From assembly GCA_012521995.1 (NCBI GenBank), contig JAAYLH010000001.1, positions 1 through 43,764 of the forward strand: a stretch of DNA of 43,764 nucleotides, in the 5' to 3' direction. The translations under genes were made by a program, and so were the position numbers. Position 1 is the first letter of the stretch; every line of letters begins with the position of its first letter. Of this stretch, positions 1 to 43,764 are shown piece by piece. Source of the DNA: Bacteroidales bacterium. Its GTDB lineage: Bacteria > Bacteroidota > Bacteroidia > Bacteroidales > UBA7960. The notes beneath the pieces are model-generated. The model saw nothing but the letters and a program-made list of their open reading frames with translations, had not been told where the DNA came from and made no database searches.

Positions 1-522
1 GCCAACAACGTTCAGCTTACTGCCCATTTTGAATCGATCCCCGAACCCACCTATGTCCTGAGCCTGCTTGCCGATCCAGAAGCAGGAGGGACTGTGAGCG
101 GGGGCGGCGAATATGAAGAAAATGATGAGGTGGCGATCAATGCTGTCGCTGCCGAGGGTTACGTCTTTATTCAATGGGCGCAAGACGGGGTGGTAGTGAG
201 CGAAGATGCTTCATATACCTTAACCATGCCAGCCGAAAACGTTACACTGGTAGCACATTTTTCGATCACTGAATCGGTAGCAGGTGTGGCGGGGCCAGAG
301 CTAAAAGTTTACCCCAATCCGGCAAGAGATTATGTCATCCTTAGTACAACTGAAAATCTTATCAAGGTGCAAATTCTAGATCTGAGCGGCAGGATTCTTT
401 ATTCTAAGGAAATAATTGGTGACCAGGTAGCGATATACCCCTCGCTGAAAACAGGTTTTTACCTGATGATTGTTGAAACCAATTCCGGTCGTTTTACACA
501 TAAGCTTCAGATAAAAAGGTAA
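1..522 (+). CDS. C-terminal part of a secreted T9SS-sorted repeat protein (5' truncated)
   Basis: The reading frame is open from the first base of the window, so the start lies outside. What is visible begins inside one beta-rich repeat (ending LTAHF) and holds a second full copy (GGTVSGGGEYEENDEVAINAV ... VTLVAHF). This is the pattern of divergent InlB-type/bacterial repeat domains, in which a glycine-rich turn is followed by 'GY.F..W' and ends 'V.L.AHF'. The last 75 or so residues are a type IX secretion sorting domain: VYPNPARDYV, then a short beta segment with ILDLSGRIL, then GFYLMIVET and a basic end (HKLQIKR). By family knowledge such proteins cross the outer membrane by the T9SS and become surface-attached or released. 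The catalytic or binding part, if any, is upstream and unseen. A strong terminator follows. Confidence 0.85.
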   Translation, partial: ANNVQLTAHFESIPEPTYVLSLLADPEAGGTVSGGGEYEENDEVAINAVAAEGYVFIQWAQDGVVVSEDASYTLTMPAENVTLVAHFSITESVAGVAGPELKVYPNPARDYVILSTTENLIKVQILDLSGRILYSKEIIGDQVAIYPSLKTGFYLMIVETNSGRFTHKLQIKR

Positions 523-550
523 TCGACCATTAATCTTAACCGAAAAAAAA

Positions 551-586
551 GAGGCTGCCATAAATATTTGTGGCAGCCCCTTTTTT
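551..586 (+). terminator. Rho-independent terminator after the T9SS protein
   Basis: An 8-bp perfect stem (GGCTGCCA / TGGCAGCC) with a 10-base loop is followed by a run of T and preceded by a run of A. It sits about 30 bases after the stop codon at 522. Confidence 0.85.
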
Positions 587-817
587 GGTAAAGAAGATAT
601 TTCCCCTTTATTGGCAATGGATCCAGAGGGGACGGATTACAGAGGGGGGATAATTTGAAAATGGAAAAGAAAATGAAACGGTTCTACTTCTTTCCAAGGC
701 GTAGTTGTTTTTTGAATCCAACCTCATAGCTGGTTATTCCCATAAGAGGTTAAGGAGAAAAAGCAAATCAATGTATTGTTGAGCCCTATAGCCCACTTAG
801 CGAATGCCTGCCCCGAG

Positions 818-1165
818 TTATCCCCAGAAACAATGGTGGGTATCATCATCCACCAGCTCAACAAATTCAGGGAAGGTCTTTACGGTTGGGACAGGAGGGT
901 AGGGGTCCCAGTTTTGATTGGCTCTCCGCCAGAATACCTTCCAGTGTTTTTTGGAAGCCACCCAGGTGGCTTTGGCAATGGGGCTTTCAACCATTTGAAT
1001 CGTTTCAAAATGGATGGCAACGATTTCAGCAATTATCACACTCTGCCCATCAATCCGGTAGGAAATATCAAGCTTATGGCGCAATTCCACAGGAGGCCTT
1101 TTGAATTCAAGATACTCTTCCATTATTTCGATGACCTGGGCTTTGATTTTTTCGTTGAGGGGCAT
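818..1165 (-). CDS. DUF3024 family protein
   Basis: A 115-residue protein. The C-terminal half has the pattern I associate with DUF3024: FWRRANQNWDPYPPVP, followed by an acidic stretch, ending in CFWG. The upstream part contains a typical 'DISYRIDGQSVIIAE' beta segment. The function of the family is unknown to me. The start at 1165 (MPLNEKIKAQ) is preferred over an in-frame one at 1207 because AGGAT lies 5 bases before the ATG and the extra 14 residues look unlike the family. The gene stands alone between a plus-strand terminator and a tRNA gene. The protein looks cytosolic, with no signal peptide or membrane segment. Confidence 0.7.
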   Translation of the reverse strand: MPLNEKIKAQVIEIMEEYLEFKRPPVELRHKLDISYRIDGQSVIIAEIVAIHFETIQMVESPIAKATWVASKKHWKVFWRRANQNWDPYPPVPTVKTFPEFVELVDDDTHHCFWG

Positions 1166-1350
1166 AAATAATCCTGTTATAAACACACTTTTTATTCCTT
1201 TATGCAAATATCAGAAATAACATAAAGTTCCGGTCATAAATCCGGAATAGAATTTTCATTTGGAACATAGAATTCAAGCAAAGACTAATCATTTTTCGAA
1301 AATATTGTGATGAAAACCCCTTCATCAATGGTGGGTTGCGGTAAATGCCA

Positions 1351-1377
1351 AAAAAAAGCCCCTAAAAAGGGGCTTTT
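1351..1377 (-). terminator. Terminator of the tRNA-Arg transcript
   Basis: The stem AAAAGCCCC / GGGGCTTTT has a loop of about 5 bases. On the minus strand it is followed by seven T. It begins three bases after the 3' end of the tRNA gene. Confidence 0.8.
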
Positions 1378-1379
1378 AG

Positions 1380-1453
1380 TGACTCCGTCAGGATTCAAAC
1401 CTGAAACCTTCTGATCCGTAGTCAGATGCTCTATTCAATTGAGCTACGGAGCC
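1380..1453 (-). tRNA. tRNA-Arg (anticodon ACG)
   Basis: Folded by hand on the minus strand, this 74-base stretch gives a seven-pair acceptor stem (GGCTCCG / CGGAGTC, one G-U pair). It has a D arm with AGCTCAATTGAATAGAGC and an anticodon stem TCTGA / TCAGA enclosing the seven-base loop CTACGGA, so the anticodon is ACG. The T arm contains GGTTTGAATCC (TTTGAAT in place of TTCGAAT). The discriminator base is A and CCA is not encoded. ACG is expected to be edited to ICG by TadA and to read CGU/CGC/CGA codons. Confidence 0.95.
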
Positions 1454-1517
1454 AAATGCGGTTGCAAAGATAATATTATTTTGGGAACGGAAAATGGTTT
1501 TTTAATTTTTTTCAGGG

Positions 1518-2876
1518 CTATTCCACGCGTTGGTCGTTGTCGGCATATTTGACCACGGCTTTTGAGCGCCATTTGCCGGTTCTGTAGTAAATCCACGAGA
1601 AGAGCCATCCGAAGAACCATGCCATGGGGATGCCCCACCAGATGCCGTCTGTGCCCATTCGCAGGGAAAGGAAATAGGAGCCGGGGATGCGTAATACCCA
1701 GAGTGAGAATAGTGTGATGAACATGGGAACTAAAGTGTCACCCGCACCCCGCATGATGCCGTTGGTGGTAAACATTGCTGAGAAGAGTATGTAAAAGCTG
1801 CTGACGATGACCAGGTATTCGTATCCGATCTGAATGACCTCAGCATCGGGAGTAAACACGCGCATCAGGTCGCGACCGAAAAGCCAGGCTACAATGGTCA
1901 CCACCAATGAGATGGTTGTGGTCATGGTGAGGGTACTGCGGTAACCAGACTTTACCCGCTCTGGTTTATTGGCTCCGAGGTTTTGGCCCACGAAAGTGGA
2001 GAGGGCCATAGAGAAGTTCATTGCGGGCATTGCGGCGAAGGAGTCGATGCGCCCTGCAATTGTATATGCAGCGATGGTGTTGGTGCCGAATCCGTTGACA
2101 ATACGCAAGAGTGCAATCATCCCCAGGGAAACGAAGGTATGCTGAAGCCCTGTGGGGATACCAATACGGAGGCTCTTGCGAAAGATATCCCGGTCGAATA
2201 CCAAGCCTGAGTAGGACACGCGTATGAGCTGGTGGTATCGGTTGAGGTAAAGCACACTGAGGCCAAAGGAAATGCCCTGGGCCATCACCGTGGCAACAGC
2301 CACTCCTGCAATCCCCCAGCCAAAGACAAGGACAAAGAGGAGGTCAAGGATGATGTTGAGGATGGTGGCGATGATGAGGAAATACAGGGGAGTTTTGGAG
2401 TCGCCCAGTCCCCTTAGCACCCCGCTGACGCCATTGTATCCGAACATAAAAACGAGTCCGATTGCATATACACTAAAATAGAGGGTAGCATCTGGCACCA
2501 GGTGTTCGGGCAGTGCAAGCAATTTCCAGATGGGGCCAATAAGCAGCAGGCCCAACACGGTAAGAAATATAGAGCCGAAGAACAGGATGATAAAGGCAGT
2601 ATCAATGGCTCGTTTGACCTTTTCATAATCTTTGGCACCATAATATTGAGAGATGATAATGGTAGTACCGGTTGTGATGCCTATCACCAGGCTGATCAGC
2701 ACGAATATCACAGGAAATGAGGCCCCTGCCGCAGCAACGGCATCGGTTCCGATATATCGGCCAATGATGATAGTGTCAACAATGTTGTATAATTGCTGAA
2801 ACACGTTGCCCAGCAGCATGGGCAGGGCAAAGATAAGGATCTGTTTCCCAGGATTACCCCTGGTCAGGTCGCGCAT
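1518..2876 (-). CDS. MATE family efflux transporter
   Basis: A 452-residue integral membrane protein with about 12 hydrophobic helices arranged as two similar halves, the layout and length usual for MATE exporters (NorM/DinF type). Landmarks are the N-terminal 'G.P..QILIFALPMLLGNVFQQLYN..DTIIIGRYIG' region, 'ISQYYGAKD' after the second helix, and 'GFGTNTIAAYTIAGRIDSF ... FVGQNLGA' in the second half, which repeats the same pattern. Members export drugs or metabolites by Na+ or H+ antiport; the substrate cannot be read from sequence. It is transcribed divergently from the glycosyltransferase cluster at 3008. No linked regulator was seen. Confidence 0.92.
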   Translation of the reverse strand: MRDLTRGNPGKQILIFALPMLLGNVFQQLYNIVDTIIIGRYIGTDAVAAAGASFPVIFVLISLVIGITTGTTIIISQYYGAKDYEKVKRAIDTAFIILFFGSIFLTVLGLLLIGPIWKLLALPEHLVPDATLYFSVYAIGLVFMFGYNGVSGVLRGLGDSKTPLYFLIIATILNIILDLLFVLVFGWGIAGVAVATVMAQGISFGLSVLYLNRYHQLIRVSYSGLVFDRDIFRKSLRIGIPTGLQHTFVSLGMIALLRIVNGFGTNTIAAYTIAGRIDSFAAMPAMNFSMALSTFVGQNLGANKPERVKSGYRSTLTMTTTISLVVTIVAWLFGRDLMRVFTPDAEVIQIGYEYLVIVSSFYILFSAMFTTNGIMRGAGDTLVPMFITLFSLWVLRIPGSYFLSLRMGTDGIWWGIPMAWFFGWLFSWIYYRTGKWRSKAVVKYADNDQRVE

Positions 2877-2977
2877 CGAAAACGGGTTTTTTTAAAAAAA
2901 TAAATAACCCACAAAGTTATGGTTTTTCAGTCAGTCGGCTACATGCAGAAAAAAACCTTAAATTTGTTGGCTGAGCT

Positions 2978-2985
2978 TATGTTTG
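2978..2985 (+). promoter_or_regulatory. Possible -7 element upstream of the glycan cluster
   Basis: TATGTTTG matches the Bacteroidota -7 consensus TAnnTTTG. It lies about 22 bases before the ATG at 3008. No TTTG was found at the usual 19-21 base spacing upstream, so support is partial. Confidence 0.35.
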
Positions 2986-3007
2986 TTGCACATCAAAGCC
3001 TATAGAG

Positions 3008-3961
3008 ATGGATATTTCGGTAGTAGTGCCCCTGTTCAATGAAGCGGAATCGCTTCCCGAGTTGACCCAATGGATTGACCGGGTGATGAAAGAAGGGGGA
3101 TACAGCTATGAGGTGGTACTGGTGGATGACGGCAGCCGTGATGGCTCGTGGGAAGTGGTCGAACGGCTATCGGCAGGCAACCGTGCCTTAAAGGGGATCA
3201 GGTTTCGCCGTAATTATGGCAAGTCGGCAGCGCTAAATGTGGGTTTTCAGCACGTCTCGGGAGATGTGGTCATCACCATGGATGCTGACCTGCAGGACAG
3301 CCCTGAGGAGATTCCCGATCTATACAAGATGATCCGTGAAGAGGGCTACGACCTGGTGAGCGGCTGGAAAAAGAAGCGGTATGATCCTGTTTCGAAAACC
3401 ATTCCCACCAAGTTGTATAACTGGGTAACGCGAAAGGCAACAGGCATAAAGCTACATGACTTTAACTGCGGCCTGAAGGCCTATAAGCTCGAAGTGGTGA
3501 AGAGCATTGAAGTATATGGGGAAATGCACCGTTACATCCCCGTCATCGCAAAATGGGCAGGTTTTACCCACATAGGAGAGAAGGTGGTTCAACACCAGAA
3601 GCGAAAGTTTGGGAAAACCAAGTTTGGCATGGAGCGCTTTGTAAATGGTTTTTTGGACCTTTTATCCATAACTTTTGTTACTCGCTTTGGGCGCAAGCCC
3701 ATGCACTTTTTCGGATTGTTTGGCAGTTTACTGTTCCTGGCGGGTTTTGTGATTGCCCTTTACCTGGCCTATGCCAAGTTTTTTTTGATGGGTTACCGGA
3801 TGACTGACCGACCCTTGTTTTATTTTGGTTTGTTGGCCATGGTCTTGGGAACCCAGTTGTTTCTTGCGGGTTTTCTGGGGGAGCTGATTTCGCGCAGTGC
3901 TTCCGACCGCAACCATTATCTCATTGAAAAAACCACCGAATCGCAGTGGCAAAAGTCATAA
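3008..3961 (+). CDS. Family 2 glycosyltransferase with two C-terminal membrane helices (GtrB/DPM1-like)
   Basis: 317 residues. Residues 1-220 or so are a GT-A fold family 2 transferase: N-terminal VVVPLFNEAESLPEL, VLVDDGSRDGSW, the metal/nucleotide-binding MDADLQDSPEEI, and the SGWKKKRYDP segment found in polyprenyl-phosphate glycosyltransferases. Residues 230-300 hold two hydrophobic helices joined by a short loop. This architecture is typical of enzymes that move a sugar from a nucleotide donor to undecaprenyl phosphate at the inner face of the inner membrane. The sugar is not readable from sequence. The next gene starts inside its last codons, so the two are translationally coupled. Together with the GT4 and heptose genes that follow, a role in a surface polysaccharide or LPS core is likely. 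Confidence 0.9.
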   Translation: MDISVVVPLFNEAESLPELTQWIDRVMKEGGYSYEVVLVDDGSRDGSWEVVERLSAGNRALKGIRFRRNYGKSAALNVGFQHVSGDVVITMDADLQDSPEEIPDLYKMIREEGYDLVSGWKKKRYDPVSKTIPTKLYNWVTRKATGIKLHDFNCGLKAYKLEVVKSIEVYGEMHRYIPVIAKWAGFTHIGEKVVQHQKRKFGKTKFGMERFVNGFLDLLSITFVTRFGRKPMHFFGLFGSLLFLAGFVIALYLAYAKFFLMGYRMTDRPLFYFGLLAMVLGTQLFLAGFLGELISRSASDRNHYLIEKTTESQWQKS

Positions 3962-5106
3962 TCTTGGGATCGGCCTATCCGCTCAGGGGCGGAGGGCTTG
4001 CCACCTTTAATGAACGGCTGGCCCGTGCATTCCAGGAGGAAGGGCACGAGGTCAACATTTACACTTTCTCTTTGCAGTACCCCGGTTTTCTTTTTCCGGG
4101 GAAGACCCAATACAGTGAGGAGCCTGCCCCTGAAGGGCTCGACATACGAGTAAAAGTCAACAGCATCAATCCCCTGAACTGGCTCAAAATAGGACTCGAA
4201 CTGCGGAAGTTGAAGCCTGAATTGCTGGTGATCCGCTACTGGATCCCCTTTATGGCGCCTTGCCTGGGTAGCATTGCAGCATTGGTGAAAGGAAACCGCC
4301 ATACAAGAGTGGTAGCTATTGCCGATAACATCATCCCACACGAGAAGCGTCCCGGCGACCGCTTTCTGACGCAATATTTTATAAAAAGGATCCACGGCTT
4401 TGTCACGCTCTCGGAATCGGTGCGTAATGACCTTATGGCGTTTGGAGTGCCTGAGCAAAACAGCAGCTATTGCGCCCACCCCTTATACGATAATTTTGGT
4501 GAGGCGCTTCCCATGGGTCAGGCAAGAAAAAGCCTCGGGATTGATCACATGGGTCCATTGGTATTGTTTTTTGGATTTATCCGCGACTATAAGGGGCTTG
4601 ATCTGCTGCTGAAGGCTTTTGGAAGAAAGGAAATCAGGGAACTTTCGGTGAAGTTACTGGTGGCAGGGGAGTTCTATACTGACCCGGAAACTTATCACGA
4701 ACTTGCTGAGGAGCTTGGAATAGACAAACATATCTTTTGGCATACGCATTTTATTCCCAATGAAAAGGTTCGGGAATATTTCTGTGCTTCCAACCTTGTG
4801 GCCCAGCCATACAAAAGCGCCACCCAGAGCGGGGTAACGCAGGTGGCCTATCATTTTGAGGTGCCAATGCTGGTGACAGCCGTGGGCGGCCTGCCGGAAA
4901 TGGTTCCGCATGGTAAGGCAGGCTATGTGGTGGAACCTGATCCTAAAGCCATTGCAGAGGCATTGGTTGATTTTTTCCGAAAGGAAAAGGAAATGACTTT
5001 CAGGGAAAACCTAAAGGAAGAGAAAAAGCGCTTTAGCTGGTACAAGTTGGTTGCAGCCTTAATGAAGCAGGAAAAAGAAAGGAAAAACACTCATGAGGAT
5101 CACTGA
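3946..5106 (+). CDS. Family 4 (group 1) glycosyltransferase
   Basis: 386 residues starting with GTG at 3946, overlapping the GT2 gene by 16 bases; the N-terminal beta strand AKVIILGSAYPLRGGGLATFNERLA fits a GT-B fold start, which supports this codon. The C-terminal Rossmann half shows LVLFFGFIRDYKGLDLLLKA (donor-sugar strand with the usual glycine and lysine) and 'PYKSATQSGVTQVAYHFEVPMLVTAVGGLPEM', the equivalent of the E-x7-E/GG.PE region that binds the nucleotide-sugar phosphates. The protein is predicted cytosolic and retaining. Its place between a GT2 and heptose genes suggests assembly of a surface glycan. Acceptor and donor are unknown. Confidence 0.9.
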   Translation: MAKVIILGSAYPLRGGGLATFNERLARAFQEEGHEVNIYTFSLQYPGFLFPGKTQYSEEPAPEGLDIRVKVNSINPLNWLKIGLELRKLKPELLVIRYWIPFMAPCLGSIAALVKGNRHTRVVAIADNIIPHEKRPGDRFLTQYFIKRIHGFVTLSESVRNDLMAFGVPEQNSSYCAHPLYDNFGEALPMGQARKSLGIDHMGPLVLFFGFIRDYKGLDLLLKAFGRKEIRELSVKLLVAGEFYTDPETYHELAEELGIDKHIFWHTHFIPNEKVREYFCASNLVAQPYKSATQSGVTQVAYHFEVPMLVTAVGGLPEMVPHGKAGYVVEPDPKAIAEALVDFFRKEKEMTFRENLKEEKKRFSWYKLVAALMKQEKERKNTHEDH

Positions 5107-5665
5107 ACAAATAGAAGAATCTATTCGGTTGAAGCAGCAGGTGCTGTCGGATCAACATCTGCTGGAGAGTCTGGAGCATTGCATCGGGGAGCTTGTCCAT
5201 GTCTACGATACAGGGCACAAGGTGCTGCTGTGTGGCAATGGGGGCAGTGCTGCCGATGCCCAGCATCTGGCATCAGAGTTGTCGGGACGATTTTATTTCG
5301 ATCGCCCGCCCCTGAACGCAGAGGCATTGCACGTGAACACCTCATTTCTTACTGCAGTGGCTAATGATTATTCGTTTGACAGGATATATGAGCGAATGGT
5401 GCAGGCCTTGGGCAAGGAAGGGGATATGTTGCTTGCGTTTAGTACCTCAGGAAATTCACCCAACATCGTGAAGGCCTTGGAAGCTGCCCGAAAGCTTGGG
5501 ATGACCACCGTTGGTTTTACAGGCAGGGAAGGAGGGGAGATGAATGGCCTCTGCGATATCCTGTTTAAGATCCCCTCGGCAGATACGCCCAGGATACAGG
5601 AAATACATATTTTGCTGGGGCATATCATTTGTGAAAATGTTGAGGGGATATTGTTTAAGGAATAG
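5093..5665 (+). CDS. gmhA: Sedoheptulose 7-phosphate isomerase (SIS domain)
   Basis: 190 residues, the usual size for GmhA, which converts sedoheptulose 7-phosphate to D-glycero-D-manno-heptose 7-phosphate, the first step to ADP- or GDP-heptose. The SIS fold is clear: VLLCGNGGSAADAQHLASELSGRF (phosphate-binding loop with the serine), LLAFSTSGNSPNIVKALEAARKLGM, VGFTGREGGEMNGLCD, and IQEIHILLGHIICENVE containing the conserved catalytic glutamine/histidine region. The start overlaps the end of the GT4 gene by 14 bases, so it belongs to the same operon. The separate phosphatase gene downstream completes the early heptose route; the kinase and nucleotidyltransferase are not in this window. Confidence 0.9.
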   Translation: MRITEQIEESIRLKQQVLSDQHLLESLEHCIGELVHVYDTGHKVLLCGNGGSAADAQHLASELSGRFYFDRPPLNAEALHVNTSFLTAVANDYSFDRIYERMVQALGKEGDMLLAFSTSGNSPNIVKALEAARKLGMTTVGFTGREGGEMNGLCDILFKIPSADTPRIQEIHILLGHIICENVEGILFKE

Positions 5666-5668
5666 CAC

Positions 5669-5707
5669 GCGGATGACACCGATAAGACGGATAAGAACGG
5701 ATAAAAA
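5669..5707 (+). repeat. Short direct-repeat tract between gmhA and gmhB
   Basis: Three imperfect copies of an ACGGATAA-like unit stand in succession (GCGGATGACACC, GATAAGACGGATAAG, AACGGATAAAA). I recall similar GGAT-rich tracts from intergenic regions of Bacteroidota genomes, but cannot confirm a family here. It lies within the heptose operon. Confidence 0.4.
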
Positions 5708-5758
5708 ATTTCGGAATATTTGTTTAATAAGTGCCTTTAGTAGGTTTAAAAAGAATTA

Positions 5759-6322
5759 ATGACGAAGCTAAACCCAAACAAAAGCTGGACGCTCTTCCTG
5801 GACCGTGACGGTGTATTGAACCGAAGGCTGGAGGGGGACTATGTGAAGCTGCCTGAGGAGTTTGAGTGGCTTGATGGGGTGTTGAAAAGCCTTTCATATT
5901 TTAGTGGTGTGTTTGGAACAATTGTTGTTGTAACGAATCAGCAGGGAATCGGTAAGGGTTTGATGACAGAACAGGAACTGGGTCTGATCCACAAAAATAT
6001 GCTTGAGGATGTGGCTCGTGCAGGTGGAAGAATTGACCAGGTTTATCATTGCCCTGACCTGGAGCAAAGCAGGAATTTTAACCGTAAGCCTATGATAGGC
6101 ATGGGCCTGCAGGCACGGAGGGATTTTCCTGAAATAGTGTTCAGGCAATCGGTTATGGTTGGAGATACCATTAGCGATATGCGCTTTGGTAAACGGCTGA
6201 AAATGAAAACGGTTTTTATTTCGAAAGACATTCAAAAGGCCAGGCAATATCCAGGATTTATTGATCTCATATTTGAGAGTTTACAAGCCTTTGCTGCCTT
6301 TTTGAAGTCAAAGGGGCACTGA
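5759..6322 (+). CDS. gmhB: HAD-family heptose bisphosphate phosphatase, zinc-loop-poor GmhB type
   Basis: 187 residues of the HAD-IIIA histidinol-phosphatase/GmhB family. Motif I is LFLDRDGVLN (both aspartates present), motif II VVVTNQQGIGKG, motif III the lysine in NRKPMIGM, and motif IV VMVGDTISDM. The expected reaction is removal of the 7-phosphate from D-glycero-D-manno-heptose 1,7-bisphosphate. Classical GmhB has a zinc loop with three cysteines and a histidine; here only the first cysteine remains (YHCPDLEQSRNFNRKP) and the later CxC pair is missing, so zinc is probably not bound. A histidinol- or other sugar-phosphatase role is possible, but the position 93 bases after gmhA favours the heptose pathway. 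No clear ribosome binding site precedes the ATG. Confidence 0.8.
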   Translation: MTKLNPNKSWTLFLDRDGVLNRRLEGDYVKLPEEFEWLDGVLKSLSYFSGVFGTIVVVTNQQGIGKGLMTEQELGLIHKNMLEDVARAGGRIDQVYHCPDLEQSRNFNRKPMIGMGLQARRDFPEIVFRQSVMVGDTISDMRFGKRLKMKTVFISKDIQKARQYPGFIDLIFESLQAFAAFLKSKGH

Positions 6323-6375
6323 GTGATCGGGGAAAGAAAAAGAAATGGAGAGATTTTTGTAAATTCGTTGTTAGG

Positions 6376-7161
6376 ATGAAAAACCAGTTTAGTATTTGGT
6401 TCATAATAATGCTGTCAATGGTTTTGGTGGCATCATCAGGGCTTTCACAGGGCAGCAAAAATCAGCGTGATGAACAGGGAAGGCGACAAGGTATCTGGCA
6501 GGGGAATTATCAAAGCGGGATGCTTCGCTACCAGGGGCATTTTGTAGACGACAAGCCAAGTGGCACTTTCAGGTATTTCTATCCAGAAGGTGGCCTGCGT
6601 GCCGAGCTGCATCACGACCCTGCCCAAGTGCTTGTCCCTGCCGTCTATTTTCATAAAAATGGCGAGCATATGGCAAATGGTCAGTTTAAACACAACCAGC
6701 GTACAGGCCTCTGGCGGTTTTTCTCGGATTCAGGCGTGAAACTGGCTGAGAATGAATACACCGACGGAAACCTTGACGGGAAATCAGTCACTTTTTTTGC
6801 ATCGGGCAGCGTGGCTGAGACCGTTGATTACAAGGCGGGAGTGAAAAAGGGGAGCTGGAACCAGTTTTTTGAAGACGGAACCCTGCGCCTTGACGCTACC
6901 TATGAAAACGACGCTCTTTCTGGTCCTTTTAGGCTGTTTTATGAAGCTGGGGGCGAGCAATTGATTGCCCATTATGCCGATGACCTTCCCCATGGCACCT
7001 GGAAATTTTTTACGCGTGAAGGGGAACTTGAAAAAGAGGTTTATTACCAGCAAGGGATTATTGTAAATGAGATCATTTACATTGCAAGGGAAGAGGAGGT
7101 AACGATACCCCTGAGGCCCGACAGTGAAGCATCGGAGGATGTTTTTACCGCGCCATTTTAA
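6376..7161 (+). CDS. Exported MORN-like repeat protein (YwqK family)
   Basis: 261 residues with an N-terminal hydrophobic signal (about residues 5-24, ending ASSGLSQG). The rest consists of repeated units of about 20-24 residues with the pattern 'G.W..Y...G.L.....Y.....G....Y...G' (RQGIWQGNYQSGMLRYQGHF, KPSGTFRYFYPEGGLRAEL, RTGLWRFFSDSGVKLAENEY, KKGSWNQFFEDGTLRLDATY, PHGTWKFFTREGELEKEVYY). This is the beta-hairpin repeat seen in MORN motifs and in YwqK-type proteins. The family label 'antitoxin' sometimes attached to YwqK should not be taken as function here. Likely periplasmic or outer-membrane associated in Bacteroidota. No partner toxin is adjacent. Function unknown. Confidence 0.75.
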   Translation: MKNQFSIWFIIMLSMVLVASSGLSQGSKNQRDEQGRRQGIWQGNYQSGMLRYQGHFVDDKPSGTFRYFYPEGGLRAELHHDPAQVLVPAVYFHKNGEHMANGQFKHNQRTGLWRFFSDSGVKLAENEYTDGNLDGKSVTFFASGSVAETVDYKAGVKKGSWNQFFEDGTLRLDATYENDALSGPFRLFYEAGGEQLIAHYADDLPHGTWKFFTREGELEKEVYYQQGIIVNEIIYIAREEEVTIPLRPDSEASEDVFTAPF

Positions 7162-7207
7162 GCAGAATGCATTACATATTTAGCTTAATCAGGTTATTGC
7201 AAATCAT

Positions 7208-7924
7208 ATGAACAGAGATGAGAGAAAAGGAGTTTGGGAAAGAGCTTGGCTGATCATCCTAGGGATTTTGGTCATTCTCGCAGGCTGCCAGGAGGAGCAA
7301 ACTGATCCTGAAAAGATGTATTATTCCTATTTTCCGGACACGGTTGGTCAATTTGTACTATATGCCGTGGATTCGGTAGTATATGATGATTTTACCGGGC
7401 AGGTGCTCCATTTCGAATATGAGGTTAAGGAATTGATTAAAAGCCGATTCACGGATGGAGAAGGGAAGGAAAGCCTAAGGCTAGAGCGTTACATCCGGTC
7501 TGATGGCGAATCTGACTGGGAGATCAAGGACATATGGCAGGCGAGGGTATTGCCAGACCGCGCAGAAAAAACGGAGGAAAATATCACTTATATCAAGCTT
7601 GTTTTCCCCCCGAAAGCAGGGAGCAGATGGAACGGCAATGCATATAACACCCTTCCCGAACAGGGATACCGGGTAACTGAGGCACACAAACCATACCTGA
7701 TTTCACCCAGTCTGTCATTCGATTCGACCGTTACAGTATTGCAGAATGATATTACAACACTGATCAGCGAAGAATTCCAGGAAGAGAAGTATGCCAAGAA
7801 TGTTGGATTGGTATTTAAACGTTACAAAAAACTTGAAAAGGAGCCCGACGGAAGCATTGTCAGGGGGGTTGATTACAGCTATCAAATCAAGGCTTTTGGC
7901 CAGGATTCAGGTCTAAAACAATGA
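7208..7924 (+). CDS. Hypothetical lipoprotein
   Basis: 238 residues. After a charged start (MNRDERKGVWER) comes a hydrophobic stretch ending in the lipobox LAGC, with cysteine at about residue 27, so it is expected to be lipid-anchored. The mature part is predicted mostly beta strand, with YYSYFPDTVGQFVLYAVDSVVYDDFTG near the front. I do not recognise a named family, though similar lipoproteins next to secreted proteases occur in Bacteroidota. Its stop overlaps the start of the subtilase gene by four bases (ATGA), so the two are translationally coupled and may act together at the surface. Confidence 0.65.
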   Translation: MNRDERKGVWERAWLIILGILVILAGCQEEQTDPEKMYYSYFPDTVGQFVLYAVDSVVYDDFTGQVLHFEYEVKELIKSRFTDGEGKESLRLERYIRSDGESDWEIKDIWQARVLPDRAEKTEENITYIKLVFPPKAGSRWNGNAYNTLPEQGYRVTEAHKPYLISPSLSFDSTVTVLQNDITTLISEEFQEEKYAKNVGLVFKRYKKLEKEPDGSIVRGVDYSYQIKAFGQDSGLKQ

Positions 7925-9663
7925 TTATGGGCAAAACCGGAATAACCTTGTTGCTTTTGCTTATGGCCCTATGTATGCCCCCCGGGGTTTATGGTCAGGA
8001 AGCTGTTGAAGGAGGGTATTACTGGATATCGTTTAAAGATAAAAACAATACACCATTCAGCGTTGGCCAACCAGAGGCCTTCTTATCCCCGCGAGCCATC
8101 AGCCGACGCGTTTTACAGGGGATTTCAATTACAGAGGCAGACCTTCCTGTCCATCCTGCTTACCTGGATAGCCTAAAAACAGATGAACTGGTACAGGTTT
8201 TCTATTCCAGCAGATGGATGAACGGTGCATTAATCCAAACAGCAGACCAGACTAGCCTTGATCGTATCCGGGGCTTATCCTTTGTTTCAGGTTCAGAGTT
8301 AGTAAAGCCAGGTGAGGAAGCATTCAAGGAAAAGATTCCCGGCAATAACGAATTGAGGTCCGGTGGGCAGAATCTTGGGCAAAGAAACTTTGAACATAGC
8401 CTAATTGAAGCGTTGGGGAAAGCCAACTGGAGAAGTAATTTTTCGGGATTGGATCCTGGTTATTCCAGCGAAAGCATTGCGCAAATCAATGGGATCAAAT
8501 TACTTGAAGATGGGTTTCGTGGTGCAGGCATATTAATTGCGGTGCTTGATGCGGGATATTATGCGGCCGACCAGTTGTCAGTTTTCTCTCATTTATGGGA
8601 ATCCGGTCGCATTGCAGGCACCAGGGATTTTGTGGAAACACCAGAAAATATATTTGGCAGCAGCCCTCATGGCACTTATGTTTTGTGTGTAATGGCAGGT
8701 CATCGTCCCGGCGCTCTTATGGGCACCGCAATGGAAGCCACGTATTTCCTGATTCGCACGGAGGATGTCAGGACAGAATACAAGATAGAAGAATTTAACT
8801 GGTTGGCAGGTGCAGAACTAGCCGACAGCATCGGGGCCGATGTAATCAATTCCTCGCTGGGCTACAGCCGATTTGATGACCCAGAACAGGATTACTCGTA
8901 TTCTGACCTTGATGGAGGGACTACTGTTGTCGCCCAAGCGGCCAATATGGCTTTTGAAAGGGGCATCCTGGTGGTAAACAGTGCTGGGAATTATGGCAAC
9001 CAGACCTGGAGGTTTGTAGGCTCGCCGGCTGACAGTTTTGGCGCACTAAGTGTTGGGGCGGTAAATATTCAGGGAGAGGTTGCAGGCTTCAGTTCACGGG
9101 GCCCCACCGCAGACGGACGAATAAAACCAGACATTATGGCCCATGGTTTGGGGGTACCTGTTAGCGATTTGTCGGAGGGCATAGGACTGGTCAATGGGAC
9201 CTCCTTTTCGAGCCCAATGATCGCAGGAATGTCGGCCTCTCTATGGGGAAAACATCCAAACGCTCTTGCCAGCGAACTGAAAAGGGCTATTATTGAAAGC
9301 GGGCATTTGTTTTTTAAACCCGACACCATTTTCGGCCATGGAATCCCTGACTTCAACTGGGCCTCCCGTTTGCTCCAATACGATTTTGAACCTGCGGAAC
9401 AACTGGTCATTTTCCCCAATCCAGTTTCACCTGACTCTTTCCTCTCATATTATTCAAACATTCAACAAGAATTTATTATTGAGGTGTTTAACCTCAGGGG
9501 ACAAATTGTTTACTTTTTGGATGGTCAAACTTTCTTTCCCGGGTATAACCGGGTTCAACCCTTTGAAAAAATGGCTCATCTTGACAATGGAATCTACTTT
9601 CTCAGGATGGTCCTGGAAGCTTCAGGAGAATTCTCTGTAGCCAAATTTGTGAAAGCCTGGTAA
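7921..9663 (+). CDS. Subtilisin-family (S8) serine protease with T9SS sorting domain
   Basis: 580 residues. A signal peptide covers about residues 1-25 (cleavage likely after VYGQ). The region to about 190 looks like a propeptide. The catalytic triad is visible: Asp210 in IAVLDAGYYAA, His250 in SSPHGTYVLCVMAG, and Ser428 in NGTSFSSPMIAG; the oxyanion Asn is in VVNSAGNYG (about 357). SSRGPTADGRIKPDI is the usual segment before the serine. The last 85 residues form a T9SS C-terminal domain (VIFPNPVSPD ... NGIYFLRMVLEASGEFSVAKF). The enzyme is therefore predicted to be active and exported across the outer membrane. Start ATG 7921 overlaps the upstream stop; an internal ATG at 7927 is also possible. 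Confidence 0.92.
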   Translation: MIMGKTGITLLLLLMALCMPPGVYGQEAVEGGYYWISFKDKNNTPFSVGQPEAFLSPRAISRRVLQGISITEADLPVHPAYLDSLKTDELVQVFYSSRWMNGALIQTADQTSLDRIRGLSFVSGSELVKPGEEAFKEKIPGNNELRSGGQNLGQRNFEHSLIEALGKANWRSNFSGLDPGYSSESIAQINGIKLLEDGFRGAGILIAVLDAGYYAADQLSVFSHLWESGRIAGTRDFVETPENIFGSSPHGTYVLCVMAGHRPGALMGTAMEATYFLIRTEDVRTEYKIEEFNWLAGAELADSIGADVINSSLGYSRFDDPEQDYSYSDLDGGTTVVAQAANMAFERGILVVNSAGNYGNQTWRFVGSPADSFGALSVGAVNIQGEVAGFSSRGPTADGRIKPDIMAHGLGVPVSDLSEGIGLVNGTSFSSPMIAGMSASLWGKHPNALASELKRAIIESGHLFFKPDTIFGHGIPDFNWASRLLQYDFEPAEQLVIFPNPVSPDSFLSYYSNIQQEFIIEVFNLRGQIVYFLDGQTFFPGYNRVQPFEKMAHLDNGIYFLRMVLEASGEFSVAKFVKAW

Positions 9664-10533
9664 TACCCCCATTATTTTCCTTTAAATCTTTAAGTCAGAT
9701 TCCAAATGCATTGGAAAAATTGGGATTACTCAAGGGTAATTGCCTGATAATAAAAACAAAGACACTTGGAAATTAAAAATGATAAGATTTTTTGTTTGCT
9801 TAAAGATGAAATAAAATCGGGTAGGGGCCAGGGAGAGAAGTTATATTGAATTCTCAAGGACTTATTGGTTAATCCATGACAATACATTTCCCGTTTGGGA
9901 TAGGAAAAATTGAAATATCCCTGGCTGGTAATTTTCAAGATTGTAGATTGAAAATAAAGAGGCATATTTCATTCTATTGAAATAATCGCTTTTAGAGAAG
10001 GATTATAAGTTGATTTCCAAGATTGTTAAACCATTGAACATTTTTCTAGACATTAATTTCATTTTTAATAATTGAACGAATTAACAAACAAGAGGATTTA
10101 CAATCGTACAAAGAGAAATTCACCCTTGTAAATATTTCTTTTGTTATTATTGATTAATAGTGAATTAACATTTGTAATTTCTCGGATATTGTTTGTTATA
10201 ATTTAGAAATTTGAATTTCTGATGCAATTATATTGTTTTTTCTGATTTATCCAGTAATTATTTTTTTATTTAATTGTTTTTCAACTTTTTAAATATTTTA
10301 TCTAATCTTTTACTTTAAAATAATGCTAATGAGTAAATTTTTTTTTAATCATTTTATATTCTCGTATTAAAGAATTTAATATCAATTTAAAAATAGGTCT
10401 AATTAAACCTTATGTTTAATATTTCTTACGTTTTACAAACATGAACTTAATGGCTTGTTCACAAAATCGTAATTTGAATTACAGTTTTTCGTAATTTTAT
10501 AACATTGTTAATGGTTTGAAAAATTGACCAGAA
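9664..10533. other. AT-rich gene-free stretch
   Basis: About 870 bases without a convincing gene. Composition is much richer in A and T than the flanks, especially 10080-10500. A 79-codon frame on the minus strand (9726-9965) has no family features. The part nearest the XRE gene carries a small palindrome and direct repeats, annotated separately. No DnaA-box cluster, tRNA or clear terminator was found. Confidence 0.6.
10467..10497. promoter_or_regulatory. Possible operator of the XRE regulator
   Basis: TCGTAATTT occurs twice as a direct repeat (10467-10475 and 10489-10497), 22 bases apart, which is about two helical turns. The first copy is part of a perfect 6+2+6 palindrome, GTAATTTGAATTAC (10469-10482). 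It lies 36-67 bases before the ATG at 10534, where an autoregulating repressor would bind. This assignment is inference. Confidence 0.4.
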
Positions 10534-11046
10534 ATGATCAAGCGGATACAAAAGATCATGCAATTGAAAAAGTTGACTTCATCAGCATTTGCAGATAAAG
10601 TTGGGGTGCCCCGATCGACGATCAGTCATATTTTATCGGGCAGGAATAATCCGAGCCTTGAGTTTGTGCAGAAGGTATTGGATTCTTTTCCGGAAATTCG
10701 TACCGAATGGCTAATCCGCGGAGAGAGTCATATGTTAAAGGCGAGCAATACGCTTTTCCCTGATGAGGATTTCGAACTTTCTGAAGTGATTAAGTCGCCT
10801 TTAGAAGAAAAGGCAGATATAGCGGGAAAAGAAGAAAAAATTTCACCCAGTAGCCAAGCCCGGGAGGAAATATCGAAATCTGAGGGGGATAAAAAAATGC
10901 CAGAAAAGGAAGTTTTTTCTGACAAGGATATGCCAACAGCACGTAAAAAGTCTGACATTTCTGTCAAATTTCATAAAAAAGCCATCAGGGTTATGTTGTT
11001 TTATGCTGATGGTACGTTTTTTGAGTATTTTCCGGAGCAGCAATAA
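10534..11046 (+). CDS. XRE-family helix-turn-helix regulator
   Basis: 170 residues. Residues 1-65 are a lambda-repressor-like DNA-binding domain (MQLKKLTSSAFADKVGVPRSTISHILSGRNNPSLEFVQKVL), ending with FPEIRTEWLIRGESHM as in many Bacteroidota XRE proteins. Residues 75-140 are charged and low in complexity, probably a flexible linker. A short conserved-looking beta hairpin, FHKKAIRVMLFYADGTFFEYFPEQQ, closes the protein. No ligand domain or protease domain is present, so the signal is unknown. It follows a long AT-rich region with candidate operators and converges with ndk, leaving a gap of five bases between stops. Confidence 0.88.
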   Translation: MIKRIQKIMQLKKLTSSAFADKVGVPRSTISHILSGRNNPSLEFVQKVLDSFPEIRTEWLIRGESHMLKASNTLFPDEDFELSEVIKSPLEEKADIAGKEEKISPSSQAREEISKSEGDKKMPEKEVFSDKDMPTARKKSDISVKFHKKAIRVMLFYADGTFFEYFPEQQ

Positions 11047-11051
11047 GGCCT

Positions 11052-11474
11052 TTAAAAGCGTTCCAGTTCAGAAAAGAAGAAACTGGCTTCACGTATGGCA
11101 TTATCGTCGGAATCGGACCCATGAACGGCATTTTGCTCAATGCTGGCACCAAAGAGTTTTCTAAGGGTACCTTCCTCGGCCCTGGTGGGGTCGGTAGCAC
11201 CAATTAAGAGGCGGTAATCATCAACGGCATTTTCTTTTTCGAGGATGGCAGCTACAATGGGGCCATTTGACATGAACCGGGTAAGCCTTTCGAAAAAGGG
11301 TCTTTCGCGATGCACCTCATAAAATGCTTCAGCCTGTCTGAGGGAGAGCTGAAGGTATTTCATGGCGGCAATACGAAATCCTGCTTCGTTGATGCGTGCC
11401 AGGATTGGGCCCACATAACCATGCTGAACAGCATAGGGTTTGATCATGGTAAGGGTAATATTTCCTTTGGCCAT
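11052..11474 (-). CDS. ndk: Nucleoside-diphosphate kinase
   Basis: 140 residues from the ATG at 11474 (MAKGNITLTMIKPYAV), the usual start; an in-frame TTG at 11510 would add twelve atypical residues. The enzyme exchanges gamma phosphates among nucleoside di- and triphosphates through a phosphohistidine. The active-site motif NAVHGSDS is intact, as are the ATP-binding TMIKPYAV, RPFFERLTRFMSNGP and GATDPTRAEEGTLRKLFG segments. Cytosolic housekeeping enzyme. It is divergent from the DHH phosphoesterase gene; ndk, DHH phosphoesterase and a GldI-like isomerase are, as I recall, often neighbours in Bacteroidota. Confidence 0.95.
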   Translation of the reverse strand: MAKGNITLTMIKPYAVQHGYVGPILARINEAGFRIAAMKYLQLSLRQAEAFYEVHRERPFFERLTRFMSNGPIVAAILEKENAVDDYRLLIGATDPTRAEEGTLRKLFGASIEQNAVHGSDSDDNAIREASFFFSELERF

Positions 11475-11582
11475 TTTGAAGGTCTTAATTATCTGAAACA
11501 ATTGCTGCAAAAGGCAGCGGGGAATAAGGAAGCATAAAAATAATTAATTTGGTGGGTAAAAACCAAACTCATTCTTTTTTTT

Positions 11583-11590
11583 TACCTTTG
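11583..11590 (+). promoter_or_regulatory. Possible -7 promoter element for the DHH-FKBP-lgt operon
   Basis: TACCTTTG matches TAnnTTTG of the Bacteroidota housekeeping sigma factor and lies 44 bases before the ATG at 11627. A matching -33 TTTG at proper spacing was not found. Confidence 0.4.
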
Positions 11591-11626
11591 TTCAACTAAA
11601 AAAATTGCAGGGATTTGAACCCAATA

Positions 11627-12628
11627 ATGATCAGCCAGGTAAAAAACCTGCTTTCAGACAAAGATCAGCCTATAGCCATAGTTACCCATACCAATCCTGA
11701 CGGAGATGCCCTGGGCTCCTCCCTTGGGCTGTATGGTTTTTTACTTCTATCAGGCTATAAGCGGGTTAGTGTAATCACCCCTGACCGTTATCCTTCGTTT
11801 TTGCAATGGATGGCTTGGGAACAGGAGATCGTTGTTGCCGACCAGGACCAAGCAAAGGCGGAAGCCGCCATTTTGGGAGCAAAGCTTGTTTTTTGCCTTG
11901 ATTTCAATGGTATCAACAGGGTAAATCATCTTGAAGAAACCCTGAGGAATGCGAAAGGGAAAAAAATATTGATTGACCATCACCCCCAACCAGAGGATGA
12001 ATTTGATATCGTATTTTCAAATACCAATGTTAGCAGTACTGCAGAATTGGTGTTCTATTTCATTGCCGCCCTGGGCGGGGAAATGACGATGGATGTTAGG
12101 GTTGCCGAATGCCTATATGCAGGGATAGTGACCGATACTGGGTCTTTCAGCTATGGTTGTAATGAACCCAAGACTTACGAAATCACAGCCAAATTGATTG
12201 CCTTGGGAGTAGACGGTGAGCATCTTCACCGATTGATATACAACACTTATTCGGCTGACAGGATGCGACTGCTGGGATATTGTTTAAGTGAAAAGCTCAA
12301 GGTGTTACCCGAGCAAAATGCTGCCCATATCAGCCTGTCGGCAAAGGACCTGAAACGTTTCAATCATCAGGAAGGGGATACTGAAGGCGTTGTGAATTAT
12401 GCCATGAGCATAGAAAACATTCACCTTGCTGCATTGTTTATTGAAAAGGAAGATCACGTGAAGATTTCTTTCCGGTCTGCAGGGGTCGTGGACGTCAATA
12501 TGCTTGCCCGCGAATATTTTAATGGTGGTGGGCACCGCAATGCTGCAGGCGGAAAAAGTTTTGACAGCCTGGAAGTCACAATTCGGCAGTTTGAAGATGT
12601 AATAAAAAAGGGCCAATTAAAAAAATGA
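11627..12628 (+). CDS. DHH-family phosphoesterase (NrnA-like)
   Basis: About 333 residues. The DHH catalytic half has IAIVTHTNPDGDALGSSLGL, LVFCLDFNG, ILIDHHPQPE (the DHH triad) and VTDTGSFSYG, all metal-binding. The C-terminal DHHA1 substrate domain ends with GGGHRNAAGG. Relatives degrade short oligoribonucleotides (nanoRNA) and some also remove the 3' phosphate of pAp; which activity applies here cannot be told. Starts at ATG 11627 or TTG 11615 are both possible; GCAGGG lies just upstream, too near for the TTG and somewhat far for the ATG. The stop overlaps the next ATG (ATGA), coupling it to the first FKBP gene. Confidence 0.88.
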   Translation: MISQVKNLLSDKDQPIAIVTHTNPDGDALGSSLGLYGFLLLSGYKRVSVITPDRYPSFLQWMAWEQEIVVADQDQAKAEAAILGAKLVFCLDFNGINRVNHLEETLRNAKGKKILIDHHPQPEDEFDIVFSNTNVSSTAELVFYFIAALGGEMTMDVRVAECLYAGIVTDTGSFSYGCNEPKTYEITAKLIALGVDGEHLHRLIYNTYSADRMRLLGYCLSEKLKVLPEQNAAHISLSAKDLKRFNHQEGDTEGVVNYAMSIENIHLAALFIEKEDHVKISFRSAGVVDVNMLAREYFNGGGHRNAAGGKSFDSLEVTIRQFEDVIKKGQLKK

Positions 12629-13161
12629 AAGGAATAAACGCAAGAGTTCTGGCAGGCCTTATTATTGCACTGTTATTCATGTTCATGGCCTGTAATCAGA
12701 CTTCGGAACAACAAAGAGTTCCTGATCCAAAAGAAATTAGAAAGACCTTTGAGGAGAGTAATAAGATCCTGTTGGAGGCCGAAAAGCAAGAAATTTTAGA
12801 TTTTATCTCGCGTTATGGATGGGATATGCAGGAAAGCGGTACAGGGCTTTGGTACAAGATATACCATGAAGGGAGCGGAGCATATGCTCAAAGCGGAGCC
12901 CTGGCCATCATTCATTACAAGATCCACTTACTCACCGGAGACCTGGTGTATTCTTCGGAAACAGATGGCGCAAGAGAATTCAAAATCGGGCGAGGAGGCG
13001 TAGAGCTTGGATTGGAAGAAGGTATTCTGCTGATGCGTGAAGGAGACAAGGCACGTTTTATTATGCCATCTCACCTTGCGCATGGCGTGCCAGGCGACGG
13101 GGTGAAAATTCCCGCAAGGGCCACCATCGTCTATGATGTTGAACTTGTTGAACTCAAATAA
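12625..13161 (+). CDS. Single-domain FKBP-type peptidyl-prolyl isomerase lipoprotein (GldI-like)
   Basis: 178 residues. An N-terminal membrane stretch ends in FMACNQ, a plausible lipobox with cysteine near residue 23. A helical segment (residues 35-60) is followed by one FKBP domain from about 65: GLWYKIYHEGSG, LAIIHYKIHLLTGDLVYSS, GGVELGLEEGILLMREGDKARFIMPSHLAHG and ATIVYDVELVEL. In canonical FKBPs the core is YxGxxxDGxxFDSS, so this copy is diverged at the active site (HYKIHLLTGDLVYSSE). Size, lipoprotein nature and position after a DHH gene resemble GldI of Flavobacterium, a lipoprotein needed for gliding motility; identity is not proven. Likely periplasmic folding role. Confidence 0.8.
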   Translation: MKGINARVLAGLIIALLFMFMACNQTSEQQRVPDPKEIRKTFEESNKILLEAEKQEILDFISRYGWDMQESGTGLWYKIYHEGSGAYAQSGALAIIHYKIHLLTGDLVYSSETDGAREFKIGRGGVELGLEEGILLMREGDKARFIMPSHLAHGVPGDGVKIPARATIVYDVELVELK

Positions 13162-13265
13162 TTTATCATAATTTTCGAGAAAGCGAGCATGTTCGTATAA
13201 TCATTTGAAGGATAGGGTATTCACATGCGGGACTCGTCCAAGTAACAATTACAAATCCACGAATA

Positions 13266-14153
13266 ATGAAAAACCTGAGAAGTTTAGTTATTTTAACGCT
13301 TGCAATTTTTGTTGCAGCCTGTTCAAACAGCCCACATAAGGGATTCAAGGAAAATGACAATGGGATATTTTACCGTTTTCATGAAAAAGGCAATGGTGAG
13401 AAGCCTGAAGAAGGAAAACTAGTTTCTATGATCATGGTATACAGTGACTCTAAGGGCAATACCTTGCTTGACAGCCGTGAAGGTGGCGTTCCTTTTGTAC
13501 TTGAATTTATTCAGCCTGAATATCCGGGAGATATTTATGAAGCCATTGGTATGATGTCGGTAGGCGATAGTGCCTCCTTCATTATTGATGCCGAGCAATT
13601 TTTTACCACTACTGCCCAGATGCCCATGCTTCCGGAATCCATTGAGTCCGGATCACACCTCAACTTTGACATTAAACTTCTTGATGTTTTGACAGAGGAG
13701 GAGTATATGGAAGAGCAGAAACGCCTTGCAGAGGAAACTATGCGTGCAAATGAAGCCCGAGCGGGAGCAGAGGAAGGACTTTTGCAGAATTTCCTGACTG
13801 AGAATAATATCACAATTCCAGCCCGCGAGAGCGGACTTATCTATGTTGAGCGGGAAAAGGGAACGGGGGTAAAGGCTGAATCAGGAAAGACAGTTTCCGT
13901 TCATTACGAAGGTCGCTTGCTTGATGGGACAGTATTTGATTCAAGCCTTGAGCGCGGTGAACCCATTGAATTTCCCCTGGGTGTTGGCTATGTAATCCCC
14001 GGTTGGGATGAAGGTATCAGCTTAATGAATGTAGGTGGAAAAGCCCGCCTGATCATCCCTTCACACCTTGGTTATGGTGAACGTGGGGCTGGCAACCAAA
14101 TCCCTGCTTATTCCACATTGGTATTTGATGTAGAACTTGTTGACGTAAAGTAA
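13266..14153 (+). CDS. Two-domain FKBP-type peptidyl-prolyl isomerase lipoprotein
   Basis: 295 residues. The signal ends in VAACSN (lipobox, cysteine at about 19). The first FKBP-like domain (about 28-140) is diverged: it keeps the fold markers (GNTLLDSREGGVPFVLEF, IGMMSVGDSASFIIDAEQFF, LNFDIKLLDV) but lacks the standard FDSS core. A charged helix (145-175) links to a canonical domain: VSVHYEGRLLDGTVFDSSLERGEPIEFPLG, IPGWDEGISLMNVGGKARLIIPSHLGYGERGAG, STLVFDVELVDVK. The arrangement of one diverged plus one active domain recalls periplasmic FkpA/Mip-like or trigger-like chaperones. It is about 100 bases from the gene before and 10 bases from the one after. Confidence 0.88.
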   Translation: MKNLRSLVILTLAIFVAACSNSPHKGFKENDNGIFYRFHEKGNGEKPEEGKLVSMIMVYSDSKGNTLLDSREGGVPFVLEFIQPEYPGDIYEAIGMMSVGDSASFIIDAEQFFTTTAQMPMLPESIESGSHLNFDIKLLDVLTEEEYMEEQKRLAEETMRANEARAGAEEGLLQNFLTENNITIPARESGLIYVEREKGTGVKAESGKTVSVHYEGRLLDGTVFDSSLERGEPIEFPLGVGYVIPGWDEGISLMNVGGKARLIIPSHLGYGERGAGNQIPAYSTLVFDVELVDVK

Positions 14154-14163
14154 AACGGCTGTC

Positions 14164-15393
14164 ATGAAAAAGCACACGCAAGAAAAAAGGTTTTACTTTG
14201 AATTCCCGAGGAAGCAGGTTGTACCGATCATCAGTGTGGTTGCTTTTCTTATGATGCCAGGATGCCGCAGTGCCATGGTTCAGCGGGCGGAGGTGGCAGT
14301 AGTGCAAGAAAAAAAAATGACTGAATCAGGTCTGCAATATTCCATTATCCCTGAAGGCGAAGGTGAAAATGCGAAAGACGGCGACCAGGTTTTTGTTCAC
14401 TATTCAGGCCGTCTTGAGGATGGGACCGTATTTGACAGCTCGTACGATCGTGGGGAGCCCATTTCTTTCAAGATAGGCAAGGGGCAAGTCATTGCTGGCT
14501 GGGAAGAAGGGATTAGGATGCTCAGGAAAGGGGATAAGGCAACGCTCGTCATTCCTCCTCAACTGGCATATGGAGAGAATGCAATTGGACCCATTCCTGC
14601 CAATGCTACTTTAACTTTTGAAATTGAACTGGTGGATATTTTGAACCCAGTTGCTCCTTTGAGAACGAAAGGCATTAGTGGAAAGATGACAGAAAACGGT
14701 GTCGAGGTCTTTGTTGTCCGTGAAGGAAACGGAACGATTCTTGAACCAGGAGTGCGTGTGAAGGTGCATTATAATGGTTTTCTGGAAAATGACACCCTAT
14801 TTGACTCCTCCTATGAACGAGGGCAACCTATTGAGTTTGTTCTTGGTCAAGGAATGGTCATTCCCGGACTTGAGGAAGGTTTAAAAAGCCTCAGGGTAGG
14901 GGATCAGGCCCGGGTATGGATACCATTCCAGCTTGCTTACGGAGAGCGTGGCCGCGGTCCCATTCCGGCAAGGGCAAACCTGATCTTCGATGTGGAAGTG
15001 CTGGATACTGAAATTGTTGAAGCACCAAAACCTTTTGAAGTGGAAGGCCTACCTGTTGAAGCTACTGAGTCTGGACTTCAATATATTATTGTCAAGGAAG
15101 GGGAGGGTGATTATCCGCAGGCGGGACAACTCTTGGTTGTGCACTATTCTGGCTTCCTTCCGGATGGCAGTTTGTTTGATTCCTCCGTTCAGCGAGGTGA
15201 GCCGTTCCGTTTTATCCTTGGCCGCAACCAGGTTATCCGTGGATGGGATGAAGGCTTTGCGCTATTAAAAACGGGCTCCAAGGTGCGGTTCATCGTACCC
15301 CCTTCTTTAGGCTACGGTGAACGAGAGGTAGGTCCTATCCCTGCTGGATCAACCCTTGTTTTTGATGTTGAACTGATTGAAATTCAGAATTAA
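14164..15393 (+). CDS. Three-domain tandem FKBP peptidyl-prolyl isomerase, exported
   Basis: 409 residues with an N-terminal membrane stretch (about 18-36) ending MMPGC, which may be a lipobox. Three FKBP domains follow in tandem: about 52-157, 172-280 and 298-408. Each has the active-site pattern HYSG/HYNG, DG.VFDSS or equivalent (FDSSYDRGEP, FDSSYERGQP, FDSSVQRGEP), W/L-EEG, and the closing AYGE.../GYGE... with PIPA..TL.F..EL. All three look catalytically competent, unlike the first domains of the two upstream genes. Three tandem domains are unusual for bacterial FKBPs, and are better known from eukaryotic FKBPs. A role as periplasmic or surface folding catalyst is inferred. Confidence 0.88.
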   Translation: MKKHTQEKRFYFEFPRKQVVPIISVVAFLMMPGCRSAMVQRAEVAVVQEKKMTESGLQYSIIPEGEGENAKDGDQVFVHYSGRLEDGTVFDSSYDRGEPISFKIGKGQVIAGWEEGIRMLRKGDKATLVIPPQLAYGENAIGPIPANATLTFEIELVDILNPVAPLRTKGISGKMTENGVEVFVVREGNGTILEPGVRVKVHYNGFLENDTLFDSSYERGQPIEFVLGQGMVIPGLEEGLKSLRVGDQARVWIPFQLAYGERGRGPIPARANLIFDVEVLDTEIVEAPKPFEVEGLPVEATESGLQYIIVKEGEGDYPQAGQLLVVHYSGFLPDGSLFDSSVQRGEPFRFILGRNQVIRGWDEGFALLKTGSKVRFIVPPSLGYGEREVGPIPAGSTLVFDVELIEIQN

Positions 15394-15403
15394 ATATTAC
15401 TTC

Positions 15404-16216
15404 ATGAGCATACTTCAAATCACATGGGATGCAAGCCCCGTAATCTTTGAACTTGGCCCTCTTGCCGTTCGTTGGTATGGATTGTTTTGGGCCCTTTCCT
15501 TTTATTTCGGATATGAGATCATGTTCCGAATATTCAAAAAGGAAGGAATACCATTGCAACAAGTCGACAAACTTTTGTTGTATATGGCCATTGGCACGGT
15601 TGTAGGTGCAAGGCTTGGGCATTGCTTCTTTTACGATTTCAGTTATTATATCCAGAACCCATTGGAGATACTGATGATTTGGAAGGGAGGGCTTGCCAGC
15701 CATGGGGGTGCCATAGGCATTATCCTAGCCCTATACTACTATCAAAAGAAAGTGAGCACTAAGTCGTATGCCTGGCTCTTGGACCGTCTGGTGATCCCCA
15801 TTGCTCTTGGGGCATTCTTAATCAGAATGGGAAACCTGATGAATTCTGAGATTTACGGACATCAGACTGATTTACCATGGGGGTTTATTTTTGTCCGCGC
15901 TGGTGAAATTGTACCTAAGCATCCAACCCAGTTTTATGAAGGTGTTCCATATCTGATGCTATTCCTCTTATTGGGATGGTTATACCTGAAAAAAATCAAG
16001 GTCCTTCCCCCTGCTTTCCTGCTATCCCTTTTTGCCATTATAATGTTTACGGTAAGATTTTTGGTTGAGTTTGTTAAGGAAGATCAATCAGCTTTTGAAG
16101 CAAATATGACCCTAAATATGGGACAATGGCTCAGCCTCCCGCTCATTATTGCAGGTTTTATTGTCATGGGTTGGTCGCTTAAGCAGAAGCTTGAGCCAGA
16201 AAGAAAGAATAGCTAA
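15404..16216 (+). CDS. lgt: Prolipoprotein diacylglyceryl transferase
   Basis: 270 residues with about seven membrane helices. Lgt transfers diacylglyceryl from phosphatidylglycerol to the lipobox cysteine of prolipoproteins at the inner membrane. Diagnostic segments are VRWYGLFWALSF near the N terminus, WKGGLASHGGAIG, LIRMGNLMNSEIYG (the Lgt signature with R and N) and HPTQFYEG. The ATG at 15404 is preferred over the TTG at 15377, because the longer form begins inside the upstream coding sequence. It follows three genes for probable lipoproteins with a gap of only 10 bases and is likely in the same operon. It converges with the RsmI-like gene. Confidence 0.95.
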   Translation: MSILQITWDASPVIFELGPLAVRWYGLFWALSFYFGYEIMFRIFKKEGIPLQQVDKLLLYMAIGTVVGARLGHCFFYDFSYYIQNPLEILMIWKGGLASHGGAIGIILALYYYQKKVSTKSYAWLLDRLVIPIALGAFLIRMGNLMNSEIYGHQTDLPWGFIFVRAGEIVPKHPTQFYEGVPYLMLFLLLGWLYLKKIKVLPPAFLLSLFAIIMFTVRFLVEFVKEDQSAFEANMTLNMGQWLSLPLIIAGFIVMGWSLKQKLEPERKNS

Positions 16217-16223
16217 AAATCAC

Positions 16224-16940
16224 TTAGGAGTGAAATAAGAGAAAAATGCTTGTCCGCTTATGCAGGTCGGGCATTTCTTTTTTCCAGGCAGCAATGGATT
16301 GGGTTTTAATATATTCTGCTGGAAGGGTAATGTCACAAGCAACACAAAGCAGGGTATCCTTTCTTAAGAAAGTAACCATATGGGCTAACAGTTGGTTGTT
16401 GCGAAACGGGGTTTCCATAAATATCTGAGTTTGATCTTCTTGCCAGGCTTTTTGTTCAAGGATTTTCAGCATTCTTCCCCTTTCAGGCTTTCCAATCGGG
16501 AGGTACCCTGAAAAAGCAAATTTTTGGCCATTAAACCCTGATGCCATTAATGCCAACAGAATGGAAGAGGGGCCAACGAGAGGAATAACCCTGATGTTTT
16601 TTCTGTGAGCGATGGCAACAATGGCTTGGCCAGGATCAGCAATGCAGGGAGCACCGGCTTCAGACAACAAGCCAATTGATTTCCCCTCGAGTGAAGCCGA
16701 AAGGAAACCACTTAATTCTTCAGGCTGGGTATATTTATTAAGCAAATGGAACTGAACCTTATCAAACGAGCGGGAATAACCTGAAGCCCTAAGAAATCGC
16801 CTTGCAGAGCGAAGATTTTCAACAATAAACACATCCAACTGGCTCACAAGTTGCACATGCCCTCTTGGCCATATTGATGAAATTTCGTCACCTCCAAGAG
16901 AAGATGGAATTAAATACAAGTTCCCTCTATCCATAGCCAT
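16224..16940 (-). CDS. RsmI-like SAM-dependent methyltransferase (tetrapyrrole methylase fold)
   Basis: 238 residues from ATG 16940; the longer open frame back to 17048 would run into the upstream gene. It has the fold of RsmI, which 2'-O-methylates C1402 of 16S rRNA: LYLIPSSLGG, the conserved FIVENLRSARRFLR, GLLSEAGAPCIADPGQAIVAIAH (SAM-binding), VIPLVGPSSILLALMASG and FSGYLPIGKPERGRMLKIL. The sequence is shorter and more diverged than E. coli RsmI (for example LIPSSLGG instead of VATPIGN), as in a Bacteroidota subfamily usually just called SAM methyltransferase, so the exact target is not certain. It lies 13 bases after the dehydratase gene. Confidence 0.85.
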   Translation of the reverse strand: MAMDRGNLYLIPSSLGGDEISSIWPRGHVQLVSQLDVFIVENLRSARRFLRASGYSRSFDKVQFHLLNKYTQPEELSGFLSASLEGKSIGLLSEAGAPCIADPGQAIVAIAHRKNIRVIPLVGPSSILLALMASGFNGQKFAFSGYLPIGKPERGRMLKILEQKAWQEDQTQIFMETPFRNNQLLAHMVTFLRKDTLLCVACDITLPAEYIKTQSIAAWKKEMPDLHKRTSIFLLFHS

Positions 16941-16953
16941 TTCTGAGGCATTT

Positions 16954-17949
16954 TTATCGCTTACTAAAGGAAGTATCTTCAAGCCAAGGTAGTCGGAAAA
17001 GATCGATATTTCCACCGGAAAGAATAAGCCCAATCCGTTTGCCGACAAACAAATCCATATTTTCGAACATTACGGCAAGGGGAAGAACACCGCTGGGTTC
17101 CACCACAATCTTCATTCTTTCCCAAATCAATTTCATCGAATAAACTATGCTTTCTTCAGAAGCAGTAAGAATGTCCTCCACTCCATCAAGAATAATGGGT
17201 AAGGTCAGGCTTCCCAGAGACGTTCGCAGGCCATCAGCAATGGTAGCAGGGTTTTGTGAAGGGATAAACGTCTTGGATTGAAAAGATTGCCAGGCATCAT
17301 TTGCCTGAAGCGGTTCAGCGGCCAAAACCTTTACTCCAGGGGCAAAATATCTGGCCGAGAGGATGGTACCGCTCAGAAGGCCCCCACCGCCCACAGGAGC
17401 GATCACCATATCCAAGTCTTTAACCTCTTCAACAAGTTCAGCACAAGAAGTAGCCTGACCAGCAATGATTCTGTAGTCATTATAGGGATGAATTTCGACG
17501 GCTCCTGTTTTTACCATTACCTTTTGTAAGGTTGCTTCTCTGGCTTGCAGTGTAGGCATGCAAAAAGTGATCTCCCCCCCGTAGCCCTTAACCGCATCAA
17601 CTTTGATCTGGGGAGCATTCTCCGGCATGACAATATGTGCCTTAACTCCACGCATTCGTGCAGCCAAAGCCAGGGCTTGGGCATGATTACCTGAAGAGTG
17701 GGTACATACGCCTCTGGTTGCATCCTCATCGCCAAGGGTCATCACGGCATGGGTAGCCCCCCTAAATTTAAAGGCGCCTCCTTTTTGAAAATTCTCACAT
17801 TTAAAGTAGAGGCTGGCCCCAAGCATTTGGTTAAACGTTTGCGAAGTCAATACAGGCGTCTTGTGAATGTAAGGGGCAATGATTTCCCTTACTTTACAAA
17901 TATCCTCTGCACCTGGAATCCTATTGGATTGATTAACAACATCAGGCAT
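16954..17949 (-). CDS. Threonine/serine dehydratase-like PLP enzyme
   Basis: 331 residues from ATG 17949 (MPDVVNQSNRIPG), four bases after the upstream stop. Fold type II PLP enzyme: the Schiff-base lysine is in QKGGAFKFRGATHAV, the phosphate-binding glycine loop is VGGGGLLSG, and SSGNHAQALALAA is the substrate loop. No C-terminal ACT domain is present, so this is the short, catabolic-type threonine/serine dehydratase or a serine racemase relative; sequence alone does not decide. Products would be 2-oxobutyrate or pyruvate plus ammonia. It is the middle gene of a three-gene minus-strand operon with the phosphatase and the methylase. Confidence 0.87.
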   Translation of the reverse strand: MPDVVNQSNRIPGAEDICKVREIIAPYIHKTPVLTSQTFNQMLGASLYFKCENFQKGGAFKFRGATHAVMTLGDEDATRGVCTHSSGNHAQALALAARMRGVKAHIVMPENAPQIKVDAVKGYGGEITFCMPTLQAREATLQKVMVKTGAVEIHPYNDYRIIAGQATSCAELVEEVKDLDMVIAPVGGGGLLSGTILSARYFAPGVKVLAAEPLQANDAWQSFQSKTFIPSQNPATIADGLRTSLGSLTLPIILDGVEDILTASEESIVYSMKLIWERMKIVVEPSGVLPLAVMFENMDLFVGKRIGLILSGGNIDLFRLPWLEDTSFSKR

Positions 17950-17953
17950 ATGT

Positions 17954-18412
17954 TCAAAGTTTGAGTTTCCTAACAATTGCTTCACAACTTTCATCAAGCA
18001 TTTTATAGACAATCTCAAAACCATCCTGACCTCCATAATAAGGATCTGGCACCTCAACCCCTTCGCCAGGATAGAGAGAATCATGAATCAGATGTACTTT
18101 CTGCCCGTCATGATCAGAACGTGCTTTGCGAAGGATATAATCATAATTCTCCTGATCCATTGCCAGGATAAGGTCAAACTGTTCAAAATCATTGACAGAA
18201 AATGCCCTGGCAACCTGAGTTGAAATGTCTAAACCATGTTTCCTAGCAATATCTATGGATCGAGGATCTGGAGGTTCACCAATATGATAAGAGGCCGTTC
18301 CTGCTGAACCGACTACACCCTCTATATCATATTTTCTGAGTTTATCCCGCATAATTCCCTCTGCCAAAGGGGAGCGACATATATTTCCCAAACAAACCAT
18401 TAAAATCCTCAT
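17954..18412 (-). CDS. Low-molecular-weight protein-tyrosine phosphatase
   Basis: 152 residues, the standard LMW-PTP length. The P-loop is at the N terminus, VCLGNICRSPLAEGIM (C-x5-R-S with the cysteine nucleophile at residue 7), and the general acid lies in VPDPYYGGQDGFEIVYKML. LILAMDQENY is also conserved. Such enzymes remove phosphate from tyrosine residues (for example on polysaccharide-export kinases) or from arginine in some bacteria. No tyrosine kinase is nearby. It is the first gene after the dnaA terminator, with a candidate promoter nested in that terminator. Confidence 0.93.
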   Translation of the reverse strand: MRILMVCLGNICRSPLAEGIMRDKLRKYDIEGVVGSAGTASYHIGEPPDPRSIDIARKHGLDISTQVARAFSVNDFEQFDLILAMDQENYDYILRKARSDHDGQKVHLIHDSLYPGEGVEVPDPYYGGQDGFEIVYKMLDESCEAIVRKLKL

Positions 18413-18432
18413 AAAAAATATTTTATAAAACT

Positions 18433-18469
18433 AAAAACCCAGAAACAAAGATAATTTTTTGTTTCCGGG
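18433..18469 (-). terminator. dnaA terminator
   Basis: On the minus strand, a 12-bp stem with one mismatch (CCCGGAAACAAA / TTTGTTTCTGGG) is followed by TTTTT. It sits 27 bases after the dnaA stop codon. Confidence 0.75.
18446..18453 (-). promoter_or_regulatory. Possible -7 element for the phosphatase operon
   Basis: On the minus strand TATCTTTG matches TAnnTTTG. TTTG occurs upstream at spacings of 17 and 23 bases rather than 19-21. It would place the start of transcription about 28 bases before the ATG at 18412, inside the dnaA terminator hairpin. Confidence 0.35.
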
Positions 18470-18495
18470 TCAAAACCAAAAAATGAAAAAGAAAA

Positions 18496-19944
18496 TCAAA
18501 GTTTAATTCTGATGAGGTTTTCTATCTCATCCACATATTTCTTAAAATTCCTATCGGTATCTGCCAGGTTTTTAACAGTCTTACAGGCGTGAAGCACTGT
18601 GGCATGGTCTTTATTGCCACATTTACTTCCAATGGCGGCCAAGGAAGATTTGGTATAGCTTTTTGAAAAAAACATGGCAATCTGTCTTGCCTGAACAATT
18701 TCACGCTTACGAGTTTTTGAATGTATCTTCTCGACAGGGATACTGAAATAATCGCAAACAACCTTTTGAATATATTCGACAGTAATTTCCTTTGGGGTAT
18801 TCTTTACAAATCTTTCTATCACCTTCAGGGCCAGTTCGGGCGTAATTTCCTTTTTATTCATTGAGGACTGGGCCAGGATAGAGATCAATGCACCCTCCAT
18901 CTCACGGATATTGTTTGTGATTCTGGAGGCAATGAGTTCAATAACATCTTGGGGCATTTCAACCCCATCGTTGTAAAGTTTCTTTTGCAGGATGGCAATT
19001 CGGGTCTCGTAATCAGGAGCCTGCAGGTCGGCTGAAAGGCCCCATTTAAATCGGGAAAGCAGCCTTGGTTCAATCCCTTTCATCTCTACCGGAGGCAAGT
19101 CGCTGGTGATTACGATTTGTTTTCCGTTCTGGTGGAGGTGATTAAAAATATGAAAAAACACATCCTGGGTTTTTTCCTTTCCTGCAAGGCAATAGATATC
19201 GTCAACAATCAAAACGTCAATCATTTGATAAAAATGGATAAAATCGTTTTGATTGTTATTCCTAACAGAGTCTACAAACTGGTTGGTGAACTGTTCAGAG
19301 GAAACGTATAGAACAGTTTTTTCAGGAAAATTGTTCTTTACCTCAATGCCTATTGCATGAGCCAGATGGGTTTTACCCAATCCATTGGCGCTGTATATCA
19401 GTAGGGGGTTAAAACTGGTTTTACCGGGATTCTGTCCAACGGCAAGGCCAGCACTCCGTGCCAGGCGATTACAATCGCCCTGAATGAAATTATCGAAATT
19501 GTATGAATCAATAAGCTGTGGGTGAATGTTTAGTTTTTTTAACCCGGGAATGACAAAAGGGTTAGGAATAGACTTTCCCTGATCCTTGTTCAGGTCAATG
19601 GGCATGCTGACTGGAGGGTTCTTCAGTGCCTTTTTGTTGAGGGTTGGAGCACTTACAGTATAAGGATTTGCAGGGGATGCATGGTAGTTGGTATCCATAA
19701 TGATGCTATACTCCAGCCTGCCTTCGGGACCAAGCTCTCTTTTAATGGTTTTTTTGAGCAGATCAATGAAATGCTCTTCAAGCCATTCATAAAAAAACTG
19801 GCTGGGTACTTGGATGGTCAGAATATTCTTCTCCAACTTCACAGGTTTAATAGGCGCAAACCAAGTATTAAAACTATTGGGGCTAATGTTATCCCGAATA
19901 ATACTTAAACACCCAGACCAAACCTTTTCGTGAACTCTCTCCAT
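18496..19944 (-). CDS. dnaA: Chromosomal replication initiator protein DnaA
   Basis: 482 residues from ATG 19944, which is preceded by AGGACAGGATA, a good ribosome binding site; a TTG at 19965 is less likely. Domain I (residues 1-80) interacts with partners (WSGCLSIIRDNISPNSFNTWFAPIKP). A variable linker follows, then the AAA+ domain: Walker A LIYSANGLGKTHLAHAIG, Walker B DVLIVDDIYCLAGKEKTQ, sensor VITSDLPP, and SRFKWGLSADLQAPDYETR. The C-terminal domain has the DnaA-box reading signature CGNKDHATVLHACKTV. Walker A has SANGLGKT where most DnaA have YGGVGLGKT. No DnaA-box cluster was found in the 130 bases upstream, so this is not evidently at oriC. Confidence 0.97.
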   Translation of the reverse strand: MERVHEKVWSGCLSIIRDNISPNSFNTWFAPIKPVKLEKNILTIQVPSQFFYEWLEEHFIDLLKKTIKRELGPEGRLEYSIIMDTNYHASPANPYTVSAPTLNKKALKNPPVSMPIDLNKDQGKSIPNPFVIPGLKKLNIHPQLIDSYNFDNFIQGDCNRLARSAGLAVGQNPGKTSFNPLLIYSANGLGKTHLAHAIGIEVKNNFPEKTVLYVSSEQFTNQFVDSVRNNNQNDFIHFYQMIDVLIVDDIYCLAGKEKTQDVFFHIFNHLHQNGKQIVITSDLPPVEMKGIEPRLLSRFKWGLSADLQAPDYETRIAILQKKLYNDGVEMPQDVIELIASRITNNIREMEGALISILAQSSMNKKEITPELALKVIERFVKNTPKEITVEYIQKVVCDYFSIPVEKIHSKTRKREIVQARQIAMFFSKSYTKSSLAAIGSKCGNKDHATVLHACKTVKNLADTDRNFKKYVDEIENLIRIKL

Positions 19945-20078
19945 TATCCTGTCCTTAACGCGCAAAATAAAAAAACATGCTTATTTCCTTTATGACTGAT
20001 TCTCAACCGTTGTAAAATCGAGAGGACTCCAATTGATTTCTTAACAAATTTTACCGAAAAATAGTTAATAAAAAAATT

Positions 20079-21017
20079 CTAAACCACTTGATTTTTATAA
20101 ATTTTTGTTGTATTGCCTTCGACAAGTTTATCTTCCGAAAAAGAATCAAAAAGCACCTCAATTTTACCTATACGGACACCTCCAAAACCTGTTTGACCAA
20201 TAATCACCTCCTGGTTCCTCAGATTTGTTTCATTTACGGCTGGATCAAGCAATGTATGGGTATGCCCCCCTATGATAACATCAGTCCATCGAGTTTGACG
20301 GGCTACAACTACATCGCTGACTTTTCCATAATCATAATTGAAACCAAGGTGAGAAAGGCAAATGATTAACTGACACTTATGCTTGTTTTTTAAGGTTTCC
20401 TCGGTTGATCTTGCAACTTCAACGGGGTCATTGTATTTCAAGCCTGCGAACATACTTGGTGCTACTAACCCCCGCAGTTCAATTCCCAGGCCGTAAATGC
20501 CCACTTTGATACCATTCCTTTCCAGAATAATGTAAGGTTTAACCTTTCCTTTAAGTACTGTATCTGAAAAATCGTAGTTTGAGTTAACAAAAGGAAAACT
20601 AGCATGGCCGAAGGCTTGATTAAAACCGTAAACGCCATTGTCAAATTCATGATTGCCCAGGGTGGCTGCATCATATCCCAAAGCGCTCATCAGTTTTAAT
20701 TCGGCTTCGCCGCCAAACATATTAAAATAAGGAGTTCCTTGGAAGAAATCGCCGGCATCCAGTAACAGCAGTTCAGGATCCTCAAGTCGGAACTGCTTGA
20801 CAAGGGCTGCCCTACGAGCATAGCCTCCCATATTTGGGTAATTGGGATCATTGGGTGGATAGGGGTCTATCCTGCTGTGGGTGTCGTTGGTATGAAGAAT
20901 GGTAATTCTTTTCTGATGGCTTTTTAGTGCGGCCATCACAGCCCCTCCCCCCAGGCTTGCGGCACCTGAAATACCGGCAAAAACAATAAATTTTCTTCGG
21001 GTAAAAGTTTGCATCAT
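20079..21017 (-). CDS. Metallophosphoesterase domain of a split 5'-nucleotidase, with Tat-like signal
   Basis: 312 residues from ATG 21017. The signal has a twin-arginine start (FTRRKFIVFAGISGAASLGG). The calcineurin-like metallophosphoesterase of the UshA/5'-nucleotidase family follows: ILHTNDTHSRIDP, LLLDAGDFFQGTP, ATLGNHEFDNGVYGF, LIICLSHLGFNYD and DVIIGGHTHTLL, which together supply all metal ligands. The substrate-binding C-terminal domain normally fused to it is instead the separate gene immediately upstream (21048-21818), a layout I recall from other Bacteroidota. Expected to dephosphorylate nucleotides outside the inner membrane. The gap between the two genes is 30 bases. Confidence 0.9.
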   Translation of the reverse strand: MMQTFTRRKFIVFAGISGAASLGGGAVMAALKSHQKRITILHTNDTHSRIDPYPPNDPNYPNMGGYARRAALVKQFRLEDPELLLLDAGDFFQGTPYFNMFGGEAELKLMSALGYDAATLGNHEFDNGVYGFNQAFGHASFPFVNSNYDFSDTVLKGKVKPYIILERNGIKVGIYGLGIELRGLVAPSMFAGLKYNDPVEVARSTEETLKNKHKCQLIICLSHLGFNYDYGKVSDVVVARQTRWTDVIIGGHTHTLLDPAVNETNLRNQEVIIGQTGFGGVRIGKIEVLFDSFSEDKLVEGNTTKIYKNQVV

Positions 21018-21047
21018 ACAAGATAATTTAAAAAGCAAAACATTCTG

Positions 21048-21818
21048 CTATTCCATGAAATAGATACGGCCATCCAATTCAGAAAAAAGTTCCTTTCCGC
21101 TGGCAGTCTCCCTTTCCATAAAAAGAATTATGGCGTCCCTAATTCGCATACCAACCATTTCGGTGTTCAATGGGTCTAGAAAAAAGCGCATCCTGTCACC
21201 ACCTTCAGCCAGGTAATCTGAGGTGACTACCTTATAATTTCTGAGGCGGTCAAACTCTTTCCCCTGTATCAGGACGTGTCCAAGGCTCCCGTTCCTGGCC
21301 CCAATTTTAAGACCAGAAATCGGCATCCCCTTGTCGCTGCGGGCTACGTATTCAAACAACTCGTAAGCCTTATCTCCTGAAAGGGTTAGGACAACCATTT
21401 CATTTTCAAACGGCATAATCTCAAAAACCCTGGCCCTGGTAATGGGACCCTCTGGCAAATTAGCCCTAAGGCCTCCATAATTTAATAGGCAGAAATCAAT
21501 TTCCTGACCGTCTTCAGGTTTATACAAATCATCAGCTACCTCAAGAACAAGGTCAGCAATGAAATTGTTTAGCAAGCCCTCAGGGGAAGCTTTCCTCATT
21601 GCAAAAGGAGAATTTGCCAAAACCTGGTTCATTTCCTCATCAAGCTGAGAACGATATGCAGAAATCATGGACTCAACCTCCTGATCAGGTTCAATGGAAG
21701 AATTTACAACCTTTAGTTCGCTGCTTGTTTTTTTTGAAAGGGGCTTATGCTGGCAAGAATGAAGAACCAGGAATATACAAACGAAAAGGGAAAAAAGTAT
21801 CCTTTGGTTTATAACCAT
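21048..21818 (-). CDS. 5'-nucleotidase C-terminal domain lipoprotein
   Basis: 256 residues. The signal ends with VLHSCQHK, a lipobox with cysteine near residue 22. The rest matches the 5'-nucleotidase C-terminal (substrate-recognition) domain: SPEGLLNNFIADLVLEVAD, CLLNYGGLRANLPEGPITRARVFEIMPFENEMVVLTLSGDKAYELFEYVA (the adenine/ribose-binding part) and YKVVTSDYLAEGGDRM. On its own it cannot hydrolyse phosphate; it should pair with the metallophosphoesterase encoded next. Having the lipid anchor on one half and a Tat-like signal on the other suggests the enzyme is assembled in the periplasm or at a membrane. Confidence 0.9.
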   Translation of the reverse strand: MVINQRILFSLFVCIFLVLHSCQHKPLSKKTSSELKVVNSSIEPDQEVESMISAYRSQLDEEMNQVLANSPFAMRKASPEGLLNNFIADLVLEVADDLYKPEDGQEIDFCLLNYGGLRANLPEGPITRARVFEIMPFENEMVVLTLSGDKAYELFEYVARSDKGMPISGLKIGARNGSLGHVLIQGKEFDRLRNYKVVTSDYLAEGGDRMRFFLDPLNTEMVGMRIRDAIILFMERETASGKELFSELDGRIYFME

Positions 21819-21865
21819 TGTTAAAATTGTTTAAATCCTTAATTGAGAGGGAAAGCAATATTATA

Positions 21866-21946
21866 ACTAATTAGAGTAATAAGCAAAAAAAATTGTATGA
21901 ATTATTCTATTTATAACGACTCTAATTAGTGTAATATTTTTATTAC
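21866..21946. promoter_or_regulatory. Inverted-repeat cluster upstream of the 5'-nucleotidase operon
   Basis: ACTAATTAGAGT (21866-21877) and its exact reverse complement ACTCTAATTAGT (21919-21930) are separated by 41 bases. A second inverted repeat, GTAATA-TTTT-TATTAC, follows at once (21931-21946). The region is AT-rich and lies 50-130 bases before the lipoprotein start at 21818. It could be a pair of operators for one dimeric regulator or a looped structure. Confidence 0.4.
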
Positions 21947-22050
21947 TTTACTTCGTGTAATATATTAAAAATCAATTTATTGCTAACAAGAAATAATATG
22001 ATTAAAAAATGTTGAAAAAAGGGACTTTAAATATGTCGAAATATTATTGC

Positions 22051-22677
22051 TTAATCCTCTGATATTCTGGATACCATAACCTGATCAATGGCCTCAAGTG
22101 TTTCCAAAATTTGCCGGGAAACACTCTTTCTGACTTTATATTTCAATGAGCAATTCAGGTCAAATTGATGGTCATATTGTTGCAGATCATTGTCTTTCAA
22201 GACCTTCATTACATCATTCATTGAAAAGTAATCGAAATCAATTTGAAAATGGTCATAGAGGATTTTTGTTACCAAGGTTGCATTCTGAAGGGCATCCATG
22301 GTTGCCCCTTTATAAGCATCTATCAAGCCCCGAACTCCAAGCTTGATTCCTCCAAAATAGCGCACAACCACAACAAAGATATTGGAAAGCCCTGCTGACA
22401 ACAATTGCCCGTAAATTGGTTTTCCTGCTGTACCAGATGGCTCTCCGTCATCATTCACGCGATAATGGTCACCTTCGTGTCCCAGTATCCATGCATAACA
22501 ATGATGGCGGGCATCGTAATATTCCTTTTTTACAGAAGTCAGAATCTCTTGTATCTGCTCTTCATTGTCTACTGGCCAGGCAAGGGCAATAAACTTGCTT
22601 CCCTTGTCTTTATAAAAGCCTTTTGAAGGATTCTCTATGGTAAGATAGGTATCGTCTGTCACAGGAAAATTAATCAA
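22051..22677 (-). CDS. YigZ/IMPACT family protein
   Basis: 208 residues. The N-terminal UPF0029/IMPACT domain shows GSKFIALAWPV, YYDARHHCYAWILG, the signature DDGEPSGTAGKPI and VVVVRYFGGIKLGVRGLIDAYKGA. The C-terminal part (about 140-205) is the extra ferredoxin-like domain found in bacterial YigZ. Family members are linked to translation (some resemble eIF2-kinase regulators), but the bacterial role is not settled. It is the last gene of the ribD-EamA-yigZ operon, two bases after the transporter gene. Confidence 0.92.
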   Translation of the reverse strand: MINFPVTDDTYLTIENPSKGFYKDKGSKFIALAWPVDNEEQIQEILTSVKKEYYDARHHCYAWILGHEGDHYRVNDDGEPSGTAGKPIYGQLLSAGLSNIFVVVVRYFGGIKLGVRGLIDAYKGATMDALQNATLVTKILYDHFQIDFDYFSMNDVMKVLKDNDLQQYDHQFDLNCSLKYKVRKSVSRQILETLEAIDQVMVSRISED

Positions 22678-22679
22678 AA

Positions 22680-23546
22680 TCAGCCAGCAAACGCGATCAG
22701 GAGAATTGCAGCAATTGCAAGTACTATCCCGGTCCAGTTAATGGCGGTTAGCTTTTCCTTAAAGAAAAGATAACCTGCCATGGCTGACAAGGTAACAATG
22801 CTCACATTGAAAATTGGAAAGAAAACCGAACTCTGAAAATGACTCATTCCAACAATAAAATAATAGCTAGACCCGAAGTTTAGCAAACCCAACCAGGCAC
22901 CTCCAACCAGGTTTTTCATCAGAATCCTGCTTGATTCCTCCTTTTTACGGATGGCTTTTATTATTATCATACCCAAACCAATAATGAATCCAACAGTAAA
23001 GACCATACCCAGGAAAAGCATATAATCGTTTCCAATCAGGAATAACTGGGAATGTTTAGTCAAGGTATCATTGGTTCCATTGCCTAGGAAAAGCATTACA
23101 GGTAGAACAAGAAATCTCTTATCAATTTTCTGGCTGTTTTTTTTCCGGAAAGTTAAATAAAAGGCCAATAAGGATAAAATAACCCCAAATATTTTCAAAG
23201 CGTTTGCAGGTTCAGCATAAGCAATAATCCCAACCGTCACTGGGATCACAACCGACATTTTACTGGTAACTGAAGTAACTGCAACCCCAACCTTTTGGGC
23301 AGAAAGGGCAAATAGAAAAAACGTAAGAATAAAGGTTATCCCAATAATGCAGGAAAACAAGAACCAAGGCTTCCCAGGTATATCTGCCCATGAAAAAACG
23401 GCCGGATGAATGATGAATCCAAGTAATGCAGCGACCAGGTAATTTGTTGTTATGGCCTGGAGGTTGTCAATTTTAAATCGGCTAAAGAGCCTGAATGTGA
23501 TAACAATACTGGTAGAAATGAGAATGGCAAGGATCAGATAAACCAT
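22680..23546 (-). CDS. EamA/DMT superfamily transporter
   Basis: 288 residues with ten predicted membrane helices in two repeats of five, as in the drug/metabolite transporter superfamily. The end of each repeat carries the typical pattern (VGVAVTSVTSKMSVVIPVTVGIIAYAEPANALKIFGVILSLLAFYL; SVFFPIFNVSIVTLSAMAGYLFFKEKLTAINWTGIVLAIAAILLIA). The substrate is unknown; members export amino acids, nucleosides or other small metabolites. Its location between ribD and yigZ might hint at a metabolite related to riboflavin, but that is only context. Confidence 0.88.
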   Translation of the reverse strand: MVYLILAILISTSIVITFRLFSRFKIDNLQAITTNYLVAALLGFIIHPAVFSWADIPGKPWFLFSCIIGITFILTFFLFALSAQKVGVAVTSVTSKMSVVIPVTVGIIAYAEPANALKIFGVILSLLAFYLTFRKKNSQKIDKRFLVLPVMLFLGNGTNDTLTKHSQLFLIGNDYMLFLGMVFTVGFIIGLGMIIIKAIRKKEESSRILMKNLVGGAWLGLLNFGSSYYFIVGMSHFQSSVFFPIFNVSIVTLSAMAGYLFFKEKLTAINWTGIVLAIAAILLIAFAG

Positions 23547-23558
23547 GAGTTCTGTTAA

Positions 23559-24617
23559 TTAATAGTTCAGAAAGTTTTTAAACCAGAAAAAGCCTTCATT
23601 GCCAATGATGACATGGGCCAGATTGGTTGGTTTCAGGAAGGGAGCTTTGATGCCTTCACCGAAGAATTGAGGACCGCTAAAAACCCTGGCTTCATCCCAG
23701 AGACCCTGGTTCAAAAATGACTGTAAGAGCTTTTGCCCTCCTTCCACAAAAACCGACTGTACGCCCTCGTTAAACAGGTATTGCATTAAATGAGGCAAAT
23801 CAACAAGGTCATCTTTAAAAGGGGTCTTCAAATAAGTCGTGTTTCCTTCTTTCTTATCCAGACTTGCATTCAGCACAAGGGTTGGTTGGCTGTTATCAAA
23901 AAGATGTAACTTCCCGGGTAATGATAATTTTCTGTCCACAACAATGCGAAGGGGGGAGGGGCCTGACCAGTCTCGTACATTCAGCCTCGGGTTATCGGCC
24001 AGGGCAGTATGAGTACCAACCAGGATTGCGGGCTCTTCACTACGCCATTTATGCACAAGGATGCGCAACTTCTCACTGGTAATCCATGCTGGACGCAAGT
24101 CGGAATGAATTGGGCGCAGGGAATCAATAAACCCGTCAGCTGTCTGGGCCCACTTCAGGATGATAAAGGGCCTCTTTTTTTCATGAAAAGTGAAAAACCG
24201 CTTATTTATCATCTGGCATTGATTTTTCAAAACCCCTACCTTCACCTCACAGCCGTTGTTCCTTAAGCGGGCAATCCCTTTGCCTGCAACCACATCAAAA
24301 GGATCAACACTCCCGATGACAACCCTCCTGATTCCTTTCTTTATAATTAGATCGCTACACGGGGGCGTTTTCCCATAATGGCTGCAAGGTTCCAGGTTAA
24401 CATAAAGAGTTGATTCTGGAAAAAAAGAACTATCCCTTACTGACGCTATTGCATTAACCTCTGCATGGGACCCACCGTATAGGCGATGATAACCTTCACC
24501 AATTACCTTACCATTGTGAACAAGCACACAGCCCACCAAAGGATTCGGTGCCACCGACCCTAGCCCTTTGGAGGCAAGGTCGAGGCACCGACTCATGTAT
24601 TGCTCATCTTTGGTCAT
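23559..24617 (-). CDS. ribD: Bifunctional riboflavin biosynthesis deaminase/reductase
   Basis: 352 residues. The N-terminal cytidine-deaminase-like domain has the zinc ligands His51 and the catalytic glutamate 53 (GGSHAEVNAIA), then Cys78 and Cys87 (EPCSHYGKTPPC). The C-terminal domain (about 148-350) is the NADPH-dependent reductase: FIILKWAQTADGFI, ITSEKLRILVHKWRSEEPAILVGTHTALADNPRLNVRD, and VFVEGGQKLLQSFL. The enzyme carries out the second and third steps of riboflavin synthesis from GTP. Other rib genes are not nearby, apart from the ribF-like gene at 39897. First gene of a three-gene operon. Confidence 0.95.
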   Translation of the reverse strand: MTKDEQYMSRCLDLASKGLGSVAPNPLVGCVLVHNGKVIGEGYHRLYGGSHAEVNAIASVRDSSFFPESTLYVNLEPCSHYGKTPPCSDLIIKKGIRRVVIGSVDPFDVVAGKGIARLRNNGCEVKVGVLKNQCQMINKRFFTFHEKKRPFIILKWAQTADGFIDSLRPIHSDLRPAWITSEKLRILVHKWRSEEPAILVGTHTALADNPRLNVRDWSGPSPLRIVVDRKLSLPGKLHLFDNSQPTLVLNASLDKKEGNTTYLKTPFKDDLVDLPHLMQYLFNEGVQSVFVEGGQKLLQSFLNQGLWDEARVFSGPQFFGEGIKAPFLKPTNLAHVIIGNEGFFWFKNFLNY

Positions 24618-24651
24618 GAAACTACTTGGGAATAATCCTGAAATTTCAGGC

Positions 24652-24659
24652 CAAATGTA
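24652..24659 (-). promoter_or_regulatory. Possible -7 element for the ribD operon
   Basis: On the minus strand TACATTTG matches TAnnTTTG and lies about 35 bases before the ribD ATG at 24617. No FMN riboswitch is recognisable in the 140 bases upstream of ribD. A clear -33 TTTG at the right spacing is missing. Confidence 0.4.
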
Positions 24660-24757
24660 GCATTAAAATCCGAAAGTTTAAAGAGTAGGGTTGTTATCAA
24701 AGGCGTTTATTTTGTTAATAATTTGTTCGTTTTTTTTTGCTTCGTTTGTTAGGTTTG

Positions 24758-27523
24758 TCAGGTTTCTCCAGGTTCATTAAATTCAATTTCCTGAAGTATC
24801 TCTATAAGCACATGCATGATCTTCTTTATATCGCGTTCGAGGACCAGCATGTGCTTGCGTATGTCGCCCGGCGCCCTGGCTTTTCTGATCACCTCCTGTA
24901 GCTCTTCCACTTTGTTGGCGGTTTTACTGAACCCAAGATAGTGAAAGCCTGGTTTTATTCTATGCAATGCCTGGGCTGCCATTTCTCCATCCTCTTTTTC
25001 AATATATTCATTGACGCGTTCGAGGGTTGCAGGGATCTGCTTCATGAAATGCTGGATCATGGAAGTGGTGGCACCTGTATTGTCTTCGAAAATCTCCCTG
25101 AGGGCGGCTTTTACAGTTTGCTTTATTTCATTCAGTTCGTAGCCTTCGGTAAGACCGGAAGCGGTCAATAAATCTTTACCCTCTTCAAGCACCTTAACCT
25201 CAAGGTTGGAGTTATCCAGAACTTTCTGGAACAATAATTCTGGTTCAGAAGGCTTGGTAACAAAATCATTCATACCGGCCTCCCTTACCCGTGTGCGTGT
25301 TTCACTATTAACATCCGCAGTAAGGGCTATGATCGGAACCTGGTGATCAAGAACACTCGATGAAGAATCGCGAATCACCTGGGTGGCCTCAAAGCCATCC
25401 ATCTCCGGCATATGAACATCCATCAGCACCAAATCATAGGTCTCTTCTGATAGTTTCTCAATAGCAAGGCGGCCGTTTTCGGCAAGCTCTATCTTTGCAT
25501 TCCACTTTTTAAAAAACTGGGACATCACAAATTGGTTCATACGGTCGTCCTCAACCAAGAGAATGCGAAGACCATGAAGGTCTTTAACCTCATGGGAGGT
25601 CCTGCCTGCCTCAACTTCCATTTTCTTTTCGCTGATTTCAAGTGGAAGCTCAAACCAGAATGTAGAACCAATCCCTTCAATGCTCTTTAGGCCAATCTCG
25701 CCTCCTTGGAGTTCAACCAGTTTTTTACTGATTGAAAGTCCAAGTCCTGTCCCTCCATACTTCCTAAAAGTATTTACTTCTGCCTGGGTGAAACTGTCAA
25801 ATATGCTTTGACGTTTTTCTTCGGGGATTCCAATGCCCGTATCCGACACCGAGAACCTGAGCCTGCAATTCTGTCCGCTTCGCTCAAGCATTTTAACGTA
25901 AACATCGATATGACCTTCTGAAGTAAACTTCACAGCATTACCCAAAAGATTGAGCAAAACCTGACGCAGCCTTCCTGCATCTCCAATAACAGTCTGGGGA
26001 ACATTGGGATTGATCCGAACCTTTATCGGAACCCCTTTCTCGCTTGCCTTAAACTCTATGGCTCTGGAGGTCTCATTTACCAATTGTTCCAGGTTGAAAT
26101 CAGCCTTATCCAGATTGATTTTCCCGGCTTCCAATTTTGAGAAGTCAAGTACATCATTAATGATGCCAAGCAAATGATTGCTCGAGAACTTCAAGGAACT
26201 GAGATTTTCAGCCTGTTGTTCATTGAGGGCTTTGTCCTGAGACAATAGATCAACCAGTCCAATAATGGCATTCAGGGGGGTTCTAATCTCATGGCTTACA
26301 CTGGAAATGAAACTTGATTTCGCTTTGGCTGCTTCCTCTGCCTTTTCCTTGGCTGTTATCAATTCCTGATTCCTGATCCTGTTTTCTGAAACATCACTTT
26401 GTGTTCCTAAAACACGAATAGGCTGATTGTGCTCATCAAAGACCACGGAAATCTTTACTTCTACCCATTTATAGGTCCCATCACTGCATTGCAGTCTGAA
26501 TTCAGCGGCTTTCTGGGGTACAAGACCTTTCTTAATATGATCAAAAAGATCTAGTGCAAAAGGTTTATCCTCAGGATGAACCAAGCTTTCCCAGGCTGTA
26601 AGATTGTTCTCTATCTCATGTTCCTGAAAACCTAATACCTCTTTCCATTTGGGTGAGAGATAAAGTTCCTCAGAACTCATGTCATAATCAAAAACACCGT
26701 CATTGCTGGCTAAATGAAGAAGGGAAAGTCGATCCCTGGAGTTGTTTTCCTGGACTTCACCTTGAAGACGGTCTGAAATGTCAAGGGCCGTTGCAAGAAA
26801 CGCAGGCTTTCCATAAAAATCGATAAGACGAGCAGAGAAATCAACCCAAGTCTCATCCTGAAATTTATTTTGCAAACGGAACTCAAAACGCATTCCACTG
26901 TTCTTCTTAACAAGAAACCAGTTCTCAGCACTGATGCCTGAAAGGCTGTCAGGATGAATGAGCTGCCAGATTTCCTTTTCCAACAATTCTTTTTGGGAAT
27001 ACCCGCTTAAACTTTCCATGGCTGGATTCACATACTGGATTTTTAAATCCTGGAAAATAACCATGGCCAGGGGTGACTCGTCAATGAGGGCCCTGAAGAA
27101 AGCCTCACTGGCTTCAGCATCACGTTTTGCTTTGGTAACCCTCAGCAAGAAAATGCCAAAACCAATCAGTATGCCCAGCATCAATATTAATGCAAGGGCA
27201 TAATAAATATATACCCTCATAGAAAGCGGGCGGAATAACTGGCTTGTCAGCCTAAACATGCTCAACCCCAAAAAACCGGATATCTGGCCCTGGTATCCCA
27301 ACGCTGCAGACCCCATGTATTTCAAGGGAGCAACATTCTCTTTGGCTGAAAAAAGAATGAAGTGCTTTTCAGAAGGGGAGGTGGAGTTGTCTGAAAAGCC
27401 TTGTTGCGCAAAGTATACTTCTTTTCCTTCTCCATCAGATAGAACTATCCAATCTTGAAAATGGAGCGAAAAAATTTGGTATGTAATTAGGCAACAAAAA
27501 ACAAAGAGTAGATTTTTTTTCAC
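24758..27523 (-). CDS. Hybrid sensor histidine kinase (PAS-PAS-HisKA-HATPase-REC-Hpt)
   Basis: 921 residues starting with GTG. Residues 5-20 are a membrane/signal segment, 21-100 a small extracytoplasmic region, and 104-128 a second membrane helix. Two PAS domains follow (about 140-255 and 270-382, the latter PAS_3-like with 'GTYKWVEVKISV'). HisKA carries His411 in SHEIRTPLNAI; the ATPase has the N box (NLLGNAVKFT), DTGIGIP and GGTGLGLSISKKL. A receiver domain has Asp702 (LVLMDVHMPEMDG) and Lys757 region (TKPSE), and a terminal Hpt domain has His854 (QALHRIKPGFHYLGF). All phosphorelay residues are present. The output regulator is not adjacent. It has its own promoter and is separated from the hydrogenase genes by a terminator. 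Confidence 0.93.
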   Translation of the reverse strand: MKKNLLFVFCCLITYQIFSLHFQDWIVLSDGEGKEVYFAQQGFSDNSTSPSEKHFILFSAKENVAPLKYMGSAALGYQGQISGFLGLSMFRLTSQLFRPLSMRVYIYYALALILMLGILIGFGIFLLRVTKAKRDAEASEAFFRALIDESPLAMVIFQDLKIQYVNPAMESLSGYSQKELLEKEIWQLIHPDSLSGISAENWFLVKKNSGMRFEFRLQNKFQDETWVDFSARLIDFYGKPAFLATALDISDRLQGEVQENNSRDRLSLLHLASNDGVFDYDMSSEELYLSPKWKEVLGFQEHEIENNLTAWESLVHPEDKPFALDLFDHIKKGLVPQKAAEFRLQCSDGTYKWVEVKISVVFDEHNQPIRVLGTQSDVSENRIRNQELITAKEKAEEAAKAKSSFISSVSHEIRTPLNAIIGLVDLLSQDKALNEQQAENLSSLKFSSNHLLGIINDVLDFSKLEAGKINLDKADFNLEQLVNETSRAIEFKASEKGVPIKVRINPNVPQTVIGDAGRLRQVLLNLLGNAVKFTSEGHIDVYVKMLERSGQNCRLRFSVSDTGIGIPEEKRQSIFDSFTQAEVNTFRKYGGTGLGLSISKKLVELQGGEIGLKSIEGIGSTFWFELPLEISEKKMEVEAGRTSHEVKDLHGLRILLVEDDRMNQFVMSQFFKKWNAKIELAENGRLAIEKLSEETYDLVLMDVHMPEMDGFEATQVIRDSSSSVLDHQVPIIALTADVNSETRTRVREAGMNDFVTKPSEPELLFQKVLDNSNLEVKVLEEGKDLLTASGLTEGYELNEIKQTVKAALREIFEDNTGATTSMIQHFMKQIPATLERVNEYIEKEDGEMAAQALHRIKPGFHYLGFSKTANKVEELQEVIRKARAPGDIRKHMLVLERDIKKIMHVLIEILQEIEFNEPGET

Positions 27524-27585
27524 GCAGTTTATTTAGTTATACATTCAATTCGCTTGTCGGACTGTCAAAAATACTCTGTTTTGAC

Positions 27586-27620
27586 TTTACAAATGTAAAA
27601 CAAAAAAATCGTTTTCCAAA
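27586..27620 (-). promoter_or_regulatory. Promoter of the hybrid kinase gene with overlapping palindrome
   Basis: On the minus strand TTTG (27617-27620) is followed after exactly 19 bases by TACATTTG (27590-27597), a full match to the Bacteroidota TTTG-N19-21-TAnnTTTG promoter. The -7 element is embedded in a perfect palindrome, TTTACATTTGTAAA (27586-27599), which would suit an operator. The leader to the GTG at 27523 would be about 60 bases. Confidence 0.6.
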
Positions 27621-27672
27621 CAAAAATGTGTGTTGTACTATAAAAAAATGTAGATTAAAAATACCCATATAC

Positions 27673-27703
27673 GTAAAAACCCTTATTTTACAAGGGGTTT
27701 TAC
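27673..27703 (-). terminator. Terminator of the phosphatase/hydrogenase-like operon
   Basis: A 12-bp inverted repeat with one mismatch (GTAAAAACCCTT / AAGGGGTTTTAC) with a 7-base loop lies about 100 bases after the SpoIIE-type gene. On the minus strand the right arm includes TTTTT, and T-rich sequence follows a few bases later. Confidence 0.55.
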
Positions 27704-27804
27704 TGGTTTGCAAATAAGAAAAAACACCAATATTTTTTGAAATTTAGAATGATTCTAAATAATAATTGGGGTATGCATTAAATGCAACTCATATATAAGT
27801 ATCA

Positions 27805-28989
27805 CTAAATGAAATGAATGCTGATTTCCTTTAAAAATTTGCTTTCCAGGGTATGGGCTATTTTTTTTACCACCGTACGGCGAATTTCTAATTCAACGGG
27901 CAAATTTGGGTCTTGGTGGGCTACATTTACCGCAGTACCGATCCAGAAGTGAATGGAGTCACTTTCCAGAAACATTTTAACAATCTTATCGGCTGGACCT
28001 TTTCCAAGTTCTGTGCGGGGACTGAATTTTTCCAGGATTTCTGACACCTTACTTAATGTGAGGATGCCCTCAGTGACCAAATCTATTCCATCCATAAAGG
28101 ATATCGGAGGTAGATCCGGATCATCAAATTCAAGGGTGTCTTTTATAGGAATATTCAATTCCCTGGAAATAATATCAGCTGTTGATCCCCCGCACAAGAT
28201 CTTTTCACCATTAAAGCTCCTTACAAGTTGGCCAAGCTCTTTATCCTTTTCCTTATCAAAGGGAGGCCCTGAACAAAGTAAAAGCTGTCTGGGTTCACGA
28301 AAATAAATTACAACCGAACTCATATCATCTTTCGCCTGGTAATTATCATTGGCGTGGGCTTTATTGACTATCTTTCCTGCCAGTTTCCCTGCCGATATCT
28401 CAGGGTGATCCCTAATAGTGTCCATGACCAACTGCTCTACATTATCCAAACCCCAACCAAGCAAATACTTTCCTTTCCCCAATCCTGACTGAGTGATTCC
28501 ATCACTCATTAATATAATACGGTCTTCTTTTTGAGCTGTAAAGCTGCAGGCTTTTATTTCCTTTCCAGCATTATTCTCTGATTCTAGCATCAAGTACTGC
28601 CAGTCGGGTTTAAACTTTTCATTTCCCCGCATGACAATAGGATCAGGGTTATCATAATTTATTATGGTGGTTTGACCCGAACTCTCCAGATCAACTATAG
28701 AAAAAGTCGCATAACTGATTTTTCGCTCGCTGCATACAGGAAGGGTATTCATTATGATCTCGGCAATCTTTCTGGCATCTTTATGCTCACGGGTAAAATT
28801 CAAACCCATGGTAGCTGTCAGGGTAGCAAGCAAGTTTGCCTTTACCCCATGCCCCATCCCGTCAGAAAGAACCACAACCGTACGGTTTTCTTCCTTCACC
28901 TTTTGTGAAACGAATACATCACCGCATATACGCTCTCCAGCATGGTTCTTTTGAAACGTTCCTACCTCCGTAAAAAAAAGGTCTTCCAT
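27805..28989 (-). CDS. SpoIIE-type (PP2C) serine phosphatase linked to sensory hydrogenase
   Basis: 394 residues. Residues 1-230 form a SpoIIE/PP2C phosphatase with its metal-binding aspartates: GERICGDVFV, VVLSDGMGHGVKANLLA, IILMSDGITQSGLG and KDDMSSVVIYF. Residues 231-394 are an extra domain I do not recognise (LLLCSGPPFDKEKDK, ILCGGSTADIISRELN, PDLPPISFMDGIDLVTEGILTL, which looks nucleotide- or metabolite-binding). Phosphatases of this build occur next to PAS-containing sensory [FeFe]-hydrogenases (group C3 in current schemes), as here, with a gap of seven bases to that gene. By family logic it would remove phosphate from a serine/threonine of a regulator such as an anti-sigma antagonist, but no such substrate is encoded in this window. 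Confidence 0.88.
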   Translation of the reverse strand: MEDLFFTEVGTFQKNHAGERICGDVFVSQKVKEENRTVVVLSDGMGHGVKANLLATLTATMGLNFTREHKDARKIAEIIMNTLPVCSERKISYATFSIVDLESSGQTTIINYDNPDPIVMRGNEKFKPDWQYLMLESENNAGKEIKACSFTAQKEDRIILMSDGITQSGLGKGKYLLGWGLDNVEQLVMDTIRDHPEISAGKLAGKIVNKAHANDNYQAKDDMSSVVIYFREPRQLLLCSGPPFDKEKDKELGQLVRSFNGEKILCGGSTADIISRELNIPIKDTLEFDDPDLPPISFMDGIDLVTEGILTLSKVSEILEKFSPRTELGKGPADKIVKMFLESDSIHFWIGTAVNVAHQDPNLPVELEIRRTVVKKIAHTLESKFLKEISIHFI

Positions 28990-28996
28990 CCTGAAA

Positions 28997-30847
28997 TCAG
29001 GGTTTGTTTATTTTTTGATAAGTCTCAATAATTGAATTCAGCATCTTTTCCGTGGTACTTGCACCCTCACCAAGTAAAAATGCAATGTTCTGAACCATCT
29101 TCAGATTCTCGTCGATAACCTCCGTGACTCGATTTATGATTTCTTCTTGCCTTACCTCTGCAACATACATATCCCTGAATACACCTCCCACAATTTTATT
29201 GGGTTTCAGTGAATAAATGCTGATATTTAACAGACCATCCCCATGATTAACATCCTTACCAACAACGTTTTCATCGTTTTCAAGGACATAAGAAAAGAGG
29301 TTATAAATAGGGTATGGCAATAAGGTTTTCAAATCTGCACCAACCAAACCCGGAATTACCTCATTGATCATTTCAGCATCCTCGCCCAAAACCTTGATAA
29401 AGCTTTGATTTGACATAATAATTCTGAGTTTGTCATCAACAATTACCGCAGCAGAAGGCAAGTTCTGAAGCAAGGTGGATATGGTATCTGTTTCCTGCTT
29501 AATCTTTTGGTTTTCCGTCTTAAGCACTTTTTCTGTATCCTGAAAAACCTCATTTTGTTTCTTTAGCTTCTCATTATTATTCTTAAGCGTCTTGATATAC
29601 TCCGATTTACTTTTCAGTGAGAAGTTCTGGCACATCTCAGGCTTGCTTAAACCTTGGCTGATTGAAATGGCAAAATCTTTACACGTCCTGAAACCACAAG
29701 CACTGCAGGAGGACCTCTCCTCCAGGTCCTTCCCCAGGCTTTTCAGAATTTCCTCAATGCGGTCATCATGGGGTACAGGAAGTCTTTGGTCATCCTTAAC
29801 AAAAGTTCGCGTGAGATCAAGGTCAGAATATTCTTCAAGGTCTTTCTCCCATTGCCCAACATCAAAGTCCTTGAGCCTTTTATTAGAATATGCCAACACC
29901 AGCGAACGCCTCAAAAACTTATGCGAACGATCCGTAGTCCCGGGTCCCATCAAACAACCCTGATCATAGAATAAACTAAAATGCTTTTTTATGGTTTCAG
30001 TATTTTGGCTGAACTCTTCAACCGCCTGGATCATATTCTCCTTCCCACTGGCTGATATGGTAGAGCCCGAAAGAAGATCAGAGTTAATATTCGCAGCATA
30101 TACAAACCCACTGGGCAAAGGATATAAAGAGCCCAAGTTACCAATGGGGGGATCAAATTCCGAATATTCAACCTTTCCTTCCTTAATGTTAAAGCGAGAA
30201 AATAATTCCCTCAACTCTTTAAAGGTTAACACCGCGTCCACTTTCCCATCATCTGCAAAAAGACCGGCATCATGTTTTGCTGAAAGGCAAGGGCCAAAAC
30301 AGACAATTTTTACATCCTTACCGTGGGTTTTCCTCACCACCTTTGCTGTGGCCGTCATAGGGCTTACAATCGGCGACAGGTTATCCGTCAACTCAGGATA
30401 ATATTTTTCAACATAAGAAACCAGGCTCGGGCAATTGGCTGCCAGGTAATACTTACCCTTAAAGTTTTCAAAAACCTCCTTATATTTCCTGGCAACCAGG
30501 TCAACACCAAACGAAATCTCACTCACATATTCAAAACCTAGTTTGCGGATCATTTCAACAAATTTCCTATAATCCTGGATATCAGGAAATTCACCGCTGA
30601 TGGTTGGGTCAACGATCGCCGCAACTTTATTGTCAGAAGCCAGCAGTTCAACTACGTGCTCAAGATCGCTTACATGAGAAACAGCATTGGATCCGCAAAC
30701 CGAAAGGCAACTCCCGCAACCGATACAACGATCATTATTTACATACGGGTTACCATCACTGCGGGTGGAAATTGCTTTTACCGGACATGACCGGATACAG
30801 GCGTAGGATTGCGTGCAGCGACTATAGTCGATGTTTATGATTTGCAT
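28997..30847 (-). CDS. Sensory-type [FeFe]-hydrogenase-like protein with PAS domain, H-cluster ligands incomplete
   Basis: 616 residues. An N-terminal two-cluster ferredoxin domain has C11-S14-C17-C21 (second cysteine replaced by serine) and an intact C41/C44/C47/C51. The hydrogenase large-subunit fold (about 62-360) follows. At the three H-cluster motifs: YLAANCPSLV (the proton-relay cysteine is Asn138, the cluster ligand Cys139 remains), GPCLSAKHDA (Cys187 remains, lysine shifted by one), and FYDQGCLMGPG (Tyr294 in place of a ligand cysteine, Cys298 remains). An Fe-S motif C381/C384/C389/C406 (PF04060-like) is next, then a coiled coil (415-455) and a PAS domain (about 456-560). The missing cysteine makes a standard H-cluster unlikely. 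Probably a redox sensor or adaptor feeding the SpoIIE-type phosphatase encoded after it. Confidence 0.88.
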   Translation of the reverse strand: MQIINIDYSRCTQSYACIRSCPVKAISTRSDGNPYVNNDRCIGCGSCLSVCGSNAVSHVSDLEHVVELLASDNKVAAIVDPTISGEFPDIQDYRKFVEMIRKLGFEYVSEISFGVDLVARKYKEVFENFKGKYYLAANCPSLVSYVEKYYPELTDNLSPIVSPMTATAKVVRKTHGKDVKIVCFGPCLSAKHDAGLFADDGKVDAVLTFKELRELFSRFNIKEGKVEYSEFDPPIGNLGSLYPLPSGFVYAANINSDLLSGSTISASGKENMIQAVEEFSQNTETIKKHFSLFYDQGCLMGPGTTDRSHKFLRRSLVLAYSNKRLKDFDVGQWEKDLEEYSDLDLTRTFVKDDQRLPVPHDDRIEEILKSLGKDLEERSSCSACGFRTCKDFAISISQGLSKPEMCQNFSLKSKSEYIKTLKNNNEKLKKQNEVFQDTEKVLKTENQKIKQETDTISTLLQNLPSAAVIVDDKLRIIMSNQSFIKVLGEDAEMINEVIPGLVGADLKTLLPYPIYNLFSYVLENDENVVGKDVNHGDGLLNISIYSLKPNKIVGGVFRDMYVAEVRQEEIINRVTEVIDENLKMVQNIAFLLGEGASTTEKMLNSIIETYQKINKP

Positions 30848-30888
30848 AATTCCCTCGTCTTTTTTATTGTTTCTGACACTTGAAGGCT

Positions 30889-31146
30889 TCAGCCCTGGGT
30901 TTCAAAATACTGTTCCAGAATACTGATCACATTGGCTTCTGTAACCTGGTTAAACTGGGCTTCATTAATTTTCAGCATGGGGCCAAATTCACAATTCCCG
31001 AAACAATGCGAGCCCTGAAAGGTCACATCTGACAGACGGCCTGTCTCTTTCAGATAATCCTGAATCACTTGCAGGGTCTTCTTGTTTCCTCGCGAAAAAC
31101 AACTGCTTCCCATACAAATGGTAATCGTTATGCCTTGTCCATCCAT
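30889..31146 (-). CDS. Small thioredoxin-like [2Fe-2S] ferredoxin
   Basis: 85 residues from ATG 31146, which has AAGGA four to five bases upstream; a TTG at 31179 is weaker. The fold is the NuoE C-terminal/thioredoxin-like ferredoxin: ITICMGSSCFSRGNKKTLQVIQDYL with the first pair of cysteines, then QGSHCFGNCEFGPMLKIN with the second pair, giving all four [2Fe-2S] ligands. Such stand-alone proteins are regular members of sensory [FeFe]-hydrogenase gene sets and presumably carry electrons to or from the hydrogenase-like protein encoded 41 bases downstream. First gene of the leftward operon. Confidence 0.85.
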   Translation of the reverse strand: MDGQGITITICMGSSCFSRGNKKTLQVIQDYLKETGRLSDVTFQGSHCFGNCEFGPMLKINEAQFNQVTEANVISILEQYFETQG

Positions 31147-31179
31147 TGGTTCCTTCAATATTATTTTGTTGTACTTCAA

Positions 31180-31422
31180 GGTTTAACAAAATTACTCATT
31201 CCTTTTCAATTAATCGTTATCCCCATAACATCTCAAGCCCTTTTCCCCTTATTCTGATTTAATCTAAATTACAATTAGCCTCTCGCCAAAATTTGAAACT
31301 CCTTTTTATTAAGCTTTTAGCCTGCTCAACAACCCCAAAGAGTCATTCTAAACTTATATAATTCCTTGAGATTGCAATATTTAAGACAAAAAATTTTTCA
31401 TTATCCTCAGTTTTGTTTATTA
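31180..31422. other. Divergent intergenic region of the hydrogenase island
   Basis: About 240 bases of AT-rich sequence separate the leftward sensory operon from hydC. No gene or RNA was recognised. It must hold the promoters of both operons; apart from the Rex-like site and a repeated TAAATTACAA half site I cannot place elements with confidence. Confidence 0.6.
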
Positions 31423-31440
31423 TTGTGAAATAAATTACAA
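31423..31440. promoter_or_regulatory. Candidate Rex operator upstream of hydC
   Basis: TTGTGAAATAAATTACAA resembles the Rex consensus TTGTGAA-n4-TTCACAA; the left half is perfect and the right half matches five of seven bases. It ends 10 bases before the hydC ATG and overlaps a weak -7-like element (TATTATTG, 31418-31425), a usual place for repression. rex itself is encoded at 39223 in the same gene run. The decamer TAAATTACAA of its right half recurs at 31265-31274 nearer the leftward operon. Confidence 0.6.
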
Positions 31441-31450
31441 CTTACAATCC

Positions 31451-31930
31451 ATGCAGGCTTCAATTGATGCGATTCTTGAACGTTTCCCCAATAAACTGAG
31501 GGAAGACCTGATTCCGCTGCTGCAGGAACTTCAGGATGAGTATGGTTTCTTATCCGAAGAAATTATTAACCGGGTGGGGCATTATCTTTCCATTTCGGTC
31601 AATAAGATTTATGGAGTGGCCACTTTCTACGACAACTTCAGGTTTGGACCCACTGGAAAATACCACATCAGGCTTTGCCATGGAACGGCTTGTCATGTAG
31701 CAGGAGCTTCTACTTTTATCCAGGAACTGGAGAAACTGCTAAAGATCAAACACGGGGAAACCGACAAAGAAGGTTTATTCAGCCTGGAGGTGGTTTCTTG
31801 TGTTGGTGCTTGCGGTCTTGCCCCCATCATTGAAATCAATGGGGAATACTTCACCAAGCTCACTATCGACGGCCTTATTGATGTAATTCATTCGTTCAGA
31901 GTTAAAGACCAGGATATCTATGAAAGCTAG
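31451..31930 (+). CDS. hydC: NAD-linked [FeFe]-hydrogenase, NuoE-like gamma subunit
   Basis: 159 residues, a complete NuoE/24-kDa-type subunit. The N-terminal helical part (LREDLIPLLQELQDEYGFLSEEIINRV) leads to a thioredoxin-like domain with four [2Fe-2S] cysteines: Cys76 and Cys81 (IRLCHGTACHVAGA), Cys117 and Cys121 (VVSCVGACGLAPIIEING). In trimeric HydABC hydrogenases this subunit works with the NuoF-like HydB in electron transfer to or from NAD(H). Its last 11 bases overlap the next gene. It opens a run of nine plus-strand genes with gaps of at most 41 bases, preceded by a likely Rex operator. Confidence 0.93.
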   Translation: MQASIDAILERFPNKLREDLIPLLQELQDEYGFLSEEIINRVGHYLSISVNKIYGVATFYDNFRFGPTGKYHIRLCHGTACHVAGASTFIQELEKLLKIKHGETDKEGLFSLEVVSCVGACGLAPIIEINGEYFTKLTIDGLIDVIHSFRVKDQDIYES

Positions 31931-33869
31931 ATCACCCCAAGCCATAAAGCAATTTCTGATCAACCAGGTGTTGCTGGATCCTCGCCGCTCTGAGAACCCT
32001 CTGCTCGAAAAAGAACTTTCATATATTAGTCGGGAGCGGGTCAGCAAACCCCGGATTTATGTGGGAATGGGAACCTGCGGTAAGATTGCAGGTGCTGGTC
32101 AAACCTTCCTTACAATTAAGGAATACCTTGATGACCACGGCATTGAAGCTGACCTTGTGGAAGGGGGTTGCATTGGGCTATGCAGCGCCGAACCCATGGT
32201 TGATGTACAATTGCCTGGCAGAGCCCGGGTTTCCTTTGGAAACATTAGCCGGGATGAGGTTCAGTATCTCCTCGATGAGGTACTTAACCATAACCTTCCC
32301 GATCTGAAAATTATTGGGCAATACTCCAATGATATCTCCCAGCCCTGGGATGGGATTCCTTCCGTCTTTGAGCATCCCTTCTTTGTAAATCAAAAAAGGA
32401 TTTTGCTGGATAATTGCGGGTTAATTGACCCCGTCTCCGTTGAAGAATACATTGCCAGAGGGGGTTACTGGGCTTTTACCGATTCCATTTCAAAACTGAC
32501 CCCTGCAGGAGTTTGTGAATTGATTGTTGAAAGCGAACTCTTTGGCAGGGGAGGTGGCGGTTATTCCACCGGAAAAAAATGGGCCGACACCCAGAAAACA
32601 ATTTCTGATCAAAAATTCCTGGTTTGTAATGCCGTGGAAAGTGATCCAGGTAGTTACATGAACAGGGTGATCATTGAAAGCAACCCCCATAGACTGATTG
32701 AGGCGGTATTATTGGCAGCTTATGCAATTGGGGCAACTAAAACCTTCGTGTTTATCAGGCAGGAGTTCAAACTTGCGATCGAACGCCTGGAAAAAGCAAT
32801 AGAAAACGCCCGCAATTTTGGATTGCTCGGGCATCATATTTTTGATTCAGGAGTCAATATCGATATTATTATCAAAAAGGGTGCCAGAGCCTTCGTTTGT
32901 GGTGAGGAGACAGCCTTGAATAACAGCATTGAGGGAAAAAGGGCTATGCCCGAATCCAAACCCCCTTATCCCTCCGAAAAGGGCTTATGGAACAAACCTA
33001 CCATTGTGAATAATGTTGAGACCCTTTTCAATGTTCCCCTGATCCTGAAAAATGGGCCCGATTGGTTTAAGAATACTGGAACCTCGGTAAGCAAAGGCAC
33101 AAAACTTTTTTCACTAACGGGCAAAGTCAGAAACTATGGCACCATTGAGGTTCCTATGGGCGTTTCTTTCAGGGACATCATCTGGAGAATTGGAGGGGGA
33201 ATTGCCGCCAATAAAAAATTCAAAGCCATTATCCTCGGAATCAATTCAGGTAACTATATCACCGAATCCACACTCGACACCAGGATTGACTTTCAAGAGC
33301 TCAAATCCATCGGGACCTCCCTGGGTAGCGGTGGCTTTGTGGTCATTGACAATACCACCTGTATGGTAGACCTGGCAAAATATTTCACCGACTTCTTCAA
33401 AAAGGAAAGTTGTGGAAAATGTATCCCCTGCAGGGAAGGCACCGCACGGCTCCTGGAAATCATGGAGGTCGTTACCCAAAGGCCAGGAAAATTCAGCAAT
33501 TTTCAGACACTCGAACGCTTTAAGGGTGTAATGCAGTTGCGCAGTTTAGCCAACGTCATGAAAGACACCTCCCTTTGTGCCTTGGGAAAATCTGCCCCTA
33601 ATGCCATCCTCAACACCCTGAATAACTTTAAGGGTGAATTCGATGTCCATATTTTTGAGCGAAAATGCCCTGCAAATGTCTGCCGCGACTTAAGGGTCTT
33701 TTCCATTGATGTGGATTTATGCACGGGCTGTACTGCCTGTTACAAAAAATGCCCTGCCGATGCCATCATTGGTTCTGCCAGACATCCCCACTTTGTGGTG
33801 GAAGAAAAATGTATCGGTTGCGGCCTCTGTTACGATGCCTGTAAATTCAATGCGGTTCTAATCCATTAA
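31920..33869 (+). CDS. hydB: NAD-linked [FeFe]-hydrogenase, NuoF-like flavoprotein subunit
   Basis: 649 residues with the HydB layout: an N-terminal thioredoxin-like [2Fe-2S] domain (Cys53; CIGLC at 84-88), the FMN/NAD-binding NuoF core (about 150-480), the N3-type [4Fe-4S] motif ESCGKCIPCREGT with Cys498/501/504 and Cys553, and a C-terminal ferredoxin domain with two [4Fe-4S] motifs (601/604/607/611; 631/634/637/641). In characterised complexes HydB handles NAD(H) and is central to electron bifurcation with ferredoxin. Oddities are in the flavin site: GRGGGGYSTGKKW instead of GRGGAGFPTG, and CNAVESDPGSY instead of CNADEGDPGAF, so a conserved aspartate (Val239 here) is missing. FMN binding or NAD specificity may therefore differ. 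Confidence 0.93.
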   Translation: MKARSPQAIKQFLINQVLLDPRRSENPLLEKELSYISRERVSKPRIYVGMGTCGKIAGAGQTFLTIKEYLDDHGIEADLVEGGCIGLCSAEPMVDVQLPGRARVSFGNISRDEVQYLLDEVLNHNLPDLKIIGQYSNDISQPWDGIPSVFEHPFFVNQKRILLDNCGLIDPVSVEEYIARGGYWAFTDSISKLTPAGVCELIVESELFGRGGGGYSTGKKWADTQKTISDQKFLVCNAVESDPGSYMNRVIIESNPHRLIEAVLLAAYAIGATKTFVFIRQEFKLAIERLEKAIENARNFGLLGHHIFDSGVNIDIIIKKGARAFVCGEETALNNSIEGKRAMPESKPPYPSEKGLWNKPTIVNNVETLFNVPLILKNGPDWFKNTGTSVSKGTKLFSLTGKVRNYGTIEVPMGVSFRDIIWRIGGGIAANKKFKAIILGINSGNYITESTLDTRIDFQELKSIGTSLGSGGFVVIDNTTCMVDLAKYFTDFFKKESCGKCIPCREGTARLLEIMEVVTQRPGKFSNFQTLERFKGVMQLRSLANVMKDTSLCALGKSAPNAILNTLNNFKGEFDVHIFERKCPANVCRDLRVFSIDVDLCTGCTACYKKCPADAIIGSARHPHFVVEEKCIGCGLCYDACKFNAVLIH

Positions 33870-33885
33870 GCTTCAAGGAATCAAT

Positions 33886-35613
33886 ATGGACTTTCAAATT
33901 GAAGTAAACAATAGCCTGATCCTGGTGAATGAAGGGGAAACCCTGCTCACCGCCCTTCGGCGTAATGGAATTAAGATTCCAACACTCTGCCATATGAACA
34001 GATTCTCCCCAACAGGGGCATGCCGGCTCTGTGTGGTGGAGGTGGATGGCAAACGCGATCTGATCACCTCCTGCTCATTCCCCGTCGAAAAAGGAATGAA
34101 GGTGTTCACCAATTCCCCAAGGGTAATTCGCGCCAGGAAGTCCATCGTCGAAATGCTGCTCTCCAATCATCCCGATGACTGCCTTTACTGCGAACGAAAC
34201 GGCAACTGTGAATTGCAGTGGCTTGCAGAAGAAATGAATGTGAAGGAACGGAAGTTCTTTGCAAACAAAAATGCCCAGTATCCTGACAACTCCAGCACCA
34301 GCGTCTTCAGGGATCCTGCCAAATGTGTCCTATGCAGCCGTTGCGTGAGGATCTGCGAAGAGACCCAGTATGTTACTGCCATCGATTTTACTTCCCGCGC
34401 CAACAACATCAAAGTCAACAGCGCATTCAACAAAGGTCTGAATATTTCCAGTTGCATCAATTGCGGCCAATGCATCATGGTCTGCCCAACAGGGGCATTG
34501 ACCGACATTTCCCATATCGAAAAAGTTCAGGCAAATATTGACAAAAAGAAGAAAGAGGTAATCTTTTTTGTTTCCCCCTCCGTCACCGCTTCCATTATTG
34601 AACATTATGGCATAAAAACAGAACAAAACCCTGCTTGGTTGATTTCGGCCGCTTTAAAAAAGATGGGGGCAAGCAAGGTATTCGACCTGGGTGTTGCCTC
34701 TGATTTAAATATTCGCGAAGAAGCCAGGCTGCTAATTGATAGGGTAAAAAATGGAAATAAAGGGCCATTGTATTCGTCATGCTGCCCCGCTTGGGTGAAA
34801 TTTGTTGAGGAATTCCAGCCTGAATTGATTCCCTCTCTTTCTACGGCCAAATCGCCCCAACAGATTTTCGGAGCATTACTGAAGACCTGGTATGCAAAGG
34901 AAGAAAAAGTAATGCCCGATAATATTTTCAGTGTGGCAGTGATGCCTTGCGTGGGAAAGAAATTTGAGGCCTCCCGCGAAGAAATGACTTTTAAGGGCAT
35001 CTCCGAAGTCGATGCCGTTCTTACAATCCGCGAATTCGTCAGGATGGTGCGCAGCAACGGGATCGACCTGAGAAGGATTGAACCGGTGCCTTTCGATAAA
35101 CCTTTTTCTGCAAGCAGCAAAAATGCCCTTAAACTGGGATACTTGGGTGGAAAGGCTGAAGCCATTGCCTTCGAACTCTTTGAAAACCTCAAGACTTCCT
35201 CCAGGGAAACCTTCAAGTTTAATGTCCCCAAAAACCTGTCAGGCCGTAAGGAATTTAAACTGAACATTGGAAAGAAAACCATCGGGTTTGCTTGGGTAAG
35301 TGGCATCACCAACGCCAAAGCCTATATTGATGATTTGATTGCCGATGGACGAAGCGATATCCATTACATCGAGGTCATGACTTGCCTCGATGGCTGTGTG
35401 GGGGGAGGTGGGCAACCCATTAACCGCATCCCCGATAAAACAAAAAACAGAAAAAAGGCTTGCCAGGATCTGGAAAAATTTTCCCCCTGGGACAACCCTG
35501 GAAACAATATCTGTCTGGATTCAATCTTCCGAACAATGGAAAAAAGTCCCGACAAGGAAACCTGGCCTAAATTATTCCATACCCGTTTTATTGAAAGAAA
35601 TGTACCGAAATAA
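33886..35613 (+). CDS. hydA: [FeFe]-hydrogenase catalytic subunit
   Basis: 575 residues, close in length to clostridial CpI. In order: plant-type [2Fe-2S] (Cys35/46/49/63), His-ligated [4Fe-4S] (His95, Cys99/102/108), two [4Fe-4S] (147/150/153/157; 190/193/196/200), then the H-domain. Motifs are L1 SSCCPAWV (Cys299, Cys300), L2 MPCVGKKFE (Cys355, Lys358, Glu361) and L3 EVMTCLDGCVGGGG (Met498, Cys500, Cys504), so all H-cluster ligands are present. It reduces protons or oxidises H2, with electrons passing through HydB/HydC. Proton-path residues Glu279 and Ser319 are present, but the place of Glu282 is leucine (REEARLLIDR). The familiar GGVMEAA stretch reads GGKAEAI. Third gene of the operon. 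Confidence 0.95.
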   Translation: MDFQIEVNNSLILVNEGETLLTALRRNGIKIPTLCHMNRFSPTGACRLCVVEVDGKRDLITSCSFPVEKGMKVFTNSPRVIRARKSIVEMLLSNHPDDCLYCERNGNCELQWLAEEMNVKERKFFANKNAQYPDNSSTSVFRDPAKCVLCSRCVRICEETQYVTAIDFTSRANNIKVNSAFNKGLNISSCINCGQCIMVCPTGALTDISHIEKVQANIDKKKKEVIFFVSPSVTASIIEHYGIKTEQNPAWLISAALKKMGASKVFDLGVASDLNIREEARLLIDRVKNGNKGPLYSSCCPAWVKFVEEFQPELIPSLSTAKSPQQIFGALLKTWYAKEEKVMPDNIFSVAVMPCVGKKFEASREEMTFKGISEVDAVLTIREFVRMVRSNGIDLRRIEPVPFDKPFSASSKNALKLGYLGGKAEAIAFELFENLKTSSRETFKFNVPKNLSGRKEFKLNIGKKTIGFAWVSGITNAKAYIDDLIADGRSDIHYIEVMTCLDGCVGGGGQPINRIPDKTKNRKKACQDLEKFSPWDNPGNNICLDSIFRTMEKSPDKETWPKLFHTRFIERNVPK

Positions 35614-35623
35614 CAGCATTTAA

Positions 35624-37666
35624 ATGGACCAGCCCGTTATTAACCAATTTATTTTTACTGTAAAGGATCGATGTAAGGTTTGCTACACCTGTGTCAGGGA
35701 ATGTCCTGCCAAAGCCATTAAAATCATCAATGGCCAGGCTGAGATCATTCCCTCACGCTGTATTTCTTGTGGCAATTGCGTGAAGGTTTGCAGCAGGGAA
35801 GCCAAGATGTTTACTTTCGCCATCGATAAAGTAAAAAAACTGCTGCGGGAAGAAAAGGAAGTGGCAGCCATCGTGGCCCCCAGTATTGCAGCCGAATTTA
35901 CCGACATTTCCGATTATTATGCTTTTGTGGGTATGATCCGGGCGCTCGGCTTCAAGTATGTGAATGAAGTGGCTTTTGGCGCTGAACTGGTGGCCCACAA
36001 ATACCAGGAACTGCTTCAGAAAAACCCTGAACGGTCTTACATTTCTACCAGTTGTCCCTCCATCGTAAACTTTGTTGAAAAACATCATCCCCAGATCATT
36101 GAAGCATTGGCCCCTGTCGTTTCTCCCATGGTTGCCACTGCTAAAGTCCTGAAAAAAATGCATGGGGAGGACATAAAAATTGTTTTCATTGGTCCCTGTA
36201 TCGCGAAAAAAGGGGAAGCAGTGCGTGATGAATTCAATGGACTGATTGACGAGGTCATCTCCTTTATTGAGCTTCGAAGGATGTTCTCCGAAAAAGGAGT
36301 GACCCAAGACAATGTCGAACCCTCCGATTTTGATACGCCAGCCGCCGGCAGGGGAGCAGTATTCCCCATCAGCGGAGGAATGCTCCAGACGGTGAACCTC
36401 GAAGAAGACTATATCAGTGGCGAAATCGTGGTGGCTGAGGGACGCCAGGATATCATTGAAGTTTTGCGCGAATTCGAAGAGGGCTACCTTGAAGCTAAAC
36501 TATTCGACCTTTTGTGCTGCAACGGATGCATCAACGGGCCTGGAATGAGCCATAAGCAACAGTTCTTCAACAAAAGGAAAAGCATCTCAAACTTTGCCAA
36601 ACGCAAATTTGACAAACTCGATGTTAAGGAATGGGAAAAGAATCTCAACACCTATCTGCAACTGGATTTAAGCCGTTCTTACATCCCTGATGACCAGCGG
36701 TTCCCTAATCCCCCAAACTCTGAAGAGATACGGGGAGTATTGAAAAACCTGGGCAAAGAATTGCCTGAAGATGAGCTGAATTGCGGAGCCTGTGGTTACG
36801 ATACCTGTTATGATCATGCCGTCGCCATTCTCAAAGGTATCGCTGAAACAGAAATGTGCCTGCCATACACTATTGACAAACTGCACGAATATATTAAGGA
36901 ACTCGACATCTCCAATAAAAAACTGGAATCAACCCAAGCTGCCCTGAAACAAAGTGAAAAGCTTGCTTCAATGGGGCAATTGGCGGCTGGTATTGCCCAC
37001 GAGGTGAACAATCCACTCGGAGTAGTCATCATGTACAGCCATATCCTGCTCGATGAAGTCGAAGAAAATTCACCCATTCACCGCGACCTCAAACTCATCG
37101 TGGAACAAGCCGACCGCTGCAAGAAAATCGTGGGTGGACTGCTTAATTTCGCTAGGAAAAGCAAGGTTTCCATCAATCAGATCAATGTAAACCAGCTTGT
37201 CAAGGATAGTTTGCGTACTTTAGTTTTGCCCCCGAATATAAAAATGGTCACCCAAACCAGAACCAACGACCCAATGGTTGAATGTGACCACGACCAAATG
37301 GTCCAGGTGTTTGCCAACCTGTTTAAAAACGCCATAGATGCCATGCCAGGCGGAGGCACCCTTAAGGTTACAATCGATGACCATGCCCATGGCAATGAAG
37401 TCCAGTTTGAAGTTTCTGACTCAGGATCAGGTATTTCCCTTGAAAACCAGGAGAAGATGTTTGAGCCTTTCTTCACCACCAAAGAAAATGGCAAGGGTAC
37501 AGGCTTGGGCCTGCCCATCATTTATGGTATTGTAAAAATGCACCGCGGGAACATCAAAGTGGAAAGCAACAACGACCCCGATAAAGGGGATACAGGAACA
37601 ACTTTTTTTGTCAGTATCCCCCGTAAATCGGCAAGCGCTAAAGAAGAAAATTTAAGCGTCGCATAA
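35624..37666 (+). CDS. [FeFe]-hydrogenase-like sensor fused to a histidine kinase
   Basis: 680 residues. Ferredoxin domain with two intact [4Fe-4S] motifs (Cys17/20/23/27; 46/49/52/56); hydrogenase large-subunit domain (about 70-365) with L1 STSCPSIV (Ser143 at the proton-relay position, Cys144 ligand), L2 GPCIAKKGE (Cys192, Lys195, Glu198) and L3 [11 protein letters not shown] (Cys298, Cys302), so all four cluster cysteines remain; a PF04060-like Fe-S motif (Cys387/390/395/412); a coiled coil; and a kinase with His459 (IAHEVNNP), N box [17 protein letters not shown] and GTGLGLPI. It fits histidine-kinase-linked sensory (group C1) hydrogenases: H2 or redox state at the H-cluster would set kinase activity. 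Two receiver-containing genes follow directly, which are probable partners. Confidence 0.92.
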
Positions 37667-37678
37667 AAATCTTTTATT

Positions 37679-38077
37679 ATGTTGAAAAAAATTAAAAGAA
37701 CAATCTTGCTGGTGGACGATGACCCAGATTATATTTTCCAGATGAGATCGACCATCCAGGAAATGGGGTTTGAAGTGATTACAGCTGAAACCCAAAAAGA
37801 AGCAGAGAATATTATCGATCGGATCAAACCCGATCTGGCAATCCTTGATTTGATGATGGAAAGCCAGGATACTGGGTTTATCCTTTGCCATAAGGTGAAG
37901 AACAAGTATCCTGAAGTGCCTATCATCATAGCTTCGGCCGTTACTGCGGAAACAGGAATGATCTTCGATGTCAACACCCAGGATGACCAGGACTGGATCA
38001 AGGCCGATCTCTTCCTCGATAAAGGCATCAGGAACGATCAACTGCATAAGGAAATCAATAAACTGCTAAAAATTTAA
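37679..38077 (+). CDS. Single-domain response regulator
   Basis: 132 residues forming one receiver domain and nothing else. Acidic pocket Asp13-15 (ILLVDDDPDY), phospho-acceptor Asp57 (LAILDLMME), Ser86 (IIIASAVT) and Lys115 (LFLDKG) are present. A loop of about ten extra residues sits between beta4 and beta5 (FDVNTQDDQDW). Lacking an output domain, it probably relays phosphate or acts by protein contact. It lies 12 bases after the hydrogenase-kinase fusion gene and two bases before a receiver-kinase gene, so a relay between those two proteins is the natural guess. Confidence 0.9.
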   Translation: MLKKIKRTILLVDDDPDYIFQMRSTIQEMGFEVITAETQKEAENIIDRIKPDLAILDLMMESQDTGFILCHKVKNKYPEVPIIIASAVTAETGMIFDVNTQDDQDWIKADLFLDKGIRNDQLHKEINKLLKI

Positions 38078-38079
38078 CC

Positions 38080-39207
38080 ATGGGGAAACTGAAACTGCTG
38101 GTGGTCGATGATGAACCCGGGATCAGAAGCGGGGTGATTCGTATTCTCGAAAACTTCTCGGTGAGCTATCCCTTTATGGACGAGGACTTTGACTTTAATG
38201 TGGCAGAAGCTCCTACGGGTGAAGATGCCCTCGACCTCCTGGTCGACAACGAATTCGACATCGTCCTACTCGACAATAAGCTCCCGGGAATTCAAGGCAT
38301 TGATGTCCTGGAGTTTATCAATAAAAAACAGCTCGATGTGGTGGTGGTAATGATCACTTCCTATGCCTCCCTCGACTTGGCTGTCAAAGCTACTCGCAGA
38401 GGGGCCTACGACTTCGTCCCCAAGCCATTTACCCCAAAGGAACTCAGAGCTACTATCGAAACCATTACCAAGCAGTTGTTTCTCAGGCGGATGACAAAGA
38501 AACTAAACGTGGAAGGCCGACAAATCAGGTTTCAATTCCTTTCCGTTCTTTCCCACGAGCTAAAAGCTCCTATCAATGCAATTGAGGGTTACCTCAAAAT
38601 GATGCAAGATAAAAAAGAAGGCGACAGGATCGACGACTACATGGAAATGATTGACCGCTCCCTGTTTCGCGTCCAGAGCATGCGCAATCTGATTATGGAT
38701 ATGCTCGACTTTACCAAAATCGAATCAGGTAAAAAAATCCGCAAAATTGAACCTATCATGCTTTGTGATGTGGCCCAGCAATGCATCGACTCCTTCCAGC
38801 CCTTAAGCATTCAAAAAGGCATTGACACCTACCTGAATTGTGGATCAAAAATCCCAATACGCGCTGACCGGCAGGAAATTGAAATCGTCCTCAACAACCT
38901 GATCAGCAATGCAATAAAATACAATAAGGAAGGGGGCCGGGTCGATGTTAGCCTGGGCATAGATGGAAACAATGCAACAATCAGGGTGGAAGACACCGGA
39001 ATAGGAATGAATCCCGATGATATTGGGAAGCTGTTTGAAGACTTTGTAAGGATAAAAACAGAGGAAACCAAGAACATCAGTGGAAGTGGCCTGGGTTTAT
39101 CCATTGTAAAGAAAATCCTTAATTTATACGAAGCAGATATTCAGGTGGAAAGCACCCCTGGAGAAGGAAGCAGCTTTACTGTCTTGTTTCCCATTGATAA
39201 TCCTTAA
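38080..39207 (+). CDS. Receiver-histidine kinase hybrid (REC-HisKA-HATPase)
   Basis: 375 residues. An N-terminal receiver domain (1-125) has DDEPG, phospho-acceptor Asp65 (IVLLDNKLPG), Thr/Ser switch (MITSYAS) and Lys115 region (VPKPFTP). A HisKA domain with His159 (SHELKAPINAIEG) and an HATPase domain (NNLISNAIKYN, DTGIGM, GSGLGLSIVKKIL) follow. There is no membrane segment and no DNA-binding output, so it is a cytoplasmic kinase whose activity is controlled by its own receiver. It is a likely second tier in a relay started by the hydrogenase-kinase fusion. The final DNA-binding or other output regulator is not evident in the window. Confidence 0.9.
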   Translation: MGKLKLLVVDDEPGIRSGVIRILENFSVSYPFMDEDFDFNVAEAPTGEDALDLLVDNEFDIVLLDNKLPGIQGIDVLEFINKKQLDVVVVMITSYASLDLAVKATRRGAYDFVPKPFTPKELRATIETITKQLFLRRMTKKLNVEGRQIRFQFLSVLSHELKAPINAIEGYLKMMQDKKEGDRIDDYMEMIDRSLFRVQSMRNLIMDMLDFTKIESGKKIRKIEPIMLCDVAQQCIDSFQPLSIQKGIDTYLNCGSKIPIRADRQEIEIVLNNLISNAIKYNKEGGRVDVSLGIDGNNATIRVEDTGIGMNPDDIGKLFEDFVRIKTEETKNISGSGLGLSIVKKILNLYEADIQVESTPGEGSSFTVLFPIDNP

Positions 39208-39222
39208 AACGACAGACAAAAA

Positions 39223-39855
39223 ATGCCAAACAAAAAAATTGAAGAGCTTCCTGGTAAAACCGTAGAACGCCTCAGCCAATACCGGCGCCTGCTTTTTAAT
39301 AGCGTCGAATTGGGTAAAACCAATATATACTCACATGAATTGGCCAGAATGATGAACCTTACTCCCGTGCAGGTGCGCCGCGACCTGATGCTCATTGGAT
39401 ATTCGGGCAGTCAAAGCAAGGGGTATGTTATTAAAGACCTCATTTCCCTCATCGGAAAAATCATCGACAGCGATACGGGCCAGCGCATTGCCATCATGGG
39501 AATGGGCAACCTCGGAAGGGCAATAACAAGCTATTTCACAGGGAAACGCGAAAAGCTGTCCATCGTGGCCGCTTTCGATAATGATCCCCAAAAATACGAT
39601 CGTATCATTGCCGGGGTACCCTGTTACCACATCAACAAATTGAAAGAAGTCGTCCAAAAGGAAAACATCGGGATTGCCATCCTTACCGTTGCCCCCCAAG
39701 CAACCCACGAAGCAACCAAACTTATGCTGGAAGCAGGGGTCAAAGGAATCCTGAACTATACCTCCGTGCCTGTATCCGTCCCTGAAGGAGTCTTCCTTGA
39801 AGAATACGACATCATTACCTCACTTGAAAAACTTGCTTTCCTGGTAAAAAAATAA
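39223..39855 (+). CDS. rex: Redox-sensing transcriptional repressor Rex
   Basis: 210 residues, the standard Rex length. The winged helix (about 10-70) has ERLSQYRRLLFNSVELGKTNIYSHELARMM and the recognition part TPVQVRRDLMLIGYSG. The Rossmann domain carries GMGNLG (93-98) and AAFDNDPQK for NADH binding; the C-terminal helix is domain-swapped in known dimers. Rex leaves DNA when the NADH/NAD+ ratio rises, releasing fermentation and hydrogenase genes. Here rex is in the gene run starting with hydC, where a Rex-like operator is found (31423-31440), so control of the hydrogenase operon, including rex itself, is likely. Confidence 0.95.
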   Translation: MPNKKIEELPGKTVERLSQYRRLLFNSVELGKTNIYSHELARMMNLTPVQVRRDLMLIGYSGSQSKGYVIKDLISLIGKIIDSDTGQRIAIMGMGNLGRAITSYFTGKREKLSIVAAFDNDPQKYDRIIAGVPCYHINKLKEVVQKENIGIAILTVAPQATHEATKLMLEAGVKGILNYTSVPVSVPEGVFLEEYDIITSLEKLAFLVKK

Positions 39856-39896
39856 ACTTTCTTGGCCGTTAAATTCTTGCTTTCAACCACAAAATC

Positions 39897-40817
39897 ATGA
39901 ACGTATTCCTTAGTACTGCACAAGCAAAGGGTAAAATTAAAAATGCAGTGGTTACCACAGGCTCCTTTGATGGAGTGCATATCGGTCATAAGGTGATCAT
40001 CAACCGACTGAACCAAATCGCAAGGAAAATTGACGGGGAATCCGTTTTGATCACTTTTCATCCCCACCCCAGGAAAGTACTTTACCCTGACCAAAACGAC
40101 CTCAAACTCATCAACTCGCAGGAAGAAAAAATTGAATTGCTCAGAAAAACAGGCCTGCAGAACCTGATCATCATTCCATTCACCCTCGAATTTTCCAGGA
40201 CCTCATCGCACGACTTCGTGAGCGACATCCTCGTAGGGCAACTGGGGGCCAAGGTGGTGATCGTGGGGCACAATCACCACTTTGGACATAAGCGTAAGGG
40301 CGATTACGATTACCTGCACAAACTGGCCGAAGAACTCCATTTTGGCGTGGAAGAAATCCCCCTTCAGGACATTGAAAACGAGACCGTCAGCTCTACAAAG
40401 ATCCGCAAAGCCCTCACCGAAGGGAATATCCAGCGTGCCAATGCCTACCTCGACCACCAGTATATCATTACTGGCAAAATTCGCCGGGAACAGCAGGACT
40501 TTCCTTTACCTATTGGAAATACCTTCAGCATTGAAATCCGTGAGCAAGAAAAACTGATCCCCCCCCAGGGCGTTTATGCTTCCAACCTTTACCTGGAAGA
40601 CCAGGTCCTGAAAACCGTCACTTTTATCCTGCCCCATCAGGCCAACGGCCCAAGGATCGTTTCCAGCCTCCTGTATGATGACCTGAATCAGAAAACCACA
40701 GAAGGCACCCTGTATTTCTATAAGAAGGTTATGGAACTGCCGGTCTTGGAAAATAGTGGAATCACCCCTGAGGTGATAGAAGAAGCCAGAGAAAAGGTGG
40801 AAGACTTGATTTATTGA
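39897..40817 (+). CDS. ribF: RibF-like FAD synthetase with diverged riboflavin kinase domain
   Basis: 306 residues. The N-terminal FAD synthetase (FMN adenylyltransferase) domain is clear: VVTTGSFDGVHIGHKVII, ITFHPHPRKVL, IIPFTLEFSRTSSHDF, VVIVGHNHHFGHKRKG and NETVSSTKIRKAL. The C-terminal part (190-306) occupies the place of riboflavin kinase but lacks its hallmarks: no G...GR.LGFPTAN (here GKIRREQQDFPLPIGNTF), no IG.RPTF and no ETHI.DF; only IPPQGVYAS is recognisable. The protein may therefore make FAD from FMN yet not phosphorylate riboflavin, in which case a second ribF should exist. Position behind rex in a hydrogenase operon with a flavoprotein (HydB) is notable. Confidence 0.8.
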   Translation: MNVFLSTAQAKGKIKNAVVTTGSFDGVHIGHKVIINRLNQIARKIDGESVLITFHPHPRKVLYPDQNDLKLINSQEEKIELLRKTGLQNLIIIPFTLEFSRTSSHDFVSDILVGQLGAKVVIVGHNHHFGHKRKGDYDYLHKLAEELHFGVEEIPLQDIENETVSSTKIRKALTEGNIQRANAYLDHQYIITGKIRREQQDFPLPIGNTFSIEIREQEKLIPPQGVYASNLYLEDQVLKTVTFILPHQANGPRIVSSLLYDDLNQKTTEGTLYFYKKVMELPVLENSGITPEVIEEAREKVEDLIY

Positions 40818-40833
40818 TTAAGAAAGGAACTCT

Positions 40834-41610
40834 ATGTTGCCCATGACTATAACTTTTCTGGGAACAGGAACCTCCACAGGGGTCCCTGTCGTGGCTTGCA
40901 ACTGCGTTGTTTGCCAGAGCAACGATAAGCGCGACACCAGGCTCAGAACCTCCGTCATGGTTGATGTGGCAGGCCACAAATTCATCATTGACTGCGGACC
41001 GGACTTCCGCTATCAGATGATTCGCGAGAAAGTGGAAGATATTTCCGCCATCATTTTCACTCATGGCCATCGTGACCATATCGCCGGGATTGATGACGTC
41101 AGGGCTTTCAATTATGTACTCAATAAAACGGTTGATATTTACGCAACCCAAGCCGTCATTGATTCCATCAACAAGGAATTTCCTTATATTCTTACTGAGA
41201 AGAGATTCTTCGGCGCACCCCAACTCGAATTCCACGTCATCGAAAATAAACCTTTTTCAATCAACGGGGTCGAAATCCTACCCATCGAAGTGCTGCACCA
41301 TAAACTGAGCGTGTTCGGTTTCAGAATTGGCACCTTTACATACATCACCGATGCAAGCTTTATTTCCGAATCCGAAAAACCAAAGGCAATCGGCTCGGAT
41401 GTACTGGTAGTCAATGCCCTCCGAAAATCAAAACACATCTCACATTTCTCCCTCGATGAAGCCCTTGAACTGATCAGCGAATTAAAACCTAAAAAGGCTT
41501 ACATTACCCACCTTAGCCACTTTATTGGCCTTCACCAGGACATCCAGAATGACCTCCCCGACAATGTTTTCCTCGCTTTCGACGGCCTTAAGGTTAATAT
41601 CTCAGGGTGA
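40834..41610 (+). CDS. MBL-fold metallohydrolase (PhnP-like)
   Basis: 258 residues. The metallo-beta-lactamase fold has FLGTGTSTGVPV, IIDCGPDFRYQM, the metal motif THGHRDHIAG (His77, His79, Asp81, His82), YITDASFIS and ITHLSHFIG. It also has the CNCVVC cysteine set (22/24/27), as in PhnP-type phosphodiesterases, which bind an extra structural zinc. PhnP itself cleaves a cyclic ribosyl phosphate; Bacteroidota homologues often neighbour housekeeping genes and their substrate is not established. ATG 40834 has GGA five bases before it. Last gene before a 107-base gap that contains a promoter for hydG. Confidence 0.9.
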   Translation: MLPMTITFLGTGTSTGVPVVACNCVVCQSNDKRDTRLRTSVMVDVAGHKFIIDCGPDFRYQMIREKVEDISAIIFTHGHRDHIAGIDDVRAFNYVLNKTVDIYATQAVIDSINKEFPYILTEKRFFGAPQLEFHVIENKPFSINGVEILPIEVLHHKLSVFGFRIGTFTYITDASFISESEKPKAIGSDVLVVNALRKSKHISHFSLDEALELISELKPKKAYITHLSHFIGLHQDIQNDLPDNVFLAFDGLKVNISG

Positions 41611-41686
41611 TTTCAGGTATTCGTGGTATTTAAATCTTACAATGCAAAAATCCTGGCTGAAAGTATTTTTTCAAATAAAGTTTAGG

Positions 41687-41694
41687 TAAATTTG
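41687..41694 (+). promoter_or_regulatory. Probable promoter (-7) of the hydG operon
   Basis: TAAATTTG matches TAnnTTTG and lies 23 bases before the hydG ATG. A T-rich tract (TTTTTTC, about 41665-41671) stands near the expected -33 position but TTTG is not exact. This indicates that the maturation genes may be transcribed separately from the structural operon. Confidence 0.5.
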
Positions 41695-41717
41695 CAGAAA
41701 TAATAAACTTCATTCTC

Positions 41718-43148
41718 ATGATCTACTATCCACAAAAATATTCTATCAAGGACGAACGGATGAAGCCGTTTATCGATCCTGGTGAAATATGGGACTTCAT
41801 AAATAATACCAAGGCTGATAAGCAACGTGTTCGTGAGGTCATCAAAGCCTCCCTTGACAAAAAACGCCTGTCCCTCGAGGAAACCGCCGTTTTGCTCAAC
41901 GCCACCGACCCGGAACTAATCGAAGAGATCAAGGAAGGGGCACGACAGCTAAAGGAAAAGGTGTATGGCGAAAGGATCGTTCTTTTTGCCCCCCTTTATG
42001 TTGGCGACCTGTGCACCAACAACTGCCAGTATTGCGGATTCCGCTCCACCAATAAGGATGTGAAGCGCATCACCCTTTCCCGCGATGACCTGATTAACGA
42101 AACCACTGCCCTGATTGACCAGGGACATAAGCGCCTGATCCTTGTGTATGGCGAACACCCCAAATATTCCGCAGAATTTATTGCCGAAACCGTACGCATC
42201 GTCTACTCAGTGAAACACAACCACGGCGAGATCAGGCGCGTGAACATCAACGCCGCGCCCTTCGACATCCCGGGTTTCCGTACCGTGAAAGATGCAGGCA
42301 TTGGAACCTTCCAAATCTTCCAGGAGACTTACCACCAGCCCACCTATGCCAAGGTCCACCTGGGCGGAGTGAAGCGCAACTACGACTGGCGCCTTACCTC
42401 ACTCGACCGTGCTCAGGAGGCAGGCATCGATGACGTCGGAATTGGTGCTCTGTTCGGCCTGTACGACTGGCGCTTTGAAGTAATGGGCCTGGTTAGGCAT
42501 GTAAATCACTTTGAGGCAACCTATAATGTCGGCCCTCATACAATCTCTTTCCCCAGGATACAAAATGCCCTCGAATTGAACATCGAAAAGGACCACCTTG
42601 TTAATGACGAAGAATTCGTTCGCCTGGTATCCATCCTCAGGTTGGCGGTTCCCTATACGGGGATGATCCTTACTGCCCGCGAACCCGCTCATGTCCGCGA
42701 TCAGATCATGCGCTTCGGGGTCTCGCAAATCGATGGCGGAACCAACCTTGAGCTCGGCGGTTATTCCAAAGGAAAACACGAAGGCGATCAGGACCTCAGC
42801 ATGGAGCAGTTCCAGATCAACGACAACCGCTCCCTCAACGAGATCATGGACGAATTGATCAGAACAGGCTATATCCCTTCTTTCTGCACCGCCTGCTATC
42901 GACTCGGCCGCACAGGAGAACACTTCATGGAATTCTCTGTCCCCGGTTTCATCAAAAGGTTTTGCTCACCCAACGCCATCCTTACCCTGGCCGAATACCT
43001 CGAGGATTATGCCCCCCAGGATACCCGGGAAGCAGGATACCAACTTATCAGCAAAAAAATTGATGAACTGTCCAAATCTACTAAAGTGGACAGCCTGAAA
43101 GAAAAACTCGGGATGATCAAGGAAGGAAAACGCGATTTATATTTCTAA
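41718..43148 (+). CDS. hydG: [FeFe]-hydrogenase H-cluster maturase HydG (radical SAM tyrosine lyase)
   Basis: 476 residues, full length. The radical-SAM cysteines are in GDLCTNNCQYCGF (Cys99/103/106). The C-terminal auxiliary cluster that binds the Fe(CO)2(CN) product has Cys390 and Cys393 (CTACYRLGRTGEHF) and Cys416. HydG splits tyrosine to p-cresol and a glycyl fragment, from which CO and cyanide of the H-cluster are made. VYGEHPKY, NAAPFDIPGFRTVKDAGIGTFQIFQETYH and the TGMILTAREPAHVRDQIMRFGVSQIDGGT segments agree with the family. HydE and HydF are also needed for maturation and are not in the window, but a gene starts at its right edge. The stop overlaps the next start by one base. Confidence 0.97.
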   Translation: MIYYPQKYSIKDERMKPFIDPGEIWDFINNTKADKQRVREVIKASLDKKRLSLEETAVLLNATDPELIEEIKEGARQLKEKVYGERIVLFAPLYVGDLCTNNCQYCGFRSTNKDVKRITLSRDDLINETTALIDQGHKRLILVYGEHPKYSAEFIAETVRIVYSVKHNHGEIRRVNINAAPFDIPGFRTVKDAGIGTFQIFQETYHQPTYAKVHLGGVKRNYDWRLTSLDRAQEAGIDDVGIGALFGLYDWRFEVMGLVRHVNHFEATYNVGPHTISFPRIQNALELNIEKDHLVNDEEFVRLVSILRLAVPYTGMILTAREPAHVRDQIMRFGVSQIDGGTNLELGGYSKGKHEGDQDLSMEQFQINDNRSLNEIMDELIRTGYIPSFCTACYRLGRTGEHFMEFSVPGFIKRFCSPNAILTLAEYLEDYAPQDTREAGYQLISKKIDELSKSTKVDSLKEKLGMIKEGKRDLYF

Positions 43149-43426
43149 TGGCTACCGATATGAAACAAACAATGATTCTCGGAATTCTGGTCTTTGACCG
43201 CATTAAGGAAGCAGGAAAGACCCAGAAAATATTGTCAAAGCATGCTGGTATCATTCGCACCCGGCTTGGTTTTCACGAACTCTCTGAAGCCGTGTGCAGT
43301 CGCATAGGATCTGTTCTTCTTATCCTGGAAGGGCAACCAGAAGACTGGCAAGTGCTCGAAAAAGACCTTTCGCAGGTCGGAGGCATTGAAATCCAGAAAA
43401 TGAAATTCGATTATTTGTCAAAATAA
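43148..43426 (+). CDS. TM1266-like iron-only hydrogenase system regulator, copy 1
   Basis: 92 residues. ILGILVFDRIKEAGKTQKILSKHAGIIRTRLGFHEL, VLLILEG and GGIEIQKMKFDY fit the small ferredoxin-like/NikR-ACT-type TM1266 family, which sits in many hydrogenase maturation operons and is annotated as a regulator, although its mechanism is unproven as far as I know. No DNA-binding helix-turn-helix is visible. The start overlaps the hydG stop by one base, so expression is coupled to the maturase. A second copy follows 10 bases later. Confidence 0.85.
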   Translation: MATDMKQTMILGILVFDRIKEAGKTQKILSKHAGIIRTRLGFHELSEAVCSRIGSVLLILEGQPEDWQVLEKDLSQVGGIEIQKMKFDYLSK

Positions 43427-43436
43427 TTCTTTAACG

Positions 43437-43688
43437 ATGTCAGAAATTAGAGTATTAGGTGTATTGGTATCAGAAAAGAGCCAGGCAGCCATCACGGTTC
43501 AGGAAGTCCTTACCAAGTACGGCTGCAACATCAGGACCCGACTGGGTTTGAATGAATTGGACAGGGAACAGTGTGCGGGTTGTGGGTTGATCATCCTTGA
43601 GCTTATGGGCGACCTAAACGAAAGCCTCAGGCTTGAGAATGACTTATGGGCAATTCCTGGCGTTAAGGTTCAAAAAATGATTTTTTAA
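43437..43688 (+). CDS. TM1266-like iron-only hydrogenase system regulator, copy 2
   Basis: 83 residues sharing the fold pattern and motifs of the preceding protein: RVLGVLVSEKSQAAITVQEVLTKYGCNIRTRLGLNEL (compare IIRTRLGFHEL), LIILELMGD and PGVKVQKMIF. It differs in having two nearby cysteines (REQCAGCGLIIL), where copy 1 has CSRIGSVLLIL, so one member of the pair could bind a metal or cluster, or sense redox. Tandem duplication followed by divergence is the simple explanation; the two may form a heteromer. Confidence 0.8.
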   Translation: MSEIRVLGVLVSEKSQAAITVQEVLTKYGCNIRTRLGLNELDREQCAGCGLIILELMGDLNESLRLENDLWAIPGVKVQKMIF

Positions 43689-43758
43689 ACTGCTGAGTCC
43701 ATAATCAATACTGCTCATTAAATGCAGTGATTGGATTAGCATACTTAAGGAAAAATCT

Positions 43759-43764
43759 ATGGCA
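43759..43764 (+). CDS. Start of a further gene, cut by the window edge
   Basis: ATGGCA at the last six bases is preceded at eight bases by AAGGA. Only two codons (Met-Ala) are visible. By context hydE or hydF would be expected, but nothing in the sequence decides it. Confidence 0.4.

Follow-up and report, generated by a model that had tools for sequence, protein, structure and literature searches.

Sensory [FeFe]-hydrogenases have long been proposed, and the two characterized ones carry no attached output. In this study, we examined a window of 43,764 nucleotides (contig JAAYLH010000001.1) from a Bacteroidales genome, in which a hydrogenase-like domain (H-domain) and a histidine kinase share one chain, and asked what this protein senses and where its signal goes. 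Since the fusion is nearly always accompanied by the same two partners, it forms a defined, testable cascade relevant to how H2-producing anaerobes adapt fermentation to H2 pressure.

Genetic organization of the locus

The gene order in the window is hydCBA, fusion, receiver (REC), receiver-histidine kinase (REC-kinase), and rex, all on the plus strand. The hydrogenase genes comprise a hydC-type subunit (31451 to 31930; 2Fe-2S thioredoxin-like ferredoxin), a hydB-type subunit (31920 to 33869; Nuo51 FMN-binding, NADH_4Fe-4S, and Fer4 domains), and hydA for a group A [FeFe]-hydrogenase (33886 to 35613), whose best NCBIfam model, FeFe_hydrog_A6, scored 586.6 bits, below the model cut-off of 765. 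They are followed by the fusion sensor kinase (35624 to 37666; 680 amino acids), the stand-alone receiver (37679 to 38077; 132 amino acids), and the REC-kinase (38080 to 39207; 375 amino acids), with spacings of 12 and 2 bases, and directly thereafter by the gene for the redox-sensing repressor Rex (39223 to 39855). The H-cluster maturase gene hydG lies at 41718 to 43148 (plus strand), and contig C76 of this genome carries hydE and hydF. A divergent unit on the minus strand starts with a gene for a 2Fe-2S thioredoxin-like ferredoxin (30889 to 31179) and contains a HydS-like paralogue of the fusion H-domain (28997 to 30847) adjoining a SpoIIE-type phosphatase gene (27805 to 28989).

Pfam matches, each above the curated cut-off, were Fer4_10, Fe_hyd_lg_C (E value, 2e-51), FeS (PF04060), HisKA, and HATPase_c in the fusion, Response_reg in REC, and Response_reg, HisKA, and HATPase_c in the REC-kinase. 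The initial annotation had described exactly these coordinates, lengths, and gaps for the three genes, and the profiles bear out its reading of the domains.

Conservation of cluster ligands and phosphorelay residues

The ferredoxin part of the fusion contains two [4Fe-4S] motifs (C17 to C27 and C46 to C56), the H-domain spans residues 78 to 306 (C144, C192, K195, C299, and C302), and the FeS domain spans residues 385 to 414 (C387, C390, C395, and C412). All 12 cluster cysteines of both N-terminal motifs and the FeS domain are kept in 106 of 106 aligned fusions. The initial annotation had counted four H-cluster cysteines in the fusion; C144, C192, C299, and C302 are invariant (139 of 139 fusions), and a lysine occupies the K358-equivalent position in 132 of the 139 and is absent in seven.

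The third H-cluster motif, C298-C299-N-G-C302 (36515 to 36529, plus strand), is of the form Cx2C, with one residue fewer than the Cx3C of group A, which was present in all 118 HydA sequences fitting the search pattern (15 of 133 fell outside it). Judged from the alignment, the ligand in this motif is most likely C299. The neighboring C298 was rejected as a ligand because it varies among the 139 fusions (Cys in 83, Phe in 46, Tyr in 5, and others in 5), while C299 never does. An AlphaFold2 model of the fusion, predicted from an alignment of 20 rows, had a mean pLDDT of 76 and was weak around His459; the best 50 PDB matches listed in a structure search with it were all [FeFe]-hydrogenases. The predicted model confirms the H-domain fold only, and the placement of C299 comes from the sequence alignment.

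Ser143 (36050 to 36052, plus strand) is the equivalent of the proton-relay cysteine C299 of CpI, as annotated initially, and had been put forward as an argument for a sensor. Its position stands, and the argument is weak because aspartate is the commonest residue at this site and C299D retains activity. Among the 139 fusions, we counted Asp in 70, Pro in 26, Ser in 17, Ala in 14, Phe in 6, Asn in 3, and Thr in 1, with Cys in a single sequence, so that Ser143 appears as a minority state. Reported activities were 30 to 80% for CpI C299D and its HydA1 equivalent and below 1% for CpI C299A or C299S (PMC6226526).

The phosphorelay residues were found at the positions claimed at the outset. His459, the predicted phospho-acceptor of the fusion (36998 to 37000, plus strand), is histidine in 146 of 146 kinase sequences, although this histidine was itself part of the motif used to select them. 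In the N and G boxes, the Asn, Asp, and Gly positions are likewise kept in all 146, apart from one Gly (145 of 146). Asp57 of the stand-alone receiver is present in 133 of 133 sequences, and Asp65 and His159 of the REC-kinase are present in 125 and 124 of 125, respectively. The acid pair, phospho-Asp, Thr/Ser, and Lys occur in the 133 receivers and 125 REC-kinases, the phospho-Asp and Lys being invariant in both, and the second kinase is intact.

Co-occurrence in related genomes

The fusion was found in 64 of the 198 Bacteroidales genomes searched, usually behind hydA, and its placement in such an operon, which the initial annotation considered possibly new, is therefore not peculiar to this genome. 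We read all 64 full-length Bacteroidales places besides the window's own, excluding partial matches (G061, G116, and G188). HydA is encoded immediately 5' of the fusion in 60 of 63 of these loci (58 by script plus L088 and L097 by listing). Where there was room, a receiver follows the fusion in 61 of 63 loci (59 by script plus L097 and L099 by listing) and a REC-kinase is present in 56 of 59. Both partners also accompany the fusion in each of the 25 loci found in other Bacteroidota, all of which were read, and, with genes labelled by best BLAST match, in 26 of 29 loci read from the phyla of G589 and G591. Of the two wider searches, one contributed 20 regions from the 52 places listed, and the other contributed nine of 11 long fusion matches plus five other regions; the long matches left out (G731 and G767) were incomplete. 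Exceptions exist: the REC-kinase is absent despite room in L065, L106, and L121, the latter two also being without the receiver, and L194, L199, and L200 also deviate from the order. The predicted co-occurrence thus holds in Bacteroidota and in both other phyla, and the trio is not a chance arrangement, since the same order recurs in most relatives read.

Distance correlations, computed on loci L064 to L127 only, were modest and not specific throughout: divergence of the H-domain correlated with that of the receiver (0.53), the REC-kinase (0.52), and HydA (0.27), whereas the kinase domain and the REC-kinase correlated with HydA (0.45 and 0.47, respectively) at least as strongly as the kinase with the receiver (0.44).

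Phylogenetic position of the H-domain and its paralogue

In a tree of 62 H-domains, which was built on a subset of the fusion, HydS, and HydA sequences (15 more were dropped for a failed motif match) and included no characterized group C enzyme, the 10 HydA sequences formed one clade (100/100). The fusion stood with HydS and eight of the 10 other sequences across a 97/94 branch from HydA, and L026 and L217 were the non-HydA sequences on the HydA side. This supports assignment of the fusion H-domain to the sensory rather than the catalytic group A H-domains, as the initial annotation had anticipated. The fusion also has the group C features of an N-terminal two-cluster ferredoxin, an H-domain, and a C-terminal four-Cys FeS domain, and its family keeps the H-cluster ligands with the proton-relay cysteine mostly replaced.

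The SpoIIE-linked HydS-like protein, overlooked in the initial annotation, is a derived paralogue of the fusion with H-cluster residues missing: it is without the K358 equivalent, and Asp replaces the third-motif Cys. HydDB distinguishes subgroups C1, "Histidine kinase-linked (putative)," and C3, "Phosphatase-linked (putative)" (PMC5037454). In our tree, the phosphatase-linked gene nests within the kinase-fused family, and linkage therefore does not separate C1 from C3 in this clade. Kinase-linked proteins are filed as C1 or C3, depending on the paper: as C3 for kinase-bearing proteins beside A3 genes (PMC11406978) and as C1 for a Bacteroidales kinase-linked hydrogenase (PMC7768429). A C1 label for the fusion is thus not established.

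Exchange of the sensor domain

One Bacteroidales family, also missed initially, has a Cache sensor where the H-domain would stand. Its loci L153 and L154 retain hydCBA-kinase-receiver-REC-kinase-rex with a Cache_3-Cache_2 sensor and are sisters to the window's clade in the kinase tree (SH-aLRT, 91) and the REC-kinase tree (95). By sequence, the input domain was exchanged while the rest of the set was retained, indicating that a relay lacking an H-domain is possible. A single clade of all Cache kinases was disfavored by an AU test (P = 0.024), a mild result for a group named after seeing a tree. In the reduced kinase tree used for this test (57 of 146 kinase sequences), a single Cache origin is compatible with the well-supported branches; the REC-kinase tree (49 of 125 sequences) forces at least three label changes but includes two long rows. 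The swap offers a natural control, and the degenerate HydS-like paralogue a probe of the residues needed for sensing.

Promoter region and candidate outputs

Just 5' of hydC lies a Rex-box-like palindrome, TTGTGAAATAAATTACAA (31423 to 31440, plus strand). With the Rex consensus and three mismatches allowed, the window gave seven matches versus four expected; the candidate site is suggested by its being the best match (two mismatches), by its position, and by the relatives, which were compared with shuffles preserving single-base content only. For sigma-54, there was no plus-strand promoter match 5' of hydC, and a single-mismatch match at 31374 to 31388 lies on the minus strand; across the window, 64 such matches were found versus 46 expected. 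The relatives' upstream regions showed an excess (5 of 100 versus 0.55 in shuffles preserving single-base content only), with too few matches to use as evidence, and a sigma-54 promoter before hydC was rejected.

No linked output regulator was recognized within the window. The hybrid kinase at 24758 to 27523 was dismissed as the output, as no counterpart was seen at the corresponding position among the relatives' genes listed. The genome's four strong sigma-54 activator matches sit on other contigs, two with a receiver-like start by eye, and NtrC-type sigma-54 regulators adjoin the kinase/receiver/REC-kinase set in L193 and L199, a hint as to the output.

Proposed mechanism and alternative explanations

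The sequences show which components are present, that their catalytic and ligand residues are conserved, that they co-occur, and that the input domain was exchanged; from these we infer that H2 is the signal and which way phosphate flows, as well as the output and its target. The best reading is a modular phosphorelay that adjusts hydrogenase expression in response to H2 or to the redox state of the H-cluster. In its specific form, which we consider probable, a cytoplasmic H-cluster sensor of H2 would feed a dedicated branched phosphorelay tuning its own bifurcating-type hydrogenase operon. Reaction with H2 would alter the state of the H-cluster, and this change, transmitted to the kinase via the FeS domain and a helical linker, would set autophosphorylation of His459. 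The phosphate may then move to Asp57 of the lone receiver and Asp65 of the REC-kinase, whose own kinase (His159) would signal onward to an output regulator at another locus. Rex responds to NADH/NAD+ and could supply a second input. The presence of hydE, hydF, and hydG in the genome supports an H-cluster sensor; we found no published report that such a fusion responds to H2.

A rather unlikely alternative is that the fusion senses electron flow: reduced ferredoxin or the HydABC complex would load the N-terminal clusters, the H-cluster would act as a slow valve or capacitor, and the kinase would read the ferredoxin/H2 balance. The fully conserved N-terminal and FeS-domain clusters and the usual operon of a ferredoxin- and NADH-coupled enzyme type fit this, as does the frequent Asp at the CpI C299 position, a residue with which CpI and HydA1 still transfer protons (PMC6226526). 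However, a ferredoxin-only reading would make the invariant H-cluster ligands needless, and such ligands can disappear, as they have in the HydS-like paralogue. That damage by O2, CO, or another H-cluster poison shuts the relay off is improbable. Although [FeFe] H-clusters react with O2 and bind CO (PMC8163306), among the genes scanned and recognized in the window's cluster, none suggests O2 or CO handling, and the steady position behind HydA argues against it. We give least credence, and very little, to ordinary two-component genes standing near hydCBA by chance beside an H-domain no longer binding its cluster. H-cluster motifs are hardly findable in Hydrogenedentota group C1 proteins (PMC11406978) and the Cache variants manage without an H-domain, but the four invariant cysteines and the order held in Bacteroidota and most loci from two other phyla speak against it.

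Beyond the favored H2-responsive relay, we tentatively suggest, as a possibility short of even likelihood, that the phosphorelay is a plug-in unit for the redox control of fermentation. In this view, a single kinase/receiver/REC-kinase set would serve bifurcating-type hydrogenase operons in several phyla, with an H-cluster domain as the usual input and a periplasmic-type Cache domain in one Bacteroidales family. A second copy of the H-domain would have lost its H-cluster residues and been coupled instead to a SpoIIE phosphatase that faces the promoter region shared with the operon. If so, the live sensor would read H2 and the dead one something else, perhaps ferredoxin or the state of the live sensor.

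Comparison with known systems

The regulatory [NiFe]-hydrogenase, which works with the kinase HoxJ and the response regulator HoxA, operates in the same way, as a hydrogenase-based H2 sensor with a histidine kinase and transcription output, but its metal site and protein family are unrelated and its kinase is a separate protein. The two characterized sensory [FeFe]-hydrogenases share the H-domain, the C-terminal FeS domain, the replaced CpI C299 equivalent, and a nearby hydrogenase operon; in contrast, no kinase is described on their chain, and they have Ala where the window has Ser. Petrimonas belongs to the Bacteroidota. ING2E5A_0849 of Petrimonas mucosa is annotated as a C1, histidine kinase-linked hydrogenase near hnd genes, its partner genes not being named in the available text (PMC7768429). 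The BfuT proteins of Hydrogenedentota (group C3 proteins that carry either a PAS or a histidine kinase domain and are encoded next to A3 genes), likened here by description, are also kinase-bearing sensory-type hydrogenases in a bifurcating cluster; the main text describes no receiver/REC-kinase partner and uses "response regulator" 0 times (PMC11406978). HydDB group C has in common with our fusion an H-domain protein predicted to sense H2 via a kinase, with the phosphatase-linked type represented here by the paralogue next door (PMC5037454). Kinase-linked group C hydrogenases were thus predicted before, and the fusion set is a variant of that type in which the kinase lies on the same chain and a receiver and a REC-kinase are conserved alongside.

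Organization of the hydrogenase locus

The source genome comprises 3.26 Mb, and the window corresponds to its contig C59, for which the nearest named matches come from Bacteroidales metagenome genomes. On the forward strand, hydC-hydB-hydA (31451-35613) directly precede the gene for the 680-amino-acid fusion of ferredoxin, H-domain, Fe-S and histidine kinase domains (35624-37666), which is followed by genes for a lone receiver (37679-38077) and a REC-kinase (38080-39207). Downstream of this trio lie rex, genes for a ribF-type FAD synthetase and a metallo-beta-lactamase-fold protein, hydG, and two CPF_0552/TM1266-like genes. The initial annotation had described the trio as a putative H2-sensing phosphorelay, and its coordinates, intergenic gaps and named residues were correct when checked on the window sequence and by profile matches. 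Furthermore, hydE, hydF and hydG are all present in the genome, and therefore the H-cluster can be made.

Divergently from hydC, the reverse strand carries genes for a 2Fe-2S ferredoxin, a HydS-like H-domain protein (28997-30847), a SpoIIE phosphatase beside it (27805-28989) and a hybrid kinase (24758-27523). The latter contains PAS domains, a receiver and an Hpt-like end; no hybrid kinase was seen at that place in the loci of relatives. The small CPF_0552/TM1266-like proteins form a tandem pair after hydG (43148-43688), of which the first misses and the second passes the CPF_0552 cut-off. Contig C21 of the same genome (G000; loci L001, L002 and L006) harbors two further HydA-type genes and a gene for a 459-amino-acid H-domain protein.

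Spread and conservation of the trio

When the fusion served as query, 64 of the 198 genomes searched within the order contained a full-length relative, as did 26 of 395 genomes sampled from the phylum; both counts include the own genome. The phylum to which G589 belongs (a genome carrying locus L022, with a record named KSB1) yielded matches at E ≤ 1e-80 in 35 of 82 genomes, and the one that includes G591 (carrying L031, with a record named Desulfobacterales) yielded 11 long fusion matches in a set of 247 genomes.

Neighborhoods were read for 89 Bacteroidota loci (64 of the order and 25 others); downstream of the fusion, the sequence extends for 450 bases or more in 63 of the 64 order loci. 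A receiver directly follows the fusion in 59 of these 63 by script; L097 and L099 were added from the gene listing, so that only L106 and L121 truly lack it. Of the 59 order loci with room for a REC-kinase, 56 have one (it is missing in L065, L106 and L121). The script placed HydA, the group A [FeFe]-hydrogenase, immediately before the fusion in 58 of 63 loci, and the gene listing adds L088 and L097. With sufficient room, rex follows the set in 32/57 order loci, and HydS faces the operon in 22/48. All 25 other Bacteroidota loci carry receiver and REC-kinase, and 18 have HydA directly upstream by script (L129 and L134 added from the gene listing); rex was matched in none of these 25, and a facing HydS in none of the 22 with room. 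In the phyla of G589 and G591, a receiver and a REC-kinase-like gene, labeled by best BLAST match, follow the fusion in 26 of 29 fusion loci read; L194, L199 and L200 depart from the trio order, and some loci contain two receivers or two fusions in tandem. A second kinase with an extra PAS domain occurs in L128 and L208.

Several loci showed further peculiarities. L196, L197, L198 and L202 encode tandem hydrogenase-kinase fusions with a small receiver-like gene in between. In L208 (4664-6943, reverse strand) and L210 (13087-15372, forward strand), the trio occurs without hydCBA in the stretch read and is followed by a 760-amino-acid protein with DHODB Fe-S, NAD-binding, Fer4_20 and Pyr_redox_2 domains, resembling a fused Nfn-type transhydrogenase. 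Extra lone receivers of about 170 amino acids with a long insert in the C-terminal half (L018, 5170-5736; L098, 4201-4716; L156, 7197-7715) are located upstream of hydC or of a Cache kinase. The trio of L117 is accompanied by HydB and HydA that diverge strongly from those of the window (31% and 27%), and the fusion gene of L017 is split into two open frames (9941-10309 and 10313-11959), possibly by an assembly error in this metagenome genome.

H-cluster and catalytic residues

In 139 aligned fusions, C144, C192, C299 and C302 are invariant and the third H-cluster motif is Cx2C. The corresponding HydA motif is Cx3C in all 118 pattern-matching rows, with 15 of 133 HydA rows outside the pattern, and Cx3C is also kept in several more distant sensory-type H-domains. 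Lysine occupies the position of CpI K358 in 132/139 fusions. The catalytic residues of receiver, REC-kinase and kinase are almost invariant among relatives, the kinase rows having been selected by the motif around the histidine.

Position 143, equivalent to the proton-relay residue C299 of CpI, is variable in the fusions (D 70, P 26, S 17, A 14, F 6, N 3, C 1, T 1), and Ser143 of the window is a minority state. In CpI, less than 1% of activity is left in C299A or C299S, and 30-80% is kept in C299D and its HydA1 equivalent (PMC6226526). Thus, with Asp in 70 of 139, half of the fusion rows possess a residue capable of proton relay. Across sensory enzymes in general, the reported shares at this position are about 43% for Ala, 17% for Cys and 10% each for Pro and Ser (PMC10055695).

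Origin of the HydS-like paralogue

In a 62-row H-domain tree, all 10 HydA rows group in a single clade (100/100), and a 97/94 branch sets 50 rows apart from it, comprising 29/29 fusions, 13/13 HydS-like proteins and 8 others; L026 (long) and L217 are the two non-HydA rows on the HydA side. The HydS-like clade (100/100) lies inside a larger clade of 27 rows (100/97), whose other members are 14 fusions, all but one from Bacteroidota; the exact sister of the HydS-like clade is the window's fusion clade, with weak support (85/65). Because of this nesting, the phosphatase-linked HydS-like protein of the window is best read as having arisen by duplication of the H-domain of the fusion. H-cluster residues that the fusion keeps are lost in it: among 38 HydS-like rows, none has Lys at the K358 position and 24 have the third-motif Cys, which is Asp in the window's copy. 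In 18/38, Ser replaces the second Cys of the first ferredoxin motif.

Apparent exchange of the sensor domain

In two genomes of one family (G162 and G054), the kinase bears Cache_3-Cache_2 where the fusion has its H-domain (L153, 8401-10224; L154, 7789-9600), within the gene order hydC-hydB-hydA-kinase-receiver-REC-kinase-rex. Their kinase domains are sisters of the window's clade (SH-aLRT 91), as are their REC-kinases (SH-aLRT 95), so this looks like an input swapped within a kept operon. Full-length relatives of one Cache kinase were found in 7 of the 198 order genomes searched, and of six loci read (the seventh, in G103, being outside the count) only L153 and L154 lie in a hyd operon. The kinases of L155-L158 all match Cache_3-Cache_2 (4/4), adjoin a REC-kinase in three cases, and branch elsewhere inside the tree of hydrogenase-fusion kinases; the evidence against a single clade of all Cache kinases is mild (p 0.024). 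Given how broadly the H-domain form is distributed, it may have preceded the Cache form in this unrooted comparison.

Candidate outputs

The window contains no recognised output regulator. Two loci from the phylum of G589 encode regulators of the NtrC type (REC-sigma54-HTH_8), located after fusion and receiver in L199 and ahead of the set in L193. Proteins of another type occur in the phylum of G591: in 4/4 scanned, H-domain and Fe-S domain share one chain with a sigma-54 activator and HTH_8, without intervening domains (L213, 8998-11649, and L214, 9363-11675, forward strand; L215, 8323-10638, and L216, 8350-10692, reverse strand), making these candidate one-protein H2-responsive transcription activators. 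The kinase part of the fusion scores best against the AtoS and ZraS models, far under their cut-offs, and the own genome contains four strong sigma-54 activator matches, all on other contigs. Upstream of hydC, a Rex-like palindrome with two mismatches is present (31423-31440); similar palindromes occur in 20 of 100 upstream regions of relatives, compared to 0.1 on average after single-base shuffling. We therefore propose that the hydrogenase operon receives two inputs, Rex and the relay, and that the final regulator of the relay would be encoded away from the locus. The predicted signalling route leading from H2 to gene expression is plausible and by now well specified.

Comparison with published systems

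In a literature search, with most subscription journals outside it and most papers covered by their search entries alone, neither the receiver/REC-kinase set nor the Cache swap nor the duplication of HydS from the fusion was found described, nor was the Cx2C motif, which was not itself a search term. HydDB labels group C1 histidine kinase-linked and group C3 phosphatase-linked, each as putative (PMC5037454); Hydrogenedentota are described with kinase-bearing C3 proteins beside A3 genes and with C1 proteins having hardly any H-cluster motifs (PMC11406978), and Petrimonas with a C1 protein near hnd genes (PMC7768429). From these reports, a kinase-linked sensory hydrogenase in a bifurcating-type hydrogenase cluster is therefore already known as an annotation.
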